Below are positions 1 to 64,000 of a stretch of DNA of 64,000 nt, piece after piece. The notes under the pieces were generated by a model. That model made no database searches and was not told where the DNA came from. It saw only the letters and a program-made list of their open reading frames with translations. The translations under genes were made by a program, and so were the position numbers. Origin of the DNA: Jiangella ureilytica. Its GTDB lineage: Bacteria; Actinomycetota; Actinomycetes; Jiangellales; Jiangellaceae. Every line of letters starts with the position of its first letter. Within the stretch, counting starts at the first letter, position 1. The stretch lies in NCBI RefSeq assembly GCF_004348545.1, contig NZ_SMKL01000003.1:1-64000 (forward strand), written 5' to 3'.

Positions 1-34
1 GTCCCGCGCCGCCGGCCGCCCGCCCGCCCGCCGA

Positions 35-105
35 GTTGATCTTGGAGTAACCGCGGACTCATTCGGACATTCCGGGCCGGAACTCCGCACTTCTCCAAGA
101 TCAAC
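35..105. repeat. Intergenic inverted repeat element, copy 1 of 3
   Basis: Two perfectly complementary 13-bp arms (35-47 and 93-105, GTTGATCTTGGAG and CTCCAAGATCAAC) enclose about 45 bp that are partly self-complementary (CCGCGGA and TCCGCAC). Related elements lie at 14721-14792 and 57102-57173, all between genes. It sits upstream of the operon promoter at 141. It could be a REP/MITE-like element or a regulatory hairpin; only the repeat structure is directly visible. Confidence 0.7.
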
Positions 106-140
106 CCGAAGGGAAGGGTGGAGGGAGCCGGCCAGGTCGC

Positions 141-169
141 TTGACATGGAACGAGGTTCCGTGTGTGCT
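141..169 (+). promoter_or_regulatory. Probable promoter/operator of the 210-3806 operon
   Basis: A consensus -35 hexamer TTGACA (141-146) is followed at 17 bp by a weak -10 (TGTGCT, 164-169). The spacer holds a perfect palindrome GGAAC-GAG-GTTCC (148-160), a good repressor-site candidate. The 11-mer TTGACATGGAA recurs at both divergent promoters of the sialidase/GH43-like locus (41066-41130), suggesting a common regulator. No regulator gene is adjacent, so its identity is unknown. Confidence 0.55.
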
Positions 170-209
170 CCTGCCAGGCGCTGACGCACCTCGGACTCCG
201 GAGACCTCC

Positions 210-1052
210 ATGAAGATCATGACGATCTACGCCCACCCGGCCGACACGATCACGAACTGCGGCGGCACGCTGGCGCTGCACGCGGCGCGCGGCGACGAGG
301 TGGTCGCGCTGATCCTGAGCCACGGCGGGCGGATCCACGCGAACAAGTACGCCGAGGAGTGGCGCAAGGAGAACCCGGACGGCGACATCGCGGCCGCGGG
401 CCTGGACGACATCGTCGCGAACAAGAAGAACGAACTCGACCGCGCCGCCGACATCATCGGCATCAGCAAGATCATCACGCTGGACCACGAGGACACCTAC
501 GCGACGGTCCAGGAGGACATGGTCGAGCAGATCGCCGAGCAGATCGCGATCGAGCAGCCCGAGATCGTCATCGCCGATCACCCGCGCAACCCGGCGTACT
601 TCGACCCGCACTACGTCGCCACCGGCATGGCGCTGGCCGCGCTGTCACGGGCCGGGCTGTACCTGCGCAACCTCGACGGGCGCGACGAGGTGCCGGTGCG
701 GCAGGTGTTCCTCACCGGGCTGCCGGTCTACACCCTCGACGCGCTGAGCCTGAACGGGCTGCGCAACGACTGCTACGTCGACATCACCGACGTGGTCGGG
801 ACGAAGCTGGCGGCGATGGACCAGTTCGTCAGCCAGGGCTACCACGGCGTGTTCGCCCGCAAGCTGGTCGAGTCGTACAACGGCGAGGCCGGCCGGGCCG
901 CCGGCGTGAACTTCGCCGAGTCGTTCGTGCGGCTGTACAACGAGACCCACGCGCACCTGCCGGTCACCGACGCCGCCCTGGCGACCGACCCGCTGACCAG
1001 GCACATCGCCTACTCCTCGGTCAACCTGCGGGGCGCCTTCCCGGTACCGTGA
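210..1052 (+). CDS. PIG-L/LmbE-family deacetylase-like protein with altered active site
   Basis: 280 aa, first gene of a three-gene operon. The PIG-L family are zinc-dependent N-acetyl-sugar deacetylases (MshB, for example) whose N-terminal motif is AHPDDE. Here residues 8-13 read AHPADT: the zinc ligands His9 and Asp12 remain, and a third His ligand is plausible at His134 (DPHYV). The Asp acting as general base is replaced by Ala11 and the following Glu by Thr13. The fold assignment is good, but activity is doubtful or altered. ATG 210 is chosen because a GGAG Shine-Dalgarno precedes it and the family motif starts at residue 4; an upstream TTG at 141 lies inside the promoter. The stop overlaps the next start (GTGA). 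Confidence 0.8.
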   Translation: MKIMTIYAHPADTITNCGGTLALHAARGDEVVALILSHGGRIHANKYAEEWRKENPDGDIAAAGLDDIVANKKNELDRAADIIGISKIITLDHEDTYATVQEDMVEQIAEQIAIEQPEIVIADHPRNPAYFDPHYVATGMALAALSRAGLYLRNLDGRDEVPVRQVFLTGLPVYTLDALSLNGLRNDCYVDITDVVGTKLAAMDQFVSQGYHGVFARKLVESYNGEAGRAAGVNFAESFVRLYNETHAHLPVTDAALATDPLTRHIAYSSVNLRGAFPVP

Positions 1053-2221
1053 CGCCCGTGACGCATCCGACTGCGGGCCGGTCCATCCACGAGCTGCCCA
1101 CCCCGTTCGCCGTTCTCGACGACGCCGCGCTGGAGCACAACCTCGCCACCATGGCGGCCTGGTGCCGCGACCACGGCGTGGAGCTGCAGCCGCACGGCAA
1201 GACGACCATGGCGCCGGCGCTGTTCCAGCGCCAGCTGGCGGCCGGCGCCACCGGCATCACCGCGGCGACGCCCGCCCAGGTGCGGGTCATGCGCGCGCAC
1301 GGCGTGCCGGCGGTGCAGCTGGCCAACGAGCTGGCGCAGCCCGCCGAGGCGGCCTGGATCGCCGGCGAGCTGGCGGCCGACGACGGCTTCGGATTCCGCG
1401 TGTGGGTCGACTCCCCCGCCGGCGTCGAGATCCTGCAGGCGGCCGCGGCCCCCGCGGGCGCCGTCGTCGACGTGCTGCTCGAGGTCGGCACGCCGGGCGG
1501 GCGCACCGGCACCCGCACGAAGGCCGATCGTGACGCCGTCCGGGCCGCCGCCGGACGCGCGCCGAACGTGCGGCTGACCGGGGTCGCGGGCTACGAGGGC
1601 TCGGTGGCCGGCGATCGGACGCCGCCGTCGCTGGCCGCCGTCCGCGCCTACCTGGAATCGCTGCGGGCGGCCGGCGACGACCTGCGCGACGACGTGCCCG
1701 GCGACGACGGCGGCATCGTGCTGTCCGCGGGCGGCAGCATGTTCTACGACGTCGTGGCGGACGTGCTGGGCGGCGGCGGGCGGGTGATCATCCGCAGCGG
1801 CTGCTACGTCACGCACGACTCCGGCATGTTCCACCGCAACTCGCCGCTCGACGGGCCGGACGCGCCCGTGCGGTTGCGGGCCGCGCTCACCGTCTGGGGC
1901 ACCGTCGTGTCGCGGCCGGAGCCGGACCGCGCCTTCCTCGACGTCGGCCGCCGCGACGCCTCGTTCGACCAGGGGCTGCCGATCCCCCTCGCCGTCCGGC
2001 CGCGCGGCGCGACGACGGCGCAGCCGCTGGACGGTGCCGAGGTCACCGCGCTCAACGACCAGCACGCCTTCCTCGCCGTCGCGCCCGGCAGCCCGATCGC
2101 CGTCGGCGACCGCGTCCAGCTGGGCATCTCGCACCCGTGCACCACCTTCGACAAGTGGCGGCGGATCCCGCTCGCCGGCCCGGACGGCGTCGTCACCGGC
2201 GTCGTCGAGACCTGGTTCTGA
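1049..2221 (+). CDS. DSD1-type PLP enzyme (D-threonine aldolase / D-serine dehydratase-like)
   Basis: 390 aa, GTG start overlapping the previous stop by 4 nt, so translationally coupled. It has the alanine-racemase-type PLP barrel with the Schiff-base lysine at Lys51 (in PHGKTT). The C-terminal barrel carries the His-x-Cys metal pair His362/Cys364 (SHPCTTFDKW), characteristic of the eukaryotic-type D-serine dehydratase / D-threonine aldolase family. Members eliminate or cleave D-hydroxyamino acids in a PLP- and metal-dependent way, in the cytoplasm. The substrate here is not known. Its partners (a PIG-L-like protein and an alpha/alpha-barrel protein) suggest catabolism of an unusual amino-acid or amino-sugar conjugate, which is inference. 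Confidence 0.78.
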   Translation: MTPVTHPTAGRSIHELPTPFAVLDDAALEHNLATMAAWCRDHGVELQPHGKTTMAPALFQRQLAAGATGITAATPAQVRVMRAHGVPAVQLANELAQPAEAAWIAGELAADDGFGFRVWVDSPAGVEILQAAAAPAGAVVDVLLEVGTPGGRTGTRTKADRDAVRAAAGRAPNVRLTGVAGYEGSVAGDRTPPSLAAVRAYLESLRAAGDDLRDDVPGDDGGIVLSAGGSMFYDVVADVLGGGGRVIIRSGCYVTHDSGMFHRNSPLDGPDAPVRLRAALTVWGTVVSRPEPDRAFLDVGRRDASFDQGLPIPLAVRPRGATTAQPLDGAEVTALNDQHAFLAVAPGSPIAVGDRVQLGISHPCTTFDKWRRIPLAGPDGVVTGVVETWF

Positions 2222-2240
2222 ATTCCTTGGGAGGTGGCGC

Positions 2241-3806
2241 ATGAGTGACTGGGTCGACCAGTCGCGCGTGATCCGGTTCGAGGGCCCGGCGGCGTTCTCG
2301 CCCCGGTTCGTCGGCCCGCCGGTGCTGCGGTGGGCGCCGGTGCCGGCGGCCACCCGGTTCGAGGTCGCCGTCGCCGATCGCGAGCGGGTCGTCTGGACCG
2401 GCTCCTTCCCGGCCGAGGCAGCCGACCTGGCCGAGGCCTGGCCGCTGCTCCCGCTCGGCCCGGTCGACGTGCTGGTCCGCGGCTTCGACGGCGACCACGA
2501 GGTCGCCGTCCGCAAGCACCGTCAATTCTGGAAGGTCCCCGGGTTCGACGGCGTCCGGCCCGCCCCCGCGGACTGGGCCGGCGCCGTCCACCGCGCAGTC
2601 GGCTACCTGTTGCGGCCCGCCCGCGACGAGGTCGCCGGCTACGAGGACGGCTACCCGCGCAGCGCCTGGAGCTCGTTCGAGGACAGCGTGACGGGGCTGC
2701 GCGGCCGGCTGGCGTTCCCGGCCCAGCACCACGCCAGCTACATCCACGCCTACCTCACCTACGCCGACCGCTTCCCGGACCACCCGCAGGCGGCCGAGGC
2801 GGAACGGCAGGCGCTCGCGTACGGGCGATGGCTGCTGGAGCACCATCTTCCGGACGAGTGGCGGCTGGGCGGCCTGTCGCCGTCGACGGTGCTCGAGGGC
2901 GGGTTCGGCGGCTGGGTCGAGGGCGATCACATCACCGTCTTCCGGGCCGCGCGCGTCGGCGAGGTGATGCTGCGGCTGTTCTCGCGCACCGGTGAGGCGC
3001 GCTACCTCGAGCGGGCGGCCCGCATCGGCGACGTCATGGTCGACCTGCAGAACCCGGACGGCTCCTGGCCGTTCCGCGTCGATCCGCGCACAGGCGAGCC
3101 CAGCATCGGCTACACCTCCGCCGTCGTGACCCCGATCTGGCTGCTCACCCTGCTCGGCGAGGTACCCGACGCGCCCGGCACGGCGCAGCAGCGGGCGGCG
3201 CGCGCGGACGCCGCGGCCAAGGGCGAGGCCTGGCTGCTGGCCGGCCCGGTGACCGACGGCCGCTGGGAGGGCATGTACGAGGACATCCCCGAGACGCCGC
3301 CGTGGAGCAACCTGCAGCATTGGGACACCAACGAGACCATCCGCTACCTGTTGTCGGGCCGATGCTCCGTGCCCGCGCGGGCGGAGCTGGCCGCCGAGCT
3401 CAACGCCTACATCGAGGACCAGTTCGTCGTCTGGGCGCCCGAGGAGTCCCCGGTCCCGCCGCGCTGCCCGACGCCGACGGTGCTCGAGCAGTACCGCTGC
3501 TACTGGCCCATGGAGGTGCACACGGGACACTGGCTGGTGTCGCTGCTCACCCTGCACCGCTCCACCGGCGACGACCGCTACGTGGATCGCGCGGTGGCGG
3601 CCGCCAACGCCATCGTCGCCGGCCAGGACGAGCAGGGCTCACTGTCGACCTGGGGCCTCGACACCCGGTTCGGCACCCGCCTGGTGACGATGGACTGGCC
3701 CGGCTGCAACGCGGTCGCCGTGAGCGCGCTGCTGCACTGGTCGGCCTACTTCGAGGCGCTCACCGACCCCGCCGCCGAGTTCGAGCCCGCCTTCGAGAGC
3801 CTCTGA
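2241..3806 (+). CDS. Alpha/alpha-barrel (six-hairpin glycosidase-like) protein
   Basis: 521 aa, starting 19 bp after the previous gene with a strong GGGAGG site at 2229-2234. Residues 1-100 look like a beta-sandwich/fibronectin-like segment (WAPVPAATRFEVAV). Residues about 110-500 are helical, with aromatic and Gly-rich turns typical of (alpha/alpha)6 barrels of uronic-acid-processing enzymes and related glycosidases (GGWVEGDHITVF, NPDGSWPFRVDPRTGE, LQHWDTNETIRYLL). No signal peptide is visible, so it is probably cytoplasmic. The exact family is not recognised; a lyase, epimerase or hydrolase acting on a glycan or glycoside is plausible but unproven. It is the last gene of the operon. Confidence 0.6.
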   Translation: MSDWVDQSRVIRFEGPAAFSPRFVGPPVLRWAPVPAATRFEVAVADRERVVWTGSFPAEAADLAEAWPLLPLGPVDVLVRGFDGDHEVAVRKHRQFWKVPGFDGVRPAPADWAGAVHRAVGYLLRPARDEVAGYEDGYPRSAWSSFEDSVTGLRGRLAFPAQHHASYIHAYLTYADRFPDHPQAAEAERQALAYGRWLLEHHLPDEWRLGGLSPSTVLEGGFGGWVEGDHITVFRAARVGEVMLRLFSRTGEARYLERAARIGDVMVDLQNPDGSWPFRVDPRTGEPSIGYTSAVVTPIWLLTLLGEVPDAPGTAQQRAARADAAAKGEAWLLAGPVTDGRWEGMYEDIPETPPWSNLQHWDTNETIRYLLSGRCSVPARAELAAELNAYIEDQFVVWAPEESPVPPRCPTPTVLEQYRCYWPMEVHTGHWLVSLLTLHRSTGDDRYVDRAVAAANAIVAGQDEQGSLSTWGLDTRFGTRLVTMDWPGCNAVAVSALLHWSAYFEALTDPAAEFEPAFESL

Positions 3807-3886
3807 GCTCCCACCGCACCATGATCATCGGCGATCCACCACACCATGACGGGGTCGATCGCGGATGATCACTGAAGTGCAGCCGC

Positions 3887-4870
3887 TCAGTGGGGCGCGG
3901 CGGCGGCCTCGGGTGAGAGCGGGACGGCCCCAGGCTCCGGATCAGACGGCGGCGCCGTCCCGCCGACCTCGGCGACGGCGATCCCGGCCAGCACGATCAG
4001 CCCGCCCGCCATCTGCGCGGCGGTGAGGTTCTGCCCCAGCCAGGCCCACGCGACCACCGCGGAGCCGACCGGCTCGGACATGCCGATGACGCCGCAGGCC
4101 GTCGGCGAGATGTGCCGCAGCGCGGCCAGGTTCAGCCCGTACGCCACGATCGTCCCGAACAGGATGATCCACAGCACCGTCGACCACGCCGGCACGCTCC
4201 AGCCGTCGAACGCGCCGAGCAGCGACGTCTCGCGGCCCAGCGGCGCGAGGTCGACCGTCCACCACGGCTGCACTACCGCCCAGAACAGCGCCGCGAACGC
4301 GAACATCCAGAACGTCAGCGAGAGCGAGTCGCGGTGGCCGGACATCCGCGAGCCGATGAGATAGTAGCTGGCCAGACACGCCGCCGCGCCGAAGGCGGCC
4401 AGCACGCCGACCGCGTCGAGCCCCATGTCGGTCCAGACCTGCGCGACCAGCGCCAGCCCGATGAGCGCGACGCCGATGCCGAGCCAGGTCTGGCGGCGGA
4501 TCCGCTGCCGCAGCACGGCCCAGCTGAACAGCGCCACCATGGCCGGCGCGGTGAACTCGAGCAGCAGCGCGATGCCCACCGGCAGCCGGTCGATCGCCGT
4601 GAAGTAGAGCCACTGCACCAGCGCGCCGCCCGCCACGCCCAGCGCGATCAGGAACGGCAGCTCCCGCAGGCCGATCCGCAGCCGGCCGGGCGCCAGCACG
4701 AGGACCGCCACCAGCAGGATCAGGGCGGCGCCGGTCGAGCGCAGCGCCGCGAGCACCGACGGTTCCACCCCGGACTCGAGCGCGACCTTCGACATGGACG
4801 CGTTCACGGAGAAGAACACCGCGGCGAGGCAGACGTACACGACGCCCCGGAGCTGGCTCTGACGACTCAT
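3887..4870 (-). CDS. EamA/DMT-family transporter
   Basis: 327 aa with ten predicted transmembrane helices in two EamA repeats, as in RhaT/YdcZ-like drug/metabolite transporters. It probably exports a small metabolite across the cytoplasmic membrane; the substrate is not deducible. The start (ATG at 4870, MSRQSQLRG) is set by the first transmembrane segment beginning at residue 8. The longer open frame upstream overlaps the Mug gene and is rejected. The C-terminal tail is Pro/Glu-rich. It converges on the 210-3806 operon. Confidence 0.85.
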   Translation of the reverse strand: MSRQSQLRGVVYVCLAAVFFSVNASMSKVALESGVEPSVLAALRSTGAALILLVAVLVLAPGRLRIGLRELPFLIALGVAGGALVQWLYFTAIDRLPVGIALLLEFTAPAMVALFSWAVLRQRIRRQTWLGIGVALIGLALVAQVWTDMGLDAVGVLAAFGAAACLASYYLIGSRMSGHRDSLSLTFWMFAFAALFWAVVQPWWTVDLAPLGRETSLLGAFDGWSVPAWSTVLWIILFGTIVAYGLNLAALRHISPTACGVIGMSEPVGSAVVAWAWLGQNLTAAQMAGGLIVLAGIAVAEVGGTAPPSDPEPGAVPLSPEAAAAPH

Positions 4871-4914
4871 CCGGCGACAGTAGTCAAACAGCGCTTTGCT
4901 CCTCAACCCCCATC

Positions 4915-5493
4915 TCACGGGCGAGGGGCGAGCTCCAACCCGGCGGCGACGGCGGCCGCTCGGTACGCCGTCGCCAGGCTGTCCGCGGTCTCGTGGGCGT
5001 TCAGGCCGCTGGGGTTCGGCAGCACCCACAGCTCGGCGCCGCCGAGCTCGTCCGGCTGCCGGCCGGCCACGGCCTTCGGGCGGCCGAACGCGGTCCGGTA
5101 GGCGGAGATGCCCAGGACGGCGACCACCCGCGGTGCCAGCCGGGCCACGCGCTCCGCCAACGCGACGGATCCCGCCCGCAGCTCGTCCACCGTCAGCTCG
5201 TCGGCCCGCGCGGTGCCGCGGGCCACCAGGTTGGTGATGCCGATGCCGCGGCCGGTCAGGTAGGCGTCGTCCTCGGGCGACGTGCCGCCGGTGACGTCGA
5301 TGACCCGGTCGACGATGCCGGCCCGGTACAGCGCCGGGTAGAACCGGTTGCCGGGCCGGCCGAAGTGCGTCTGCACCGCCACCGTCATGAGGCCGGGATT
5401 GATGCCGGCGAACAGCAGCCGCAGGTCCGGCCCGACGAGATCCGGCAGCGTGCCGTCTCGGAACGCCTCGAGCTCCGCACGCGTGAACCCCAC
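4915..5493 (-). CDS. mug: G/U mismatch-specific DNA glycosylase (Mug/TDG family)
   Basis: 192 aa, GTG start. It excises uracil or thymine opposite guanine, and etheno-C, in base-excision repair. The family motifs are present: GINPGL near residue 29, containing the catalytic/water-positioning Asn, and the NPSGLNAH insertion loop near the C terminus. It is slightly longer than E. coli Mug (168 aa). The start is chosen because the frame extends upstream only into the neighbouring hydrolase gene. No clear Shine-Dalgarno is visible. Confidence 0.85.
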   Translation of the reverse strand: MGFTRAELEAFRDGTLPDLVGPDLRLLFAGINPGLMTVAVQTHFGRPGNRFYPALYRAGIVDRVIDVTGGTSPEDDAYLTGRGIGITNLVARGTARADELTVDELRAGSVALAERVARLAPRVVAVLGISAYRTAFGRPKAVAGRQPDELGGAELWVLPNPSGLNAHETADSLATAYRAAAVAAGLELAPRP

Positions 5494-5522
5494 GCGGGCA
5501 GCGTAGCCGCGTGCCGGTGGGC

Positions 5523-6326
5523 TCAGGCCAGGGTGATGCGGCGGACGAACTCGAGGACGACGGGGTGGGCGGGATCGATGAGGTGGCCGCCCGAGACGAC
5601 GGCGGCCGAGGCGCGCGGCAACCCGCCGGCCAGCCGCGGGATGACACGCCGCAGGGGTGCGGGCGAGTCTGACGCCGACACGAGCAGCGTCGGCACGTCG
5701 ATGGCGGCGAGGTCGTCCGAGGGCAGCTCGAGCGGCGCCGCGCTGAGGTCGAGCCCGCGGCCGCGGATCTCGGCCAGCACGGCCCGGCCGCCGGCGCGCA
5801 GCAGGTCGCGGACGCCGGCATCCAGCCGATCCCAGGTCTCGTCGCCGAGGACCACGCGGACGACGGCCTCGGCGGCCTGGGCGGGGTCGTCCCCGGAGGC
5901 GGCGAGGACCTTGGCGCGCAGCTCCGCGGCCCACGCGCGGGTGTCGCCGTCGACGGTGAAGAGGGCCGGTTCGAGCAGCACGAGGCCGTCGACCCGCTGC
6001 GGCCGCGAATGCGCCAGCTCCAGGGCGATCAGCCCGCCGGTGCTGCGGCCCACCACGACCGCCGACTCCGCGCCCAGGCGGTCCAGCAGCGCGGCGGCGT
6101 CGGCCACCTGGTCGTCGAGGTCAGTGGCCTCGAACGGCTCCGGCGCGCTGCTGCGGCCATAACCGCGGCGGTCGTAGACGACACAGGTGCCGAGCGCGCC
6201 GAGGCGGACGGCGGCGGGCTCCCAGAGCACAGCCGAACTCGGGCTGCCGTGGATGCCGAGGATGACCGGGCCGTGCCCGTGTGCCTCGTAGTACAGATCG
6301 ACGCCGTTGGCGACCGCACTCGGCAT
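5523..6326 (-). CDS. Alpha/beta hydrolase
   Basis: 267 aa, cytoplasmic. It has the nucleophile elbow GRSTG (Ser near residue 93), an oxyanion-loop motif HGSPSS and a C-terminal catalytic His in GGHLID. This is the usual layout of small esterase, haloperoxidase-like or lactonase enzymes. The substrate is not inferable. It lies 29 bp upstream of the Mug gene on the same strand and may be co-transcribed with it. Confidence 0.85.
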   Translation of the reverse strand: MPSAVANGVDLYYEAHGHGPVILGIHGSPSSAVLWEPAAVRLGALGTCVVYDRRGYGRSSAPEPFEATDLDDQVADAAALLDRLGAESAVVVGRSTGGLIALELAHSRPQRVDGLVLLEPALFTVDGDTRAWAAELRAKVLAASGDDPAQAAEAVVRVVLGDETWDRLDAGVRDLLRAGGRAVLAEIRGRGLDLSAAPLELPSDDLAAIDVPTLLVSASDSPAPLRRVIPRLAGGLPRASAAVVSGGHLIDPAHPVVLEFVRRITLA

Positions 6327-6383
6327 GCCGTCACCGTACGCCCGCCCGCCGGACCGTACCAGACCGTTGTGACCAGGTAGGAC

Positions 6384-6416
6384 GGGGCCCGGGTCGCCAT
6401 GCGCGACCCGGGCCCC
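6384..6416 (-). terminator. Hairpin terminator of the M64 peptidase gene
   Basis: A perfect 13-bp GC-rich stem (6384-6396 with 6404-6416, GGGGCCCGGGTCG) encloses a 7-nt loop. It lies 24 bp after the stop of the minus-strand peptidase gene. There is no strong T-tract, as is common for actinobacterial terminators. Confidence 0.6.
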
Positions 6417-6440
6417 TCAGCACTCCCTGCCGGTCACCGC

Positions 6441-9092
6441 TCAGAGCGCCGAGCACTCCCCGGTCGCGACGCCGCGGATGTCGTTGTCCGCACCGAAGTC
6501 GCGGACGGGGGCGCTGCTGCCGGAGCAGCTGAGCCGGCCGGCGAACGAGTTGCCGGCCAGGATCGGCCCGTACTCCTCGCCGTACAGCGTGTACCGCTCC
6601 TCCGAGGCGTTGCCCGGGACCCGTCCGTTGCCGGTCAGGGCGACCGAGCCGCGGAACGAGGACCCGGCGGCGGTGACGCCGGTCACCGTGCCGGCGATGC
6701 GCACCTGGCCGGCCACCGTCGAGCCGAGCACCTGGATCTCGCCGGCGCCGTCGGCCAGCAGGCTGCCGGCGACGGTGCTGTCCTTCACGACCAGCGAGGC
6801 GCCGTTGCGGACGGTCACCGTGCCGGCCACGGTCGCGCCATCGAGGCAGGTCACCCCGCTGGTGACCAGCAGCGAGCCGGCCCGCGGACCGGTGATCGTC
6901 TGCGTGCACGCGAGCTCCGCACCCGGAAGCACCGTCGCCGAGTACGAGTCCGCCGTGCCGATGTTGCCGGCAGGGTCGACGGCGCGGTGCTCGACGGTGT
7001 GCGTGCCGTAGCCCGGCACGAACGGGCCGTTCGGGTCGTCGGGGCCGTAGTTCTGCTCGAACCCGGCCTTCGACAGGCCGCCCGTGCCGAGGTTGCCGTA
7101 GGTCAGCGCCTTGACGACCTGGCCGGAGTGGCGGAACTCGAACGGCGAGACCGGCATCGGCTTCTCCGGGAATCCGAAGTAGTTGAACCAGCCGTCGCCG
7201 TTGAGCCGCAGCTCACCGACGACGTACGGCTCGCCCTCGTAGCCGGTGCGGTCGTCCTGCGGCGTGAGCAGCATGTCCCAGCCGTCGAAGTAGATGCCGT
7301 GGCCGTCGTCCGACGTCATCGTCGTCAGCGGCTCGGACAGCGTCCGCGGGGCCGTCGGCAATGCGTTGTCGACGGTCCACGTGACGGAGTCCGAGGCCCC
7401 CGGCGTGGCGGGGTCGGTGACCGTCGCCGTCAGCTCGTGCGTGCCGGCCGGCAGGTTCAGCGCACCGAGGTCGAGCACCCGGCCGTCGCCGGTCTCGGCC
7501 ACGGCGGCGCCGTTCAGCGTCCACGCCACGTCGAACACGCGGTCGGCCGCGTGCGTGGTCTCGACGAAGACGACCTCGTCACCGGCGACCGGGCGGACGT
7601 CCGGGGTCGACCCGATGATCTCCGGCGCGACCGTGTCGGGTGCGGCCTGGGTGTCGCCGACGGTCCACGAGCGGGTCTGGACGAACCGCGGGCCGTTGTA
7701 GCCGGAGTCGGTCGCGGTGTTGTTCGTCGACGGATTGCGGACCCAGTCGATGCCGTCGGGTCCGACGGGGTCGCGCACCTCGACGTGGACGGTGGTGCCG
7801 GGCGCGAGGTCCAGCGCACCGAGGTCGAGGGTGCGGGTGCCGGTCGCGATGACCGGGCCGGCCGGGCCGCCGCTGCGCCACGTCACCTGCAGGTCGTGGA
7901 AGCGCGGGTGTGTGGTCTGCAGCCAGAGGACGCCGTCGCGGGCGACGGTGCCGGCGGGCGTGGAGAGCAGGCTCATCTGGCCCTTGTCGCGCTGGCCCGT
8001 GACCCGGGCGACCATGTGCTCGAGGCCGACCTGGTCGAAGTAGAAGCCGATCCAGCGCATCATCGAGTGCGAGCTCGGCCGCCAGACGTTGGAGCCGTTG
8101 TAGGTGCCGCTCTCGTGGCCGTCGGGGTCGGCGCCGCGGATGATGCCGCCGGACAGGCTCTCCTCGCCGAGCCAGCGCCACCACTTGTGCTGATTGGCGA
8201 TCATCTGCTCCGACGTCTGCCGGGTGTGGTGGAACGAGCTCGGCTCGTTCGGACCGTGCGGCGGGCCCGGGTTCGGCCGGTCGGAGTACGGGTACTCATC
8301 GGCGAGCGTGCCCAGCGAGTGGCCCAGCTCGTGCAGCGAGATCAGCGGCGACTGCGGGCTGCCGCCGGACGCCGTCGCGTCGCGGCCGCCGATGCCGCCG
8401 TAGGTGAACGTGTTCGAGATGGCCAGCGTCTGCACGTTCTGCGGACCCGAGGTCGAGCCGCCGGTGGGCCGGAACACGCCCGGCGCCAGGCCCAAGACCG
8501 GCGCGACGTACGAGTTCAGGTACATCGCCCGCTGCTGGTTGCCGTTGCAGCGCAGGTCGCCCAGGATGCCCGGCGCCAACGGGTAGGCCGGGTTCGCGTT
8601 GCCCGACGGGTGGCCCGGACAGCCGCCGGACTGCAGCGCGCTGCCGTACGTGATGCCGCGGGCCAGCGGATTCGTCAGGCCGTCGGAGTACCACAGCCGC
8701 ATGGGCGTGTTCTTGGCGTCCTTGACCTCGTTGGGCGCGTCCTCCTCCGGGTCGCGCCGTACGCCGGAGTCGGCCGACACGATCTGCAGCAGGTAGACGT
8801 TGATGTAGTCGCGGTAGGTGCGGAAGGGCTCGACACCCCACTGGATGGCCTGGTTGCGGTCGACGTCCTCCTCGCACCTGTCCATCTCGTCGGCCTGGTA
8901 GCCGTCGCAGATGACGATCAGGTTGAGACGCTCGTTCGGCGAGCCCGTCTCCTGGAGCGGGACGACCCGCGCGCTGCCCACCTCCGGCCACTGGGGCAGG
9001 GCCTCGTTCGCCGACGGGACGCCCGCCATGGGCACCGTTAACAGGCCTGCCGCCAGTGCCGCCGGCGCAAGCGCGGCGACGATCTTCTTCAT
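6441..9092 (-). CDS. Secreted M64-family (IgA peptidase-type) metallopeptidase
   Basis: 883 aa with a Sec signal peptide (KK then a hydrophobic stretch, cleavage after about residue 28). The zinc motif HELGHSLGTLADEY starts at His254 and has the M64 form HExxH followed by ADE(Y). The catalytic domain covers roughly residues 50-390. Ig-like repeats follow (two SGGP/WTLNGAAV-type segments with 'TTHP/TTHAADRVFDV' motifs, about 400-560). The C-terminal tail (about 720-883) has short beta repeats typical of a solenoid. It is an extracellular protease of unknown substrate, transcribed as a single gene with its own terminator. Confidence 0.85.
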   Translation of the reverse strand: MKKIVAALAPAALAAGLLTVPMAGVPSANEALPQWPEVGSARVVPLQETGSPNERLNLIVICDGYQADEMDRCEEDVDRNQAIQWGVEPFRTYRDYINVYLLQIVSADSGVRRDPEEDAPNEVKDAKNTPMRLWYSDGLTNPLARGITYGSALQSGGCPGHPSGNANPAYPLAPGILGDLRCNGNQQRAMYLNSYVAPVLGLAPGVFRPTGGSTSGPQNVQTLAISNTFTYGGIGGRDATASGGSPQSPLISLHELGHSLGTLADEYPYSDRPNPGPPHGPNEPSSFHHTRQTSEQMIANQHKWWRWLGEESLSGGIIRGADPDGHESGTYNGSNVWRPSSHSMMRWIGFYFDQVGLEHMVARVTGQRDKGQMSLLSTPAGTVARDGVLWLQTTHPRFHDLQVTWRSGGPAGPVIATGTRTLDLGALDLAPGTTVHVEVRDPVGPDGIDWVRNPSTNNTATDSGYNGPRFVQTRSWTVGDTQAAPDTVAPEIIGSTPDVRPVAGDEVVFVETTHAADRVFDVAWTLNGAAVAETGDGRVLDLGALNLPAGTHELTATVTDPATPGASDSVTWTVDNALPTAPRTLSEPLTTMTSDDGHGIYFDGWDMLLTPQDDRTGYEGEPYVVGELRLNGDGWFNYFGFPEKPMPVSPFEFRHSGQVVKALTYGNLGTGGLSKAGFEQNYGPDDPNGPFVPGYGTHTVEHRAVDPAGNIGTADSYSATVLPGAELACTQTITGPRAGSLLVTSGVTCLDGATVAGTVTVRNGASLVVKDSTVAGSLLADGAGEIQVLGSTVAGQVRIAGTVTGVTAAGSSFRGSVALTGNGRVPGNASEERYTLYGEEYGPILAGNSFAGRLSCSGSSAPVRDFGADNDIRGVATGECSAL

Positions 9093-9263
9093 ACGGTCTC
9101 CGTCTCACCGTGCACGTGCCTCATCGCGGGGCGGCGACAGCCGCCGACCCGTGATGAGAATGGTGCTCAGCGACGCTACCGGCTGCACGGTGACATGGCA
9201 CCCGACAGATGTCGGAAGCTCCACCCCCGGCGTTCGTCCTTCGATGGACGGTCGTCGAACGGC

Positions 9264-11219
9264 TCAGCCGTGATGGTGCTGCTCGTGGCCGCCCTGACCG
9301 CCGTGGTGCCCGCAGTGGTCGGTCGTGCCACTGGGCACGTCCAGGGTCGGGTTGCGGTCGAAGAAGCCGACCGGGCGGAGCGTGAAGCCGCAGTACTCGA
9401 CCGGCATGACCGGCCAGTCCTCAGGCCGCGGGTAGTGCACGGCGCCGAAGGTGTGCCACAGGACGATGTCCTGGTCCTCGATGGCGCGGTCGGCCGCGAC
9501 GAACGCCGGCAGGCCCGCGCCGCCCGGGTGCTGGTTGATGAGGTCGCCGGCGGGGAAGCGCTCGGCGGGGTCGTAGCGGGTGACCCAGAGCGACTTCGTG
9601 GCGAACGCGGCCCGGTTCGCCGTCGCCGACGCGGGGTCGGCCAGCAGCAGCGGCCGGCCCTCGGGGCGCAGCTCGTAGGCGACCGGCCGGCCGAGCCGGT
9701 TGGTGGCGTCGGAGCTGGAGATCAGCCAGGTGCGCCCGGCCATCGGGTCCGCCGTCCGGACCGCCTCGGCCTCGGAGCGCAGCCGCGTGGTCCTACGGGT
9801 GAACGCGTTGCCGTTGGGGTTGGCCGGGCCGATGGGCAGCTGCTGGATCTCCATCTCGTCGACGGCGTTGTCGAGGCCGTCGACCATCATGTCCAGGCGC
9901 ACGCAGTAGAGGTGCTGGTGGTACGGCGCACCGAGCCCGGGCGCCACCTCCGAGGCGTAGGCGCTGTCGGGCTTGTAGGACGACGTCGCCACGACACCGG
10001 TGGCCTTGACCTCGAACTGGATGGTGCCGTCGAGGTACAGGTACCAGTAGAAGCCGTAGTCGTAGTTGCCGACGGTGACGAAGAACGAGATGACCAGCCG
10101 GCGCTGCCGCCGCGTCTCGGCCGACTCGGTGAAGATGTCGGTGTGCTTCCAGAGCACGCCGAAGTCCTCCTCGTGCAGGCAGACGGCGTTGCGGACGTCG
10201 CGCGGCTCGCCGTCGCCGTCGGCCAGGACGGCATCGAAGTAGTGGATCTCACCGAGGCAGTCGCAGCCCAGCTCGAGCGAGTTGACCTGCTGGCCGAGCA
10301 GGTACTCGCCGACGTCGAAGTAGCTCTGCCAGAACCGCACCGGGCTGGGGTCGGCGTACGGGACGACCATCTCGGCCAGCGAGGCCCGGTAGACCACGGG
10401 CCGCAGGCGGTCGCCGTCGCGCCACGAGAGCTGGTGCAGCACCAGGCCCTCGCGCGGGTCGAAGCCGACGCGGAAGGTCCAGTTCTCCCAGGAGACGACG
10501 TCGTCCTCGACGGTGAAACTCGGCCCCTCGGGCTGGGTGATCTCGATCGGCTTCAGCGTGGTGCGCGGCGGACCGGTGTACGCCGGGTCGTCGTGGTTGG
10601 CCTCCTCCTCGGGGATCGGGAGGACGGCGTCGTCGATGAGCTCGATGACCTTCTTCTCGATGAGGTCGACGTAGGCGACGACGCCGTCGATCGGGTGCGC
10701 CCACGCGTGGTCCTCGGGCCGGTGCTGCAGGAACGACAGCACGTGCAGCGCCCGGCGGCCCCGCTCGCCGGGGATGCCGAAGTTGCCGGCCGCGAGCGGG
10801 CACGGGCGAACGAGATCGAGGTCGGTGATGCCGCGGCGCCGCATCGCCTCGCACCAGCCGGGGTCGGCTTTCACGATCTCGTCGACCGTCATCAGCTCTT
10901 CCAGCAGGATCGCCGGCTGGCCGTCGGTGACGGGGTCGACCTCTTCGACGGAGTCGACCGTGCGCCGGCTCAGCGACGCGAGGACGATGCGCGTGACGCC
11001 CGTCGCGAGGTCGAGCAGGACCGCGCGGACGCGGCGGTCGACGGGGTCGCCGGGGCGGTGCCCGAGGACCGTCATCTTGTCCGGTTCTTCCAGGCCGAGC
11101 AGCGCGAACTTCGTCGTGGCCGAGACCAGGCCGTGGTCGTCGATCAGCGCGCGTGCGGCGCGGATCTCGTCCGCGGAGAGGCGCTGGAGGGGGTGCGTCT
11201 GAACCGGCGTGACCGTCAC
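9264..11219 (-). CDS. Copper/TPQ primary-amine oxidase
   Basis: 651 aa, close in layout to the Arthrobacter histamine/phenethylamine oxidase. It oxidatively deaminates primary amines to aldehydes, releasing H2O2 and NH3. The TPQ precursor Tyr386 lies in VGNYDYGF. The copper ligands are His434 and His436 (PYHQHLYC) and His595 (AVHYPRPEDW). The catalytic base region YFDVGEYL is conserved. GTG 11219 fits the start of the homologous domain; an ATG at 11309 would add 30 unconserved residues. The last 17 residues include eight-odd His plus one Cys (HCGHHGGQGGHEQHHHG), an extended version of a short His/Cys tail seen in relatives. A divergent permease operon suggests amine uptake. Confidence 0.93.
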   Translation of the reverse strand: MTVTPVQTHPLQRLSADEIRAARALIDDHGLVSATTKFALLGLEEPDKMTVLGHRPGDPVDRRVRAVLLDLATGVTRIVLASLSRRTVDSVEEVDPVTDGQPAILLEELMTVDEIVKADPGWCEAMRRRGITDLDLVRPCPLAAGNFGIPGERGRRALHVLSFLQHRPEDHAWAHPIDGVVAYVDLIEKKVIELIDDAVLPIPEEEANHDDPAYTGPPRTTLKPIEITQPEGPSFTVEDDVVSWENWTFRVGFDPREGLVLHQLSWRDGDRLRPVVYRASLAEMVVPYADPSPVRFWQSYFDVGEYLLGQQVNSLELGCDCLGEIHYFDAVLADGDGEPRDVRNAVCLHEEDFGVLWKHTDIFTESAETRRQRRLVISFFVTVGNYDYGFYWYLYLDGTIQFEVKATGVVATSSYKPDSAYASEVAPGLGAPYHQHLYCVRLDMMVDGLDNAVDEMEIQQLPIGPANPNGNAFTRRTTRLRSEAEAVRTADPMAGRTWLISSSDATNRLGRPVAYELRPEGRPLLLADPASATANRAAFATKSLWVTRYDPAERFPAGDLINQHPGGAGLPAFVAADRAIEDQDIVLWHTFGAVHYPRPEDWPVMPVEYCGFTLRPVGFFDRNPTLDVPSGTTDHCGHHGGQGGHEQHHHG

Positions 11220-11508
11220 AACCCCATACACTCGCCGCCCGGCGCCGATGTCGTCAAGACATTGCACACGCAACGCCACAAGGTAAGGCGTGTCGGACCC
11301 TCCACGCATTACCCCTGAAATTGCCTCTTGTCTTGGCGGACAAAGGCCGACAAACTACCGGGCGTGAATCGGAACGCGGAATCGCGAGCACCGCAACCGG
11401 TCAGAACCGCGCGCCTCAGGGGTGGGAGCGCGCCTGTCCATGTCCCGTATGGCCCCGGCCGTCCCGTCTCATCCCGGCTCTCGCACCCGGGGTGGAGGTG
11501 CAGGCGGA

Positions 11509-12132
11509 GTGCTGCTGGCCAATGATTTCTTCCACATCGTCCACGACGTCGGCAGCGGCAAGCTGCGGCTGCACAGTCGTGCCGCCGGGCTGGGCCTGGC
11601 CGGCGCGCTGCTGGGCGAGCTGATCCTCAACAACAACCTGCACGTGGCGTCGGGGACGCTGTCATTGACCGGCGCACAGCCACCGGCCGATGATCTCGGA
11701 TACAGGATCGTCCGGCAGCTCACGGCCGATCAGCAGAACCGGTCGTTGCGCACGTGGCTGTCGTTCCTCGGGCAGAGCGCGCTCGAACGGGTCGCGGTCC
11801 GGCTGACCCGCGAGGGTGAGATCGAACCCGTCAAGAGCCGCAAGCTGTTCGGCACCTCGGTCCGGTACCTGCCGGTCGACCCGAAGGTCGCTGCCTGGCC
11901 GAGCGACCGGCTGTACGGACTGGTGAACCGCGGCGATCCGCTCGACTTCCACGACGCCATGCTGGCCGGGCTGGTCGCCGTGACCGGCTTCACCAAGGGC
12001 GTGTGGTGGGACGGCGACGCCGTCACGCTCCGCCACATCGCCGCCGCGGTGGGATCGATGCCCATGTCGATGCGTGAGGTCCTGGCCCATACCGAAGCAG
12101 CTGTGGGTGATGCCACCCTCAGCCCCCGATAG
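11509..12132 (+). CDS. GPP34 (GOLPH3-like) family protein
   Basis: 207 aa. The start is a GTG preceded by GGAGGT (11494-11499), and the domain begins immediately after it (LLANDFFHIVHD). GPP34-domain proteins bind phosphoinositides in eukaryotes. Actinobacterial members (about 200-230 aa) are soluble and of uncertain function. In-frame ATGs at 11422 and 11440 would add an unconserved basic leader. The gene is divergent from the amine oxidase and 67 bp upstream of the APC permease, probably in one transcript. Confidence 0.75.
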   Translation: MLLANDFFHIVHDVGSGKLRLHSRAAGLGLAGALLGELILNNNLHVASGTLSLTGAQPPADDLGYRIVRQLTADQQNRSLRTWLSFLGQSALERVAVRLTREGEIEPVKSRKLFGTSVRYLPVDPKVAAWPSDRLYGLVNRGDPLDFHDAMLAGLVAVTGFTKGVWWDGDAVTLRHIAAAVGSMPMSMREVLAHTEAAVGDATLSPR

Positions 12133-12199
12133 CGAGACCTCCGGCGCGACCTCGACCCCCATCGACGGAGATCCGCGTACCCCTCAAGGAGAGTCCCCC

Positions 12200-13726
12200 G
12201 TGTCCCATTCGAGCCGCCTGGGCGCCGACCGCGTGTCGCGGACGCTCGCCAGCAACAGGCTCGGCGTCCCTGCCGTCGTCTTCTTCGTCCTCAGCGCCGC
12301 GACGCCGCTGACCGTCGTCGCCGGCGTCGTCACCACCGGCTTCGCCGTCACCGGCATCATCGGCCTGCCCATCGCGTTCGCCGCCATCGCCGCGCTGCTG
12401 GCGCTGTTCAGCATCGGCTACGTCGCGATGTCGCGGCACATCACCAACGCCGGCGCGTTCTACACCTACGTCACCCACGGCCTCGGCCGGCCGGCCGGCG
12501 TCGCCGCGGCCTACATGGCGCTGCTCGCGTACAACCTGCTGCAGGTCGGCCTCTACGGCATCATCGGCGTCGCGGCCGCGCCGCAGCTGGACGCCTGGTT
12601 CGGCATCTCGCTCGAGTGGTGGGTGATCGCGCTGATCGCGTGGGCGATCGTCGGCTTCCTCGGCGTGCTGCGCATCGACATCAACGGCACGGTGCTCGCG
12701 GTGCTGCTGCTCGCGGAGATGGCGATCATCATCATCTACTCGATCGCCAGCCTCGGGAACCCCTCGGACGGCGACGTCTCCTTCGACGCGCTGCAGGTCG
12801 GGAACCTGTTCGAGTCCGGCGCCGGCGCGATCCTGGTGCTCGCGGTCCTCGGCTTCGTCGGGTTCGAGGCGTCGGTCGTGTACTCGGAGGAGTCGCGCGA
12901 CCCGAAGCGGACCATCGCGCTGGCCACGTACATCTCGATCGTGGTCGTCGCCGCGGTGTACGTGCTGGCGTCGTGGGCGATGACGGTGGCGACCGGCCCG
13001 GACAACATCGTCGCGTTCTCCCAGGAGAACGCCGACCAGACCATCTTCGTGCTGGCCGGCGAGTTCCTGGGCACCACCTGGGTGGACATCGGCTCGGCGC
13101 TCTTCATCACCTCGGTGCTCGCCGCGATGATCTCCTTCCACAACACCGTCGCCCGCTACGTCTTCGCGCTCGGCCGCGAGCGGGTGCTGCCCAGTGCGCT
13201 CGGCCGCACGTCGCCGTCGTCGGGCGCCCCGGTCGCCGCGTCGATCGTGCAGAGCGTCATCGGCCTGATCGTCATCCTGGTCTACGTGCTGTTCGACCTC
13301 GACCCGCTGGTGCAGCTGTTCTTCTATCTCGGCACCACGGGTGGGTTCGGCGTCCTGACCCTGGTCGCCCTCACCTCGGTGGCCGTGCTCGCGTTCTTCT
13401 GGCGGCACCCGTCCGGTGAGAACGCCTGGCGGCGGGTCATCGCGCCGACGCTGGCGACGACCCTGCTGGTCATCGTGGTGATCCTGGCGATCTCGAACTA
13501 CGACATCCTCATCGGTGTCGCGTCGGACGCGCCCGAGCGGTGGATCCTGCCCGGCCTGTTCCTCATCGCCGCCCTCATCGGCGTCGTGTGGGCCCGGTTC
13601 CTCAAGGCGTCCCGGCCGGACGTCTACGAGGCCATCGGCCGCGGCGCCAACGCGGCCACCGGCATCTCCGTTCTGGACCTGTCCTCCGAGGAGGAGGACG
13701 AGCCCGGGCAGCCGTCGCTGCGCTGA
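12200..13726 (+). CDS. APC-superfamily amino acid/polyamine permease
   Basis: 508 aa, GTG start after AAGGAGAG (12186-12193). Twelve or so hydrophobic helices; the N-terminal APC motif (LSAATPLTVVAGVVTTG) and the broken helix-1 region are evident, as is the helix-6 motif GFVGFEASVVYSEESRDPKR. It is a secondary importer of an amino acid or amine. The neighbouring copper amine oxidase makes an amine (putrescine, tyramine or phenethylamine type) the likeliest substrate, by inference. The C terminus is acidic (SSEEEDEPG). A hairpin terminator follows. Confidence 0.88.
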   Translation: MSHSSRLGADRVSRTLASNRLGVPAVVFFVLSAATPLTVVAGVVTTGFAVTGIIGLPIAFAAIAALLALFSIGYVAMSRHITNAGAFYTYVTHGLGRPAGVAAAYMALLAYNLLQVGLYGIIGVAAAPQLDAWFGISLEWWVIALIAWAIVGFLGVLRIDINGTVLAVLLLAEMAIIIIYSIASLGNPSDGDVSFDALQVGNLFESGAGAILVLAVLGFVGFEASVVYSEESRDPKRTIALATYISIVVVAAVYVLASWAMTVATGPDNIVAFSQENADQTIFVLAGEFLGTTWVDIGSALFITSVLAAMISFHNTVARYVFALGRERVLPSALGRTSPSSGAPVAASIVQSVIGLIVILVYVLFDLDPLVQLFFYLGTTGGFGVLTLVALTSVAVLAFFWRHPSGENAWRRVIAPTLATTLLVIVVILAISNYDILIGVASDAPERWILPGLFLIAALIGVVWARFLKASRPDVYEAIGRGANAATGISVLDLSSEEEDEPGQPSLR

Positions 13727-13756
13727 TCCCGTCACGAGAGCTCCGCGGAGGCGCGC

Positions 13757-13793
13757 GCGCCCCTGTCGCATCGGCCCGGTGCGGCAGGGGCGC
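13757..13793 (+). terminator. Hairpin terminator after the APC permease
   Basis: A 14-bp stem with one wobble pair (13757-13770 with 13780-13793, GCGCCCCTG and CAGGGGCGC outer arms) has a 9-nt loop and begins 31 bp after the permease stop. Confidence 0.55.
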
Positions 13794-13834
13794 CGTCGTG
13801 TGCACGGCCCCCGGCCGGTCTCACGGGCCGGAGG

Positions 13835-14644
13835 TCAGAGGCCGTCCTCGAGATGCCAATGCTGCTGCCAGCGCCAGTCGATCGGCTCGCCGGCCCGCTG
13901 GTACCGGATGTCGGTCGAGAGCCGGTAGTCGTCGTCGACGTTGTCCAGCGACGCGTGCACCGTGTAGGCCGAGTGCACCACCATGTCGCCGGCCGCGTAG
14001 CCCGCGACCAGCCAGCGCGCGTCGTGCTCGTCGGCCAGCGCCGGCAGGTCCGCGGTGATCGACGCCGCCGGGTGCGGCAGCGTCCCGGCCCGCTCCTGCG
14101 CGAGGACGCGGTGGTGGCTGCCCTCGAGGTAGGCGAGGCCGCCGCGCGAGACCGGGCAGTCGCCCAGCGGGATCCACGACGACAGCACCCGGTCGGTCCC
14201 CTCGCGCAGGTACACCAGGTCGTAGTGTGCCTGGGTGGCCGTGCCGATTCCGGACTCCCCCGGCCGCACGTGGCGGATCAGCTTGCGCCGGTGCAGGAAC
14301 GTCTCGCCGCCGAGGAACCAGGCGTACCAGTCGCGGACGGCGGGCTGGCTGCAGAACGCCTCGTACCGCGGGCCGGGGACGACCTCGTGGAACAGCAGCC
14401 GGCGGTACTCGGCGCGGTCCTCCTCTCCCTCCCATACGCCCGAGGGCGCCAGCGCGGCGTGGTAGTAGGCGCGGAAGCCGTTGACGACGCCGGGGTCCAG
14501 CGCGCCGCGCAGCCACAGGTAGCCGTCGCGGCGCAACCGCTGCCACAGCGCGTCGCGGTCGTGGCGCTCGTGGCCGGGGACGGGGTCCAGCTCGCCCAGC
14601 CGCCGGGCGGACTCGTCGAGCACGTAGCCGTTCGAGGTCAGCAT
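13835..14644 (-). CDS. Phytanoyl-CoA dioxygenase (PhyH) family protein
   Basis: 269 aa. It is a non-haem Fe(II)/2-oxoglutarate oxygenase with iron ligands His140 and Asp142 (AHYDLVY) and distal His230 (TVHASLDN). An Arg about ten residues later (STDIRYQ) would bind 2-oxoglutarate. It hydroxylates an unknown small molecule. ATG 14644 is chosen because the frame upstream enters the intergenic inverted repeat. It is divergent from the AraC-type gene at 14911, its likely regulator. Confidence 0.85.
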   Translation of the reverse strand: MLTSNGYVLDESARRLGELDPVPGHERHDRDALWQRLRRDGYLWLRGALDPGVVNGFRAYYHAALAPSGVWEGEEDRAEYRRLLFHEVVPGPRYEAFCSQPAVRDWYAWFLGGETFLHRRKLIRHVRPGESGIGTATQAHYDLVYLREGTDRVLSSWIPLGDCPVSRGGLAYLEGSHHRVLAQERAGTLPHPAASITADLPALADEHDARWLVAGYAAGDMVVHSAYTVHASLDNVDDDYRLSTDIRYQRAGEPIDWRWQQHWHLEDGL

Positions 14645-14720
14645 GCGACCACTGTCGCCGCGGCGGGGCCGCCCGGCCATGGACCAACGCGCCCGGCCCC
14701 TTGGACTTTCCCGCCGGCCC

Positions 14721-14792
14721 GTTGATCTCGGAGTGACCGCGGAATCAATCGGATGAATCACCCGGCAACTCGGCGGTTGCTCCACGATCGAC
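14721..14792. repeat. Intergenic inverted repeat element, copy 2 of 3
   Basis: The arms GTTGATCTCGGAG (14721-14733) and CTCCACGATCGAC (14780-14792) match at 10 of 13 positions. The spacing and internal CCGCGGA motif are like copy 1. It lies in the 266-bp gap between the divergent PhyH and AraC genes, which otherwise holds no gene. Confidence 0.65.
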
Positions 14793-14910
14793 TCGAGGGG
14801 AGCGAGCGGGCGACCGGCCCGGGGCGCCGGCGTCGACGCGGATACCCGGGCGGGGCGGGTTCGCCGGCCAACCAACGCGTCGGCATGACCGAGCTCTACG
14901 ATGTGCGGCC

Positions 14911-15744
14911 ATGAGCCGACGGCCCGGGGTCGCGTCGTGGACGCGGTACCTCACGCCCGACTCGCGGCACCGGCGGCTCGGCCTGGTCTGCCTCGGCGTC
15001 GGCACCACCACCGGGCGCGTGGCGACGCTGCCCGCCCGCACGCTGGACTGCTACGCCGTCGTCTTCCTGTCGCGCGGCACCGGACGGTTGCGGTGGGGCG
15101 GGCGGGAGCTGGCGCTCGTCGCGCCGACGCTGTTCTGGCTGCTCCCCGGCATCGAGCACGGTTACGGCCCCGATGCCGGGGGCTGGAACGAGTGGTGGGC
15201 GCTGTTCGACGGCCCGGCCGCGCGCGCCTACCAGGACCTCGGCCACGTCCCGCGCGACGAGCCGGTGGGCTCGGTCGCCGACGCGGCCGCGCTCGAGGTG
15301 GCCTTCGGTGCGCTGGCCCGCACCTGCCGCCCCGGCGACCCCTCGACCGACGTCGACGCGGCGGCGGCGATGCACCAGCTGATCCTCGCCACCCGGCGCG
15401 CGGCGGTCCCCGACCCCGTCGCCGGAACCCCCGTCCTCGCGACCCTGCTGCGTGACGCCTGCCTGCCGGTCACCGTCGCCGCCCACGCCCGCACCCTGGG
15501 CATGACGGAGGCCGCTCTGCGCGAGGCCACCCGGCGGGCGGCCGGCTGCAGTCCCAAGGAGTTCGTGCTGCGGGCCCGGCTCACGCGGGCGAAGGAGCTG
15601 CTCGCCGGCACCGACCTCCCCGTCGTCGCCGTCGCCGCCCGCATCGGCTACGACGACCCCGGCTACTTCACCCGCGTCTTCACCCGCCGGGTCGGCATGC
15701 CGCCCAGCCGCTTCCGCGAGCAGGAGCGCCGCGGCCCCCTCTGA
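14911..15744 (+). CDS. AraC-family transcriptional regulator
   Basis: 277 aa. The N-terminal half (about 20-150) is a cupin-like effector domain (WGGRELALVAPTLFWLLPGIEHGY). The C-terminal 100 residues hold the two helix-turn-helix motifs of the AraC family, ending in the conserved IGYDDPGYFTRVFTRRVGMPPSRFR. It is divergently paired with the PhyH gene and likely controls it in response to a small ligand. The stop codon touches the inverted repeat that starts at 15745. Confidence 0.88.
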   Translation: MSRRPGVASWTRYLTPDSRHRRLGLVCLGVGTTTGRVATLPARTLDCYAVVFLSRGTGRLRWGGRELALVAPTLFWLLPGIEHGYGPDAGGWNEWWALFDGPAARAYQDLGHVPRDEPVGSVADAAALEVAFGALARTCRPGDPSTDVDAAAAMHQLILATRRAAVPDPVAGTPVLATLLRDACLPVTVAAHARTLGMTEAALREATRRAAGCSPKEFVLRARLTRAKELLAGTDLPVVAVAARIGYDDPGYFTRVFTRRVGMPPSRFREQERRGPL

Positions 15745-15930
15745 ATGACCACGTTCACCACGAGAATCCCTGCCGTACGAGGCCTGCAGACCTCGTGAAG
15801 CAGCAGAACGCCTGGTGATGACCCCCACAGAGCGCGGGAAAGCGTTTGCCTCGGCTTCACGAGGATCGCCCCAGCATCACCACGGCTGCGGGCCTTCTGG
15901 AGCAGGGATTCGGGTGGTGAACGTGATCAT
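15745..15930. repeat. Long imperfect inverted repeat flanking a spacer
   Basis: The outer arms of 29 nt (15745-15773 and 15902-15930) match at 26 of 29 positions when one is reverse-complemented. Inside are a perfect 10-bp pair CCTCGTGAAG/CTTCACGAGG (15791-15800, 15855-15864) and GGTGATG/CATCACC (from 15814 and 15875). The two inner pairs are not nested, so alternative folds are possible. A half-site AATGACC.GGTTCACC recurs at 57066-57084. The 268-bp gap holds no other gene. It could be a degenerate MITE/REP element or a leader structure for the small protein at 16013. Confidence 0.7.
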
Positions 15931-16012
15931 CTCGGGGCCGGCAGGGGAGGTCGGCCCACCGTTTTCGGACATCGCCATCCGGGTACGGGCAGGTCGAAAG
16001 GGGGAACAGCCC

Positions 16013-16225
16013 ATGACCGAAGAGCACGAAGGCAGCCAGTCGCCGGGCAACCCGTCGACGCCGCCGTACCAGCCGGGCACCCAGTCGCCGGGCAATCCGT
16101 CGGAGGCGCCGGACGAGCCGGGCACGCAGTCGCCCGGCAACCCGACCACGCCGCCGGTGCCGCCCGAGACGCCGTCGCCGGGCAACCCACCCGCCGAGGA
16201 CACCGCCGCGGACCCGGCCGACTAG
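16013..16225 (+). CDS. Small proline-rich repeat protein (SPGNP repeats)
   Basis: 70 aa, preceded by a purine-rich AAGGGGGAAC site. After an acidic N terminus (MTEEHEG) it is built of four 15-residue units, each beginning QSPGNP or PSPGNP, followed by an acidic tail. There is no transmembrane segment, signal peptide or known domain. Composition (Pro, Gly, Ser, Thr, Glu, Asp; no Cys or Trp) predicts a fully disordered cytosolic peptide. No function is recognised. The repeat register is maintained at the protein level with codon variation, which argues that it is really translated. Confidence 0.6.
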   Translation: MTEEHEGSQSPGNPSTPPYQPGTQSPGNPSEAPDEPGTQSPGNPTTPPVPPETPSPGNPPAEDTAADPAD

Positions 16226-16228
16226 GAA

Positions 16229-16606
16229 TCAGGCTCCGCCGCGCGCGGCCAGGATGTCGGGCAGGTGCCGTTCGATCCAGCCCACCAGCCCGACCACATG
16301 CGCGGCCGCCTGCTCGCCGAGCGCCGTCAGCCGGTACGTCACCTGCGGCGGCGCCGCCGGCGTGACCTGGCGGTCGACGAAGCCGTCGGCCGCCAGGGCG
16401 CGCAGCGTTTGCGCGAGCATCTTCTGGCTGACGCCGCCGATGCGCCGGTGCAGCTCACTGAAGCGCATCGGCCGTTCCCCCAGCGCCGCCAGCACCAGCA
16501 CGCCCCAGCGGCTCGTGACGTGCTCGAGCACGCCCCGCGACGGGCAGTTGGTGTCGAACACGTCACCATCGAGCGCCTGCAGCCCGGCGCTGACCTCGAC
16601 GCTCAC
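16229..16606 (-). CDS. HxlR-family transcriptional regulator
   Basis: 125 aa winged-helix regulator. The family N-terminal Cys (DTNCPSRGVLEHV) and the pattern WGVLVLAALGERPMRFSEL / GVSQKMLAQTLRAL are typical. The Cys often senses electrophiles or redox state in this family. It is divergent from the NmrA-type oxidoreductase at 16712, a standard regulator-target pairing. Confidence 0.9.
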   Translation of the reverse strand: MSVEVSAGLQALDGDVFDTNCPSRGVLEHVTSRWGVLVLAALGERPMRFSELHRRIGGVSQKMLAQTLRALAADGFVDRQVTPAAPPQVTYRLTALGEQAAAHVVGLVGWIERHLPDILAARGGA

Positions 16607-16620
16607 GTTCGCCTCCGTTG

Positions 16621-16640
16621 GTTACCTTGAGGTACGTACT
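16621..16640. promoter_or_regulatory. Candidate HxlR operator in the divergent promoter
   Basis: GTTACCTTGAGGTACGTAC (from 16621) contains an imperfect inverted repeat TTACC-TTGA-GGTAC and the palindrome GTACGTAC. It lies between the divergent HxlR and oxidoreductase genes, where HxlR proteins usually bind GTACC/GGTAC-type repeats. It also overlaps the region where both promoters must lie. Confidence 0.4.
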
Positions 16641-16711
16641 TTCTGTGGGTGAGTTTCCAGCGTAACGTCGCTTTCGTCGTGAGAACAGACCAAGGCGAGA
16701 GGGAGACAGAC

Positions 16712-17530
16712 ATGATCGTGGTGACCGGGGCGACCGGGCGGTTCGGGCCCATCGTGGTCGAGGACCTGCTGACGCGGGTGCCGGCCGGGGAGGTCGCCGT
16801 CGTCGCGCGCGACCCGGGAAAGGCCGCGCCGTTCGCCGACCGCGGCGTGGAGGTGCGCCGGGCCGACTATGACGACCCCGAGAGTCTGCGACGGGCGTTC
16901 GACGGCGCCGACCGGCTGCTGTTCACCTCGGCGTCGGACACCACGCCGGGCGTGCGGGCGCGCCAGCACACCAACGTCGTCGACGCGGCCGCGAAGGCCT
17001 CCGTCGGGCACGTGGTCTACACCAGCGCCATCACCGCCGAGGACGGGCAGAGCTTCCTGGCCGACCACACGGTGACGGAGCGGGCGATCCGCGACGCCGG
17101 GCTGAGCCACACCTTCCTGCGCAACACGTTCTACACCGAGGAGCTGGTCCGCCCCGAGCTGCTCGCCGCCGCCGTCGAGGCGGGCGAGCTGCCCGCCCCG
17201 CGCCACGAGCACCCGCTGGTGACGGCGCCGTTCGCCGACCTCGCGCTGGCCGCGAGCGCCGTTCTGACCGGCGACGGCCACGAGGGCGCGGTCTACGAGC
17301 TGCGCGGCCCCGGCTGGACCTACCCCGAGCTGGCGCAGGCGCTGAGCGAGGCGTCCGGCACGCCCGTCATGCACCGCGAGATCTCCGACGACGACGCCGG
17401 CGGCATGGCGTTCGTCCTGCCGCTGCTGCGACTCCCGCAGTTCGGCACGCCGGCACCGGACCTCGAGCGGCTGCTCGGCCGCCCGGTGATCCCGCTGGAG
17501 GACACGGTTCGGGCGGCCCTCGCGGCCTGA
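16712..17530 (+). CDS. NmrA/QOR2-like NAD(P)-binding oxidoreductase
   Basis: 272 aa atypical short-chain dehydrogenase. The Rossmann glycine motif GATGRFG (residues 6-12) binds NAD(P). The rest resembles NmrA-like quinone oxidoreductase 2/YtfG proteins (FTSASDTTPGVRARQHTNVVDAA, HVVYTSAI). It probably reduces quinones or senses NADP(H). The start is ATG 16712 after GAGGGAGA. The next gene begins within 50 bp on the same strand, so read-through into the ABC-kinase operon is possible. Confidence 0.82.
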   Translation: MIVVTGATGRFGPIVVEDLLTRVPAGEVAVVARDPGKAAPFADRGVEVRRADYDDPESLRRAFDGADRLLFTSASDTTPGVRARQHTNVVDAAAKASVGHVVYTSAITAEDGQSFLADHTVTERAIRDAGLSHTFLRNTFYTEELVRPELLAAAVEAGELPAPRHEHPLVTAPFADLALAASAVLTGDGHEGAVYELRGPGWTYPELAQALSEASGTPVMHREISDDDAGGMAFVLPLLRLPQFGTPAPDLERLLGRPVIPLEDTVRAALAA

Positions 17531-17578
17531 CCAGCGTGCGCGATGGCACGAACGGTCGCCGTCGGTCAAGATGGGGGC

Positions 17579-20014
17579 ATGACCGACGGCGACGGCCGCC
17601 GCGGCTCGGCCGCGCCGACGCTGGTGATGCGCGGCGTCACCAAGCGTTACGGACGGCTGCGGGCGCTCGACGGCGTCGACTTCGCGGTCCGCGGCGGCGA
17701 GATCGTCGCCGTGGTGGGCGAGAACGGCGCCGGCAAGTCCACCCTGGTGCGCTGCCTCGCCGGCGACATCGACATCGACGAGGGTCATGTCGAGGTGAGC
17801 CGGCCGGCCGCCGTGGTCTGGCAGGACCTCGGGCTCTGCGACGACCTCGACGTCGTGGCCAACGTCTTCCTCGGACGCGAGCGGTCGCGGGTGCTGCTGG
17901 CCGAGCGGCGCATGGCCGCCGATGCCCGCCGGGCCCTCGAACGGTTCGGCTCGCAGCTCACCGACGTCCACGCCCGCGTCGACACGCTCTCGCGCGGCCA
18001 GCGCCAAGAGGTCGCGCTCGCGCGGGCGCTGTCGGCCGACGCCGAGATCTTCATCCTCGACGAGCCGACGGCCTCGCTGAGCGTCCTGCGCCGGGCCGAG
18101 ATCATGCGGGTGCTCGGCGAGCTCCGCGACGCCGGCCGGGCCATCCTGCTGGTGAGCCACGACCTCGACGAGGTGTTCGCGCTGGCCGACCGCATCGTGG
18201 TGCTGCGCCACGGCCGTGTCGTCGCCGAGGCGTCACCGGCCGAGGTGCACTCCGACGACATCGCCGCGCTGATGTCGGGCATCGAGACCGAGTCGGCCGC
18301 CCGGCGGCAGCTGAACCGCCTCAAGAGCCTGGTCGAGCAGCTCTCGGCGGCCGACCCCGCGGCCTCCCTGCCGCTGGTCGTCTCCGCCACCGCAGCCGCG
18401 CTCGACCAGGACATGCTGTGCGTGCACCTGCTCGACCGCACGCCGCGGGGGTCCATGCTGCGCCGCTCCGCCGCCATCGGCCTGCCACCGGCGCTGGCCG
18501 GCGACGCCGAACTGCTGCCCATCGGCACCGCCGGTGGCCTGGTCGGCACGGCGGCCTCGCTCGGCCAGCTCGTCGTCACCGACGACCTCGGCGACGAGGC
18601 GGCCTGGACGGGGTACCTGCGGCTCGCGTCCGAGGCCGGCGTGCGCAGCGCGTGGTCGGCGCCCATCGTCGGCTCGGCCGGCGTCCTGGGCACCATCACC
18701 GGCTTCAGCACGTCCGCCGGCCGCCTCGACGCCGACCGGCGCGAGCTGGTCTCGCTCTACGCCGGGCACGCGGCCAGCGCCATCGAGCGCGAGCAGCTGA
18801 TCGACGAGGTCAGCCGGCGCAACGAGATCCTCGAGTCGCTGCGGGCCATGCTCGAGACCTTGGCCGGGCCCGACCGCGTCGACGGCGGCCTGTCCGCCGC
18901 GCTGCTGGCGCTCTGCCGTGGCCTGGGCGCGCGCACCGCCGGCATGCTCCTCACCGACGTGGCCGAGATCACCGGCGACGAGCCGCGCTGGGTGCACATC
19001 GGCATCGACGCGTCCGACGCCGCCGCCGCGTCCGACGGCGCGGAGCTGCGCCGGCTCGCCGAGTCCGCTCCCGACGGCGTCGACCGGCCGCAGCGCCTCG
19101 GCGACGGGCTGGCCATCGCCGGGCTGCCGATCCCGGGCGGGACGGGGCTGCTCCTCGCCCGGTGGGACGACCCCGCCGAGCCGGGCCGCGACGCCGTCGA
19201 GCTGCTCGACGACGCCCGCCGCTCGCTCGCCCTCGCCCTCGAACGCGAGGTGCTCGAACGGGCCCGCCGCGAGGCGGCCGCCGCCCGCCGGTCGCAGCAG
19301 CTGCAGCGCCAGGTGCTGCAGCAGCTCAGCCACGAGCTGCGCACGCCGCTGACCGCCATCCACGGGTACGCCTCCACGCTCCAGCAGCGCGACCTCACCT
19401 GGGACGCCGACTCCGTCGACCGCTTCCTCGCCGCCATCACCACCGAGTCCGCGCGCATGGAGCGTCTCGTGGGCGACCTGCTCGACTCCTCGGCGATCGA
19501 GTCCGGCCTGCTGCGGCTGCGCCGCGACTGGACCGACCTGCGGCTGGTCCTCGAGGCGGCCGCGGCCTGCGTCCCCGGCCGCGAGCGCATCCAGGTCAGC
19601 GTCGCCGCGGGCGTCCCGTCCATCTGGGCCGACCACGACCGCCTCGAGCAGGTGTTCGTCAACCTGCTCGAGAACGCGGTCCGCCACGGCGGCGCCGACG
19701 GCTGGGTCCAGGTCACCGCGGTGGCCGCCACCGACGCCTCCGCCGTCGAGATCCTGGTCAGCGACGACGGCGAGGGCATCCCGGCGGAGCTGGCCGAGCG
19801 GATCTTCGAGCCCCGTGTCCGCGGCGACGGCAGCACGGGCGCCGGGCTGGGGCTGACGATCGTCCGCGGCATCGCCGAGGCGCACGGCGGCCGGTGCGAC
19901 CTGCTGGCCGGGCCGCGGCCGGTCTTCCGCGTGACGCTCCCGGTCGAGCCCGCCGACGGCGACGCCGCGGAACGCGAGCTCGCCGACGCCACGGGAGCGC
20001 ATGGACGTGGCTGA
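17579..20014 (+). CDS. Fusion protein: sugar-type ABC ATPase + GAF sensor + histidine kinase
   Basis: 811 aa in one uninterrupted frame. Residues 14-235 are a single ABC nucleotide-binding domain of the XylG/FrcA sugar type: Walker A GENGAGKST (47-55), Q-loop in VVWQDLGLCDDLDVVANVFLG, a signature changed to LSRGQ (137-141), Walker B IFILDEPT (157-164) and H-loop His194. Residues about 260-405 form a GAF domain, and about 436-560 a weaker second GAF-like segment with a coiled linker. Then comes a HisKA/HATPase_c kinase: H-box His585 (LSHELRTPLT), N-box ENAV (698-701), G1 DDGEG (729-733), G2 GAGLGLT (754-760). No membrane segment. It overlaps the response-regulator gene by 14 nt and is followed by a binding protein and permease that lack their own ATPase. 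ATG 17543 (12 aa longer) is an alternative start. Confidence 0.93.
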   Translation: MTDGDGRRGSAAPTLVMRGVTKRYGRLRALDGVDFAVRGGEIVAVVGENGAGKSTLVRCLAGDIDIDEGHVEVSRPAAVVWQDLGLCDDLDVVANVFLGRERSRVLLAERRMAADARRALERFGSQLTDVHARVDTLSRGQRQEVALARALSADAEIFILDEPTASLSVLRRAEIMRVLGELRDAGRAILLVSHDLDEVFALADRIVVLRHGRVVAEASPAEVHSDDIAALMSGIETESAARRQLNRLKSLVEQLSAADPAASLPLVVSATAAALDQDMLCVHLLDRTPRGSMLRRSAAIGLPPALAGDAELLPIGTAGGLVGTAASLGQLVVTDDLGDEAAWTGYLRLASEAGVRSAWSAPIVGSAGVLGTITGFSTSAGRLDADRRELVSLYAGHAASAIEREQLIDEVSRRNEILESLRAMLETLAGPDRVDGGLSAALLALCRGLGARTAGMLLTDVAEITGDEPRWVHIGIDASDAAAASDGAELRRLAESAPDGVDRPQRLGDGLAIAGLPIPGGTGLLLARWDDPAEPGRDAVELLDDARRSLALALEREVLERARREAAAARRSQQLQRQVLQQLSHELRTPLTAIHGYASTLQQRDLTWDADSVDRFLAAITTESARMERLVGDLLDSSAIESGLLRLRRDWTDLRLVLEAAAACVPGRERIQVSVAAGVPSIWADHDRLEQVFVNLLENAVRHGGADGWVQVTAVAATDASAVEILVSDDGEGIPAELAERIFEPRVRGDGSTGAGLGLTIVRGIAEAHGGRCDLLAGPRPVFRVTLPVEPADGDAAERELADATGAHGRG

Positions 20015-20711
20015 GGCGCCCGGAGTCCTCATCGTCGAGGACGACCGCACGATCGTCGACCTGCTGCGGTCCAACCTGACCGCGCGGGGCTACCGCGTCG
20101 TGGTGTCGCCCGACGGCGCCGACGTGCTGCGCCTGCTCGACGAGGCGGCGCCCGACGTCGTGCTGCTCGACCTCATGCTGCCCGGCCGCGACGGCTTCGA
20201 CCTCTGCTGGGCCGTGCGCGACCGCTCCGACGTCGGCATCATCGTGCTGTCCGCGCGGCGCGGCGAGACCGACAAGGTGCGGGCGCTCAACCTGGGCGCC
20301 GACGACTACCTCACCAAGCCGTTCGGCATCGAGGAGCTGCTCGCCCGCATCCACGCGACCATGCGCCGGGCCCGCACCCCGTCCCCGCCGCGCCAGCCGG
20401 CGCCGCCCGACGTGCGGGTCGGCGACGTGCGCATCGACTTCGACGCGCAACTGGTCACCAAGGCCGGCAAGCGGGTGCACCTGACGCGCACCGAGTACGC
20501 GCTGCTGCGCGAGCTGGCCACCAACCCCGGGCGGCTGCTGTCGCACGCCGAGCTGCTGCAGCGGGTGTGGGGGCCGGGCTACGAGACGCAGACGGAGTAC
20601 ACCCGGGTCTACGTGGGTCGCCTGCGGGCCAAGCTCGAGGGCGACGACGGCCCGGAGCTGATCGTCACGGAGCCGCGCGCGGGCTACCGGTTCACCACGG
20701 ACCACCGATGA
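20001..20711 (+). CDS. OmpR/PhoB-type response regulator
   Basis: 236 aa. Receiver domain with the acidic pocket Asp14/Asp15, phosphoacceptor Asp57 (LLDLMLPG), Ser84, Tyr103 and Lys106. The C-terminal winged helix (about 135-232) is of OmpR type (TRTEYALLRELATNPGRLLSHAEL, TRVYVGRLRAKL). Its start lies 14 nt inside the ABC-kinase gene and its stop overlaps the next start (ATGA), so the three genes are translationally coupled. The fused kinase is its evident partner. Likely targets are its own operon or the paralogous transporter at 24.3 kb, which is inference. Confidence 0.95.
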   Translation: MDVAEAPGVLIVEDDRTIVDLLRSNLTARGYRVVVSPDGADVLRLLDEAAPDVVLLDLMLPGRDGFDLCWAVRDRSDVGIIVLSARRGETDKVRALNLGADDYLTKPFGIEELLARIHATMRRARTPSPPRQPAPPDVRVGDVRIDFDAQLVTKAGKRVHLTRTEYALLRELATNPGRLLSHAELLQRVWGPGYETQTEYTRVYVGRLRAKLEGDDGPELIVTEPRAGYRFTTDHR

Positions 20712-21811
20712 CCCGCCGCCTCACCGCCGCGGCACTGCCCGTCGTGCTCGCCTTCGCCGTGGTCGCGTCCGCCTGCGGAGTAGTGGCCGGCGGCGACGGC
20801 GACGGCTACCGCATCGCGTTCCTGCTGCCGGAGAACAAGACCGCCCGCTACGAGTCGCACGACCGCCCCGCGTTCGTCGAGCGGGTCGCCGAGGTGTGCC
20901 CCGAGTGCGAGACGATCGTCAGCAACGCCGACCAGGACGCCGCACACCAGCAGGCGCAGGCCGAGGCCGCCATCACCAACGGCGCCGACGTGCTGGTGCT
21001 CGACCCGGTCGACTCGCGGGCCGCGTCGGTCATCGCCCGGCACGCCGACGCCGCCGGCATCCCCGTCGTCAGCTACGACCGGCTGGTCCTCGACGCGCCG
21101 GTCGACTTCCACGTCACCTTCGACAACGAGCGGGTCGGCCGGCTCCAGGCCTCGGTGCTGCTCGACGCCGTGGGTGAGCGCGCCGCCGGCGCCATGGGCT
21201 CCGTGGTGGTGCTGAACGGCTCGCCCACCGACGACAACTCCGCGCAGTTCCGTCAGGGCGCCCGCATGGTCTTCGAGGCCGGCGGCGTGACCATCGGCAG
21301 CGAGGCCGACATCCCCGACTGGTCGCCGGACCAGGCGCAGGAGGCCATGGAACGGGCGCTCGCCACACTGGGCCGCGACCAGGTCGCCGGCGTCTACGCC
21401 GCCAACGACGGCATGGCCGGAGGCGCCATCGCCGCCATGAAGGCCGCAGGCCTCGACCCGCTGCCGCCGGTCACGGGGCAGGACGCCGAGCTGGCCGCCG
21501 TGCGCCGCATCCTCACCGGCGAGCAGTACATGACGGTCTACAAGGCGGTGCGCACCCAGGCGCGCTCGGCCGCCGACCTCGCCGTCGGCCTGGCCCGCAC
21601 CGGCGAGCCCCCCGAGGGCATGCGCAACAGCACGGTCGACAACGGCTACGCCCAGATCCCGGCGCTCATGCTGGAGCCGGTCGCCGTCACCCGCGAGACG
21701 ATCGCGGGCACCGTCGTCGCCGACGGGTTCTGGTCGGTCGACGAGATCTGCGACGGCCTCGCGCCCCAGTGCGCGGCGGCCGGCCTCACCGCCACCGGGC
21801 CGGCGTCGTGA
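20708..21811 (+). CDS. Sugar ABC transporter substrate-binding lipoprotein (XylF-like), set 1
   Basis: 367 aa. Lipoprotein signal with the lipobox-like VASAC near residue 23. It is a periplasmic-binding-protein-like class I domain resembling D-xylose-binding XylF (YDRLVLDAPVDFHVTFDNERVG, VLNGSPTDDNSAQF, TGQDAELAAVRRILTGEQYMTVYK). A CPEC pair near residue 63 and two C-terminal Cys (EICDG...QCAAAGL) are shared with the paralogue at 24301. Overlaps of 4 nt upstream (ATGA) and 1 nt downstream (TGATG) place it between the response regulator and permease. It probably binds a pentose and delivers it to the kinase-fused transporter. Confidence 0.92.
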   Translation: MTRRLTAAALPVVLAFAVVASACGVVAGGDGDGYRIAFLLPENKTARYESHDRPAFVERVAEVCPECETIVSNADQDAAHQQAQAEAAITNGADVLVLDPVDSRAASVIARHADAAGIPVVSYDRLVLDAPVDFHVTFDNERVGRLQASVLLDAVGERAAGAMGSVVVLNGSPTDDNSAQFRQGARMVFEAGGVTIGSEADIPDWSPDQAQEAMERALATLGRDQVAGVYAANDGMAGGAIAAMKAAGLDPLPPVTGQDAELAAVRRILTGEQYMTVYKAVRTQARSAADLAVGLARTGEPPEGMRNSTVDNGYAQIPALMLEPVAVTRETIAGTVVADGFWSVDEICDGLAPQCAAAGLTATGPAS

Positions 21812-22950
21812 TGGCGCCGGTGTCGACGGCCCGCCTCGGCCGCCTCGCTCCGCCGCTCGCGCTGGTCGTGATCTGGCTGGTCATGACCCTGATCAACCCG
21901 CGGTTCCTGTCCGCCGTGAACCTCACCAACCTCATGCTGCAGATCGTGGCCGTCGGCGCCGTCGCGGTGGCGGTGGTGCTGGTGCTCCTGATCGGCGAGA
22001 TCGACCTGTCCGTCGGGGCGGTGTCGGGCCTGGGCGCCGGCGTCACCGCCGTGCTGAGCGTGAAGCAGGACTGGCCCGCCGTCCTCGCGATCATCGCCGG
22101 GCTGCTGACCGGCGCGCTGGTCGGCCTGCTGCACGCCACCATCGTGACCCGCGTCGGGGTCGCCTCGTTCGTGGTCACATTGGCGGGCCTGCTGACCTGG
22201 CAGGGCGCCCTGCAGCTCGTGCTCGGCGAGACCGGCACCGTCAACCTCGACGACCCGCAGCTGGTGGCCATCGCCGGCACCTTCCTCTCCCCCGCGCTCG
22301 GCTGGCTGATCGCCGCCGTCATCACGGCCGCGGCGGTCGCGGCGGTCGTGGTGCACCTGCGCGCCGACCGGCCGCGCCGGGTCTGGCCGTGGGTGCTCGC
22401 CGGCACCGTCGCGCCGGTGGCGGTCCTGGTCTTCAACGCCGACCGCGGCGTGCCGCTCGCCGTCGTCGTGTTCCTCCTCCTGCTCGCCGGCGGCGACGTC
22501 GTGATGCGCCGCACCACGCTCGGCCGGCACGCCGTGGCGACGGGGAGCAACGCGTCGGGGGCGCGCCGGGCCGGCATCGCCGTCGACCGCATCCGCATGA
22601 CGGTGTTCGCGCTCGCCTCGGTGCTCGCCGTCACCGGCGGCATCCTGGCCGCGTCGCGGCTGCTCGCCGTCAACCAGTCCTCGGGCAGCACCGACCTGAT
22701 GCTGACCGCCGTCGCCGCGGCGGCCATCGGCGGGGCGAGCCTGTTCGGCGGCCGCGGCACCGTGTGGTCGGCGCTGCTGGGCGCGCTCGTGGTCGGCTCG
22801 CTGGCCAACGGCCTTGACTTGCTGGGCGCCTCGTCGGCGATCCGGCTGATCGCCACCGGAGTGGTGCTCGCGCTCGCCGTCGGGCTCGACACCGTCGCCC
22901 ACCGGGCCGAGCGGCAGCCGTTCACCGAGCATTCGCGGCCCGGCCGCTAG
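21811..22950 (+). CDS. Sugar ABC transporter permease (XylH-like), set 1
   Basis: 379 aa, about ten transmembrane helices, of the monosaccharide permease family (BPD_transp_2). Conserved blocks: LLIGEIDLSVGAVSGLGAG, VASFVVTLAGLLTWQG and the coupling region TLGRHAVATGSNASGARRAGI, which contacts the ATPase. Such permeases act as homodimers, requiring two ATPase subunits. The only ATPase in this operon is the histidine-kinase fusion. The start overlaps the binding-protein stop (TGATG); GTG 21808 is an in-frame alternative. Confidence 0.93.
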   Translation: MAPVSTARLGRLAPPLALVVIWLVMTLINPRFLSAVNLTNLMLQIVAVGAVAVAVVLVLLIGEIDLSVGAVSGLGAGVTAVLSVKQDWPAVLAIIAGLLTGALVGLLHATIVTRVGVASFVVTLAGLLTWQGALQLVLGETGTVNLDDPQLVAIAGTFLSPALGWLIAAVITAAAVAAVVVHLRADRPRRVWPWVLAGTVAPVAVLVFNADRGVPLAVVVFLLLLAGGDVVMRRTTLGRHAVATGSNASGARRAGIAVDRIRMTVFALASVLAVTGGILAASRLLAVNQSSGSTDLMLTAVAAAAIGGASLFGGRGTVWSALLGALVVGSLANGLDLLGASSAIRLIATGVVLALAVGLDTVAHRAERQPFTEHSRPGR

Positions 22951-23003
22951 GGCCGAACCATTGGTCTCAACCGGAGGGTGCGGAGCGGTGTAGCGTTCGG
23001 AGC

Positions 23004-24206
23004 GTGACGACAACGCGGCCCGGATCACTCTCCGCCCTTCGGCTGGCCAACCAACGACGGCTGCTGTCCGCCCTGCAGGACGGGCGCCAGATCAGCCAGG
23101 CCGAGCTCGCGCGGCTGACCGGCCTCGCCCCCGCGACGGTGTCCGGGCTCGTGCGCGACCTCGCCGACGAGGGCGAGCTCGTGGTCGGCGAGGGCGTGGC
23201 CAACGGCCGGCGCAGCCGCATGGTCCAGCGCGCGCCCGGACGCCTGCGCTACGGGATCGGGATGTACCTCGGCCGCGCGCACGTCGAGGCGGTCGCCGGG
23301 ACCGAGGCGGGTGACCTGCTCGCGGAGTCGTCGGCCGAGCTCGCCCGGGGCTACGCGCCGGACGCCGCGGCCGAGGCCGTCGTCGCCCTCGCGACCGAGG
23401 TGCGCGAGCGGGCCGGCCTGACGCCGGACCAGGTCTTCGGCGTCGCCGTCGCGGTGCCGGCCCCCGTCGACGTGCGGACCGGCACCCTGACCGAGCCGGT
23501 GATCCTGCCGGCGCTCGTCGGCGTCCCGCTGCGCGAGCGGCTGCGCGAGGCGCTGGGGCGCCCGGTGGTCGTCGAGAACGACGCGAACCTCGGCGCGCTC
23601 GCCCTGACCCGCCGGGCCGGCGCCGGGCCGGGCCCGCTGGTGTACGTCAAGGTCGCGACCGGCATCGGGGCCGGCGTGGCCGTCGACGGCCGCCTCGTTC
23701 GCGGCGCCGCCGGATCGGCCGGCGAGATCGGGCACCTGCCGCTGGACCCGGGTCTGACGACGGTGTGCCGCTGCGGGCGCCGCGGCTGTCTCGAGACCGT
23801 CGGCTCCGCGGAGTCCGTCCGCGCCGCGCTGGCCGGGGCGCTGCGCCGCGACCTCGCCACGGCCGACGTCCACGACCTGATCGCGGCCGGGCATCCGGTC
23901 GCGGTCCGGGTGCTCGAGGACGCCGGCGAGGCGCTGGGCCGCGGGCTGGGCTGGCTCTCGATGGTGGTCGACCCGGCCGAGATCGTGCTCGGCGGGCCGC
24001 TGACCGCCGCCGGGGACGCCTGGCTGGGCCCGGTGGAGCGGGGCTTCCGCCGCGCGGTCCTGCCCGGCGTGGCGCGGCGGACCCGGATCACCCTCTCGCC
24101 GCTGGGCGAGAGCACCGAGGCCGTGGGCGCGCTGATCGCCAGCCTGATGGAGAATTCGCACATTGCCGTCGAAATGCGAACAGATAAACAAGATGTAAAC
24201 GCGTAA
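23004..24206 (+). CDS. ROK-family transcriptional regulator (XylR-type)
   Basis: 400 aa, GTG start. An N-terminal winged helix (about 10-70: ISQAELARLTGLAPATVSGLVRDL) is followed by a ROK sugar-kinase fold with the zinc motif CRCGRRGCLE (about 253-262) and the GEIGHLP segment. The kinase ATP motif (DxGxT) is degenerate (GMYLGRAHV), as in regulatory members. It sits between two paralogous xylose-type transporter sets and probably represses one or both until sugar binds. Its 3' end is unusually AT-rich and may overlap the promoter of the next gene. Confidence 0.92.
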   Translation: MTTTRPGSLSALRLANQRRLLSALQDGRQISQAELARLTGLAPATVSGLVRDLADEGELVVGEGVANGRRSRMVQRAPGRLRYGIGMYLGRAHVEAVAGTEAGDLLAESSAELARGYAPDAAAEAVVALATEVRERAGLTPDQVFGVAVAVPAPVDVRTGTLTEPVILPALVGVPLRERLREALGRPVVVENDANLGALALTRRAGAGPGPLVYVKVATGIGAGVAVDGRLVRGAAGSAGEIGHLPLDPGLTTVCRCGRRGCLETVGSAESVRAALAGALRRDLATADVHDLIAAGHPVAVRVLEDAGEALGRGLGWLSMVVDPAEIVLGGPLTAAGDAWLGPVERGFRRAVLPGVARRTRITLSPLGESTEAVGALIASLMENSHIAVEMRTDKQDVNA

Positions 24207-24248
24207 TGTATTTGAGCCTTGACGGCAATCCGAGCGACGCACCAGACT
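24162..24248 (+). promoter_or_regulatory. Promoter/operator region of transporter set 2
   Basis: A perfect 9-bp inverted pair ATTGCCGTC (24162-24170) and GACGGCAAT (24221-24229) brackets an AT-rich stretch containing TAAAC-AAGATG-TAAAC (from about 24185). TTGACG at 24219-24224 is a fair -35; CAGACT at 24243-24248 is a weak -10 at 18-bp spacing. The right half-site overlaps the -35, a suitable place for ROK or response-regulator control. The upstream part lies within the ROK coding end. Confidence 0.4.
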
Positions 24249-24300
24249 CGTCCCACCCGGACCGGTCCGACGATCCGTGGCGACCCAAAGGAGGGTTAAC

Positions 24301-25380
24301 GTGCACCAGCCCATTCGACGGGCTGCCGTCTTGACCATCGCCGCCCTGGCGGCCGGCACGCTGGCGGCCTGTGGCGCCAACGAGGAGGCCGGCGGCGGCG
24401 GGGACGACGAGACCGGCGGTGGCGCCGCCACCATCGCGCTGCTGCTGCCCGAGTCGGCGACCGCCCGCTACGAGGCGTTCGACAAGCCGCTGTTCGAGGC
24501 CAAGATCCAGGACCTGTGCGCCGACTGCGAGGTCGTGTACTTCAACGCCGACCAGGACGAGGCCCAGCAGGCCGAGCAGGTCGACTCCGCGATCTCGCAG
24601 AACGTCGACGTCATGGTGCTGGACCCGGTGAACGGTGTCGCCGCGGCCTCCCTGGTGGCCGACGCGCAGGCCGCCGACATCCCGGTCATCGCCTACGACC
24701 GCTTCATCGAGGGTGCGGACTACTACACCTCGTTCGACAACGAGCGGGTCGGCGAGCTGCAGGGCCAGGCCCTGGTCGACGCCGTCGGCGGTCCCGGCAA
24801 CATCCTCATGCTGAACGGGTCGCCCGACGACCCCAACGCGGCCCAGTTCAAGGCCGGCGCCCACAGCGTCATCGACGCCAGCGAGCTGACCATCCTGGCC
24901 GAGTACGACAACCCGGACTGGAGCCCGGACAACGCCCAGTCCTTCACCACGGACCAGCTCGACACCATCGACCCGACCACGCTGGCCGGCGTCTACGCCG
25001 CCAATGACGGCCAGGCCGGCGGCGTCATCGCGGCGCTGACCGGTGCGGGCATCGCGCCCGACGCGCTGCCGCCGGTGACCGGTCAGGACGCGGAGCTCGC
25101 CGCGATCCAGCGCATCGTCGCCGGTGAGCAGTACATGACGATCTACAAGCCGATCAAGGGCGAGGCCGAGGGCGCCGCCGAGATGGCCATCTCGATCGTC
25201 AACGGCGAAGAGGTCGCCGACACCACCGACTTCCAAGGCGTGCCGTCGCTGATCCTCGACCCGATCGTGGTGACCGCCGACAACGTCGGCGACACCGTCG
25301 TGGCCGACGGGTTCTGGAGCGTCGACGAGATCTGCACCGCCGACTACGCGGACGCCTGCGCGGCCGCCGGGCTCAGCTGA
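24301..25380 (+). CDS. Sugar ABC transporter substrate-binding lipoprotein (XylF-like), set 2
   Basis: 359 aa, GTG start after the ideal site AAAGGAGGG (24288-24296). Lipobox TLAAC near residue 24, then a Gly/Glu/Asp-rich linker. The fold and blocks match XylF and closely parallel the set-1 protein (LLLPESATARYEAFDKPLFE, YDRFIEGADYYTSFDNERVGELQ, GDTVVADGFWSVDEIC). It shares the CADC pair and the C-terminal Cys pair with its paralogue. It is likely the high-affinity pentose receptor for the ATPase and permease that follow; the hairpin at 25400 could raise its expression relative to them. Confidence 0.93.
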   Translation: MHQPIRRAAVLTIAALAAGTLAACGANEEAGGGGDDETGGGAATIALLLPESATARYEAFDKPLFEAKIQDLCADCEVVYFNADQDEAQQAEQVDSAISQNVDVMVLDPVNGVAAASLVADAQAADIPVIAYDRFIEGADYYTSFDNERVGELQGQALVDAVGGPGNILMLNGSPDDPNAAQFKAGAHSVIDASELTILAEYDNPDWSPDNAQSFTTDQLDTIDPTTLAGVYAANDGQAGGVIAALTGAGIAPDALPPVTGQDAELAAIQRIVAGEQYMTIYKPIKGEAEGAAEMAISIVNGEEVADTTDFQGVPSLILDPIVVTADNVGDTVVADGFWSVDEICTADYADACAAAGLS

Positions 25381-25399
25381 TCCGTCGAGACGACGTCAG

Positions 25400-25440
25400 G
25401 GGTGGCACTGGAGCCGGGAATCTCCCGGCCGGTGCCACCC
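25400..25440 (+). terminator. Two-tier hairpin between binding protein and ATPase genes
   Basis: The outer stem GGGTGGCAC/GTGCCACCC (25400-25408, 25432-25440) and inner stem GCCGGGA/TCCCGGC (25413-25419, 25423-25429) stack into one long hairpin. It lies 20 bp after the binding-protein stop and 26 bp before the ATPase start. It is a likely partial terminator or mRNA-stabilising structure giving excess binding protein. Confidence 0.6.
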
Positions 25441-25466
25441 TTGATCCGAGTGAGGAGATGGTGCGG

Positions 25467-26303
25467 ATGAGCGTCGCCACGCACGAGAGCGGGTCCCCCG
25501 CGCAGACGACAGAGCCGGTCCTGGAGCTCACCGGGATCGGCAAGCACTTCGGCGCCGTGCAGGCGCTGGCCGGCGTGGACTTCCGGGTCCACCCCGGCGA
25601 GGTGGTCGCCCTGGTCGGCGACAACGGCGCGGGCAAGTCGACCCTCGTCAAGATCATGTCCGGCGTGTACCAGGCCGACTCCGGCAGGATGCGCGTCGAG
25701 GGCCGGGAGGTGCACGTGCACAGCCCCAGCGCCGCACAGTCATTGGGCATCGCCACGGTCTTCCAGGACCTCGCGCTCTGCGACAACCTCGACGTCGTGG
25801 GCAACCTGTTCCTCGGCAGCGAGCTCGGCTCGAACGCCTGGATGGACGAGGTGGCCATGGAGAAGGAGTCGTGGCGGTTGCTGCGCGAGCTCGGCGCCAA
25901 GATCCCGACGGTGCGCATCCCCGTCGCCAGCCTCTCCGGCGGACAGCGGCAGACCGTGGCCATCGCCCGCAGCCTGGTCGGCAGCCCGAAGGTGGTCATG
26001 CTCGACGAGCCGACCGCCGCCCTGGGCGTCGCGCAGACCGCAGAGGTGCTGAACCTCGTCGAGCGGCTGCGCGAGCAGAACCTCGGCGTGGTCCTGATCA
26101 GCCACAACATGGCCGACGTGCAGGCCGTCGCGGACCGCATCGTGGTTCTGCGCCTGGGCCGCAACGAGGCCGAGTTCCGCACCGTCGACGTCACGACCGA
26201 ACAGCTCGTCGCCGCCATCACCGGCGCGTCGGACAACGTCGTGGCCGAGCGCCACGCCCGCCGCGTCCCGCCGGCGACCGAGACCGGGGAGGTCGAGGCA
26301 TGA
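25467..26303 (+). CDS. Sugar ABC transporter ATPase (single NBD), set 2
   Basis: 278 aa single nucleotide-binding domain of the FrcA/XylG N-half type: Walker A GDNGAGKST, Q-loop VFQDLALCDNLDVVGNLFLG, canonical signature LSGGQ, Walker B VVMLDEPT, H-loop His in LISHN. RbsA-type relatives have two tandem domains; this one has a single one, like the domain in the kinase fusion at 17579. Both also share the DLxLCDxLDVV Q-loop context, indicating paralogy. ATG 25467 gives 9-nt spacing to GGAG; ATG 25458 abuts the site and is less likely. Confidence 0.93.
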   Translation: MSVATHESGSPAQTTEPVLELTGIGKHFGAVQALAGVDFRVHPGEVVALVGDNGAGKSTLVKIMSGVYQADSGRMRVEGREVHVHSPSAAQSLGIATVFQDLALCDNLDVVGNLFLGSELGSNAWMDEVAMEKESWRLLRELGAKIPTVRIPVASLSGGQRQTVAIARSLVGSPKVVMLDEPTAALGVAQTAEVLNLVERLREQNLGVVLISHNMADVQAVADRIVVLRLGRNEAEFRTVDVTTEQLVAAITGASDNVVAERHARRVPPATETGEVEA

Positions 26304-27562
26304 GCACTACGCGGACGGCTCCCACCGACGAGACGGCGGCCCGCGCCGACCTCATCGACGAGCGGCTCGCCCAGGACACCGGCCTGCGCGGCGCCGCCGA
26401 CGCGTTCCGCCGCCGGGTCCGCGACGGCGACCTCGGCCTGCTGCCGGTGGTCGTGGGACTGTTCGTCATCGGCCTGGTCTTCTACCTGCAGGACGTCACG
26501 TACCTGTCGTCGAGCAACCTGGTCAACATCACGCTGAACGCGGTGCCGTACGGCATCATCGCGGTCGGCGTCGTGCTGGTGCTGCTGCTCGGCGAGATCG
26601 ACCTGTCCGTCGGCTCCATCAGCGGGCTGGCGGGGTCCATCACGGCGGTGCTGGTGGTGCAGCAGGGTCAGCCGCTGGTGCTGGGGCTGCTGGCCGGCGC
26701 CGGGACGGGTGCGGTCATCGGCATCGCGTACGGCCTGATCTTCACCAAGATCGGCGTGCCGAGCTTCGTCATCACGCTGGCCGGCCTGCTCGGCTTCGTC
26801 GGCCTGCAGTACGTGGTGCTCGGCGACACCGGCACCATCAACCTGCCGCGCACCTCGCCGCTGGCCCAGTTCGCCCGCGAGGACTTCCTCAGCCCGGCGG
26901 TGTCCTACGTCGCCGTGGTGGTCGTCGTCGTGGCGTACGCGCTGGTCAGCATCATCGGGATCCGGCGCCGGACGGCGGCCGGGCTGCCCGCGCAGTCGCT
27001 GACGCTGGTGCTGGGCAAGTCGGCGATCATGCTGGCCGGCCTCGGCTTCCTCACGTACTACCTGAACATCGACCGCGGCTGGGGCTTCGCGGTGGTCTTC
27101 TTCGTCGCGCTGGTCGTGGTTCTCGACCTGGTGCTGCGCAAGACCACCTGGGGCCGGCACCTGTACGCCGTCGGCGGCAACGTCGAGGCGGCCCGCCGCT
27201 CCGGCATCAACGTGAACTGGATCTACATCTCGGCGTTCTCGCTGACCGGCCTGCTGGCGGCGACCGGCGGCCTGATGTTCCTCGCCCGGCTGACGTCGGT
27301 GTCGCAGGCCAGCGGCAGCAACGACGTCAACCTCACCGCGATCGCGGCGGCCGTCATCGGCGGCGTCAGCCTGTTCGGCGGCCGGGGCTCGGCCTACTCC
27401 GCCCTGCTGGGCGTGCTGGTGCTGACCGCCATCAACAGCGGCTTGAACCGCATCGGCGTGGACTCCTCGGTGCGCTACATCGTCACCGGGGCGGTCCTGC
27501 TGCTCGCGGTGTCGATCGACGCCATCGCCCGGCGCGCCCGCGCCAGCAGCGGCCGAGGTTGA
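26300..27562 (+). CDS. Sugar ABC transporter permease (XylH-like), set 2
   Basis: 420 aa, ATGA overlap with the ATPase gene. It has a soluble N-terminal stretch of about 45 residues, then ten or so membrane helices of the XylH family (LLLGEIDLSVGSISGLAGS, VPSFVITLAGLLGFVGLQ, TTWGRHLYAVGGNVEAARRSGI, GGVSLFGGRGSAYSALLG). With the gene pair before it, it makes a complete conventional importer, in contrast to set 1. A strong terminator follows. Confidence 0.94.
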   Translation: MSTTRTAPTDETAARADLIDERLAQDTGLRGAADAFRRRVRDGDLGLLPVVVGLFVIGLVFYLQDVTYLSSSNLVNITLNAVPYGIIAVGVVLVLLLGEIDLSVGSISGLAGSITAVLVVQQGQPLVLGLLAGAGTGAVIGIAYGLIFTKIGVPSFVITLAGLLGFVGLQYVVLGDTGTINLPRTSPLAQFAREDFLSPAVSYVAVVVVVVAYALVSIIGIRRRTAAGLPAQSLTLVLGKSAIMLAGLGFLTYYLNIDRGWGFAVVFFVALVVVLDLVLRKTTWGRHLYAVGGNVEAARRSGINVNWIYISAFSLTGLLAATGGLMFLARLTSVSQASGSNDVNLTAIAAAVIGGVSLFGGRGSAYSALLGVLVLTAINSGLNRIGVDSSVRYIVTGAVLLLAVSIDAIARRARASSGRG

Positions 27563-27567
27563 CGACC

Positions 27568-27605
27568 GGGAGCCCGGCGGCGCGCACGTACGCCGCCGGG
27601 CTCCC
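27568..27605 (+). terminator. Strong hairpin terminator ending the transporter block
   Basis: A perfect 15-bp stem (27568-27582 with 27591-27605, GGGAGCCCGGCGGCG) with an 8-nt loop starts 6 bp after the permease stop. It closes the transcription unit that begins no later than 24301. Confidence 0.7.
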
Positions 27606-27646
27606 GCTCAACGGGATCGCGAGATCGGATCGCTACGATCGCGCCC

Positions 27647-28009
27647 ATGGCCCTGGACCTCTACGCCGTCATGCCCGTCACCGACTTCGACGCCGCGACG
27701 GCCTGGTACGAGAAGCTGTTCGGCGCCCCGTTCACGTTCCGCGCCCACGACACCGAGGTCGTGTGGGAGCTCGCCGAGCACCGGTCGATCGCCGTGAACC
27801 AGCGGGCCGAGCACGCCGGCCGCACCCATGTCACGATCTTCGTCGACGACCTCGACGCGCTGGTCGAGGGCATCTCGGCGCGCGGCATCGAGCCGGCGGC
27901 GCGCGAGACGTACGGCAACGGCGTCCGCAAGATCACCTATCTCGACCCCGACGGCAACGAGATCGGTTACGGCGGCGCACCGGTCGCGGATCAGCAATGG
28001 TTGCTGTAG
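27647..28009 (+). CDS. VOC (glyoxalase/bleomycin-resistance) family protein
   Basis: 120 aa, one pair of beta-alpha-beta-beta-beta modules (YAVMPVTDFDAATAWYEKLFG ... THVTIFVDDLDALVEGI ... ITYLDPDGNEIGYG). Members are metal-dependent lyases, isomerases, dioxygenases or drug-binding proteins. The canonical metal Glu may be that in NEIGY. Function is unspecified. It lies just upstream of an ArsR/SRPBCC pair on the same strand. Confidence 0.85.
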   Translation: MALDLYAVMPVTDFDAATAWYEKLFGAPFTFRAHDTEVVWELAEHRSIAVNQRAEHAGRTHVTIFVDDLDALVEGISARGIEPAARETYGNGVRKITYLDPDGNEIGYGGAPVADQQWLL

Positions 28010-28033
28010 AGTAACCGTTGCCCATGAGTAACC
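28009..28033 (+). promoter_or_regulatory. Direct repeat at the ArsR-gene start (possible autoregulatory site)
   Basis: GAGTAACC occurs at 28009-28016 and 28026-28033, bracketing the ATG at 28024. TAGAGT at 28007-28012 could be a -10, which would make the mRNA almost leaderless; this agrees with the lack of a Shine-Dalgarno. ArsR-type repressors often bind at their own start. Confidence 0.35.
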
Positions 28034-28359
28034 AATCAGCGGATGCGGCGTTCGACGCCCTCGGCGAGCCCGTGCGGCGGCGCATCCTCGAACTGCTGCG
28101 CGACGGCCCGACGCCCGTCGGCAAGCTGGCCGAGCGACTGCCGGTCGGCCGGCCCGCCGTGAGCAAGCACCTGCGGGTGCTCAGCGGCGCCGGCCTCATC
28201 GAGCACCGCAGCGTCGGCACCCGGAACCTCTACGCGCTGGCGCCGGGTGGGCTGGCGGCCGTGCAGCAGTGGCTGGCGGGCACGTGGGCCACCGCGCTCA
28301 CCGCCTACGCCGCGGAGGTCGCCCGCGTCTCGTCCCAGGATCACGAGGTGGAGTCATGA
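28024..28359 (+). CDS. ArsR-family transcriptional regulator
   Basis: 111 aa winged-helix protein (DALGEPVRRRILELLRDG, VGRPAVSKHLRVLSGAGLI). There are no Cys metal ligands, so it belongs to the non-metal subgroup typically paired with an SRPBCC/AHSA1 protein. The stop overlaps the next start (ATGA). A TTG at 28018 is an alternative start adding two residues. Confidence 0.9.
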   Translation: MSNQSADAAFDALGEPVRRRILELLRDGPTPVGKLAERLPVGRPAVSKHLRVLSGAGLIEHRSVGTRNLYALAPGGLAAVQQWLAGTWATALTAYAAEVARVSSQDHEVES

Positions 28360-29111
28360 ATCACGTCCCGCCACTGCGCCGCGAGGTGCTGGTCCAAGCC
28401 GCACCGGCGGTCGCCTTCGACGTGTTCACCAGCCGCATCGGCCGCTGGTGGCCGCTCGCCGAGCACGGCGTCTACCACGAGCGCGCCGCCACCGTCGTCT
28501 TCGACGGCGGCGTCCTCGTCGAGCGCTCGACGACGGGCGAAGAGTCCGTGTGGGGCACGGTGACCCACTGGGAGCCGCCCGCGACGGTCGCGTTCACCTG
28601 GCATCCGGGCCGGCCGGCGGACGCCGCCGGCCTGGTCGAGGTCTCCTTCGGCGCCGTCGACGGCGGCACGCTGGTGACGTTGCGGCACAGCGGCTGGGAG
28701 GCCTATGCCGACCCGGCCGCGGCCCGCGCCGACTACGACCACGGCTGGCCCACGGTGCTCGGCCGCTACAGTGACGAGGTCGCCCGGGCCGGCGACGCGG
28801 CGACCTGGGCGCTGCTGCTGCACCGCCCGGCTCCGGACGCGGGTATCGCCGGGCCGATCGTCGACGACCCGCGGTTCCGCGAGCACGTCGCGTTCCTCGG
28901 CCGCATGCGGGCCGCCGGGCATCTGGTCGCCGCCGGCCCGCTCGGCGACGCCGACGGCGAAGGGGTCACCGTCCTGCGGCTGCCGGGGTCCGGCCGCGAC
29001 GCCGAGATCGTCCGGCTCGCCAGCGAGGACGACCGCAGCGTCCGCGACGGCCTGTTCACCGTCGCGGTGCGGCCGTGGCGGGTGACGCTTACCGGCCCGA
29101 ATGACGGGTGA
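28356..29111 (+). CDS. SRPBCC (AHSA1-like) protein fused to a YciI-like domain
   Basis: 251 aa, coupled to the ArsR gene with GAGGTGGAG upstream. Residues 1-145 are an AHSA1/START-type ligand-binding fold (VAFDVFTSRIGRWWPLAEHGV ... GGTLVTLRHSGWEAY). Residues 150-250 match the small YciI alpha-beta fold (WALLLHRPAP ... HVAFLGRMRAAGHLVAAGPLGD). These are normally separate proteins that often share ArsR-linked operons. The role is probably binding or detoxifying a small organic molecule under ArsR control; the substrate is unknown. Confidence 0.82.
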   Translation: MNHVPPLRREVLVQAAPAVAFDVFTSRIGRWWPLAEHGVYHERAATVVFDGGVLVERSTTGEESVWGTVTHWEPPATVAFTWHPGRPADAAGLVEVSFGAVDGGTLVTLRHSGWEAYADPAAARADYDHGWPTVLGRYSDEVARAGDAATWALLLHRPAPDAGIAGPIVDDPRFREHVAFLGRMRAAGHLVAAGPLGDADGEGVTVLRLPGSGRDAEIVRLASEDDRSVRDGLFTVAVRPWRVTLTGPNDG

Positions 29112-29164
29112 TTGTCCAGTTCTTTCGTATTCTTGCACCGGGTTTTGCTGTACTTTGACCGAGT

Positions 29165-31216
29165 ATGCGCAGCCGTCTCGTCGTCGCTTCGGCCGCCGTC
29201 CTCGCGACCGCCGCCGCCACCGTCGCCCCCGTCGCCGCTCCCGCCGCCCCGGCGCACGTTCCCCGCGAGACCCGGGCCGCGCTCGATCCCGCGCTGGTCG
29301 AGGGTCGCGGCGCCACCGTCGCGTTCGCCGAACAGGAGGCGGAGTTCGCCGTCCACACCGGCGAGCTGCTCAGTGCCTCGGCCTCCGGCGACATCGCGTC
29401 GTACACCCCGGACCGGCGCGGCACCGAGCGGCGCGCCGCCTACACACTGAGCGCGGAGGCATCCGGGCGCGACGCCGTCCGGCTGGACCGCGGCGAGTAC
29501 GTGGAGTTCACGCTGACCCGCCCGGCCAACGCGATCACCGTCCGTGCCAGCATCCCGGACGCGCCGGCCGGCGGCGGCATCGAGTCGCCGCTCGAGGTCA
29601 CCGTCGACGGACGCCACCGCGAGGTCATGACGCTGACCTCGGAGTTCGCCTGGCTGTACGCGGACTACCCGTTCTCGAACGACCCCGGGTCGGACTGGCT
29701 GCACCCGGACTGGTGGCGCCCGCCCACGGAGAGTCAGGCGAAGCCGCACCGGCCCAGCCACGCCTACGACGAGCAGCGGCTGCGGCTGGACCGGACCCAC
29801 CCAGCCGGGTCGACGCTGCGGCTCACCGTGCCGCGCACCGCGGCCGCCGCCTGGACCGTCGTCGACCTCCTCGACTACGAGCGGATCGCGCCGCCGGCAC
29901 CGAAGCCGCCGCACTCGGTGTCGATCCTGCAGTTCGGCGCCGACCCGTCCGGCCGCCGCGACTCCTCGGCCGCGTTCGACCGCGCCATCGCGCACGCGAA
30001 GCAGCGCTTCCCGGGCCGCGACGCCGTCGTGTACGTCCCGGCCGGCACATTCCGCGTCACCCGGCACATCGTGGTCGACGACGTCGCGATCGTCGGGGCG
30101 GGCAACTGGCACTCGATCATCACCGGCCCGGTCACCGCGCGGGAGACACAGGCGCCGGACGGGTCCTGGCACGACTCCGTCGGCTTCTACGGCCGCTGGT
30201 CCGACGACGGCGGCGGCAGCCGCAACGTGCGCCTGGCCGACTTCGCGATCGTCGGCGAGGTGGCCGAGCGGATCGACGGTGACCAGGTCAACGGCGTGGG
30301 CGGCGCGCTCAGCGACTCCGTCATCGAGGGCCTGTACATCAAGAACACCAAGGTCGGCATCTGGCTGGACGGTCCCGGCAGCGACCTGCTGATCCGCGAC
30401 AACGTCATCGTCGACCAGATCGCCGACGGCGTGAACCTCCGGCGCGGCTGGACCGGCGTACGGGCGACGAACAACGTCGTGCGCAACACCGGCGACGACG
30501 CGATGGCCATGTGGTCGCACTATGTCAGCGGCGACGCCGCGAAGGAGCTGGACAAGAACACCGGCAACACGTTCGATCACAACACGATCCAGACGCCGGT
30601 GCTGGCCAACGGCATCGCGATCTACGGCGGCCGCGACAACACGGTGTCGGACAACCTCATCGCCGACCCGGTGCGCGAGGGCTCCGCGCTGCACGCGGGC
30701 CACCGGCACGGCTCGACCGACTTCCGGGGTCACCTGACGTTCGCCCGCAACACCGCCGTCCGGGCCGGGACGCGCGAGCTGAACTGGGACATCGGCGTCG
30801 GGGCGATCTGGTTCTACGCGCTCGAGGGGTCGCTGGACGCCGACTTCCGGGTGCTCGACTCCGACTTCCTCGACGTCGGCTACAACGCCATCCAGTTCGT
30901 GTCCGAGTGGGCGGTCAAGGACCTGTACGGCATCTCGCACGTGACGGTGCGCGACGTGCGGGTCGACGGCGCCGGGACGAACGTGCTGAACGCGCGCTCC
31001 TTCGGCAGCGCGACGGTGGAGAATCTCGACGCCCGCGGGGTCGGGCACGCGTTCACCAACAACTGCGGCTCGTTCGGCTTCCCGCCGACCGGCCCGGAGT
31101 TCTCGATCGAGCTGCTGGGCGGCAACGACGGCGGCTGGGATGCCTGGGGAACCTGGTGCGACGACCGCCCGGCCCCGATCGAGCCACCCGAACCGGCGCC
31201 GTGGACTCAGCCCTGA
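29165..31216 (+). CDS. Secreted parallel beta-helix glycosidase, GH87-like
   Basis: 683 aa with a Sec signal peptide ending near ATVAPVAAPAAPA. Residues about 60-235 are a CBM-like beta-sandwich (SASASGDIASY, RLDRGEYVEFTLTRPANAITVRASIPDA). From residue 255 a pectate-lyase-type superhelix follows (SILQFGADPSGRRDSSAAFDRAI). The ADGVN ... NTGDDAMAMW pair of Asp motifs, about 23 residues apart, resembles the acidic catalytic cluster of GH87 alpha-1,3-glucanase/mycodextranase. It probably degrades fungal or bacterial alpha-glucan outside the cell; the substrate is inferred. The last 10 bp overlap the convergent regulator gene. Confidence 0.75.
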   Translation: MRSRLVVASAAVLATAAATVAPVAAPAAPAHVPRETRAALDPALVEGRGATVAFAEQEAEFAVHTGELLSASASGDIASYTPDRRGTERRAAYTLSAEASGRDAVRLDRGEYVEFTLTRPANAITVRASIPDAPAGGGIESPLEVTVDGRHREVMTLTSEFAWLYADYPFSNDPGSDWLHPDWWRPPTESQAKPHRPSHAYDEQRLRLDRTHPAGSTLRLTVPRTAAAAWTVVDLLDYERIAPPAPKPPHSVSILQFGADPSGRRDSSAAFDRAIAHAKQRFPGRDAVVYVPAGTFRVTRHIVVDDVAIVGAGNWHSIITGPVTARETQAPDGSWHDSVGFYGRWSDDGGGSRNVRLADFAIVGEVAERIDGDQVNGVGGALSDSVIEGLYIKNTKVGIWLDGPGSDLLIRDNVIVDQIADGVNLRRGWTGVRATNNVVRNTGDDAMAMWSHYVSGDAAKELDKNTGNTFDHNTIQTPVLANGIAIYGGRDNTVSDNLIADPVREGSALHAGHRHGSTDFRGHLTFARNTAVRAGTRELNWDIGVGAIWFYALEGSLDADFRVLDSDFLDVGYNAIQFVSEWAVKDLYGISHVTVRDVRVDGAGTNVLNARSFGSATVENLDARGVGHAFTNNCGSFGFPPTGPEFSIELLGGNDGGWDAWGTWCDDRPAPIEPPEPAPWTQP

Positions 31217-32178
31217 CGGCGGGCGGTCGCGAAGTTCTGGCGGTAGCGACTGGGCGCGATCCCGAACCGCCGGGTGAACCCGCGGCGCAGCGTCTCGGGG
31301 CTGCCGAACCCGCTGAGCCGCGCGGCCTCGGTGACGGTGTGGCCCGCGTCGAGCAGTGACTTCGCGGCCTCGAGGCGCTGCTGCTCGACGAACCGGGCCG
31401 GTGACGTGCGCAGCTCGGCCGCAAAGAGCCGGCCGAGGTGCCGCGGGCTGACGTTCGCGACGGCCGCCAGCGCGGCGAGGGAGTGTTCGGCCGCGGGGTC
31501 GGCGGCGACGGCGTCGACAGCGGCTCGCAGCGCCGGCTGCCGCGGGACCGGCGCTCGCAGCGGCGCGGAGAACTGCGACTGTCCGCCGGGGCGCTGCATG
31601 TAGACGACCAGGGCGCGGGCCACCGCGCGGGCGACCTCCGGGCCATGGTCGGCCTCGACCAGCGCCAGCGCCAGGTCGATGCCGGCCGACACTCCGGCGG
31701 AGGTGTAGACCGCGCCGTCGGCGACGTAGATCGCGTCGGGCTGCACGTCGACGCGCGGATGCGCGCGGGCCAGCAGGTCCGTGTGGTGCCAGTGCGTCGT
31801 CGCTCGCCGGCCGTCCAGCAGCCCGGCGGCGGCCAGCACGAACGCCCCTGTGCAGACGGAAGCGACCCGGCCGGCGGCTGCGGCCAGTCGCCGGGCACTC
31901 TCGCGCAGCTCGGCCTCGATGGGCGCCCCGACCAGCCGGTCGCCGCCGGCCACGACGACCGTCCCCGCGCCGTCCGGGCCCCCACCCGCGGGTCCGAGCG
32001 CGTCACCGTCGACCGGCAGCACCGCCCGCACCGACGTCGTGACCGGGGTGCCGCCCGGCGACACGTAGCGAACCCGGTAGCCCGCGCCGTGCCGGTTGGC
32101 CTCGGTGAAGACCTCGGCCGGGCCCGAGACGTCCAGCAGCTTGACCCCGTGGAACACCAGGAAGGTGACGTCGTGCAC
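31207..32178 (-). CDS. GlxA-type regulator: DJ-1/PfpI domain + AraC HTH
   Basis: 323 aa. Residues 1-170 are a DJ-1/PfpI fold with the nucleophile-elbow Cys in SVCTGAFVLAAAGLLDGRRATTHW. Residues about 215-312 are an AraC double helix-turn-helix ending in GIAPSRYRQNF. The family senses small molecules through a usually non-enzymatic DJ-1 domain. It is divergent from the HD-domain gene at 32262, which it may regulate. It converges with and overlaps the beta-helix gene by 10 bp. Confidence 0.9.
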   Translation of the reverse strand: MHDVTFLVFHGVKLLDVSGPAEVFTEANRHGAGYRVRYVSPGGTPVTTSVRAVLPVDGDALGPAGGGPDGAGTVVVAGGDRLVGAPIEAELRESARRLAAAAGRVASVCTGAFVLAAAGLLDGRRATTHWHHTDLLARAHPRVDVQPDAIYVADGAVYTSAGVSAGIDLALALVEADHGPEVARAVARALVVYMQRPGGQSQFSAPLRAPVPRQPALRAAVDAVAADPAAEHSLAALAAVANVSPRHLGRLFAAELRTSPARFVEQQRLEAAKSLLDAGHTVTEAARLSGFGSPETLRRGFTRRFGIAPSRYRQNFATARRQG

Positions 32179-32261
32179 GGTCTCAGGGTATGTCCGGATC
32201 CGAGGGATAGGTGTCCATCAAGACAGCGCGCCTCGGCGCCGCCGCGACGCACGCTGGGACC

Positions 32262-32900
32262 ATGACCGAGACCATCGCCGGCATCACCGTCCCCGACACC
32301 CGGCTCGCGCGCGAGGTGACCGAGTTCGTGCGCGACACCGAGGACGACCTCCTCTACCACCACTCCCGCCGGGTGTTCCTCTTCGGCGCCCTGCAGGGCC
32401 AGGTGCGCGGCCTGCGCGCCGACCTGGAGCTCCTCTACGCCGGCGCGATGTTCCACGACATCGGCCTGACCGGCGGCTACCGCGAGTCCCCTCTGCGGTT
32501 CGAGGTCGACGGCGCACACGCGGCCCGCGACTTCCTGCGGCAGCGCGGCGTCGACGAGGACGACGCACGGACGATCTGGCTCGCCATCGCGCTGCACACC
32601 ACGCCCGGCGTCCCGGAGTTCCTCGACCCCGTCGTCGCCCTGGTGACCGCGGGGGTGGAGACCGACGTCCTCGGGATCGGCTACCACGACCTGACGGAGG
32701 AGCAGCGGTCCGCGGTGACGACGGCGCACCCGCGGCCGGACTTCAAGAAGCGCATCCTGCACGCGTTCGCCGAGGGCAACGCGCACCGCCCGCGCTCGAC
32801 CTTCGGCACCGTCAACGCCGACGTCCTCGAGCACTACCAGGACGGGTTCGTCCGCGACGACTTCGTGCGGATCGTCCTCGGCAGCGCCTGGCCCGAGTAG
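32262..32900 (+). CDS. HD-domain protein, cyanamide hydratase-like
   Basis: 212 aa. The metal site is evident: His in YHHSRRVF, the HD pair in AMFHDIGL and further conserved His in LHTTPG. The pattern resembles the cyanamide hydratase-type HD proteins. It likely hydrolyses or hydrates a small nitrogen compound. ATG 32262 is preferred; GTG 32211 would add 17 unconserved residues. It neighbours a GlxA-like regulator divergently and an NTF2-like gene 11 bp downstream. Confidence 0.8.
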   Translation: MTETIAGITVPDTRLAREVTEFVRDTEDDLLYHHSRRVFLFGALQGQVRGLRADLELLYAGAMFHDIGLTGGYRESPLRFEVDGAHAARDFLRQRGVDEDDARTIWLAIALHTTPGVPEFLDPVVALVTAGVETDVLGIGYHDLTEEQRSAVTTAHPRPDFKKRILHAFAEGNAHRPRSTFGTVNADVLEHYQDGFVRDDFVRIVLGSAWPE

Positions 32901-32910
32901 CCTGCCGGGC

Positions 32911-33237
32911 ATGAGCACCGACACGCCCGCGGCCATCCAGGCGTTCATCGACGCGACCAACCGCGGCGACACCGAGGCGTTCGTCGCCGCCTTCACCGAC
33001 GACGCGTACCTCAACGACTGGGGTCGCGAGTTCCACGGCCACGACGGCGTGCGCAGCTGGGACGGCACCGACAACATCGGCAAGCAGTCGCATTTCGAAC
33101 TGCTCGCGATCGAGCCCGGCGCGGAACCGGAGAGCTACGTCGCCACGCTGAAGGTCACGGGGAACGGCTTCAACGGCACCGGCCCCATGGCCTTCCAGCT
33201 CCGCGACGGGCTCATCGCGAGCGTGCGCATCAGCTGA
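32911..33237 (+). CDS. SnoaL/NTF2-like small protein
   Basis: 108 aa single cone-shaped domain (IQAFIDATNRGDTEAFVAAFTDDAYLNDWGREFHGHDGVRSW). This group includes polyketide cyclases, isomerases and orphan binding proteins. It is only 10 bp after the HD-domain gene, so probably in the same transcript. Function is not assignable. Confidence 0.8.
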   Translation: MSTDTPAAIQAFIDATNRGDTEAFVAAFTDDAYLNDWGREFHGHDGVRSWDGTDNIGKQSHFELLAIEPGAEPESYVATLKVTGNGFNGTGPMAFQLRDGLIASVRIS

Positions 33238-33408
33238 CAACGATCCAGGCGGGGACGACCCACTGGTGCGGCGCGGGGCAACGGCGGCGGGCCGGCTGCC
33301 GGTGGCCCTCGGTTGACCGTCCGACCGTCCGGCGTCCTGGACGATCGGGCATGAATACGCGACCCTGAGGCATTGTTCCGCCGAGGCGCTGCCCGCACAG
33401 TGGACGTC

Positions 33409-33936
33409 ATGACCCCACTGATGCAGGAGAGCGCCCGCCAGGGCACCGCGGGCCGGGGATGGATCGGGATCGCCGTCTGGACGACCCTGCTGGCGCTGGT
33501 CCTCGTGGCCGGGCTGAACGTCACCTTCGCCGCCGCCGTCATGCCGAACCTGGCCGGCGCCGACGACCACACCTTCGTGACGACACTGCAGCGCTACAAC
33601 GACAACGCCGTGTTCCCGGGCAGCTACACCGTCGCGCTGGTGCTGGCCGCCGTCGCCCCGATGGTGCTGCGGCGGCGCGACCCCGCGGCGGTCGTGCGCT
33701 GGGCCATGGTCGCCTTCGCGCTCTACGTCGTCGTCTTCGTCCTGACCATGGCCGTCAACGTCCCGTTGAACAACGAGATCGACGCGGTCCGCGACCTGTC
33801 CGACGCCGCCGCGCTCGCCGACGTCCGCGAGCGGTTCGAGACCACCTGGGTGGCCGCCAACGCCGTGCGCACCGTGCTGTCGTTCGTGGCCGCCGGCGCC
33901 CTCGTCCGGGCGCTGCAGCTGCGGACCGCCCGCTGA
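33409..33936 (+). CDS. DUF1772 (anthrone oxygenase-like) membrane protein
   Basis: 175 aa with four predicted transmembrane helices. The family hallmark NVPLNNEID follows helix 3 (residues about 121-129). Some members are anthrone oxygenases; most are uncharacterised. ATG 33409 is chosen over the GC-rich upstream extension. A GTG-started helix-turn-helix gene begins 20 bp after its stop and probably shares its operon. Confidence 0.85.
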   Translation: MTPLMQESARQGTAGRGWIGIAVWTTLLALVLVAGLNVTFAAAVMPNLAGADDHTFVTTLQRYNDNAVFPGSYTVALVLAAVAPMVLRRRDPAAVVRWAMVAFALYVVVFVLTMAVNVPLNNEIDAVRDLSDAAALADVRERFETTWVAANAVRTVLSFVAAGALVRALQLRTAR

Positions 33937-33956
33937 CCGCGCAGTATCCTTCGGCC

Positions 33957-34667
33957 GTGGAGCTGCGGTTCGGGACGCGTGCGTCCGACTCGCCGTGGGT
34001 CGACGCCGTGTGGACCTGCACGAGCGAGCGGGTCACGCGGATGACGTCGGTGGCGGCAGTGCGGTGGGGCCTGGTGTTCTGGGTCCAGGACGGCCGGGCG
34101 TACACGAGCGTCACGGGCCCCGAGACCAGGGCCGGCACCGCGCCGGTGCCCGAGGGCGCCACCTTCACCGGCATCGACTTCGCCCTGGGCACCTCGCTGC
34201 GAGCCCTGCCCACGCCGGAGCTGGTCGACGGCGGCGTCGTGCTCCCCGACACCACGCGCCGGAGCTTCCGGCTCGACGGCTCGCGCTGGGAGACCCCGGG
34301 GCCCGACGACGCCGAGGCGCTGGTCGAACGGCTGGTCCGGGCCGGGATCGTCGTCCGCGACCCGATCGTCACCGAGATCCTCCGCGGCCACAGCCTGGCA
34401 GCGTCGGGCCGCACCGTCGAGCGCCGGTTCCGCGCGGCGACCGGCCTCACCCGGGGCGCAGTCCGGCAGATCGAGCGGGCCCGGACGGCGGCGGAGCTGC
34501 TGGCCGCCGGTGCCCCGGCGGCCGACGTCGTCGCCAAGCTCGACTACTTCGACGAGCCGCACCTGGCCCGGGCCCTGCGGACGTACGTCGGGCGCACCGC
34601 CGGGCAGCTGCGCGACCGCGTCGGCGGGGCGATCGCACTCGACCTGGATCAGCGCTTGACGTCGTAG
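33957..34667 (+). CDS. AraC-like transcriptional regulator
   Basis: 236 aa, GTG start. The N-terminal 110 residues are a beta-rich ligand domain (MTSVAAVRWGLVFWVQDGRAYTSVTGPET). The C terminus carries a divergent AraC-type double helix-turn-helix (SGRTVERRFRAATGLTRGAVRQIERARTAAELLAAG ... YFDEPHLARALRTYVG). This architecture commonly accompanies DUF1772 genes. It overlaps the convergent RibD-C gene by 19 bp. Confidence 0.8.
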   Translation: MELRFGTRASDSPWVDAVWTCTSERVTRMTSVAAVRWGLVFWVQDGRAYTSVTGPETRAGTAPVPEGATFTGIDFALGTSLRALPTPELVDGGVVLPDTTRRSFRLDGSRWETPGPDDAEALVERLVRAGIVVRDPIVTEILRGHSLAASGRTVERRFRAATGLTRGAVRQIERARTAAELLAAGAPAADVVAKLDYFDEPHLARALRTYVGRTAGQLRDRVGGAIALDLDQRLTS

Positions 34668-35227
34668 ACCAGCTTCATGATCCCGTTCGAGTAGGTCTCG
34701 GACTCGCGCAGGCTCAGCATCTGCTTCGCGCGGTCGGCCCGGCCGAAGATGCTGGTGCCCGCACCGAGCAGCACCGGGAAGACGAGCAGGTTGTACTGGT
34801 CGATGAGGTCGGCGTCGGACAGCCGCTGCGCCAGCTCGGCGCTGCCGTGGATGTAGATCGAGCCGCCCTCGCCCTCCCTGAGCGCCTTGATGTCGTCGAT
34901 GGAGCGCAGGAACGTGATCGGGCCCCAGTCCTCGACGGCGGCGTCATCGGGCAGCGTGGTCGACACCACGTACTTGGGCAGCTCCTTGTAGGAGGCGTGG
35001 TCCTGCGACGCGGGCCAGATCGGCGCGAACAGCTCGTAGGTGCGGCGGCCGAACATCAGCGCCGAGGTGTCCTCGAGCTCCTCGCTCTTGAGGTCCCAGG
35101 CCTCGGGCACGAACTCGAGGTCCTCGAACACCCAGCCGGCGCTGCGGTGCTCCTCAGCCGCGCCGCCGCCCGGCGAGTCGACGACGCCGTCGAGCGACAT
35201 GAATCCGGTGTAGACCAGCTTGCGCAT
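34649..35227 (-). CDS. Dihydrofolate reductase family (RibD C-terminal-like) protein
   Basis: 192 aa. The N terminus MRKLVYTGFMSLDGVVDSP and the NADPH-binding GSIYIHGSAELAQRL segment are typical of the RibD-C/YyaP/YwjB reductase group, not of folate-pathway DHFR itself. It is a cytosolic NADPH-dependent reductase of unknown substrate. Confidence 0.87.
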   Translation of the reverse strand: MRKLVYTGFMSLDGVVDSPGGGAAEEHRSAGWVFEDLEFVPEAWDLKSEELEDTSALMFGRRTYELFAPIWPASQDHASYKELPKYVVSTTLPDDAAVEDWGPITFLRSIDDIKALREGEGGSIYIHGSAELAQRLSDADLIDQYNLLVFPVLLGAGTSIFGRADRAKQMLSLRESETYSNGIMKLVYDVKR

Positions 35228-35304
35228 CGTGCTCTTCTCCTCGTGGTCGGTGTGTCGCGCCCACGGTAGACCCCGGCCGCGCCCGCCGTCTTGGACGGAA
35301 ACGA

Positions 35305-35347
35305 CAGCCGCCGTCCGGCGCGAATCACTTCAGACGGACGGCGGCTG
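35305..35347 (-). terminator. Hairpin downstream of the baeRF-like pseudogene
   Basis: A perfect 13-bp stem (35305-35317 with 35335-35347, CAGCCGCCGTCCG) with a 17-nt loop lies 38 bp beyond the stop of the minus-strand gene, followed by a short T-containing stretch (TGTCGTTT). Confidence 0.45.
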
Positions 35348-35384
35348 CCGGTCACGAACACCGGCACGCAGGCCGGCCGGACAC

Positions 35385-36504
35385 TCAGAACGCGTACCGG
35401 AAGACCGCCGCGACCGGCCCGCCCCCGGGCACGTCCTCGGCGCGCACCGCCAGCACGCGGCCGCTGTCGAGCAGCACCCGGCGGGTGATCTCATCGACGA
35501 CACCGTAGCTGGCAGCGTCGTCGGCGGCGAGTGTCACCTCCCCGGTCTCCTCGTCGACGTGGCCCGGCACCGTCTCGTCGATGTCGACGACCAGCGTGTC
35601 GACGACGCCGTAGGTGGCGGCACGCGCGATGGTCGAGAGGTCCGCGGACGCGCGACCCTGGTCGAAGCGCTGGGCGTAGAGGTCGCGGAGGGCGGCGAGC
35701 TCTGCGCGTAGACCTCGTCCAGCACCGTCCGCGCCCGGTCCGCGAGGTCGGCGTCGGTGGCGCCCTCGGGGCTGCCGACGATGGCCGGCCCGGCCAGGTG
35801 CGGGTAGCTGTTCAGCGAACGGTAGATCGAGCTCAGCGGCTCGGTGGCGGCGAGGATCAGCGGCAGCTCGAGGCCGGTGAGCACTCCGCGCAGCGCCTGG
35901 TCGACCTTGAGGGCGTACTGCCCCAGCCGGGCCTTCTGCCCCTCCGAGCCCTGGAGCCGGCCGATCGGGGACCGCTCGGTGATCGACGCCTTGCCGACGG
36001 CGGACGCCGCGTCCTTCGGCAGCCCGGGGACGTCGACGGTGAACGGCGGCCCGTCGCGGGTGACCTCGACCAGACGCACCGATCCGGCCGCGAGCGCGAG
36101 GACGCACGCGGCCTGCGGGAACGTGACGGCTCGCAGCAGCGGCTTCACGTAGAACCGGTCGCCCACCTCGACGACGCTGGTCAGCTCGTTCGGCAGCCGG
36201 AACACCGCCACGCCGCCCGGGGTGGCGAACACCGCAAGGCTGCGCGCCTGCTCGGCCCAGAAGTCGTCGTCCTCGACGAGTTCCTCCAGCGCCTCGCGGA
36301 CGGCGGTGGCGGCGGTGCGGTCGGCGCCGGACCGCTCGAGCTGCCGGGTCGCCTCGGCGGCCAGGTTCTTCAGCTCGATGCGGCCCGCCTGCGCCTGCTG
36401 CGTCAGCGGACTCGTCGGCACGTACACCGAGCACTGACCGGATCGCGCGCCGCGATCAGCCGCTGCAGCTGAGCGCGCGCCGGGATGTCTGTGTGCAGCG
36501 TCAC
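35385..36504 (-). pseudogene. baeRF-family (eRF1-like) gene with two frameshifts
   Basis: Three reading-frame pieces together spell one protein of about 370 aa. Piece 1 starts at GTG 36504 (VTLHTDIPARAQLQRLIAAR). Piece 2 runs from about 36430 (SVYVPTSPLTQQAQAGR) to DEVYA near 35708. Piece 3 continues in another frame (ELAALRDLYAQRF ... VAAVFRYAF) to the stop at 35385. At both joints two extra nucleotides (GC near 36432, CA near 35706) stand where zero or three would keep the frame. The protein resembles bacterial/archaeal eRF1-family proteins (baeRF), thought to act at the ribosome. It is either a genuine pseudogene or two indel errors in GC-rich sequence. Confidence 0.65.
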
Positions 36505-36632
36505 ATCCCTACCGTCTCACGCAGTGCAGAGCGGCCAAGGAGCCAGCGGACCCCACCGCTGCCGTGGCCGACCAGCTCGAAGCGATCGGCGAACTCGGCC
36601 CGGCCGCGGCCGTCCTCGGTGGCGAGCGGATG

Positions 36633-37535
36633 TCAGACGTCGGGGCGGGCACCGCGGGTGGCGCCCGCGGACGCGACCACCACGCACAGGACCGCGATCC
36701 ACTGCGACCAGTGCAACGCCTCCTGGAGCACGACCAGGCCGATGAGCGCGGCCATGGCCGGTTCGAGGCTCATCAGGATGCCGAACACGCGCGCCGGCAT
36801 GCGGCGCAGCGCCTCGAGGTCCAGCGTGTACGGGAGCACCGACGACAACAGCGCCACGCCGAGCCCGGCGATCAGGACCCACGGCTGGAGCAGCGCCGTA
36901 CCGGCGTCGACCACGCCGAAGGGCACTGCCACCACGGCGGCGACGGCCATGCCCAGCGCCAGCCCGTTGCCCTCCGTGGTGTGCCGGCCCAGCGCCGCGC
37001 CGACCACGATGTACAGGCCCCAGAACGCTCCCGCGGCGAGGGCGAACAGCACGCCCACGACGTCGAGGTCGCCGCCGCCCTCCATGAGCAGGACCACCCC
37101 CGCGGCCGCGAGCAGCGCCCAGACGACGTCCAGCCAGCGCCTCGACCCGGCCAGCGCCACCGCGAGCGGCCCGAGGAACTCGATGGTGACCGCGAGCCCC
37201 AGCGGCAGCCGGTCGAGCGCCAGGTAGAAGCACAGGTTCATCAGGCCGAGGATGACGCCGTAGCCGAGCACCACCGTCCACGTGCGGCGGGTCATGCGCA
37301 CCGACGGCCGCCACACCAGCATGAGCACGACCGCCGCGAAGATCAGCCGCAGCGCGACGGTCCCGAAGCTTCCCACCTCGCTGAACAGCTGCTTGGCCAC
37401 GGCCGAGCCCAGCTGGACGCTGACGATGCCGAGCAGGACCAGCGCCGGCGGCGGGACGGCGTCGAACGTGCGCCCGGCCAGCGCGGTCAGGGAGGACCGG
37501 GGGGACGGGCCAGGCGGTGTGCTGTCGACGTTCAT
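36633..37535 (-). CDS. EamA-family exporter, RhtA-like
   Basis: 300 aa, ten predicted membrane helices. The C-terminal block SSVLPYTLDLEALRRMPARVFGILMSLEPAMAALIG is typical of RhtA-type threonine/homoserine and amino-acid exporters. The start at ATG 37535 is set by the first helix. It is divergent from a WYL-domain regulator at 37743. Confidence 0.87.
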   Translation of the reverse strand: MNVDSTPPGPSPRSSLTALAGRTFDAVPPPALVLLGIVSVQLGSAVAKQLFSEVGSFGTVALRLIFAAVVLMLVWRPSVRMTRRTWTVVLGYGVILGLMNLCFYLALDRLPLGLAVTIEFLGPLAVALAGSRRWLDVVWALLAAAGVVLLMEGGGDLDVVGVLFALAAGAFWGLYIVVGAALGRHTTEGNGLALGMAVAAVVAVPFGVVDAGTALLQPWVLIAGLGVALLSSVLPYTLDLEALRRMPARVFGILMSLEPAMAALIGLVVLQEALHWSQWIAVLCVVVASAGATRGARPDV

Positions 37536-37742
37536 GCCGGCCACCCGGAGGATTATCGACGATCGGCCGGCAGGCGTCACACGGTTTTCGGCGAGGCCGG
37601 GAGGGCTCTTCTCTCTGGTGGCCGCCGAGCCAGGGCGCCCGCCACCAGAGCCGGCCGCATTCGCGGCGAAACGTCGACGTGAGGGTGTCGAGGTTGGCGT
37701 GTGACGATGGCCGCGGCGAGACGATTCCGTGGTGAGGACGAC

Positions 37743-38441
37743 ATGCCCAGATCCGATCGGCTGTACGCCATCGTCGACGAGCTGCGTGCCCGCGCACCCA
37801 GCCGGGTGACGCGCCGGGAGCTGGCCGATCGCTTCGAGGTCAGCAGCCGGACCATCGAACGCGACATCGAGGCGCTCCTCCTGGCCGGTGTGCCTGTGTG
37901 GAGCGACCCCGGCCGGGACGGCGGCTACTCCATCGTGCGCGCGACCAGCATGCCGCCGCTGAACCTGACGCCGGAGGAGGCGGTGGCGATCGTCGTCGCG
38001 CTGGCGACATCGACGGACCTGCCGTATCAGGACGCCGGACGACGGGCGCGGGCGAAGTTGCTCTCCGGCATGCGTGAGGCGGACGTGCGGGCCGCGCGGG
38101 AGCTGGCCGACCGGGTGCGCATCGGCCCGGTCGCTGACGACGCGATGGTGGCGGCGGAGCTGCGCGCCCACGTCGAGGCCGCGGTCGCCGAGCGCCGGGT
38201 GGGTGAGCTGACCTACCGCGACCGGAAGCGACGCAGTACCCGGCGCGTCGTCGAGGCGCACGGCCTGTACCTCACCGGCGGCCACTGGTACCTCGTCGCC
38301 TGGTGCCGGACGCGTGAAGCCGGGCGCGTCTTCCGCCTGGACCGGGTGGAGGCGCTGCGCCTCACCGAGGAACGGGCGGCCGAACGCCCGATCGCCGACC
38401 TGTCGATCTGGGTGACGCAGGGCCGCACGGTGGAGATCTGA
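37743..38441 (+). CDS. YafY-type HTH/WYL-domain transcriptional regulator
   Basis: 232 aa. N-terminal winged helix (RVTRRELADRFEVSSRTIERDIEALLLAGVPVWSDPGRDGGYSI), then a WYL-type ligand domain (LYLTGGHWYLVAWCRTREAGRVFRLDRVEAL). ATG 37743 follows GTGAGGA. The LLM oxidoreductase begins 26 bp downstream. It is a likely regulator of that gene and/or the divergent exporter. Confidence 0.9.
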   Translation: MPRSDRLYAIVDELRARAPSRVTRRELADRFEVSSRTIERDIEALLLAGVPVWSDPGRDGGYSIVRATSMPPLNLTPEEAVAIVVALATSTDLPYQDAGRRARAKLLSGMREADVRAARELADRVRIGPVADDAMVAAELRAHVEAAVAERRVGELTYRDRKRRSTRRVVEAHGLYLTGGHWYLVAWCRTREAGRVFRLDRVEALRLTEERAAERPIADLSIWVTQGRTVEI

Positions 38442-38467
38442 CACCCTGAGAACGCAGGAGACGCGAC

Positions 38468-39274
38468 GTGCGCTACGCGGTGAGCATCGCGACCATGACC
38501 GAACCGTCCGACCTGATCGACCTCGGCGTGGCGGCCGAGGACGCCGGCTGGGACGGCGCGTTCCTCTGGGACCACGTCTACGGCAGCCCGGCGGCACCCA
38601 TGCCGGTCGCGGACACGTGGACCGTGCTCGCGGCGCTGGCGGTGAGCACCAGGCGGATCACGATCGGTCCGATGGTGACACCCCTGGCCCGCCGCCGCCC
38701 GCACAAGGTGGCGCGCGAGACCGTCACCGTCGACCGGCTCTGCGGTGGGCGGCTGGTGCTCGGTGTCGGGCTCGGCAACCCCGCCGAGGAGTTCACCGCA
38801 TTCGGCGAGGACGCGGTGGCGCGCACGCGCGCGGAACGGCTCGACGAGGCGCTCGAGACTCTCGTCGAGCTCTGGAGCGGAACCCGCGTCGACCACGAAG
38901 GGCCGCACGTCACCGTCCGCGACGCGCAGTTCCTGCCGACGCCGGTGAACGGGACCGTCCCGGTCTGGGTCGCGGCGACCGTGTCCCATCCCGCGCCGGC
39001 CCGTCGGGCAGCCCGCCACGACGGGATCGTGCTCACCGATCCGAACGCCGAGAGCGGGATCGGCACCGTGACGCCCGCCGCCGTGCGCGAGGCCTGCGAG
39101 ACGGTGACAGGATCACGCGGCGACCTCCACGACTTCGACGTCGCCCTCATCTGCCCAGATGTCCCGTCGGCGGACGACGCTGCCGCCTATGAGCATGCGG
39201 GCGTCACGTGGATCATCGTGACCGGGTGGCTCGACCAGCTGCGAGACACCATCAGCGCCGGCCCACCCGCCTGA
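38468..39274 (+). CDS. LLM-class flavin-dependent oxidoreductase
   Basis: 268 aa, GTG start after AGGAGA. Luciferase-like TIM barrel with the family blocks AEDAGWDGAFLWDHV, ISTRRI-type ITIGPMVTPLARRRPHKVARETVTVDRL and RLVLGVGLGNPAEEF. It uses FMN or F420; substrate unknown. It is in tandem with the WYL regulator. Confidence 0.88.
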   Translation: MRYAVSIATMTEPSDLIDLGVAAEDAGWDGAFLWDHVYGSPAAPMPVADTWTVLAALAVSTRRITIGPMVTPLARRRPHKVARETVTVDRLCGGRLVLGVGLGNPAEEFTAFGEDAVARTRAERLDEALETLVELWSGTRVDHEGPHVTVRDAQFLPTPVNGTVPVWVAATVSHPAPARRAARHDGIVLTDPNAESGIGTVTPAAVREACETVTGSRGDLHDFDVALICPDVPSADDAAAYEHAGVTWIIVTGWLDQLRDTISAGPPA

Positions 39275-39304
39275 GCCCACTGTCCGTGTCATCGCACGGC
39301 AGCG

Positions 39305-39336
39305 GGTGGCCGGCCACCGTTGCGTGGCCGGCCACC
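39305..39336. terminator. Bidirectional hairpin between convergent genes
   Basis: A perfect 13-bp stem GGTGGCCGGCCAC/GTGGCCGGCCACC (39305-39317, 39324-39336) has a 6-nt loop. It is centred in the 81-bp gap between the convergent LLM oxidoreductase and sialidase genes and could serve both. Confidence 0.65.
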
Positions 39337-39355
39337 TCTGCTGCTCCTCGCCGGC

Positions 39356-40978
39356 TCAGCGGGCGATGTTCAGCTCTGCGAGCATCGACGCGCCCGCCGA
39401 CTCGGTGATGACGATCTTGACGTGCTGGGCGGTGGTGTGGTCGATCTCGGCCCAGGCGATCTCGCCGGCCACCGAGACGTGCCCGGTGCGCACGTCGACG
39501 GGGTCGCCCCAGCTCTCGCCGTCGGCCGACAGGTAGACCGAGGCGGTCTCGGCGTAGCCGGGCTTGAGGTTCAGGCCGATCCAGGAGATCCGCTGCGGCG
39601 CAGCGAAGCTGAGGGTGAAGTGGCGCGGCGCCTCGGGTGTGGCGACGGGGCCGAGTGAGGAGTGCCAGTACTCGGCGACGCCGTCGACCGCTCCGCCCGG
39701 CTGGGCGGTGGGGTGGTTCTGATGGCTGCTGGTCAGATCGGTCTCGAAGGTGGCTTCCCCCGCGGCGACCATGGCCGGCAGGTCGAGGACGTCGTCGGGT
39801 GTCGGAGCCTCCACCACCGGCGGTTCGGCACGGACGTAGTCGGCGAGTGAGCTGAAGGTGCCGACGACGGCGTGCAGGTTCGTGTCGTAGCTGACCGTGA
39901 GGAACCGGCCGCCCCGCACGACCGCGGTGCTCGGATCGCCCTGGTCGACGTTCTGCTGCGACATGTAGAGCAGGACGGGGGTCGTGTCGGTCCACGCCTC
40001 ACCGCGTCTCAGGAGCCGGCCCACGATCGGCTCGTTCGAGCCGTAGTCGCGCCCGCCATAGGTGAGCAGCACCCGTCCGCCCGGCAGCGTCAGCAGGTCG
40101 GGGGCCTGCATGCTCCAGGGGACCTTGGCGGCGACGGTCCAGGTGCGGCCGCCGTCGTAGGAGTCGCTGACGTAGCCGGGGCGGATCACCGCGGTCACGT
40201 GACCGCCCGGAAGCACCGCCAGCTCGGTCTCGGAGAGGCCGATGCCGGGCTCCGCCGGAAGCATCACCTCGTTCTCCAGCGGCCAGGTCCGCCCGCCGTC
40301 GGTGCTGCGCACGACGCTGGCGCGGCCGAGGGCGGAGTCCGGACGCGTGCCGTACAGCGGGATCAGCAGGTCGCCGTCGTCGAGTTCGACCACTTCACCG
40401 GACTCGGCCGCCCACCCGAGGTGGTATGCGCCGCTGCGCGCGCCGCACCCGCAGCTCATCGACGACTGCACCTGGGCGGGCTCGGACCACGTCTGCCCGC
40501 CGTCCTCGGAACGCGTCACGAAGGTGCCGATGATCGTGGCGGCCTCGGCGGGGTACCCGGCCCACTCGGTCTGGAACCAGGTGATCACGATGGTCCCGTC
40601 GCGAAGCTGCGTGATCTGCGCGTCGCGGTCGTCGTACGATGTGTCGATCACCACCCGCGGCTGCGACCACGTCGCCCCGCCGTCCGTGCTCTCCGTCCAC
40701 CGCACCTGCCCGTCGTGATCGCCTCCAGGGATCCCTGCGGAATGCTCGTTGTTCCAGTAGAAGACGCTCACCAGGCGACCGTCCTCGAGATGCACGAGCT
40801 CGGGGAAGAACGGCTTCTGGTCGCCCTCCTGCGTCGCAATGACCACGTCGGGTCGAGTCGGGTCGTCCGGTCCGGCACTCGCTGGCGCTCCGGCCATGCC
40901 GCCGGCGGCGACGAGAGCGAGACCGGAGATCAGCGCACCGACCGTGGCCCTGCGGAGCTTCCGGGAATGTCTGGTCAT
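39356..40978 (-). CDS. Secreted sialidase-fold protein with BNR repeats and a discoidin-like domain
   Basis: 540 aa. Sec signal peptide (RRATVGALISGLALVAAGG, cleavage near ASA-GPDD). A six-bladed propeller carries four Asp-boxes (STDGGATW, SEDGGQTW, STDGGRTW, SYDGGRTW). The C-terminal 130 residues form an F5/8 type C-like domain (ISWIGLNLKPGYAETASVYLSADGESWGDPV). It is an exo-sialidase or related extracellular glycosidase; specificity is unknown. ATG 40978 follows AAAGGAGCG. It is divergent from the GH43-like gene with shared regulatory repeats. Confidence 0.82.
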   Translation of the reverse strand: MTRHSRKLRRATVGALISGLALVAAGGMAGAPASAGPDDPTRPDVVIATQEGDQKPFFPELVHLEDGRLVSVFYWNNEHSAGIPGGDHDGQVRWTESTDGGATWSQPRVVIDTSYDDRDAQITQLRDGTIVITWFQTEWAGYPAEAATIIGTFVTRSEDGGQTWSEPAQVQSSMSCGCGARSGAYHLGWAAESGEVVELDDGDLLIPLYGTRPDSALGRASVVRSTDGGRTWPLENEVMLPAEPGIGLSETELAVLPGGHVTAVIRPGYVSDSYDGGRTWTVAAKVPWSMQAPDLLTLPGGRVLLTYGGRDYGSNEPIVGRLLRRGEAWTDTTPVLLYMSQQNVDQGDPSTAVVRGGRFLTVSYDTNLHAVVGTFSSLADYVRAEPPVVEAPTPDDVLDLPAMVAAGEATFETDLTSSHQNHPTAQPGGAVDGVAEYWHSSLGPVATPEAPRHFTLSFAAPQRISWIGLNLKPGYAETASVYLSADGESWGDPVDVRTGHVSVAGEIAWAEIDHTTAQHVKIVITESAGASMLAELNIAR

Positions 40979-41065
40979 GATCGCTCCTTTCGATTCGTGG
41001 CCGTGGAGCACGACCCTTCGAGTGAGCTGCGGTGACGTCGGTAGTCGACTGAACCTGGCACGACA

Positions 41066-41130
41066 TTCCATGTCAATAGCTTGTCCGTCCTGGGCCGGGA
41101 TCCGGCTGCTCGCCGAACATTGACATGGAA
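41066..41130. promoter_or_regulatory. Divergent promoters with mirrored TTGACATGGAA boxes
   Basis: A 12-bp word and its exact reverse complement (TTCCATGTCAAT at 41066-41077, ATTGACATGGAA at 41119-41130) face opposite directions. Each contains a consensus TTGACA -35: one for the sialidase (minus), one for the GH43-like gene (plus). The -10 regions are weak (TTCAGT and TTTCCC at 17 bp), implying an activator or tight regulation. The same word is at 141-151 upstream of the first operon. Confidence 0.6.
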
Positions 41131-41192
41131 CACGATTCTGCGTTTCCCTCTGGCTACGCGCCGTCAGAATCCGATCCCAGTGGAGTGATCAG

Positions 41193-43208
41193 ATGAGGCT
41201 GTCTCGACGATTTTCCGCCCCTGCTGCCCTGGCAGCCGTGTCCGCCGTCATCGGTGCTGGGCTGACCCTCGCGCTGGAGCCGGCCGACCCGCGGAGCGCC
41301 GGCCCGTCCCAGCCGTTCGGCGACGCCCCTGCCGTCATGGCGAGCGACAGCACCACCGCCGCCGGGGAGCCCGTCGCGGTCGAGGTGCCCAATGCCGGCT
41401 TCGAAGAGGTCGACGCGGACGGCTGGGCGGTCGGGTGGCGGCTGGACCCCGCGCGCGCCCAGACGGCCACGGTCGTCGAGGGCGATGCACACGGAGGCGA
41501 GCGCAGCCTGGAGGTCGTCGACCCGGCGGACACCGGCATCGCGATCTGGTCCAGCCCGATCGAGTCCGTCCGCGACGGCGAGTACGAGGCGTCGGCCTGG
41601 ATCCGCACGGCCTCCGGCGTGCCGGCCTGGCTCTACCTGGAGTTCTACGACGCGAACGGGCGGCGCGTCAGCGAGACCCACGCGACGCCAGAGCCGTCGG
41701 CGACGTGGCAGCTCGTCACGGTCGCGGGCACCGCACCGGCGACCGCCACCACGATCAAGCTGCTCATCTACGGCTCCAACAGCCCGGCGGGAACGAGCTA
41801 CGTCGACGACGTCGCGCTGCGCCTGCTGAACCCGCCCGCGCCGTACGACCCCGAGATCGGCCAGCGAACGCAGCTCTTCCACGACCTGGACAGAGTCGAC
41901 ACCATGACGCACGTCGGCAGGGTCGTCCACGAGGCCGAGATCAGCGGCGAGCCGATCCTCCGGCCCGACCGTCCGTGGGAGGCCAACAACGTCTACCTCT
42001 ACGGCAGTGTGCTCTTCGACGAGGACGACCAGCTCTACAAGATGTGGTACCACTCGTACAACTGGGACCTGGGCGAATACCTGAACATGTACGCCACGTC
42101 CCGCAACGGGCGCACCTGGGACAAGCCCGAGCTCGGCATCTACGAGTACGAGGGGTCGACGGCGAACAACATCGTCATCGGCGACAACATCCACAGCCCG
42201 TCCGTGCTGAAGGACCCGTTCGAAGACGACCCCGCCCGCCGGTACAAGATGATGGCGATGGACTACGCGCAGGGATACGTGGTCTACTTCTCCGCCGACG
42301 GCATCCATTGGACCGCCTGCGACTGCAACCCGGTGAGCACCGGCGCCGACGTCGCCAACGTCTTCCAGAACCCCGACACCGGCGAGTTCGGCGTCACGTG
42401 GAAGCAGCCGCCACTGCGGCCGGTCCCCGGCATCCGCGTCGCCTTCCTGTCCACCAGCGACGATTTCGAGACGTGGAGCGAGCCGCAGCTGGTGCTCGCG
42501 GCCGACGAGCGCGACCAGCTCATGGCAACGGCCGACGGTCACACCAACGCGCAGATCTACGGCTTCCCGGTCGCCGCGTACAAGGGCGGCTGGGTCGGCT
42601 TCCCGTGGATCTACAAGCCGGGTGGCGGCACGCCGGGCATGGCCGGCTCCGGGCCTGTCGACGTGCAGCTGGCGTTCAGCGACGATCTGCGCACCTGGAC
42701 CCGCGACGACCGCCGCTCCGTGATCCCGCGCGGCGTCCCCGGCTCGTGGGACGCCGGCATGATCTACACCGCCAGCTCGCTCGTCGATACGGGCAGAGAG
42801 CTTCGCCTGTACTACTCCGGGTGGGACGGCTTCCATGACGGGTCCCCGAACCGCGGGGCCGCGATCGGCATGGCGACCTGGCGTGTCGACGGCTTCGCCT
42901 CGCTGGCCAACGGCGGCGACCAGCCCGGCGTCGTCACGACCGAGCCGCTCGTGTTCGACGGCACCGCGCTCAGTGTCAACGCCGCCTTGGCACCCGGGGG
43001 CACCCTGCGGGTGGAGATCCTCGACGCCGACGGCGAGCCCATCCCCGGGTTCACGTTGACGGAGAGCCGCAAGGTCATGGGCGACCGGACCGACCACCGC
43101 ATCCGCTGGGCCGGCGCCCACGACCTGAGCACGCTGACCGGGACGACTGTCCGGGTGCGCTTCCACCTCGACGACGGCAACCTGTACTCCTACCGGTTCC
43201 ACGACTAG
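41193..43208 (+). CDS. Secreted GH43/GH32-type five-bladed propeller glycosidase-like protein
   Basis: 671 aa with an N-terminal signal/anchor (RRFSAPAALAAVSAVIGAGLTLAL). Residues about 60-215 form a CBM4/9-like sandwich (NAGFEEVDADGWAVGWRLD ... TSYVDDVALRLL). Residues about 250-560 are a beta-propeller with repeated 'SxDGxxW' and 'DDLRTWTRDD' turns, like GH43, GH32 or GH68-clan enzymes. A C-terminal beta domain follows. It is an extracellular enzyme on plant or microbial polysaccharide; catalytic residues cannot be assigned with certainty. It is transcribed divergently from, and probably co-regulated with, the sialidase. Confidence 0.75.
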   Translation: MRLSRRFSAPAALAAVSAVIGAGLTLALEPADPRSAGPSQPFGDAPAVMASDSTTAAGEPVAVEVPNAGFEEVDADGWAVGWRLDPARAQTATVVEGDAHGGERSLEVVDPADTGIAIWSSPIESVRDGEYEASAWIRTASGVPAWLYLEFYDANGRRVSETHATPEPSATWQLVTVAGTAPATATTIKLLIYGSNSPAGTSYVDDVALRLLNPPAPYDPEIGQRTQLFHDLDRVDTMTHVGRVVHEAEISGEPILRPDRPWEANNVYLYGSVLFDEDDQLYKMWYHSYNWDLGEYLNMYATSRNGRTWDKPELGIYEYEGSTANNIVIGDNIHSPSVLKDPFEDDPARRYKMMAMDYAQGYVVYFSADGIHWTACDCNPVSTGADVANVFQNPDTGEFGVTWKQPPLRPVPGIRVAFLSTSDDFETWSEPQLVLAADERDQLMATADGHTNAQIYGFPVAAYKGGWVGFPWIYKPGGGTPGMAGSGPVDVQLAFSDDLRTWTRDDRRSVIPRGVPGSWDAGMIYTASSLVDTGRELRLYYSGWDGFHDGSPNRGAAIGMATWRVDGFASLANGGDQPGVVTTEPLVFDGTALSVNAALAPGGTLRVEILDADGEPIPGFTLTESRKVMGDRTDHRIRWAGAHDLSTLTGTTVRVRFHLDDGNLYSYRFHD

Positions 43209-43632
43209 CCGGCCGCCGCGACCGTCGCCCGGGTCCCGACGATCGTCGCTCGCAGGATGCGGGATCGTCGGGCGAACCGCGTCGATGGTCGCCGGCGGCG
43301 GCGCAACCCGAGGTCGTCCACGACGACGTGCCCGCGGTGATCGACGGAGGGCACTCGCCGCTTTCCGCAGAGGCGGCGAGCCTCCGTCGATCCGAGGCAC
43401 GCGCAGCGACCGCGACGCAGCGACGTTCCGCCCGTGCGGGGAATCGGCCCGGCCTCGCGCAGCGTCTGACTCCACGAAGGCGGCCGCCAGCACCACGGCG
43501 ATCCCGCGATATGTGGCGACGGCCATACGGCCACACTGCCGGCCGCGCGGTGAACCTGTGAGCTTGTGGTGAGCGGCCATGCGGTCCTCCTGGATGAGGA
43601 GGTCGAACATGACCGCTGACCAGCGGATCGGG
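43209..43632. other. 424-bp region without a convincing gene
   Basis: Open frames here are out of register with any recognisable domain. One notable item is GAGGAGG (43596-43602) six bases before ATG 43609, which opens a frame of only ten codons (MTADQRIGWS) ending inside the antisense tRNA gene. A mirrored GGAGG-ATG start faces the other way (start at 43580). The region may hold remnants of genes disrupted next to the tRNA. No integrase or attachment repeat is visible. Confidence 0.4.
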
Positions 43633-43705
43633 TGGAGCTGAGGGGACTCGAACCCCTGACCCCCTCCATGCCATGGAGGTGCGCTACCAGCTGCGCCACA
43701 GCCCC
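43633..43705 (-). tRNA. tRNA-Ala (anticodon GGC)
   Basis: The 73-nt cloverleaf on the minus strand starts GGGGCTG and ends CAGCTCC-A, giving a 7-bp acceptor stem with one G-U pair. The anticodon stem is CCTCC/GGAGG with loop ATGGCAT, so the anticodon is GGC (Ala). The T-arm GGGGTTCGAGTCCCC is perfect. The CCA end is only partly encoded (ACC). Confidence 0.95.
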
Positions 43706-43817
43706 GTGCCGAACGGCTTCGTAAGCTTAGCCGACGGCGGGGTGAACCTCATAATCGGACCACCCGCGATGCCCGGCCCCGAAAAGCAGGCCGAACGACC
43801 TCGCAGAGGCTATCAGG

Positions 43818-44453
43818 TCACCCCTCTTCGATCACCACCGGAGTGGGCAGTGTGCCGGCGTTGTGCTCGACCAGGATCCAGCCGTCGTCGCCCTCGCGGA
43901 GCATGGACCACGAGCAGTTGGAGAGCCCGCCCACGTTGGTGAAGCGGTGCAGCGGCAGGCCGATGAGCGCGGCGATACCCAGCCGCGACGAGCCGCCGTG
44001 GGAGGTGAGGACGGCGAGGCCGTCCTCGGGCAGCCGGGCCGCGGCGTCGGTGACGGCGGCGAACATGCGTTCGGCCACCTCCTGCCGGGTCTCGCCGCCG
44101 CCGACGCGCAACAACGGGTCGCCGCCGCGCCAGGCCTTGAACTCGTCGGGCCAGCGGGAGGCGATCTCGGGCGTCGTGCAGCCCTGCCACTCGCCGGCGA
44201 AGGTCTCGCGCAGCCGCGCGTCGAGGTCGACGTCGAGACCCAGGATCCCGGCCAGCGGCGCGCAGGTGTCCTGGGCCCGCTGCAGGTCCGAGGAGACCAG
44301 CAGGTTCGGCGCCAGCGCCGCGAGCCGCGACGCGGCCTCCTGCGCCTGCTCGCGGCCGAGGTCGTCGAGGGCCACGTCGGTCTGGCCCTGGAACCGCCCG
44401 GACGCGTTCCACTCGGTGCGGCCGTGCCGCCACAGCACGATGCGACGGCTCAC
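43818..44453 (-). CDS. Histidine phosphatase (phosphoglycerate mutase-like)
   Basis: 211 aa, GTG start overlapping the rsfS stop by 4 nt. The catalytic motif RHGRTEWN begins at residue 9, and the second His lies in TSHGGSSRL. The role is probably a broad phosphatase; actinobacterial orthologues next to rsfS/nadD are usually annotated as phosphoglycerate mutase family. Last gene of the obg-to-rsfS cluster. Confidence 0.88.
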   Translation of the reverse strand: MSRRIVLWRHGRTEWNASGRFQGQTDVALDDLGREQAQEAASRLAALAPNLLVSSDLQRAQDTCAPLAGILGLDVDLDARLRETFAGEWQGCTTPEIASRWPDEFKAWRGGDPLLRVGGGETRQEVAERMFAAVTDAAARLPEDGLAVLTSHGGSSRLGIAALIGLPLHRFTNVGGLSNCSWSMLREGDDGWILVEHNAGTLPTPVVIEEG

Positions 44454-44848
44454 TCCTCGTCTCCGGAGCGCGGGCCCCGTCCGGCGTTCACCTCGGCCGG
44501 CAGCTCGATGGTCGGACAGTCCTTCCACAGCCGCTCGAGCGCGTAGAAGACGCGCTCCTCGGCGTGCTGGACGTGGACGACGATCTCGACGTAGTCGAGC
44601 AGCACCCAGCGGCCCTCGCGCTCGCCCTCGCGACTGACGGGGCGGGCCTGGAGCCCGCGCAGGCGCTCTTCCACGGCGTCGACGACGGACCGGACCTGCC
44701 GGTCGTTGGACGCCGAGCAGACCAGGAACACGTCGGTGATGGCCATGCGCTCGGACACGTCGAAGGCGACGATGTCATCGGCCAGCTTGTCGGAGGCCGC
44801 CTCCGCGGCGGCGACCGCGAGCTGGATCGCACGTTCGGTTGCGGACAA
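44450..44848 (-). CDS. rsfS: Ribosome silencing factor RsfS
   Basis: 132 aa. RsfS binds ribosomal protein L14 and blocks subunit joining when nutrients are short. Family blocks ASDKLADDIVAFDVSERMAITDVFLVCSASNDRQVRSVVDAVEE (in part) and GRWVLLDYVEIVVHVQHAEERVFYALERLW are intact. Synteny with nadD upstream is standard. Confidence 0.96.
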   Translation of the reverse strand: MSATERAIQLAVAAAEAASDKLADDIVAFDVSERMAITDVFLVCSASNDRQVRSVVDAVEERLRGLQARPVSREGEREGRWVLLDYVEIVVHVQHAEERVFYALERLWKDCPTIELPAEVNAGRGPRSGDEE

Positions 44849-44903
44849 GCGGCGTTCCTCTCTTCCTGTTCGGGCGACCGGCTGGTGGCCGGTCTCCAGC
44901 GTC

Positions 44904-45509
44904 TCATGCCTCGACGTAGAGGCCGCGTTTGTTGATGTACTGGACGATGCCGTCGGGGACGAGGTACCAGATGGGCTCGCCGCCGACGACGCGGTGCCGG
45001 CACTCGCTCGACGAGATGGCCAGCGCCGGCACCTCGACCAGCGTCACCTTGCCTTCCGGCAGGCCGACGGCGGTGAGGTCGTGCCCCGGCCGGGTACAGC
45101 CGACGAAGTGCGCCAGCTCGAACAGCTCGTCGTGGTCGCGCCAGGACAGGATCTGCCCCAGCGCGTCGGCACCGGTGATGAAGAACAGCTCCGTGTCCTC
45201 GCCGTAGTGCGCGCGCAGGTCGCGGAGGGTGTCGACGGTGTACGTGGGGCCGCCGCGGTCGATGTCGACCCGGCTGACCGAGAACACCGGGTTCGACGCC
45301 GTGGCGATGACGGTCATGAGGTAGCGGTCCTCGGCCGGCGTGACCTCGCGGTCGGTCTTCTGCCAGGGCTCACCCGTGGGCACGAAGACGACCTCGTCGA
45401 GGTGGAACCAGTGCTGCACCTCGCTGGCCGCGACCAGGTGCCCGTGGTGGATGGGATCGAACGTCCCGCCCATGACCCCGAGCCGCTTCGGCTTGCTCAC
45501 CGACGACAC
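44904..45509 (-). CDS. nadD: Nicotinate-nucleotide adenylyltransferase
   Basis: 201 aa. It converts nicotinate mononucleotide and ATP to deamido-NAD in NAD synthesis. The nucleotidyl-transferase motif [11 protein letters not shown] occurs near residue 14 and the second motif appears as ISSSECR (usually ISSTxIR). It sits between rsfS and the small membrane protein, a conserved actinobacterial order. Confidence 0.95.
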
Positions 45510-45528
45510 CGTCGTGCCCGTCCCCTGT

Positions 45529-45675
45529 TCAGGCGTGCGGACGCCCCTTGCCGAAGCTCATGACGACGAGCAGCAGCACGACGAGAATGCCGAACGCGGA
45601 GAGGCCCCAGCCCCAGGCGGGGAATCCTTCCGACGAGGAGTGCGCCTCCTCGGCCAACAGCACGACGGTGTCCAT
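45529..45675 (-). CDS. Conserved 48-aa single-pass membrane protein
   Basis: 48 aa. Translation of the 183-bp gap between nadD and proA gives an acidic N terminus with a Ser run ([17 protein letters not shown]), a Trp-rich FPAWGWG segment, one transmembrane helix ([13 protein letters not shown]) and a basic end [10 protein letters not shown] protein of this shape is commonly found at this position between proA and nadD in actinobacteria. Function is unknown. Confidence 0.75.
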
Positions 45676-45692
45676 GGTGGGACAGCCTATCG

Positions 45693-46943
45693 TCAGCCGC
45701 GCACGTGCCCGTCACCGGTGACGACGTACGTCGTGGTGGTGAGCTCGGGCAGGCCCATGGGGCCCCTGGCGTGCAGCTTCTGCGTGGAGATGCCGATCTC
45801 GGCGCCGAAGCCGAGCTGCTCGCCGTCGGTGAACCGGGTGGAGGCGTTGACCATGACGGCGGCGGAGTCGGTGGTGGCCGCGAACCGCCGCGACGCCGCC
45901 AGCGACCGCGTGACGATGGCCTCGGTGTGCCCGCTCCCCCAGCGCCGGATGTGCGCGACGGCGTCGTCGAGGGTGTCGACGACGGCGGCGGCGAGGTCGA
46001 GCGAGAGGTACTCGGCGGACCAGTCGTCGTCGGTGGCCGGCACGACGGCGTCGTCGTAGCCCCGGACGCGCTGGTCGCCGTGGACGGTGACGCCGGCCTC
46101 GCGCAACGCGGCCAGCGCGGCCGGCAGGAACTCGTCGGCGACGTCGGCGTGCACCAGCAGCGTCTCGGCGGCGTTGCACACGCTGGGCCGCTGCGTCTTG
46201 GCGTTGAGCAGGATCTGCACCGCCATGGCGACGTCGGCGTCGGCGTCGACGTACACGTGGCAGTTGCCGACGCCGGTCTCGATGACGGGGACGGTGGACT
46301 CCTCGACCACGCTGCGGATCAGCCCGGCCCCGCCGCGCGGGATGAGGACGTCGACCAGGCCGCGGGCACGCATGAGCTCCTTCGCCTGATCGTGCCCGCC
46401 CTGGACCAGCTGGACGGAGTCGCCCGGCAGCCCGGCCGCGGCGACCGCCGCGGCGAGCACGCCGACGATGGCCTCGTTGGACGCGGCCGCGCTGGACGAG
46501 CCCTTGAGCAGGACGGCGTTGCCGCTCTTCAGCGCCAGCCCGGCGGCGTCGGCCGTGACGTTGGGGCGGGCCTCGTAGATGATGCCGACGACGCCCAGCG
46601 GCACCCGGCGCTGCGTGACCTGCAGGCCGTTGGGGAGCGTGTAGCCGCGGACGACCTCGCCGACGGGGTCGGGCAGGCCGGCGACCTGGCGCAGGCCGCT
46701 CGCCATGCCGGCGATGCGCGGCTCGTCGAGGCGCAGGCGGTCGATCATGGCCTCGGCGGTGCCGTTCTCGCGTGCCCGTTCGACGTCGGCGGCGTTGCGG
46801 TCGATGATCGCCGGGGCGTTCGCGACCAGCGCGTCGGCCATGGCGTGCAGCGCGGCGTCCTTCTCGGCCCGGGTGCGGACGGCGAGATCGGCGGCGGCCG
46901 CGCGGGCCCGGCGGCCGAGATCGGCGACGGAGGTGGTGGTCAC
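45693..46943 (-). CDS. proA: Glutamate-5-semialdehyde dehydrogenase (gamma-glutamyl phosphate reductase)
   Basis: 416 aa. It catalyses the second step of proline synthesis. The catalytic Cys lies in [13 protein letters not shown], and the NADPH region [26 protein letters not shown] is intact. It follows proB by 47 bp on the same strand. Confidence 0.97.
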
Positions 46944-46990
46944 CCGCCCATTCTAGGCGCCGGTGAGAGCCGCCCTCGCGGCGTACGCCG

Positions 46991-48154
46991 TCAGACGCTC
47001 GGCCGGCTCGCGCGGCCGAGCAGCACGAGGTCGTCGCGGTGGACCACCTCGCGCTCGTACTCCGGCCCCAGCTCGCGGGCCAGCTCCTTCGTCGACCGGC
47101 CGAGCAGCGCCGGCAGCTCGGCGGCGTCGTAGTTGACCACGCCGCGGGCGACGGTCCGCCCGGACTCGTCGAGGAGGTCGACGGGGTCGCCTGCGGTGAA
47201 CGTGCCGGTGACGGCCGTGATGCCGGCCGGCAGCAGCGATGCGCCGCGCTCGACGACGGCCCGTACGGCGCCCGCGTCGAGCGTGAGCGCACCCCGCCCG
47301 TCGGTGGCGTGCTCGAGCCACAGCAGCCGGGTGGAGCGGCGCCCGGCCCGGCGGTGGAACCAGGTGCCGACGGTGTCGCCGGCCAGCACCGCCGACACCT
47401 CGGGCGCCGACGCCAGCACGACGTCGATGCCGGAGCCGGTCGCGATGGAGGCCGCCTCGACCTTCGTCACCATGCCGCCGCTGCCCAGCCCCGAGCGGCC
47501 GGCGGAACCGATGTCGATGCCGTCGAGGTCGGCCAGGCTGTGCACGTCGGTGAGCCGCGTGGCGCCGGGCTTGTGCGGGTTGCCGTCGTACAGGCCGTCG
47601 ACGTCGCTGAGCAGCACCAGCAGGTCGGCGTGGACCAGCTGCGCGACCAGCGCGGCCAGCCGGTCGTTGTCGCCGAAGCGGATCTCGTGAGTGGCGACGG
47701 TGTCGTTCTCGTTCACGATCGGCACGACGCCGAGCTGCAGCAGCTGGTGCAGCGTCCGGTAGGCGTTGCGGTAGTGCGAGCGGCGGGTGACGTCGTCGAC
47801 CGTCAGCAGCACCTGGCCCACCTGGAGCCCGTGGCCGGTGAACGCCGACGTGTAACGGGCCATGAGCAGGCCCTGGCCGACACTGGCGGCCGCCTGCTGC
47901 CGGGCGAGGTCGCGCGGCCGCGTGGCCATGCCCAGCGGCGCCAGGCCGGCCGCGATGGCGCCGGACGACACCAGCACCACCTCGCGACCGGACGCCCGGG
48001 CCTTCGCCAGCGCGTCGACCAGCGTGGCGACCCGGACGTCGTCGAGGCCGCCGTGCGCGGTGGTGAGCGACGACGACCCGATCTTGACGACTACACGGGG
48101 CGCGGCGGCGACCGCCCCCCGGCCGTCCGCGCCCGCTCCCGCGCCGCCGGTCAT
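46991..48154 (-). CDS. proB: Glutamate 5-kinase
   Basis: 387 aa. First step of proline synthesis, feedback-inhibited in most bacteria. N-terminal amino-acid kinase domain ([45 protein letters not shown]) plus a C-terminal PUA domain (about 290-375). The ATG overlaps the obg stop (ATGA). Ten extra Gly/Ala-rich N-terminal residues precede the fold. Confidence 0.97.
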
Positions 48155-49500
48155 GACAGCCGGGAGTCGGTCCCGCGGGGGCCGAGGTGCTCGCCACCGG
48201 CGTCGACCGCGGGCTCCCAGTCGAACACGACCGCGTCCTCGCCGCCGATGACCACCTCGTCGCCGGCCCGGGCACCGGCCTTGAGCAGCGCCTCCTCGAC
48301 GCCGAGGCGAGCCAGCCGGTCGGCGAGATAGCCGACCGCCTCGTCGTTGGTGAAGTCGGTCTGGCGGATCCAGCGCTCGGGCTTGACGCCGCGGATGCGA
48401 TAGCGCTCGCCCTCGTCGGTGACGGTGAACCCGGAGTCGTCGACGGCGGCCGGCCGCAGTACCAGGCGGGTCGGCTCCGGCGGCGGCGCCGCGGCCCGTG
48501 CGGCGGCGACCAGCGAGCCCATGGCGTACGTCAGCTCGCGCAGGCCCTCGTGGGTGGCGGCCGACACCGGGAAGACCTCCCAGCCGCGCGCCTCGACGTC
48601 GGCGCGGACCAGGTCGGCCAGCTCGCGCGCCTCGGGCACGTCGATCTTGTTCAGCGCGACCATGCGCGGCCGCTTGTCGAGGCCGCCGTACTTCTCCAGC
48701 TCCGACTCGATGAGGTCGATGTCGGTGAGGGGGTCGCGGCCCGGCTCCATGGTCGCGAGGTCGACCACGTGCAGCAGCGCCTTGCACCGCTCGACGTGGC
48801 GGAGGAACGCGTGCCCCAGGCCACGGCCCTCGCTGGCGCCCTCGATGAGCCCGGGGACGTCGGCGACGGTGTAGCGGACGTCGCCGGCCTCGACGACGCC
48901 GAGGTTGGGCACCAGCGTGGTGAACGGGTAGTCGGCGATCTTCGGCCGCGCGGCCGAGATGGCGGCGATGAGGCTGGACTTGCCGGCGCTCGGGAAGCCC
49001 ACCAGCCCGATGTCGGCGACGCTCTTCAGCTCGAGCACGACGTCCTTGGTCTCGCCCGGCTCGCCGAGCAGCGCGAAGCCCGGGGCCCTGCGGCGCTTGC
49101 TGGCCAGCGCCGCGTTGCCCAGCCCGCCGTGCCCACCCTGGGCGACGACGTAGCGGGTGCCGGCGCCGACGAGGTCGACCAGCACCTCGCCGTCGCGCGT
49201 GCTCACGACGGTGCCGTCGGGCACCTTCAGCTCGATGTCCTCGCCGTTGGCGCCGTCGCGGTTGCTGCCCTCGCCCTGCGCGCCGCTCTTGGCCTTGCGG
49301 TGCGGCGAGCGGTGGTACTCGAGCAGCGTGGTGGTGTTGGGGTCGACGACGAGGACGATGTCGCCGCCGCGCCCGCCGTCGCCGCCGTCGGGACCGCCGA
49401 GCGGCTTGAACTTCTCGCGGTGGACCGACACACAGCCGTGTCCGCCGTCACCCGCTGCCAGGTGCAGCACGACGCGGTCCACGAACGACGGAATGGCCAT
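48151..49500 (-). CDS. obgE: GTPase Obg/CgtA
   Basis: 449 aa. Essential GTPase in 50S assembly and stress signalling. The Gly-rich Obg fold covers residues 1-160, the G domain from GFPSAGKSS (near 167) with DVPGLIEGA and NKID, and a C-terminal OCT domain (about 345-425). The start gives [20 protein letters not shown], matching the family. Confidence 0.97.
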
Positions 49501-49572
49501 GATCTTCTCTGTGTCCTCAGCTTCGCACGCAGGTCTCGGGCCGGTTCGGCACCGGAGTGGATCCACGAAAAT

Positions 49573-49605
49573 GGGGCGGGCCGGTCGACATGACCGGCCC
49601 GCCCC
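49573..49605 (-). terminator. Rho-independent-type terminator after rpmA
   Basis: A perfect 14-bp stem (49573-49586 with 49592-49605, GGGGCGGGCCGGTC) with a 5-nt loop is followed on the minus strand by ATTTTC. It separates rplU-rpmA transcription from obg, which therefore needs read-through or its own promoter in the 72 bp before it. Confidence 0.75.
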
Positions 49606-49640
49606 GATGATTCAGGTGTGTTGCTCGCGTGGAGCGGGGG

Positions 49641-49901
49641 TCACTCCCCCGCCGGCACGACGATGTTGACGACCTTGCGGCCACGCTTGACGCCGAACTC
49701 GACGGCGCCGGCAGACGTGGCGAACAGGGTGTCGTCCTTGCCGCGGCCGACGTTGGCGCCCGGGTGGAAGTGGGTGCCGCGCTGCCGGACGATGATCTCG
49801 CCCGCGTTGACCAGCTGGCCGCCGAAACGCTTCACACCGAGCCGCTGAGCGTTGGAGTCGCGTCCGTTCTTGCTGGACGAGGCGCCCTTCTTGTGAGCCA
49901 T
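49641..49901 (-). CDS. rpmA: 50S ribosomal protein L27
   Basis: 86 aa. The N terminus [28 protein letters not shown] is the mature-type L27 sequence reaching the peptidyl-transferase centre, with no cleavable Firmicutes-type extension. It follows rplU by 14 bp. Confidence 0.98.
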
Positions 49902-49915
49902 CTCGAGATACCTGC

Positions 49916-50233
49916 CTACTTCTTCGTCTCGATGCCGGTGACCTTGACCTGGGTGTACTTCTGACGGTGCCCCTGGCGCCGCCGGTACCCGGTCTTGTTC
50001 TTGTACCGGAGGATGTGGATCTTCGGGCCCTTGGCGGCACCGACGATCTCGGCCGTGACAGACACGCCGGCCAGCTTCGTGGCGTCGGTGGTCACGGTCT
50101 CGCCGTCGACGAGCAGGACCGCCGGCAGCGTGACGGTGGCGCCGACCTCGGCGTTGTCGAGCCGGTCGACGTCGATGACGTCTCCGACGGAGACCTTTCG
50201 CTGGTTACCGCCGCTGCGGACGATCGCGTACAC
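49916..50233 (-). CDS. rplU: 50S ribosomal protein L21
   Basis: 105 aa ([18 protein letters not shown] ... [17 protein letters not shown]). It binds 23S rRNA. First gene of the rplU-rpmA operon, with its own promoter upstream. Confidence 0.98.
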
Positions 50234-50326
50234 CGCGGACTCACTCTCTCACTCGGGCTTCGGGCGCGCATGCCGACGCTCGTGGAGCGGGCACGCGGGT
50301 ATGGGCGCGAAGAGCGCCGACGCCCT

Positions 50327-50356
50327 AGGATACGGAATTGGTCAGGGTCGGGTCAA
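50327..50356 (-). promoter_or_regulatory. rplU: Promoter of rplU-rpmA
   Basis: On the minus strand TTGACC (50351-50356) and TATCCT (50327-50332) are separated by 18 bp, a good vegetative sigma-70-type promoter. It lies in the 177-bp gap between rne/rng and rplU, giving an mRNA leader of about 85 nt. Confidence 0.6.
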
Positions 50357-50410
50357 ACTCGAGCAGCGTGTCCAGTCGGGTCATGCACATGACACGGTCG
50401 TGCACGGTCC

Positions 50411-53400
50411 TCAGGAGACGGGGCTACCCGCAGGACGCTCGGCGCGACGGCGGGTACGGCGCGGGCGCGCCGGCTCCGTCGTCTCGGCGGGCTGTCCCGT
50501 GGCGGCGGCCTCGACCTCGGCCGGGCCCGTCACCAGCGCCTGCGCGGGCGGCGGAGGCGGGGTCGACGACGATGTCGCCTCGGCCTCGGAGCCGGCCGGC
50601 GCCGGCGTGTCGTGCTCGCCGTGCCCGTTGCCGCCGTTGCCGATCGGCATGAGGTCCGCGGGCGAGGCCTCGCCGGGGCTGGCCGACGCCTCGAGCTTCG
50701 GCGTCAGCGCCTCGGCCGGCTGCGCCGCCGGGGCGGGCTCGGCCTTGCGCCGGCGGCCGCGCCGCTCGGAGCGGTTGCCGCGGCCGCCGTCGTCGGACCC
50801 GGACGAGCCGGAGCCGGACGAGCCGGAGCCGCCGCCGTTGGACGAGCCGCCGCCGGACTCGACCGGGTGCGCGTGGATGAGCAGGCCGCGGCCCTTGCAG
50901 TGCGGGCACGGCTCGCTGAACGCCTCGAGCAGGCCGGTACCGATGCGCTTGCGCGTCATCTGGACCAGGCCCAGCGACGTGACCTCGGCCACCTGGTGCT
51001 TCGTGCGGTCGCGACCGAGGCACTCGACCAGCCGGCGCAGCACGAGGTCGCGGTTGGCCTCGAGCACCATGTCGATGAAGTCGATGACGATGATGCCGCC
51101 GATGTCGCGCAGCCGCAGCTGGCGCACGATCTCTTCGGCCGCCTCGAGGTTGTTCTTGGTGACGGTCTCCTCGAGGTTGCCGCCGGAACCGGTGAACTTG
51201 CCCGTGTTGACGTCGACGACGGTCATGGCCTCGGTGCGGTCGATGACCAGCGAGCCGCCGCTGGGCAGCCAGACCTTGCGGTCCATGGCCTTGGCGATCT
51301 GCTCGTCGATGCGGAACGCGGCGAAGACGTCGTCGGTGCCGGTCCACTTCTCGACCCGCTCGCGCAGCGAGCCCGCCACGCTGGAGACGTACTCCTCGAT
51401 GGTGTCCCAAGCACGGGCGCCGGAGACCACGAGCCTGCTGAAGTCCTCGTTGAACAGGTCGCGGACGACCTTGATGGCGAGGTCGGGCTCACCGTGCAGC
51501 AGCTGCGGGGCGTTGCCGGAGGCGGCCTTCTTCTCCAGCGCCTCCCACTCGGCCTGCAGGCGGCCGACGTCGTTGGTCAGCTCCTCCTCGGACGCGCCCT
51601 CGGCGGCCGTGCGCACGATGACGCCGGCGTCCTCGGGAACGACCTGCTTGAGGATCTTCTTGAGCCGGGTGCGCTCGATGTCGGGGAGCTTGCGGCTGAT
51701 GCCGTTCATCGACCCGCCGGGCACGTACACGACGTAGCGGCCGGGCAGGCTGACCTGGCTGGTCAGCCGGGCGCCCTTGTGGCCGATGGGGTCCTTGGTG
51801 ACCTGCACCAGCACCGACTGGCCGGACTTGAGGACGTCCTCGATGCGCTTCGGGCCGTCGTTCTTGCCCAGGCCGGTCCAGTCGACCTCGCCGGCGTACA
51901 GGACGGCGTTGCGGCCGCGGCCGATGTCGACGAACGCCGCCTCCATGGCCGGCAACACGTTCTGCACCCGGCCGAGGTAGACGTTGCCGATGAGCGACTG
52001 CTGCGACGTGCGGCTGACGTAGTGCTCGACCAGCACGTCGTCCTCGAGCACGGCGATCTGGGTGAGGTCGCCGGACTGCCGGACCGCCATGACGCGGTCG
52101 ACGGCCTCGCGGCGGGCCAGGAACTCAGCCTCGGACAGGATGGGCGGACGGCGCCGGCCGGCCTCGCGGCCCTCGCGGCGGCGCTGCTTCTTCGCCTCGA
52201 GCCGGGTCGAGCCCTTGACCGACGTGACCTCGTCGTCGAGCTCGCGGGCCTCGCGGACCCGCACGACGGTGTTGGGCGGGTCGTCCGGGCGGGTCTCGTC
52301 GCCGTCGTCGTTGCGGCGACGCCGGCGACGGCGGCGGCGGCGGCTGCCGCCCTGCTCGTCGTCGGAGTCGGCCTGGTCGTCGTCGGACTCGCCGTGCGCG
52401 TCGTCGTCGGAGCCGTCCTCGGCCCGGTCCTCGTCGGCCTGGTCGTCGTCGGAGTCGGAGTCGCCGTCGGACGCGGAGTCGGCGTCGTCGGAACGGCGGC
52501 GCCGCCCGCGGCCCCCGCGACGGCGGCGTCGGCGGCGCGCGCCGTCGCCCTCGCCGTCGTCGTCGGAGTCGTCGTCGAGGGCGTCGGCGTCGGCGTCGGC
52601 CTCGGCGGTGGGCTCCTCCTCGGCCGTCTCATCGAGCTCGGCGTCGGGCTCGGCCTTGGCGCGGCGGCGGCCGCGGGCCGGCTGGGCGGCCTCGGGGTCG
52701 GGCGCGGCGAACAGCGGCGCGGCGGAGAACGCCGGGGGCTGGAACAGGACGGCGGAGGCGCGGGCCTCGGTGGCGGCGCTCTCGAGGCCGGACGGCGCGA
52801 ACGCCGGGGTCTCGGTGAGCAGGTCGTCGGTGGGGTCCACGACGGCGTCGGCGTCGGCCTCGGCCGGGAGCAGCTCGGGAGCGGGGTGCGTGGGCTTGCG
52901 CGACCGGGACCGCTTCCGCGGCGCGGGGACCTCGGCGGCGGGGGGCTCGGCCACGGTTACCGGCTCGGCCGCGACCGGATCGGCCGCGGCGGCGGCAGCG
53001 TCCGGCTCGGTGGCGACGGCGTCCGGGTCCGGCTCGGTGGCGACGGCGTCCGGGTCGGCACCCTGGGCGGGCAGCAGCGCCGGAGCGGTCTCGTCGGTCT
53101 CGGCGACCTCGGCCGCGGCGCCCTTGCGGGCGGTCCGCTTGGCCGGGGCCTTCTTGGCGGCCTTCTTCGCGGCGGTCTTCTTGGCCGCCGCCTTCCGCGC
53201 GCTCCTCTTCGCCGGCGCGGCGCCGTCGTCGGCGGCCGGGGCGTCGTCGCTGATCGCGGCGGCGGTCACCGGGGCGCCGGCGTCGTGGAGCGTGGGCTCG
53301 GCGGCCGGCGGGCCGGCGGCCCTGCTGGCGGCCCGCCGACGACGGGGCTGCGACGTCTCGGTGCCGGACGCGGCCGGCGCTGGCGAGTTGGTATCACCGG

Positions 53401-53425
53401 ACGTGCCGGGGTTCTCTTCTTGCAT
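50411..53425 (-). CDS. rne: Ribonuclease E/G
   Basis: 1004 aa endoribonuclease for rRNA maturation and mRNA decay. Residues 1 to about 440 are low complexity: Lys/Ala repeats (AAAKKTAAKKAAKKAP), ATEPDPDAV repeats and long Asp/Glu and Arg runs, the usual disordered actinobacterial N-terminal scaffold. The S1 domain starts near GNVYLGRVQNVLPAMEAAFVDIG; the catalytic Asp motifs VVDVNTGKF and VIDFIDM lie near 741 and 783; the zinc-link CPHCKGRG lies near 841. The C-terminal tail is again disordered. ATG 53425 follows GGAG nine bases away. Confidence 0.95.
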   Translation of the reverse strand: MQEENPGTSGDTNSPAPAASGTETSQPRRRRAASRAAGPPAAEPTLHDAGAPVTAAAISDDAPAADDGAAPAKRSARKAAAKKTAAKKAAKKAPAKRTARKGAAAEVAETDETAPALLPAQGADPDAVATEPDPDAVATEPDAAAAAADPVAAEPVTVAEPPAAEVPAPRKRSRSRKPTHPAPELLPAEADADAVVDPTDDLLTETPAFAPSGLESAATEARASAVLFQPPAFSAAPLFAAPDPEAAQPARGRRRAKAEPDAELDETAEEEPTAEADADADALDDDSDDDGEGDGARRRRRRRGGRGRRRRSDDADSASDGDSDSDDDQADEDRAEDGSDDDAHGESDDDQADSDDEQGGSRRRRRRRRRRNDDGDETRPDDPPNTVVRVREARELDDEVTSVKGSTRLEAKKQRRREGREAGRRRPPILSEAEFLARREAVDRVMAVRQSGDLTQIAVLEDDVLVEHYVSRTSQQSLIGNVYLGRVQNVLPAMEAAFVDIGRGRNAVLYAGEVDWTGLGKNDGPKRIEDVLKSGQSVLVQVTKDPIGHKGARLTSQVSLPGRYVVYVPGGSMNGISRKLPDIERTRLKKILKQVVPEDAGVIVRTAAEGASEEELTNDVGRLQAEWEALEKKAASGNAPQLLHGEPDLAIKVVRDLFNEDFSRLVVSGARAWDTIEEYVSSVAGSLRERVEKWTGTDDVFAAFRIDEQIAKAMDRKVWLPSGGSLVIDRTEAMTVVDVNTGKFTGSGGNLEETVTKNNLEAAEEIVRQLRLRDIGGIIVIDFIDMVLEANRDLVLRRLVECLGRDRTKHQVAEVTSLGLVQMTRKRIGTGLLEAFSEPCPHCKGRGLLIHAHPVESGGGSSNGGGSGSSGSGSSGSDDGGRGNRSERRGRRRKAEPAPAAQPAEALTPKLEASASPGEASPADLMPIGNGGNGHGEHDTPAPAGSEAEATSSSTPPPPPAQALVTGPAEVEAAATGQPAETTEPARPRRTRRRAERPAGSPVS

Positions 53426-53936
53426 GTGGTGCACTCCTGTCGGCCCGGCGGGCGGGGCGCCGCGCCGTGGCCGGCGCGCTGCAGCCCACTCGCTGGGGCA
53501 ATACATCGGGCCACCTGGAGCGCCCGGGACACGGCCGCCACAGGTGGAAAGCCTGTGATCGGCGACGTCCACCGGACCTGTGCGTCGTCAGGCCGTGCTC
53601 AGCGCCCGCCGCGGCGGCGCACCCTGTGCCGGGGGCCTCGCGGCTGGTCCGCGTGGGCGGGCCTACCGTGCCGAGCATCTCCGCGGGATCACCGTCGCCT
53701 GCCACTCACCGGGTGGGTGAGCCAGTGGCGCCGAGTCGAACACACGCGGGACGTCGGCGAGGACGTCGTCGGACCGAGCGGCGTGTACCGCTCGACCAGT
53801 TCCGAGTATCGCACATGTCCGCCTGAAAACCGTGACCACGGCGACTCCCCGCCCGTCGCATCGGCGCTGACCGGGGGGTATCGCCGCAGGTCAGCTTGGC
53901 TGCCTTACCGTGTGCCGCAGATCACGTGGGGCAATG
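53426..53936 (-). promoter_or_regulatory. 511-bp gap: long leader and probable promoter of rne
   Basis: There is no gene-like frame apart from the antisense shadow of rne. On the minus strand TGCGATACT (-10 GATACT at 53806-53811 preceded by TG) is the best promoter element seen. It would give an untranslated leader of about 375 nt with several GC-rich hairpins. Long structured leaders are known for RNase E autoregulation in enterobacteria; here this is inference. Confidence 0.4.
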
Positions 53937-54716
53937 TCACGTGTCGCGCCCGGGCGCGTCCGCCAGCGGATCGCTCAGCTCGCCCGTGGCGTCGTCCCAC
54001 TCCCCCTGGGCCAGCCGGGTCGCGCGCGGCGGCTCCGGCGGCTCGAAGCCGGCGACCAGACGCAGCCCGGCCAGCACCTCCTCGGGCCGCACCGTCGGCG
54101 ACTGGTGCCGCAGCACCGCCCGGAGCGTGACGGGGTCGGCCTCGGTGTCGGCCTCGAGCCGCAGCACGGCGGCCCGAGGGTCCAGCTCGCGCACGCCGTT
54201 CTTCGTCAGCCGCTCGACCGGCACCGAGCCGGCCGCCAGGAACGTCGCGGCCGCGTCGCGCACGTGCGCGGGTGTGGCGCCGGGGAGCTCGATCGCCCAG
54301 CTGGACGCGTGCAGCCGGTCGGCCAGCGCCCCGGGGCCCGCTTCCACCACCTCGACGACGTCGAGCCCCGGCGGCAGCGCGGCGTCGAGGGCGGCCCGGA
54401 TCTCGGCGGGGTCGCAGATCCGGGTGACGGCGAGCTCGAGGTACTCGGCTTCGCTGGCCGCCCCCGTGGGCGCGGCGCCGGCGTAGGACACCCGCGGATG
54501 CGGCGTGAACCCCTGTGACCAGGCCATGGGAACGTCGGCGCGGCGCAGCGCCCGCTCGAACGCGCGCTGGAAGTCGCGGTGGCTGGTGAACCGCAGCCGG
54601 CCGCGCTTGGCGAAGCGGACGCGGAGCTTCTGCACTGCGGGGAGCTGCTGGTGCGGCGCGCTGCTCAGGGGTCTGGTCCTCTCGGCGGTCGGGTGAACGG
54701 ATCGTCGTTCGATCAC
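53937..54716 (-). CDS. DUF2344 / TIGR03936 radical-SAM-linked protein
   Basis: 259 aa. Characteristic blocks: LRVRFAKRGRLRFTSHRDFQRAFERALRRADVP and MAWSQGFTPHPRVSYAGAAPTGAASEAEYLEL. In most actinobacteria this gene directly follows the TIGR03960 radical-SAM gene and precedes rne. Here two unrelated genes (54784-57010) lie between it and its partner. Function unknown; a role in RNA or protein modification with the radical-SAM enzyme is inferred. Confidence 0.9.
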   Translation of the reverse strand: MIERRSVHPTAERTRPLSSAPHQQLPAVQKLRVRFAKRGRLRFTSHRDFQRAFERALRRADVPMAWSQGFTPHPRVSYAGAAPTGAASEAEYLELAVTRICDPAEIRAALDAALPPGLDVVEVVEAGPGALADRLHASSWAIELPGATPAHVRDAAATFLAAGSVPVERLTKNGVRELDPRAAVLRLEADTEADPVTLRAVLRHQSPTVRPEEVLAGLRLVAGFEPPEPPRATRLAQGEWDDATGELSDPLADAPGRDT

Positions 54717-54783
54717 CCATTGTCACGCGCCCGCAGCGGGCGTACGTTCCATCCCAGTCATCTCGATGGTGGGGGGCAGAGCG

Positions 54784-56166
54784 ATGACGGATCTTCGCGA
54801 CGACGCGACGCTGGGCAGTCTGCGCTCGCTACTGGCCGGTGAGCTGCTGACGCCGGACTCACCGGGCTACGACGACGCCCGAGCCATCTTCAACGCCATG
54901 ATCGACCGGCGCCCGGCCCTCATCGTGCAGTGCGCCGGCCCGGCCGACGTCGCCCTGGCCGTGGCGTTCGCCCGCGAGCACGGCCTCGAAGTGGCGGTGC
55001 GCGGCGGCGGGCACAGCGTCTCCGGACAGGCGCTCACCGACGGCGGCCTGGTGGTCGACCTGCGCCGGATGAACGCCGTCGGTGTCGACCCCGAGGCCCG
55101 CACGGTCACCGTCGGCGGCGGCGCCACCATGGCCGATCTCGACCGCGCCTGCCGGCCGCACGGCCTGGCCACCACCGGCGGCCGGGTGTCGACCACCGGC
55201 GTCGGCGGCTTCGTGCTCGGCGGCGGGACCGGCTGGCTGGACCGGCTGTTCGGCCTGGCCTGCGACAACCTGCTCGAGGCCGAGGTGGTGACGGCCGACG
55301 GCGAGATCGTCCGGGCCGCCGAGGACAGCCATCCGGACCTGTTCTGGGCGCTGCACGGCGGCGGCGGCAACTTCGGCGTCGTCACCTCGATGACGCTGCG
55401 GCTGCATCCGCTGGAGGCGTCGACGCTCGGATTCCTGCTCTGGGAGCCCGCCCGCGGGCCCGAGATCGTGCGGATCTTCCGCGACGTGGTCCAGGCCGGT
55501 CCGGACACCCTCGGCGGCGGCGCGATCTACCTGACCGGCCCCGACGGCGAAGACTTCGTGCCCGCCGAGCTGGTCGGCCGGCTGGCGCTGGCGATCGTGC
55601 TGGTGCACGCCGGAACCGAGGCGTCGCTGCGCGAGGTGGCGGCCCCGCTGTTCGACGCCGCGCCCGCCGGCGCCATGGTGGCCGAGCTGCCCTACGACGA
55701 GCTGCAGGCCGCCCTCGACGACCCGCCCGGGTACCGCAACTACTGGTCCGCCGAGCACCTGGAGACGCTGCCCGACGAGGCGGTCGAGGCGTTCTGCGCC
55801 CAGGCGGCGGCCATGATCGTGCCGTCGGCGTCGCAGCACGTGCTGTTCAGCATGGGCGGCGCGATCGCCCGCGGGCCGCGTGGCTACCCGATCCCCTGGC
55901 GGCACGCCGCCTGGGTGGTGCACCCGTTCGGGCTGTGGACCGACCCCGCCGACGACGAGCGCGGCATCGCCTGGGCGCACGCCGTCTGCGCCGCCGTCCG
56001 GCCCTGGAGCACCGGCGCCGTCTACCTCAACTTCATCGGCGACGAGGGCCACAGCCGGGTGGTGTCCGGGTTCGGCACCGAGGGCTACACGCGGCTGGCC
56101 GCCGTCAAGGCCCGCTACGACCCCACGAACGTCTTCCGGCGCAACCACAACATCAAGCCGGCCTGA
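54784..56166 (+). CDS. FAD-linked oxidase (BBE-like, possibly bicovalent flavin family)
   Basis: 460 aa. PCMH-type FAD domain with a probable covalent-flavin His in RGGGHSVSG (near residue 81), the Gly-rich GGRVSTTGVGGFVLGGGTGWL loop, and a C-terminal BBE segment YDPTNVFRRNHNI. It oxidises sugars, alkaloids or phenolics; substrate unknown. ATG 54784 has GGGGGG eight bases upstream. No second-site Cys is obvious, so mono-covalent attachment is likely. It converges on the PhzF gene. Confidence 0.85.
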   Translation: MTDLRDDATLGSLRSLLAGELLTPDSPGYDDARAIFNAMIDRRPALIVQCAGPADVALAVAFAREHGLEVAVRGGGHSVSGQALTDGGLVVDLRRMNAVGVDPEARTVTVGGGATMADLDRACRPHGLATTGGRVSTTGVGGFVLGGGTGWLDRLFGLACDNLLEAEVVTADGEIVRAAEDSHPDLFWALHGGGGNFGVVTSMTLRLHPLEASTLGFLLWEPARGPEIVRIFRDVVQAGPDTLGGGAIYLTGPDGEDFVPAELVGRLALAIVLVHAGTEASLREVAAPLFDAAPAGAMVAELPYDELQAALDDPPGYRNYWSAEHLETLPDEAVEAFCAQAAAMIVPSASQHVLFSMGGAIARGPRGYPIPWRHAAWVVHPFGLWTDPADDERGIAWAHAVCAAVRPWSTGAVYLNFIGDEGHSRVVSGFGTEGYTRLAAVKARYDPTNVFRRNHNIKPA

Positions 56167-56185
56167 CGCCGTCGTCGATCGATGG

Positions 56186-57010
56186 TCAGACGGCGCGCAG
56201 CTCGCCCTCGAGGACGGTGTGGGCGCGCCCGGTGAGCGCGACGGTGTCGCCGCGCGTGGCCACCTGGACGGTGCCGCCCCGGGCCGACAGCTGCACGCCG
56301 GTCAGGGGCGCGCCTTCGGGCCGGCCGAGCTCCTTGGCCCAGTACGGCCCCAGCACGCAGTGCGCCGACCCCGTGACCGGGTCCTCCGGCACGCCGACGG
56401 CCGGGGCGAAATAGCGCGAGACGAAGTCGTACGGCGCTTCGTCGTCGCCCCGGGCGGTCACGATGACTCCGCGCGCCTCGACGGCGGCCAGCGCACCGAG
56501 ATCGGGGGCGAGGGCGCGGACGGCGGCCTCGTCGGTGACTGCCACGAGAACGTCGAACCGGCTGCGCCCCGTCCACACCGGGGTGACGCCGAGCGCCTCG
56601 GCCAGGCCGGCGGGCAGGGGGGCGGGCTCGGGAGGCAGCGCCGGGAACTCCATGGTGACGGTGCCGGCGCGGTCGCGGTGGACCGTGAGGACCCCGCTGC
56701 GGGTGCTGAACCGGATGGGGCCGGCCTCGCCCCGCTCGAACAGCACGTGCGCCGTCGCCAGGGTCGCGTGGCCGCACAGGTCGACCTCGACCGCGGGCGT
56801 GAACCAGCGCAGCCGGTAGTCGACGGCCGGGGTCGCCCGGGCCGCCTCGTCGCCCTCGACCGGCTCGACGAACGCCGTCTCGGAATGCTTCAGCTCCGCC
56901 GCGACGGACTGCATCCACTCGTCGGTGACCGGGCGGTCCAGCAGGCAGACGCCCGCGGGGTTGCCGCCGAAGGGGCGATCGGTGAACGCGTCGACGACGA
57001 GGATCCGCAC
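56186..57010 (-). CDS. PhzF-family isomerase/epimerase-like protein
   Basis: 274 aa, diaminopimelate-epimerase fold in two halves. N-terminal block VDAFTDRPFGGNPAGVCLLD; the catalytic-type Glu lies in LKHSETAFVEP. GHATLATAHVLFE is also conserved. It belongs to the broad PhzF/YddE group; phenazine synthesis is not implied, since no other phz genes are present. Confidence 0.9.
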   Translation of the reverse strand: MRILVVDAFTDRPFGGNPAGVCLLDRPVTDEWMQSVAAELKHSETAFVEPVEGDEAARATPAVDYRLRWFTPAVEVDLCGHATLATAHVLFERGEAGPIRFSTRSGVLTVHRDRAGTVTMEFPALPPEPAPLPAGLAEALGVTPVWTGRSRFDVLVAVTDEAAVRALAPDLGALAAVEARGVIVTARGDDEAPYDFVSRYFAPAVGVPEDPVTGSAHCVLGPYWAKELGRPEGAPLTGVQLSARGGTVQVATRGDTVALTGRAHTVLEGELRAV

Positions 57011-57065
57011 GTCTCCAGCGTACGAGCCCCGGCCCGCAAGATCACCCGCGATCCCACTGGTCCGG

Positions 57066-57084
57066 AATGACCAGGTTCACCGCG
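57066..57084 (+). repeat. Half-site related to the 15745-15930 inverted repeat
   Basis: AATGACCAGGTTCACCGCG matches 17 of 19 bases of the outer arm beginning at 15745. It lies 18 bp from inverted-repeat copy 3, in the 226-bp gap between PhzF and the radical-SAM gene. Confidence 0.5.
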
Positions 57085-57101
57085 CGACACACCCACCGCG
57101 C

Positions 57102-57173
57102 GTCGATCGTGGAGTGAGCGGGCCATTGCGGTCCGGAATGTCCGGTGGCCACCGCAGGATCTCCACGATCAAC
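57102..57173. repeat. Intergenic inverted repeat element, copy 3 of 3
   Basis: The arms GTCGATCGTGGAG (57102-57114) and CTCCACGATCAAC (57161-57173) match at 12 of 13 positions. The interior contains CCGGAATGTCCG, also found in the reverse complement of copy 1. It lies downstream of the radical-SAM gene and upstream of PhzF. Confidence 0.7.
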
Positions 57174-57236
57174 GTCGGCCGGTCGCGCGGCGCAGTGGCC
57201 GGATGCCGACGATCAGCTGTCGCACGACCACGGCCG

Positions 57237-59159
57237 TCAGACCGGGGTGAGCGGGAGTAGCGTCCGGCCGGTCGGGCCGGTCTGGATCTCGGTGCCCATC
57301 TGGGGGCAGACCCCGCAGTCGAAGCAGGGGGTCCAGCGGCAGTCGTCGAGCTCGACCTCGTCGAGGGCGTCCTGCCAGTCGTCCCAGAGCCAGTCGCGGT
57401 CGAGGCCGCTGTCGAGGTGGTCCCAGGGCAGCACCTCGTCGCGGTCGCGCTCGCGCGTCGTGTACCAGGCGAGGTCGACCGGCTCGCCGGCCAGCGCCGT
57501 CTCGGTGCAGGCGACCCAGCGGGCATAGGAGAAGTGCTCGCCCCACCCGTCGAAGCGGCCGCCGTCGTCCCACACCGCCTTGATGACGCGGCCGACGCGG
57601 CGATCGCCGCGGGAGAGCAGGCCCTCGATCATGCTCGGCTTGCCCTCGTGGTAGCGCAGCCCGATGGCCTTCCCGAACTGGCGGTCGGACTTCACCGTCT
57701 CGCGCAGCTTGCGCAGCCGGGCGTCCACCACCTCGTGCGAGGCCTGCGCGGCCCACTGGAACGGCGTGTGCGGCTTGGGCACGAACCCGCCGATGGACAC
57801 CGTGCAGCGGATGTCGCTGCGGCCCGACGCCTTGCGGCCGGCCTCGATGACCCGCTTCGCGAGGTCGGCGATGGCCAGCACGTCCTCGTCGGTCTCGGTG
57901 GGAAGCCCGCACATGAAGTAGAGCTTCACCTGCCGCCAGCCGCTGCCGTAGGCGGTGCTGACGGTGCGGATGAGGTCGTCCTCGCTGACCATCTTGTTGA
58001 TGACGCGGCGCATGCGCTCGGTGCCGCCCTCGGGGGCGAACGTCAGGCCGGAGCGGCGGCCGTTGCGCGACAGCTCGTCGGCCAGGGTGACGTTGAACGC
58101 GTCGACGCGGGTCGACGGCAGTGACAGCGAGGTGTTGGTGCCCTCGTACCGGTCGGCCAGGCCCTTCGCGATCTCGCCGATCTCGGAATGGTCGGCGCTC
58201 GACAGCGACAGCAGCCCCACCTCGGTGAAGCCGGAGTTCGTCAGGCCCTCGGCCACCATGGCGCCGACGGTGTCGATCGAGCGTTCGCGTACGGGCCGGG
58301 TGATCATGCCGGCCTGGCAGAACCGGCAGCCGCGCGTGCAGCCGCGGAAGATCTCGACGCTGTAGCGCTCGTGGACGGTCTCGGCCAGCGGCACCAGTGG
58401 CTTGCGCGGGTAGGGCCACTGGTCGAGGTCCATGACGGTGTGCTTGCGGACGGTGTCCGGCACGCCGGGACGATTCGGCGCCACGGCCGCGATGGCGCCG
58501 TCCGGCCGGTAGGTGACGTCGTAGAACTTCGGCACGTACACGCCGCCGCCGGCGGCCAGCCGCAGCAGCAGCTCGTCGCGGCCGCCGGGCCGGCCCTCGG
58601 CCTTCCACTCGCGGACCACCTCGGTGATCGCGAGCACGATCTCCTCGCCGTCGCCCAGCACGGCGGCGTCGAGGAAGTCGGCGACCGGCTCGGGGTTGAA
58701 CGCCGAATGCCCGCCCGCGATGACGACGGGGTGGTCGTCGCCGCGGTCGGTGGCCAGCAGCGGTATGCCGGCGAGGTCGAGCGCCGTCAGCAGGTTCGTG
58801 TAGCCGAGCTCCGTGGCGAACGAGACGCCCAGCAGGTCGAACGCGCCGACCGGGCGGTGCGCGTCGACGGTGAACTGGCCGATGCCGTGCTCGCGCATGA
58901 GCTTCTCGAGGTCGGGCCAGACGGCGTACGTGCGCTCGGCGAGCACGCCGTCCTGCTCGTTGAGCACCTCGTACAGGATCTGGACGCCCTGGTTGGGCAG
59001 CCCCACCTCGTAGGCGTCGGGATACATGAGCGCCCACCGGACCTGCGCGCCGTCCCAGTCCTTGACCGTCGCCCCGAGCTCGCCGCCGACGTACTGGATG
59101 GGCTTGGCCACCCTGGCCAGCAACGGCTCGAGCTGCTCGAACAGGGACTCGACGGGCAT
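57237..59159 (-). CDS. B12-binding-like radical SAM protein (TIGR03960 family)
   Basis: 640 aa. The N-terminal Rossmann/B12-like region (about 60-220) is followed by a radical-SAM core with the 4Fe-4S ligands Cys274, Cys278, Cys281 (GCTRGCRFCQ). The C-terminal CFDCGVCP offers further Cys ligands. It is the usual partner of DUF2344 (TIGR03936), in many actinobacteria as one operon upstream of rne. Substrate unknown. Start MPVESLFEQLEP after AGGA. Confidence 0.92.
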   Translation of the reverse strand: MPVESLFEQLEPLLARVAKPIQYVGGELGATVKDWDGAQVRWALMYPDAYEVGLPNQGVQILYEVLNEQDGVLAERTYAVWPDLEKLMREHGIGQFTVDAHRPVGAFDLLGVSFATELGYTNLLTALDLAGIPLLATDRGDDHPVVIAGGHSAFNPEPVADFLDAAVLGDGEEIVLAITEVVREWKAEGRPGGRDELLLRLAAGGGVYVPKFYDVTYRPDGAIAAVAPNRPGVPDTVRKHTVMDLDQWPYPRKPLVPLAETVHERYSVEIFRGCTRGCRFCQAGMITRPVRERSIDTVGAMVAEGLTNSGFTEVGLLSLSSADHSEIGEIAKGLADRYEGTNTSLSLPSTRVDAFNVTLADELSRNGRRSGLTFAPEGGTERMRRVINKMVSEDDLIRTVSTAYGSGWRQVKLYFMCGLPTETDEDVLAIADLAKRVIEAGRKASGRSDIRCTVSIGGFVPKPHTPFQWAAQASHEVVDARLRKLRETVKSDRQFGKAIGLRYHEGKPSMIEGLLSRGDRRVGRVIKAVWDDGGRFDGWGEHFSYARWVACTETALAGEPVDLAWYTTRERDRDEVLPWDHLDSGLDRDWLWDDWQDALDEVELDDCRWTPCFDCGVCPQMGTEIQTGPTGRTLLPLTPV

Positions 59160-59273
59160 GGAGGTCCTACTCACGGGTGGTCGTGTGTGGTCACGGGTAT
59201 GGTAACCATCGAGAAGGACCGGGTCTGGGGCACGACCGGACATCCCACTCGTCTGCGATGAGAGGCAGCAGGA

Positions 59274-59729
59274 ATGACCGAGCACGACGGTGCCCGCCCG
59301 ATCCACACCGCGCCCGACTCCACCCACGTGGTCACCGACGGCTTCGCGCCGTCGCCGCACGAGACCCGGCCGCTGGAGCTGCACCCCGACCGCCCCGGCG
59401 TCGACACCGCGCCCGACATCGTCGCGTTGCCCGATCCGCAGAACCCCGGGCCCCGGCCGCCGGGCGACCCCGGCACGGCGAGCCGCGAGGAGCTCGAGAT
59501 GGCGCTGCGCCGGGCCCAGCTGGTCGCCGACGACTGCGCGTCGCTGCTCGACCCCGCCCAGCGGGCCATGGAGGAGGGCGCCTGGGTGAGCCGGCTGGCC
59601 GACGAGTTCTCCACCGGGCTGACGGTGCATGCCCGGCTCGCGGGCAGCATCGCCGACAGCTGCGTCGAGACCGTCCAGATCGCGCTCGACACCCGCGGCG
59701 ACGACGACCCGCTGGAGGTGCACGCGTGA
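59274..59729 (+). CDS. WXG100-like helical protein of a T7SS-like locus
   Basis: 151 aa. A disordered Pro/Asp-rich N terminus (1-70) precedes a helical hairpin (about 70-145: REELEMALRRAQLVADDCASLL ... WVSRLADEFSTGLTVHARLAGSIADSCVETVQIAL) of WXG100/ESAT-6-like length. The central EGAWV replaces the strict WxG turn. Its stop overlaps the next start (TGATG). The convergent EccC-like ATPase supports a type VII secretion role, by inference. Confidence 0.65.
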   Translation: MTEHDGARPIHTAPDSTHVVTDGFAPSPHETRPLELHPDRPGVDTAPDIVALPDPQNPGPRPPGDPGTASREELEMALRRAQLVADDCASLLDPAQRAMEEGAWVSRLADEFSTGLTVHARLAGSIADSCVETVQIALDTRGDDDPLEVHA

Positions 59730-60808
59730 TGGCGAAGGCCGCTGACAGCCTGGCCCCGGAGCCCGGCAAGACCGGAGCCGCCGGCGTCGAGAAGATGGCC
59801 GGCGGCGGGCTCGACAAGGAGTTCGTCCCCGACGACACCGCCGCCGTCGACTACAGCGCCTACGCCGACGCCTACGAGCCGCCGGCCGACGGTGGCGGCG
59901 GGTACTCCGGCGGTGGTGGCGCAGGCGGCGGCTCCGCCGACGACACCGCCGACGCACCCGCCGAGCCCGACGCCGATGCCGACACGGGCGACGACCCGCT
60001 CTACGCCGAGAGCGACGGCGACCCCGGGGCTCCCACGGAGGTCACCGACGACTTCGGCGACCCCGAGCTGCCCACCAAGCCGGGCCTGCCCGACGCCGGC
60101 GCGCCGGAGCAGATCCCGGACCCGCAGCCGCCCACGCCCCCGCCGAGCACCGTCTCGATCGACGTCGAGGCCATGACGCGGCTGGTGGCGGCCATGGAGC
60201 GGGCCGGCGAGCAGATCGTCGCGCTGCAGGACGAGATGCGCACCATCCTCTCCGGGGTACACCTCGAGACGTCCGAGACCGCGCGCTTCCAGCAGGTCGC
60301 CGACTGGATCAGCGAAGAGCTGCCCGGTCTGCGCCGCCGGCTGGCCATGGCACAGGACCTCCTCGGCGGTGGCGGCGTCAGCACCCAGCCCGACCACCGC
60401 CCGCAGGTGCCGCGCCCGTACGTCGGCGACGAGTCGCAGATCACCGCCCGGCCGCCGCGCGAGTCCTACGACGCCGGCCGCGTGACGGCGCAGCGCTTCG
60501 GCCTGGGCGACCACGAGACCACGACCCTGCTGGTCGCGGAGCTGCGCGAGAACCGGCACGACCCCTACTACGCCCGCGAGGTCGCCCACACCGCCGACCC
60601 CGAGACCATGGTGCGGGCGGTCGTGGCCGCCGGCGACGGCGAGCAGGCGGCCGAGCTGACCGAGCTCACCGCCGCGACGGTGGCCACCGCGTCGCGCGGC
60701 ACCGGCGAGCTGGCCCCGCCGGCCGGCTACGAGGAGCAGTGGGCGGCGCTGCGCGAGAGCGACGACCCCGCCGTGGCGGCGGCCGCCGAGCAGCTGCGCC
60801 CGGCCTGA
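59729..60808 (+). CDS. Acidic, Gly/Pro-rich protein of a T7SS-like locus
   Basis: 359 aa, coupled to the previous gene. Residues 1-140 are disordered (Gly run GGGGYSGGGGAGGG, Asp/Pro/Glu repeats). Residues 145-225 are helical (IDVEAMTRLVAAMERAGEQIVALQDEM ... FQQVADWISEELPGLRRRLAMAQ). The C-terminal third is alpha-helical and acidic. No signal peptide. Possibly a T7SS substrate, chaperone or structural partner; no family is recognised. Confidence 0.6.
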   Translation: MAKAADSLAPEPGKTGAAGVEKMAGGGLDKEFVPDDTAAVDYSAYADAYEPPADGGGGYSGGGGAGGGSADDTADAPAEPDADADTGDDPLYAESDGDPGAPTEVTDDFGDPELPTKPGLPDAGAPEQIPDPQPPTPPPSTVSIDVEAMTRLVAAMERAGEQIVALQDEMRTILSGVHLETSETARFQQVADWISEELPGLRRRLAMAQDLLGGGGVSTQPDHRPQVPRPYVGDESQITARPPRESYDAGRVTAQRFGLGDHETTTLLVAELRENRHDPYYAREVAHTADPETMVRAVVAAGDGEQAAELTELTAATVATASRGTGELAPPAGYEEQWAALRESDDPAVAAAAEQLRPA

Positions 60809-60841
60809 CGGCGCCCGACCCGACGACCCTCGTGTGACAGC

Positions 60842-63800
60842 TCAGTCGCGCAGCGTCGTCTCCGGCACCTGGACCAGCTGCCACTGGCCGGCCGCGGAGA
60901 ACAGTCCACGGCCGGGCGGCATGCCCCCGGTGAGCGACCGCGGCAGCTTGATGCCGAAGTGGTCGCCGTCGGCGGGTGCACCGGGCGACAGCAGCACGCC
61001 GGAGCGCGACTTCTTCAGCACGGACGCGGGCCCGCGGTAGCTGCTGCCGAGGTCGTCGGTGGTACCGGCGGCGACGAGCACGCTGCCGGTGTCGCGCAGC
61101 TTCGGCAGATGCTTGGTCAGCAGGTCGACCATCCAGCCGTCGACGCCCATGAGCTCGAGGTCGTCGACGATGACGGCCGTGGGCCGGCCGCGCTGTCCCC
61201 GCTTTCCCTCGTGGGTCTCCTGGCCGCGTGGGACCTCGCGGTCGGCGGCTGGCCCCTCCGGCACCATGGACTCCCAGAGCTTGGTGACCTCGTCCTTGTC
61301 GCCCTCGAGGTTGATGACGGCCTCGACGCCCGGGCGGCCGGCCAGCTCGGACAGCGGGCTGCGGCGCGGCGTGATGACCATCATGCGCCAGTCGCGCTCG
61401 ACCATGGACCGGGCCATGGTGAGCAGCGTGGTGCTGCGCCCGGACCGTCGCGGGCCGAGGACGAGGATGCCCGGCCCGTGGTCGATGGCGTCGAGCACCC
61501 GCAGGGTCAGGGTGTCGCCACCGACGGCGACCGGGATCTCGGTGGGCGCCAGCGGCCGCTCGGCCAGCTCGAGCGCGTCGGCGTAGCGGATGCGGGCCGG
61601 CAGCTGGTCGACGCGGAACGGCAGGAACGTCCGCGGCACGTCGGCGTAGCGCTCCTTGGCCTCGCGGGCCAGCTGCTGCAGCGCGGCGACCTGGGCGGTG
61701 CCCTCGACGTCGCCCGTGAGCAGCGCGACCTGGGTCTCGCGCAGACCCTCGGCGCGGAAGCCGCGGCCGGCCGGCATGTGCTCGGGCACCTTCTTCGGGT
61801 TCATGCCGATGTTGCCGAAGTCGCCGTTGTCGGTCATACGCAGCATCAGCTTGTCCTCGACCAGCGCCGAGACCCGGCCGACGAGCGCCGTGCGGTCCGA
61901 CGTCAGAACGATCTTGACGCCGACGCCGGAGCCCTCCTGCAGAATCTGCATCCACTGGTCGACGAGCCGGCCGCTGTCGTAGTTCTCGAAGGACTGGATG
62001 AAGCCCTCCCAGCGGTCGAACAGCACCAGGATGTAGGGCAGCCGGGCATCGGGCGCGGCGGCGGCCCGCTGCTCGCTGAGGTCGGCGTAGCCCTGCTCGG
62101 CCAGGATCTGCTGGCGCCGGCCGATCTCGGCCCGGATGCGCGCCGACAGCGCCGACAGCCGCTCGGGCTGGTCGCGGCTGACGACGGCGCCGGTGTGCGG
62201 CAGCCCGACCATGGGCAGCAGTGCGTTGTTGCCGCAGTCGACGCCGTAGAGGTGGATGTCGCGCGGCGAGAGCTTGCGGGCCACCAGGCCGGCGACGGCG
62301 CGCAGCGCGGTGGAGCGGCCGCTGCGCGGTGCGCCGATGATGCCCAGGTGCCCGCCGCCGGCGAGGTCGTACGCCGCCACCGTGCGGCTCTGCTCGCGCG
62401 GGAGGTCGACGACGCCGAACGGGAGCAGGATGTCGCGCCCGGACTCGACGACAGCACTCGGGTCGTCGAGCACCTGGTCGAGCGTGACGACGTCGTCGAG
62501 CGGGGGCAGCCACGGGGGCGGCGGCGCGGTGATGCCGGTGCGCTGCGAGGCCTCGTTGATGGCCGCGACCAGGCTCTCGAGGTCGGTCGGCGTGGAGACG
62601 TCCTCCTCCTTGTCGCCGGCGCCGCTCTTCTGCGGCGGCCGGCCGAGCTCGTCCCAGTGCAGCCCGCGCAGGTCGACGGCGATCTGCGCGCCGGGGGCGT
62701 GCGGACGGCCACCGACGCGGGAGGACTGGAACGGCACCAGCGACGACGCGCCGAGCCGCGCGTAGGCCCGGCCCGGCGTGGACTTGGAGATCTCCGCGGC
62801 GTCCTTGGACTCGATGACGTCCTGGCTGTCGTTGCCGTCGGTGACCCGCAGCGCGATGCGCAGGTTGGTGTTGGACTTGATCTCGGCGCTGACGACGCCG
62901 GCCGGGCGCTGGGTGGCCAGCAGCAGGTGCACGCCGAGCGAGCGGCCCCGCCGGGCGATGTCGACCAGGCCCTTGACGAAGTCGGGCAGCTCGGTGACCA
63001 GGGCGGCGAACTCGTCGATGATGATCATGAGCCGGGGCATCGGCTCGTCGCCGGGCCCCTTGGCCGCCAGGTAGTCCTCGATGTCCTTCTTGCCGGCCCT
63101 GGCCAGCTGGTGCTCGCGGCGGTGCAGCTCGGCGGCCAGGCTGTCCAGCGCACGGGTGGTGAGGTGGCCGTCGAGGTCGGTGACCATGCCCACGGTGTGC
63201 GCGAGGTTGTTGCAGTCCTTGAACGCCGCGCCGCCCTTGTAGTCGACCAGCACGAACGTCATCTCGTCGGGGCGGTTGGCCACCGACAGCGAGGCGATGA
63301 GCGTCTGCAGCAGCTCGGACTTGCCCGAACCGGTGGTGCCGGCCACCAGGCCGTGCGGGCCGTCGGCCCGGATGTCGACGGCGAACGGGCCGTCCATGCC
63401 CTCGCCGATGACGGCCTTCGTGGTGCGCCCGACCGACGTCCACCAGCCGACGATGGCCTCGGGTGTCGGCGGGTCGAGCTCGAGCACGTCGAGCAGCCGG
63501 CTCGACGACGGCAGCGTGGACGACAGGTCCTCGGAACTGACGTCCTTGACCGGCGCCAGCGCCCGGCCGAGCCGCTCGCACCACTCCGGCGACACGATGT
63601 CGAGGCGGATGCCCTCGACCGTCGTGTGGCCGGTGCGCCGGACGGTGGCCGTGCCGTGCGCGCCGACCGACACCACGACCTTGCACTCCTCGGGCAGCAG
63701 CCGCTCGTCGGCGTCGATGCAGAGGAACGTGATGCCGACCCGCGGCCCGTCGCGCAGCAGCGTGATGAGACCGGGCAGCAGGCGGATGCGCCGGGCGCCG

Positions 63801-64000
63801 TCGAGCAGCACCAGCAGCGGCGGGAACGTGACGTCGCGCGAGGCCAGCATGCCGCCGCCGCGGTCGTTCAGGACCGCCTTGCGCCGCTCCATGATCGACA
63901 TCAGCTCGGAGACGCGCCGGCCGGTGGTCTCTTCGTCGGCGCCGATGCCGGCGATGACGTCGGAGTCTTCGCCCCGGCGCACGTGCGGCAGCCAGCGCAT
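60842..64000 (-). CDS. FtsK/SpoIIIE (EccC-like) type VII secretion ATPase, truncated at window edge
   Basis: 1052 aa visible; the N terminus lies beyond position 64000 (the Met at 64000 is internal or fortuitous). Three ATPase modules: the first Walker A GTTGSGKSE near visible residue 221 with Walker B LMIIIDEFA; the second GAPRSGRST near 556; the third GPRRSGRST near 849. Modules 2 and 3 have Arg instead of the Walker Lys. The layout matches EccC, in which module 1 drives secretion and 2-3 are regulatory. It would export WXG100-type substrates across the membrane. Confidence 0.85.
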   Translation of the reverse strand: MRWLPHVRRGEDSDVIAGIGADEETTGRRVSELMSIMERRKAVLNDRGGGMLASRDVTFPPLLVLLDGARRIRLLPGLITLLRDGPRVGITFLCIDADERLLPEECKVVVSVGAHGTATVRRTGHTTVEGIRLDIVSPEWCERLGRALAPVKDVSSEDLSSTLPSSSRLLDVLELDPPTPEAIVGWWTSVGRTTKAVIGEGMDGPFAVDIRADGPHGLVAGTTGSGKSELLQTLIASLSVANRPDEMTFVLVDYKGGAAFKDCNNLAHTVGMVTDLDGHLTTRALDSLAAELHRREHQLARAGKKDIEDYLAAKGPGDEPMPRLMIIIDEFAALVTELPDFVKGLVDIARRGRSLGVHLLLATQRPAGVVSAEIKSNTNLRIALRVTDGNDSQDVIESKDAAEISKSTPGRAYARLGASSLVPFQSSRVGGRPHAPGAQIAVDLRGLHWDELGRPPQKSGAGDKEEDVSTPTDLESLVAAINEASQRTGITAPPPPWLPPLDDVVTLDQVLDDPSAVVESGRDILLPFGVVDLPREQSRTVAAYDLAGGGHLGIIGAPRSGRSTALRAVAGLVARKLSPRDIHLYGVDCGNNALLPMVGLPHTGAVVSRDQPERLSALSARIRAEIGRRQQILAEQGYADLSEQRAAAAPDARLPYILVLFDRWEGFIQSFENYDSGRLVDQWMQILQEGSGVGVKIVLTSDRTALVGRVSALVEDKLMLRMTDNGDFGNIGMNPKKVPEHMPAGRGFRAEGLRETQVALLTGDVEGTAQVAALQQLAREAKERYADVPRTFLPFRVDQLPARIRYADALELAERPLAPTEIPVAVGGDTLTLRVLDAIDHGPGILVLGPRRSGRSTTLLTMARSMVERDWRMMVITPRRSPLSELAGRPGVEAVINLEGDKDEVTKLWESMVPEGPAADREVPRGQETHEGKRGQRGRPTAVIVDDLELMGVDGWMVDLLTKHLPKLRDTGSVLVAAGTTDDLGSSYRGPASVLKKSRSGVLLSPGAPADGDHFGIKLPRSLTGGMPPGRGLFSAAGQWQLVQVPETTLRD

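Follow-up and report, generated by a model that had tools for sequence, protein, structure and literature searches.

An ABC ATPase fused to a histidine kinase

We analysed a 64,000-nucleotide stretch of the Jiangella ureilytica genome (referred to as the window), which carries the following features:

17579..20014, + strand: ABC ATPase-GAF-GAF-histidine kinase fusion, 811 aa, one uninterrupted frame
17615..18232, + strand: CUT2/XylG-type ATPase domain of the fusion (residues 13-218)
18365..18793, + strand: GAF domain of the fusion (residues 263-405)
18881..19162, + strand: second GAF-like domain of the fusion (about residues 435-528; predicted structure only)
19304..19507, + strand: HisKA domain of the fusion, with His585 (residues 576-643)
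19631..19948, + strand: HATPase_c domain of the fusion (residues 685-790)
20001..20711, + strand: OmpR-type response regulator
20708..21811, + strand: SBP1, XylF-like binding lipoprotein
21811..22950, + strand: PERM1, XylH/GguB-like permease with a type A-specific coupling helix
23004..24206, + strand: ROK-family regulator belonging to the canonical set downstream (domain search)
24184..24200, - strand: direct-repeat pair GTTTACATCTTGTTTAT, within a conserved block ahead of SBP2; putative target of the regulator or ROK
24277..25380, + strand: SBP2, XylF-like binding protein (domain search)
25458..26303, + strand: NBD2, free single-domain CUT2 ATPase (domain search)
26300..27562, + strand: PERM2, XylH/GguB-like permease (domain search)

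The fusion is real. The original prediction of a single-frame ATPase-kinase protein with GAF-like sensing regions and complete catalytic motifs was borne out by domain searches, in which Pfam places ABC_tran at residues 30-165 (E 1.1e-24), GAF_2 at 266-403, HisKA at 576-643 and HATPase_c at 685-790, and by an AlphaFold2 model (pTM 0.37, relative domain placement not fixed), which adds a second GAF-like fold that is without Pfam annotation. The ATPase part holds the full motif set of CUT2/XylG-type ABC ATPases (Walker A, Q-loop, LSRGQ signature, Walker B and H-loop), and the kinase part has the phosphoacceptor His and the H, N, G1 and G2 boxes of a HisKA/HATPase_c histidine kinase. The best NCBIfam matches of the ATPase are AraG, YtfR and XylG, each below its equivalog cut-off, and ahead of the Q-loop it is about 13 residues shorter than those of loci L011 and L012. 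No clear membrane segment or extracytoplasmic region is apparent in the sequence or predicted structure of the protein, for which an in-frame ATG at 17543 is a possible alternative start that would add 12 residues. A chance, frameshift or assembly fusion is ruled out by the single open frame together with conservation in other species: full-length fusions recur there down to 41-50% identity, and a single full-length copy was found in the J. ureilytica genome itself. The dN/dS ratio, unreliable given this codon bias, fits purifying selection and no more.

All three junctions of the operon (fusion/regulator, regulator/SBP1 and SBP1/PERM1) overlap, and its remaining products are those that had been anticipated. 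The regulator combines Response_reg, with the phosphorylation site read from the sequence as Asp57, and the winged helix of Trans_reg_C, which places it in the OmpR family; its best NCBIfam match is MtrA, below the cut-off. SBP1 finds E. coli XylF (3m9w) as its best PDB match. PERM1 is a BPD_transp_2 permease for which a sequence search of the PDB gave no relative at E 0.01, and we therefore judged its interface from conservation alone. The original prediction also held that the set contains no other ATPase, which is correct for the four-gene operon but not for the set directly downstream (23004-27562), which comprises a ROK repressor, a binding protein, a free ATPase and a permease. Such a canonical set with a free ATPase directly follows the fusion operon in all nine distinct Jiangella loci viewed.

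Single origin, two locus types and conservation

The fusion has a single origin, with fused ATPases in a clade of their own apart from free ATPases (support 100/100), and its occurrence across Actinomycetota is scattered. Outside this phylum the fusion was looked for by a six-peptide scan only, which misses diverged copies. Partial matches to a linker-GAF profile in G039, G421, G496, G556 and G275, and further ones in G421, G496, G871, G878, G879, G887, G910 and G954, were not counted as fusions. Neighbourhoods were viewed under handles other than G059, G102 and G226, which carry the fusion as well. Some loci were represented twice (L010 and L054; L051 and L119), and the 28 fusion rows of our motif comparison include one locus entered as L007 and L061 as well as the near-identical L058 and L059.

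Fully viewed loci are of two types. In type D (11 of 25) the importer that follows the fusion brings a free ATPase of its own, and in type A (14 of 25), to which the window belongs, the operon has no free ATPase, as seen in every one of the 14 loci. Both kinds occur inside a single genus (G541 and G628). Type A is a single clade for the fusion (support 98/98), the permease (95/90) and the binding protein (90/89).

The hydrolysis motifs of the fused ATPase are intact in 27 of 28 rows. Its best conserved segment is the Q-loop with the stretch that follows it, the predicted permease-docking stretch (70.6%, vs 68.3 for Walker A and 66.5 for the signature), which is also the best conserved segment of free ATPases (81.1), and in type A changes in this stretch are matched by changes in the coupling helix of PERM1. 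The exception is L109, a type A copy from a 64% complete draft, which has lost the Q-loop Gln, the signature Ser and the H-loop His but keeps the docking stretch and the kinase. Among the 27 rows that reach them, kinase H, N and G2 boxes are present throughout and a typical G1 (DxGxG) in 26, with DGAP in L073.

We propose that the kinase docks on an ABC permease via its own ATPase, reads the state of that ATPase and activates sugar import, a model that we consider reasonably probable. It is supported by the conservation of the predicted docking stretch, by the clade structure of the fused ATPases and of type A, and by the matched changes in type A. A different reading, put forward in the original prediction, is that SBP1-PERM1 is driven by the fused ATPase, whose turnover the kinase reads, so that transport flux controls expression. 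The intact catalytic motifs, the type A operons without a free ATPase and the matched permease and ATPase changes speak for it, and PERM1 and the fusion may indeed form a real pump. Against it stand the 11 type D loci whose operon includes a free ATPase as well, the degenerate motifs of L109, the shortening of the window ATPase ahead of its Q-loop, free CUT2 ATPases elsewhere in the type A genomes examined, and an operator that two type A genomes carry ahead of a different importer (see below). Since a free ATPase lies beside the fusion in 11 of 25 loci, powering transport is not the fusion's general job; this part of the prediction did not stand, while the retention of the hydrolysis motifs did, and we regard the flux reading as a whole as rather unlikely. 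The earlier interpretation is partly supported: besides the hydrolysis motifs, the conserved docking stretch, the half-sites of OmpR-type character ahead of importer genes (see below) and the lack of a description in the literature searched fit it.

The tree bears on a further explanation. Branches are longer for fused than for free ATPases, which makes a different job possible and counts against docking; the ATPase domain might no longer dock and instead be a soluble ATP- or energy-sensing or dimerisation domain, with the transporter genes as mere regulated targets. The free ATPase at hand in type D and the motif loss in L109 fit this idea, but the best conserved ATPase segment is the docking stretch, L109 included, and type A retains a dedicated permease and binding protein, each of which forms one clade like the fusion. 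Of the alternatives weighed here, we give this one the least credence.

Direct repeats as candidate operators

As candidate regulator sites in type D we identified GTTCAC-type direct repeats, first picked by eye, with half-sites ahead of the importer genes in all 11 loci. When each locus is scored with matrices from which it and its sister were left out, the site in this gap ranks first among 28,830-39,904 positions in all 11 loci. A -10-like TANNNT follows the last half-site at 11 bp in eight of the 11 loci and at 12 bp in two more (background 0.7%), with the second repeat pair shifted by one base in four loci for this spacing. Ahead of the fusion gene itself, 18 of 20 upstream stretches contain no operator at threshold, and L051 and L050 have one weak match each (9 of 12). 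Seven control loci from genomes without a detected fusion, five with a ROK gene (partial in one case) and one, L139, without a detected binding-protein gene, yielded no repeat pair above 14.9. A two-pair scan of 754 kb exceeded 30 only in G192, G200 and a type D stretch that was already included. In G192 and G200, which are type A Phytoactinopolyspora, the matching operator lies ahead of a separate GlcSTU-like importer. We count the site ranking, the -10 spacing, the clean controls and this two-genome operator in favour of the docking model.

Other observations count against it. No repeat site was found near the fusion in G628 or G758. The regulator's recognition helix has Gly/Ala in nine of nine type A rows where all 11 type D rows have Arg, and the type A site may therefore differ from that of type D. 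The single related repeat pair found in the window runs opposite to the gene, and in every locus viewed its block has an orthologous ROK gene alongside, for which reason we rejected the block as proof of regulator binding; the pair, which precedes the xylose-type operon, could just as well be a ROK site.

Another view is that a ROK repressor or MtrA is what recognises the repeats, the fusion's own regulator having its targets elsewhere. The constant ROK neighbour of the window block, the regulator's MtrA match and the GT-rich direct repeats that make up MtrA boxes lend something to this view, which bears on the output alone and is compatible with the other readings. However, the repeats occur in 11 of 11 type D loci vs none of the seven controls, ROK-containing ones among them, and in those Phytoactinopolyspora stretches viewed that carry the two-pair sites we detected no ROK gene. 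We hold this view to be improbable, though a shade less so than loss of docking.

Within Jiangella, the window block is present in seven of seven genomes with the fusion and in none of three without it (G113, G134 and G209), where the exact block is absent; the comparison is confounded, as these three also lack a close NBD2 (best match 42-49% identity), and it carries no weight for either regulator. Across 10 Jiangella genomes, the single-pair pattern falls in six places of the J. ureilytica genome vs two for a control pattern, and several of these are common to fusion-less genomes, so that we name no additional target in Jiangella.

Proposed signalling route and known transporter-linked kinases

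Under the docking model, a soluble histidine kinase, consistent with the lack of a clear membrane segment in the window protein, would receive its input through an ABC-importer ATPase. This part would dimerise where a homodimeric permease of the xylose type faces the cytoplasm, holding a kinase dimer under the transporter; the loaded binding protein and ATP would set the closing and opening of the ATPase dimer, whose state would pass through the two GAF-type domains and signalling helices to balance kinase against phosphatase activity. We infer that the regulator would then bind the GTTCAC-type repeats and activate a sugar importer, with both the sugar as ligand and the sign of the signal presumed. 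The type D output would be the cognate importer with its free ATPase. For type A, a dedicated sugar sensor made up of SBP1, PERM1 and the fused ATPase, perhaps with some transport, seems likelier than a main pump, and the output would be another importer: the GlcSTU-like one in Phytoactinopolyspora and probably the 24277-27562 set in the window. Taken furthest, the fusions would mark a family of two-component receptors with a whole ABC importer for an input module (binding protein outside, permease in the membrane, ATPase running covalently on into the kinase), its type A importer core turned from a pump into a sugar receptor that switches on a different importer; this is a tentative proposal, somewhat short of an even chance.

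Known kinases that sense ABC transporters do so through coupling between separate proteins, which is hard to measure, and in the Pho system the Pho box consists of direct repeats bound by an OmpR-type regulator. Our literature searches found no published account of an importer ATPase fused to a sensor kinase, in agreement with the original reader's impression. PstSCAB-PhoU-PhoR/PhoB resembles the proposed route in that importer-ATPase conformation drives kinase output and an OmpR-type regulator acts on direct repeats. There, ATPase, PhoU adaptor and membrane kinase are separate, whereas here ATPase and kinase form one soluble chain and the transporter belongs to the xylose type; no PhoU family member was detected among the eight operon proteins scanned, and the operons viewed showed no PhoU-like gene. 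Passages of one report describe PstB mutants, predicted to be locked open or closed, that give opposite signals without transport, such that PstB conformation sets PhoR output (PMC5775613), which we count as precedent for the model.

BceAB and BceS are separate proteins, the kinase lying in the membrane, and a sensing-only sugar-binding protein governs another importer's genes in XylFII-LytS. The Bce pair shares with our system an ABC transporter tied to a histidine kinase, as part of one account describes it (PMC11109136). Its cue is peptide antibiotics. The kinase here is soluble and itself carries the ATPase in one chain, beside a BPD_transp_2 permease. CuaD, in the portion of its description available, is a second, sensing-only sugar-binding protein that governs the genes of another importer (PMC10384115). 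CuaD-CuaS-CuaR and XylFII-LytS share with the route proposed for type A a separate sensing protein and control of another importer's genes, but their binding protein contacts an extracellular part of the kinase; none is apparent in the window kinase, and permease and fused ATPase would relay the signal instead.

The cell can probably read importer state directly to switch sugar-uptake genes. Here the coupling is covalent, each chain having one ATPase and one kinase, with a homodimeric permease to match and a predicted promoter as read-out, and nature supplies contrasts in the loci with and without a free ATPase and in the draft copy with broken ATPase motifs. Covalent coupling and these contrasts make the choice between flux, occupancy and ATPase shape as the signal directly testable, and the fusion offers a template for sugar-responsive gene switches. 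The binding protein, permease and ATPase belong to the same families as those of CUT2 XylFGH, from which the system differs in that the ATPase carries a kinase and the type A operon is without a free ATPase gene.

An ATPase-kinase fusion and its operon

As had been predicted, the fusion lies in a single open frame without a stop, and a Pfam domain search placed within it an ATPase (ABC_tran, residues 30-165), a GAF domain (GAF_2, 266-403) and a kinase (HisKA, 576-643; HATPase_c, 685-790). In NCBIfam, residues 1-250 are nearest AraG, YtfR and XylG and the C-terminal end groups with HisKA kinases, all below equivalog cut-offs. An AlphaFold2 model made from 20 members (mean pLDDT 81) predicts an ATPase at 13-218, a GAF domain at 263-405, a helix at 385-428, a second GAF-like fold at approximately 435-528 and a helix at 537-602 that leads into the phosphoacceptor domain, with a pTM of 0.37 that makes the relative placement of these domains unreliable. 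Foldseek matches are ABC ATPases, HK853-type kinases and phytochromes. We found no clear membrane segment in the window fusion, where 19-residue hydropathy peaks at 1.38; values of up to 2.11 in other fusion rows fall within alanine-rich stretches. Downstream, with overlapping ends, are genes for an OmpR-type response regulator, the XylF-like binding lipoprotein SBP1 (PDB match 3m9w, E 1.3e-54) and the permease PERM1. The claim that the set contains no other ATPase is correct for this four-gene operon but not for the set directly downstream, a second importer with its own free ATPase, NBD2.

Fusion and second importer set in the window
17579-20014, fusion, open frame of 811 codons
23004-24206, ROK regulator
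24277-25380, binding protein SBP2
25458-26303, NBD2, free single ATPase
26300-27562, permease PERM2

The fusion operon is followed by ROK, SBP2 and NBD2 in all nine distinct Jiangella loci viewed, and of the 12 genomes of the genus, the three lacking the fusion have no close NBD2 either. In eight of these nine loci (not in L008) the fusion is immediately preceded by a divergent pair of an HxlR regulator and an NmrA-like gene (16229-17530); as hardly any gap separates the pair from the fusion, the NmrA gene may be the first of the operon. The window also holds a small open frame of QSPGNP-type repeats (15815-16225), with a similar frame at the same place in L060, and a PhyH-type dioxygenase gene divergent to an AraC-like gene assigned by eye (13835-15744).

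Distribution and two architectures

A search for the same fusion in other genomes found it in multiple Actinomycetota. Using profiles of the linker-GAF region on overlapping genome sets, we detected it in the window organism's family (12 of 22 genomes) and class (at least 16 of 393). Counting whole-profile matches only, we also detected it in the phylum (at least 4 of 396 genomes), the class of G466 (at least 5 of 247), the order of G628 (4 of 30) and the family of G172 (1 of 35). The three minimum counts are lower bounds, because scoring there was limited to the 7 or 12 top candidates per genome. When 84,980 species were scanned with six peptides, seven full-length relatives were retrieved, every one from Actinomycetota. 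Among the full-text literature matches listed (15 of 142 in one case), in which subscription journals and preprints are thinly covered, none described an ABC ATPase-histidine kinase fusion by title or abstract start; the original proposal likewise knew of no described system of exactly this design. The literature considered included PMC6978683 and PMC11109136. The fusion system belongs among transporter-coupled two-component systems and its logic has precedents; for the covalent ATPase-kinase design and the apparent change from pump to receptor, we found no precedent among the literature matches listed.

Two architectures were seen. In type A, viewed at 14 loci (nine Jiangella, three Phytoactinopolyspora, G628 and G758), the fusion, regulator, SBP1 and PERM1 make up an operon without a free ATPase. 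In type D, the fusion and regulator are followed by a gap and then by a binding protein, free ATPase and permease (11 loci: L011, Trebonia L012, L051, L052, L053, L071, L073, L110, L111, L112 and L114); L050 and L113 are interrupted by contig ends. One genus holds both (G628, type A; G541, type D). Fused ATPases form one clade against free ATPases (100/100) in a tree that carries a long-branch warning, several of the long branches being fused ATPases. Type A forms a single clade in the trees of the fusion (98/98), permease (95/90) and binding protein (90/89), and these genes therefore travel together. Type D permeases do not form their own clade and are intermixed with permeases from fusion-less sets. 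Free CUT2 ATPases are also present in G192 and G200 (both type A Phytoactinopolyspora), G628 and G090, and could be partners of PERM1. In G172 (L053, 3306-7569) the region immediately ahead of the fusion holds a ribose-type importer, an adjacent LacI-like regulator and a PfkB-like sugar kinase, the last two named by eye.

Candidate operators

The type D gaps contain GTTCAC-like half-sites at 0, 11, 31/32 and 42/43 bp, which places them on one helix face. These were first picked by eye and then tested by matrices made without the tested locus and, for three close pairs, without its sister. In every one of the 11 loci the gap site came first among 28,830-39,904 positions, with narrow margins in L112 (23.2 versus 19.8) and L053 (15.5 versus 11.5). 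TANNNT follows the last half-site by 11 bp in eight of the 11 loci and by 12 bp in two more (background 23/3172); half-site repeats with a -10-like element at such spacing are the layout of PhoB-activated promoters. No pair exceeded 14.9 in seven control loci from genomes without a detected fusion, and 16 of 18 training pairs scored 20 or more. Judged from sequence, the half-sites are probably bound by the fusion's regulator, whose recognition helix carries Gly/Ala in 9/9 type A rows versus Arg in 11/11 type D rows.

Nine of the 11 type D loci passed 30 in a two-pair scan, the exceptions being L011 (17.6) and L012 (16.4). The other loci scanned, 754 kb with some repetition, gave scores above 30 in G192 (34.0) and G200 (32.4) and otherwise only in L119, a type D stretch included a second time; the next independent locus reached 16.2. 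The G192 and G200 sites end 103-109 bp ahead of the binding-protein gene start of an importer that is convergent with PERM1 and has parts nearest GlcS, GlcT and GlcU (below cut-offs). In G758 the fusion is immediately preceded, on its own strand, by GlcU- and GlcT-like genes; no candidate site was found near the fusion in G628 or G758. The best window pair (24184-24200; score 24.0, next 10.7) is oriented opposite to the gene, like the Phytoactinopolyspora sites, and is inside an approximately 60 bp block before SBP2 (24170-24235), nearly identical in 9/9 Jiangella loci, that covers the ROK gene end and SBP2 promoter and terminates in a -35-like TTGACG. A ROK operator is an equally possible identity for this pair, because an orthologous ROK gene is alongside the block wherever it was seen. 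Four copies of GTTCACGCYTGGTTCAC, approximately 116 bp apart, occur at G164:C1:770106-770471, with more in G164 and G144; they form a tandem repeat of some kind that has no relation to the operator.

Predicted permease contact and proposed mechanism

Walker A, Q-loop, signature (LS.GQ or LS.GE), Walker B and H-loop are intact in 27 of 28 fusion rows; all 27 rows reaching the kinase H, N and G2 boxes have them, and 26 have a typical G1 (exception L073, DGAP). The sole ATPase exception, L109 (type A, a 64% complete draft), carries Gly in place of the Q-loop Gln and the signature Ser and Arg in place of the H-loop His, substitutions that may stem from sequencing error; it retains the kinase and the stretch behind the Q-loop. 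The Q-loop and this stretch (residues 79-101), which we take to be the permease interface, are the best conserved ATPase segment in fusions (70.6% mean pairwise identity among 15 representatives; Walker A 68.3) and free ATPases (81.1% among 16; signature 80.7). In this segment, type A reads LGLC[DE]DLDV (L072, FGLCPDLDV), against LALC.NL in most type D rows. The coupling helix is GSNAS in PERM1 (L072, GSDAR; L109, GSNPD) and GGN.EA in the other permeases (L118, GGSVEA). The window's fused ATPase is approximately 13 residues shorter before the Q-loop than those of L011 and L012, which speaks against a normal motor; other type A ATPases in that alignment are 2-10 residues shorter. The original proposal that the fused ATPase drives transport while the kinase reads flux may still hold for the window, with a lower probability than the reading favoured below.

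A homodimeric permease requires two ATPases and the kinase acts as a dimer, so one of each per chain fits both. Because the predicted docking stretch is conserved and no clear membrane helix is seen, the ATPase is the likely anchor of the fusion on the permease. For PstB/PhoR it has been published that the conformation of the ATPase can direct the kinase (PMC5775613). Our preferred model is therefore a kinase that is docked on the permease and senses the state of the ATPase, with docking, signal sign and sugar inferred. In type D, the kinase would target the promoter of its own importer. In type A, the SBP1-PERM1-fusion complex would be more like a receptor controlling another importer, a logic similar to that of CuaD, described in PMC10384115 as a sensing-only binding protein.
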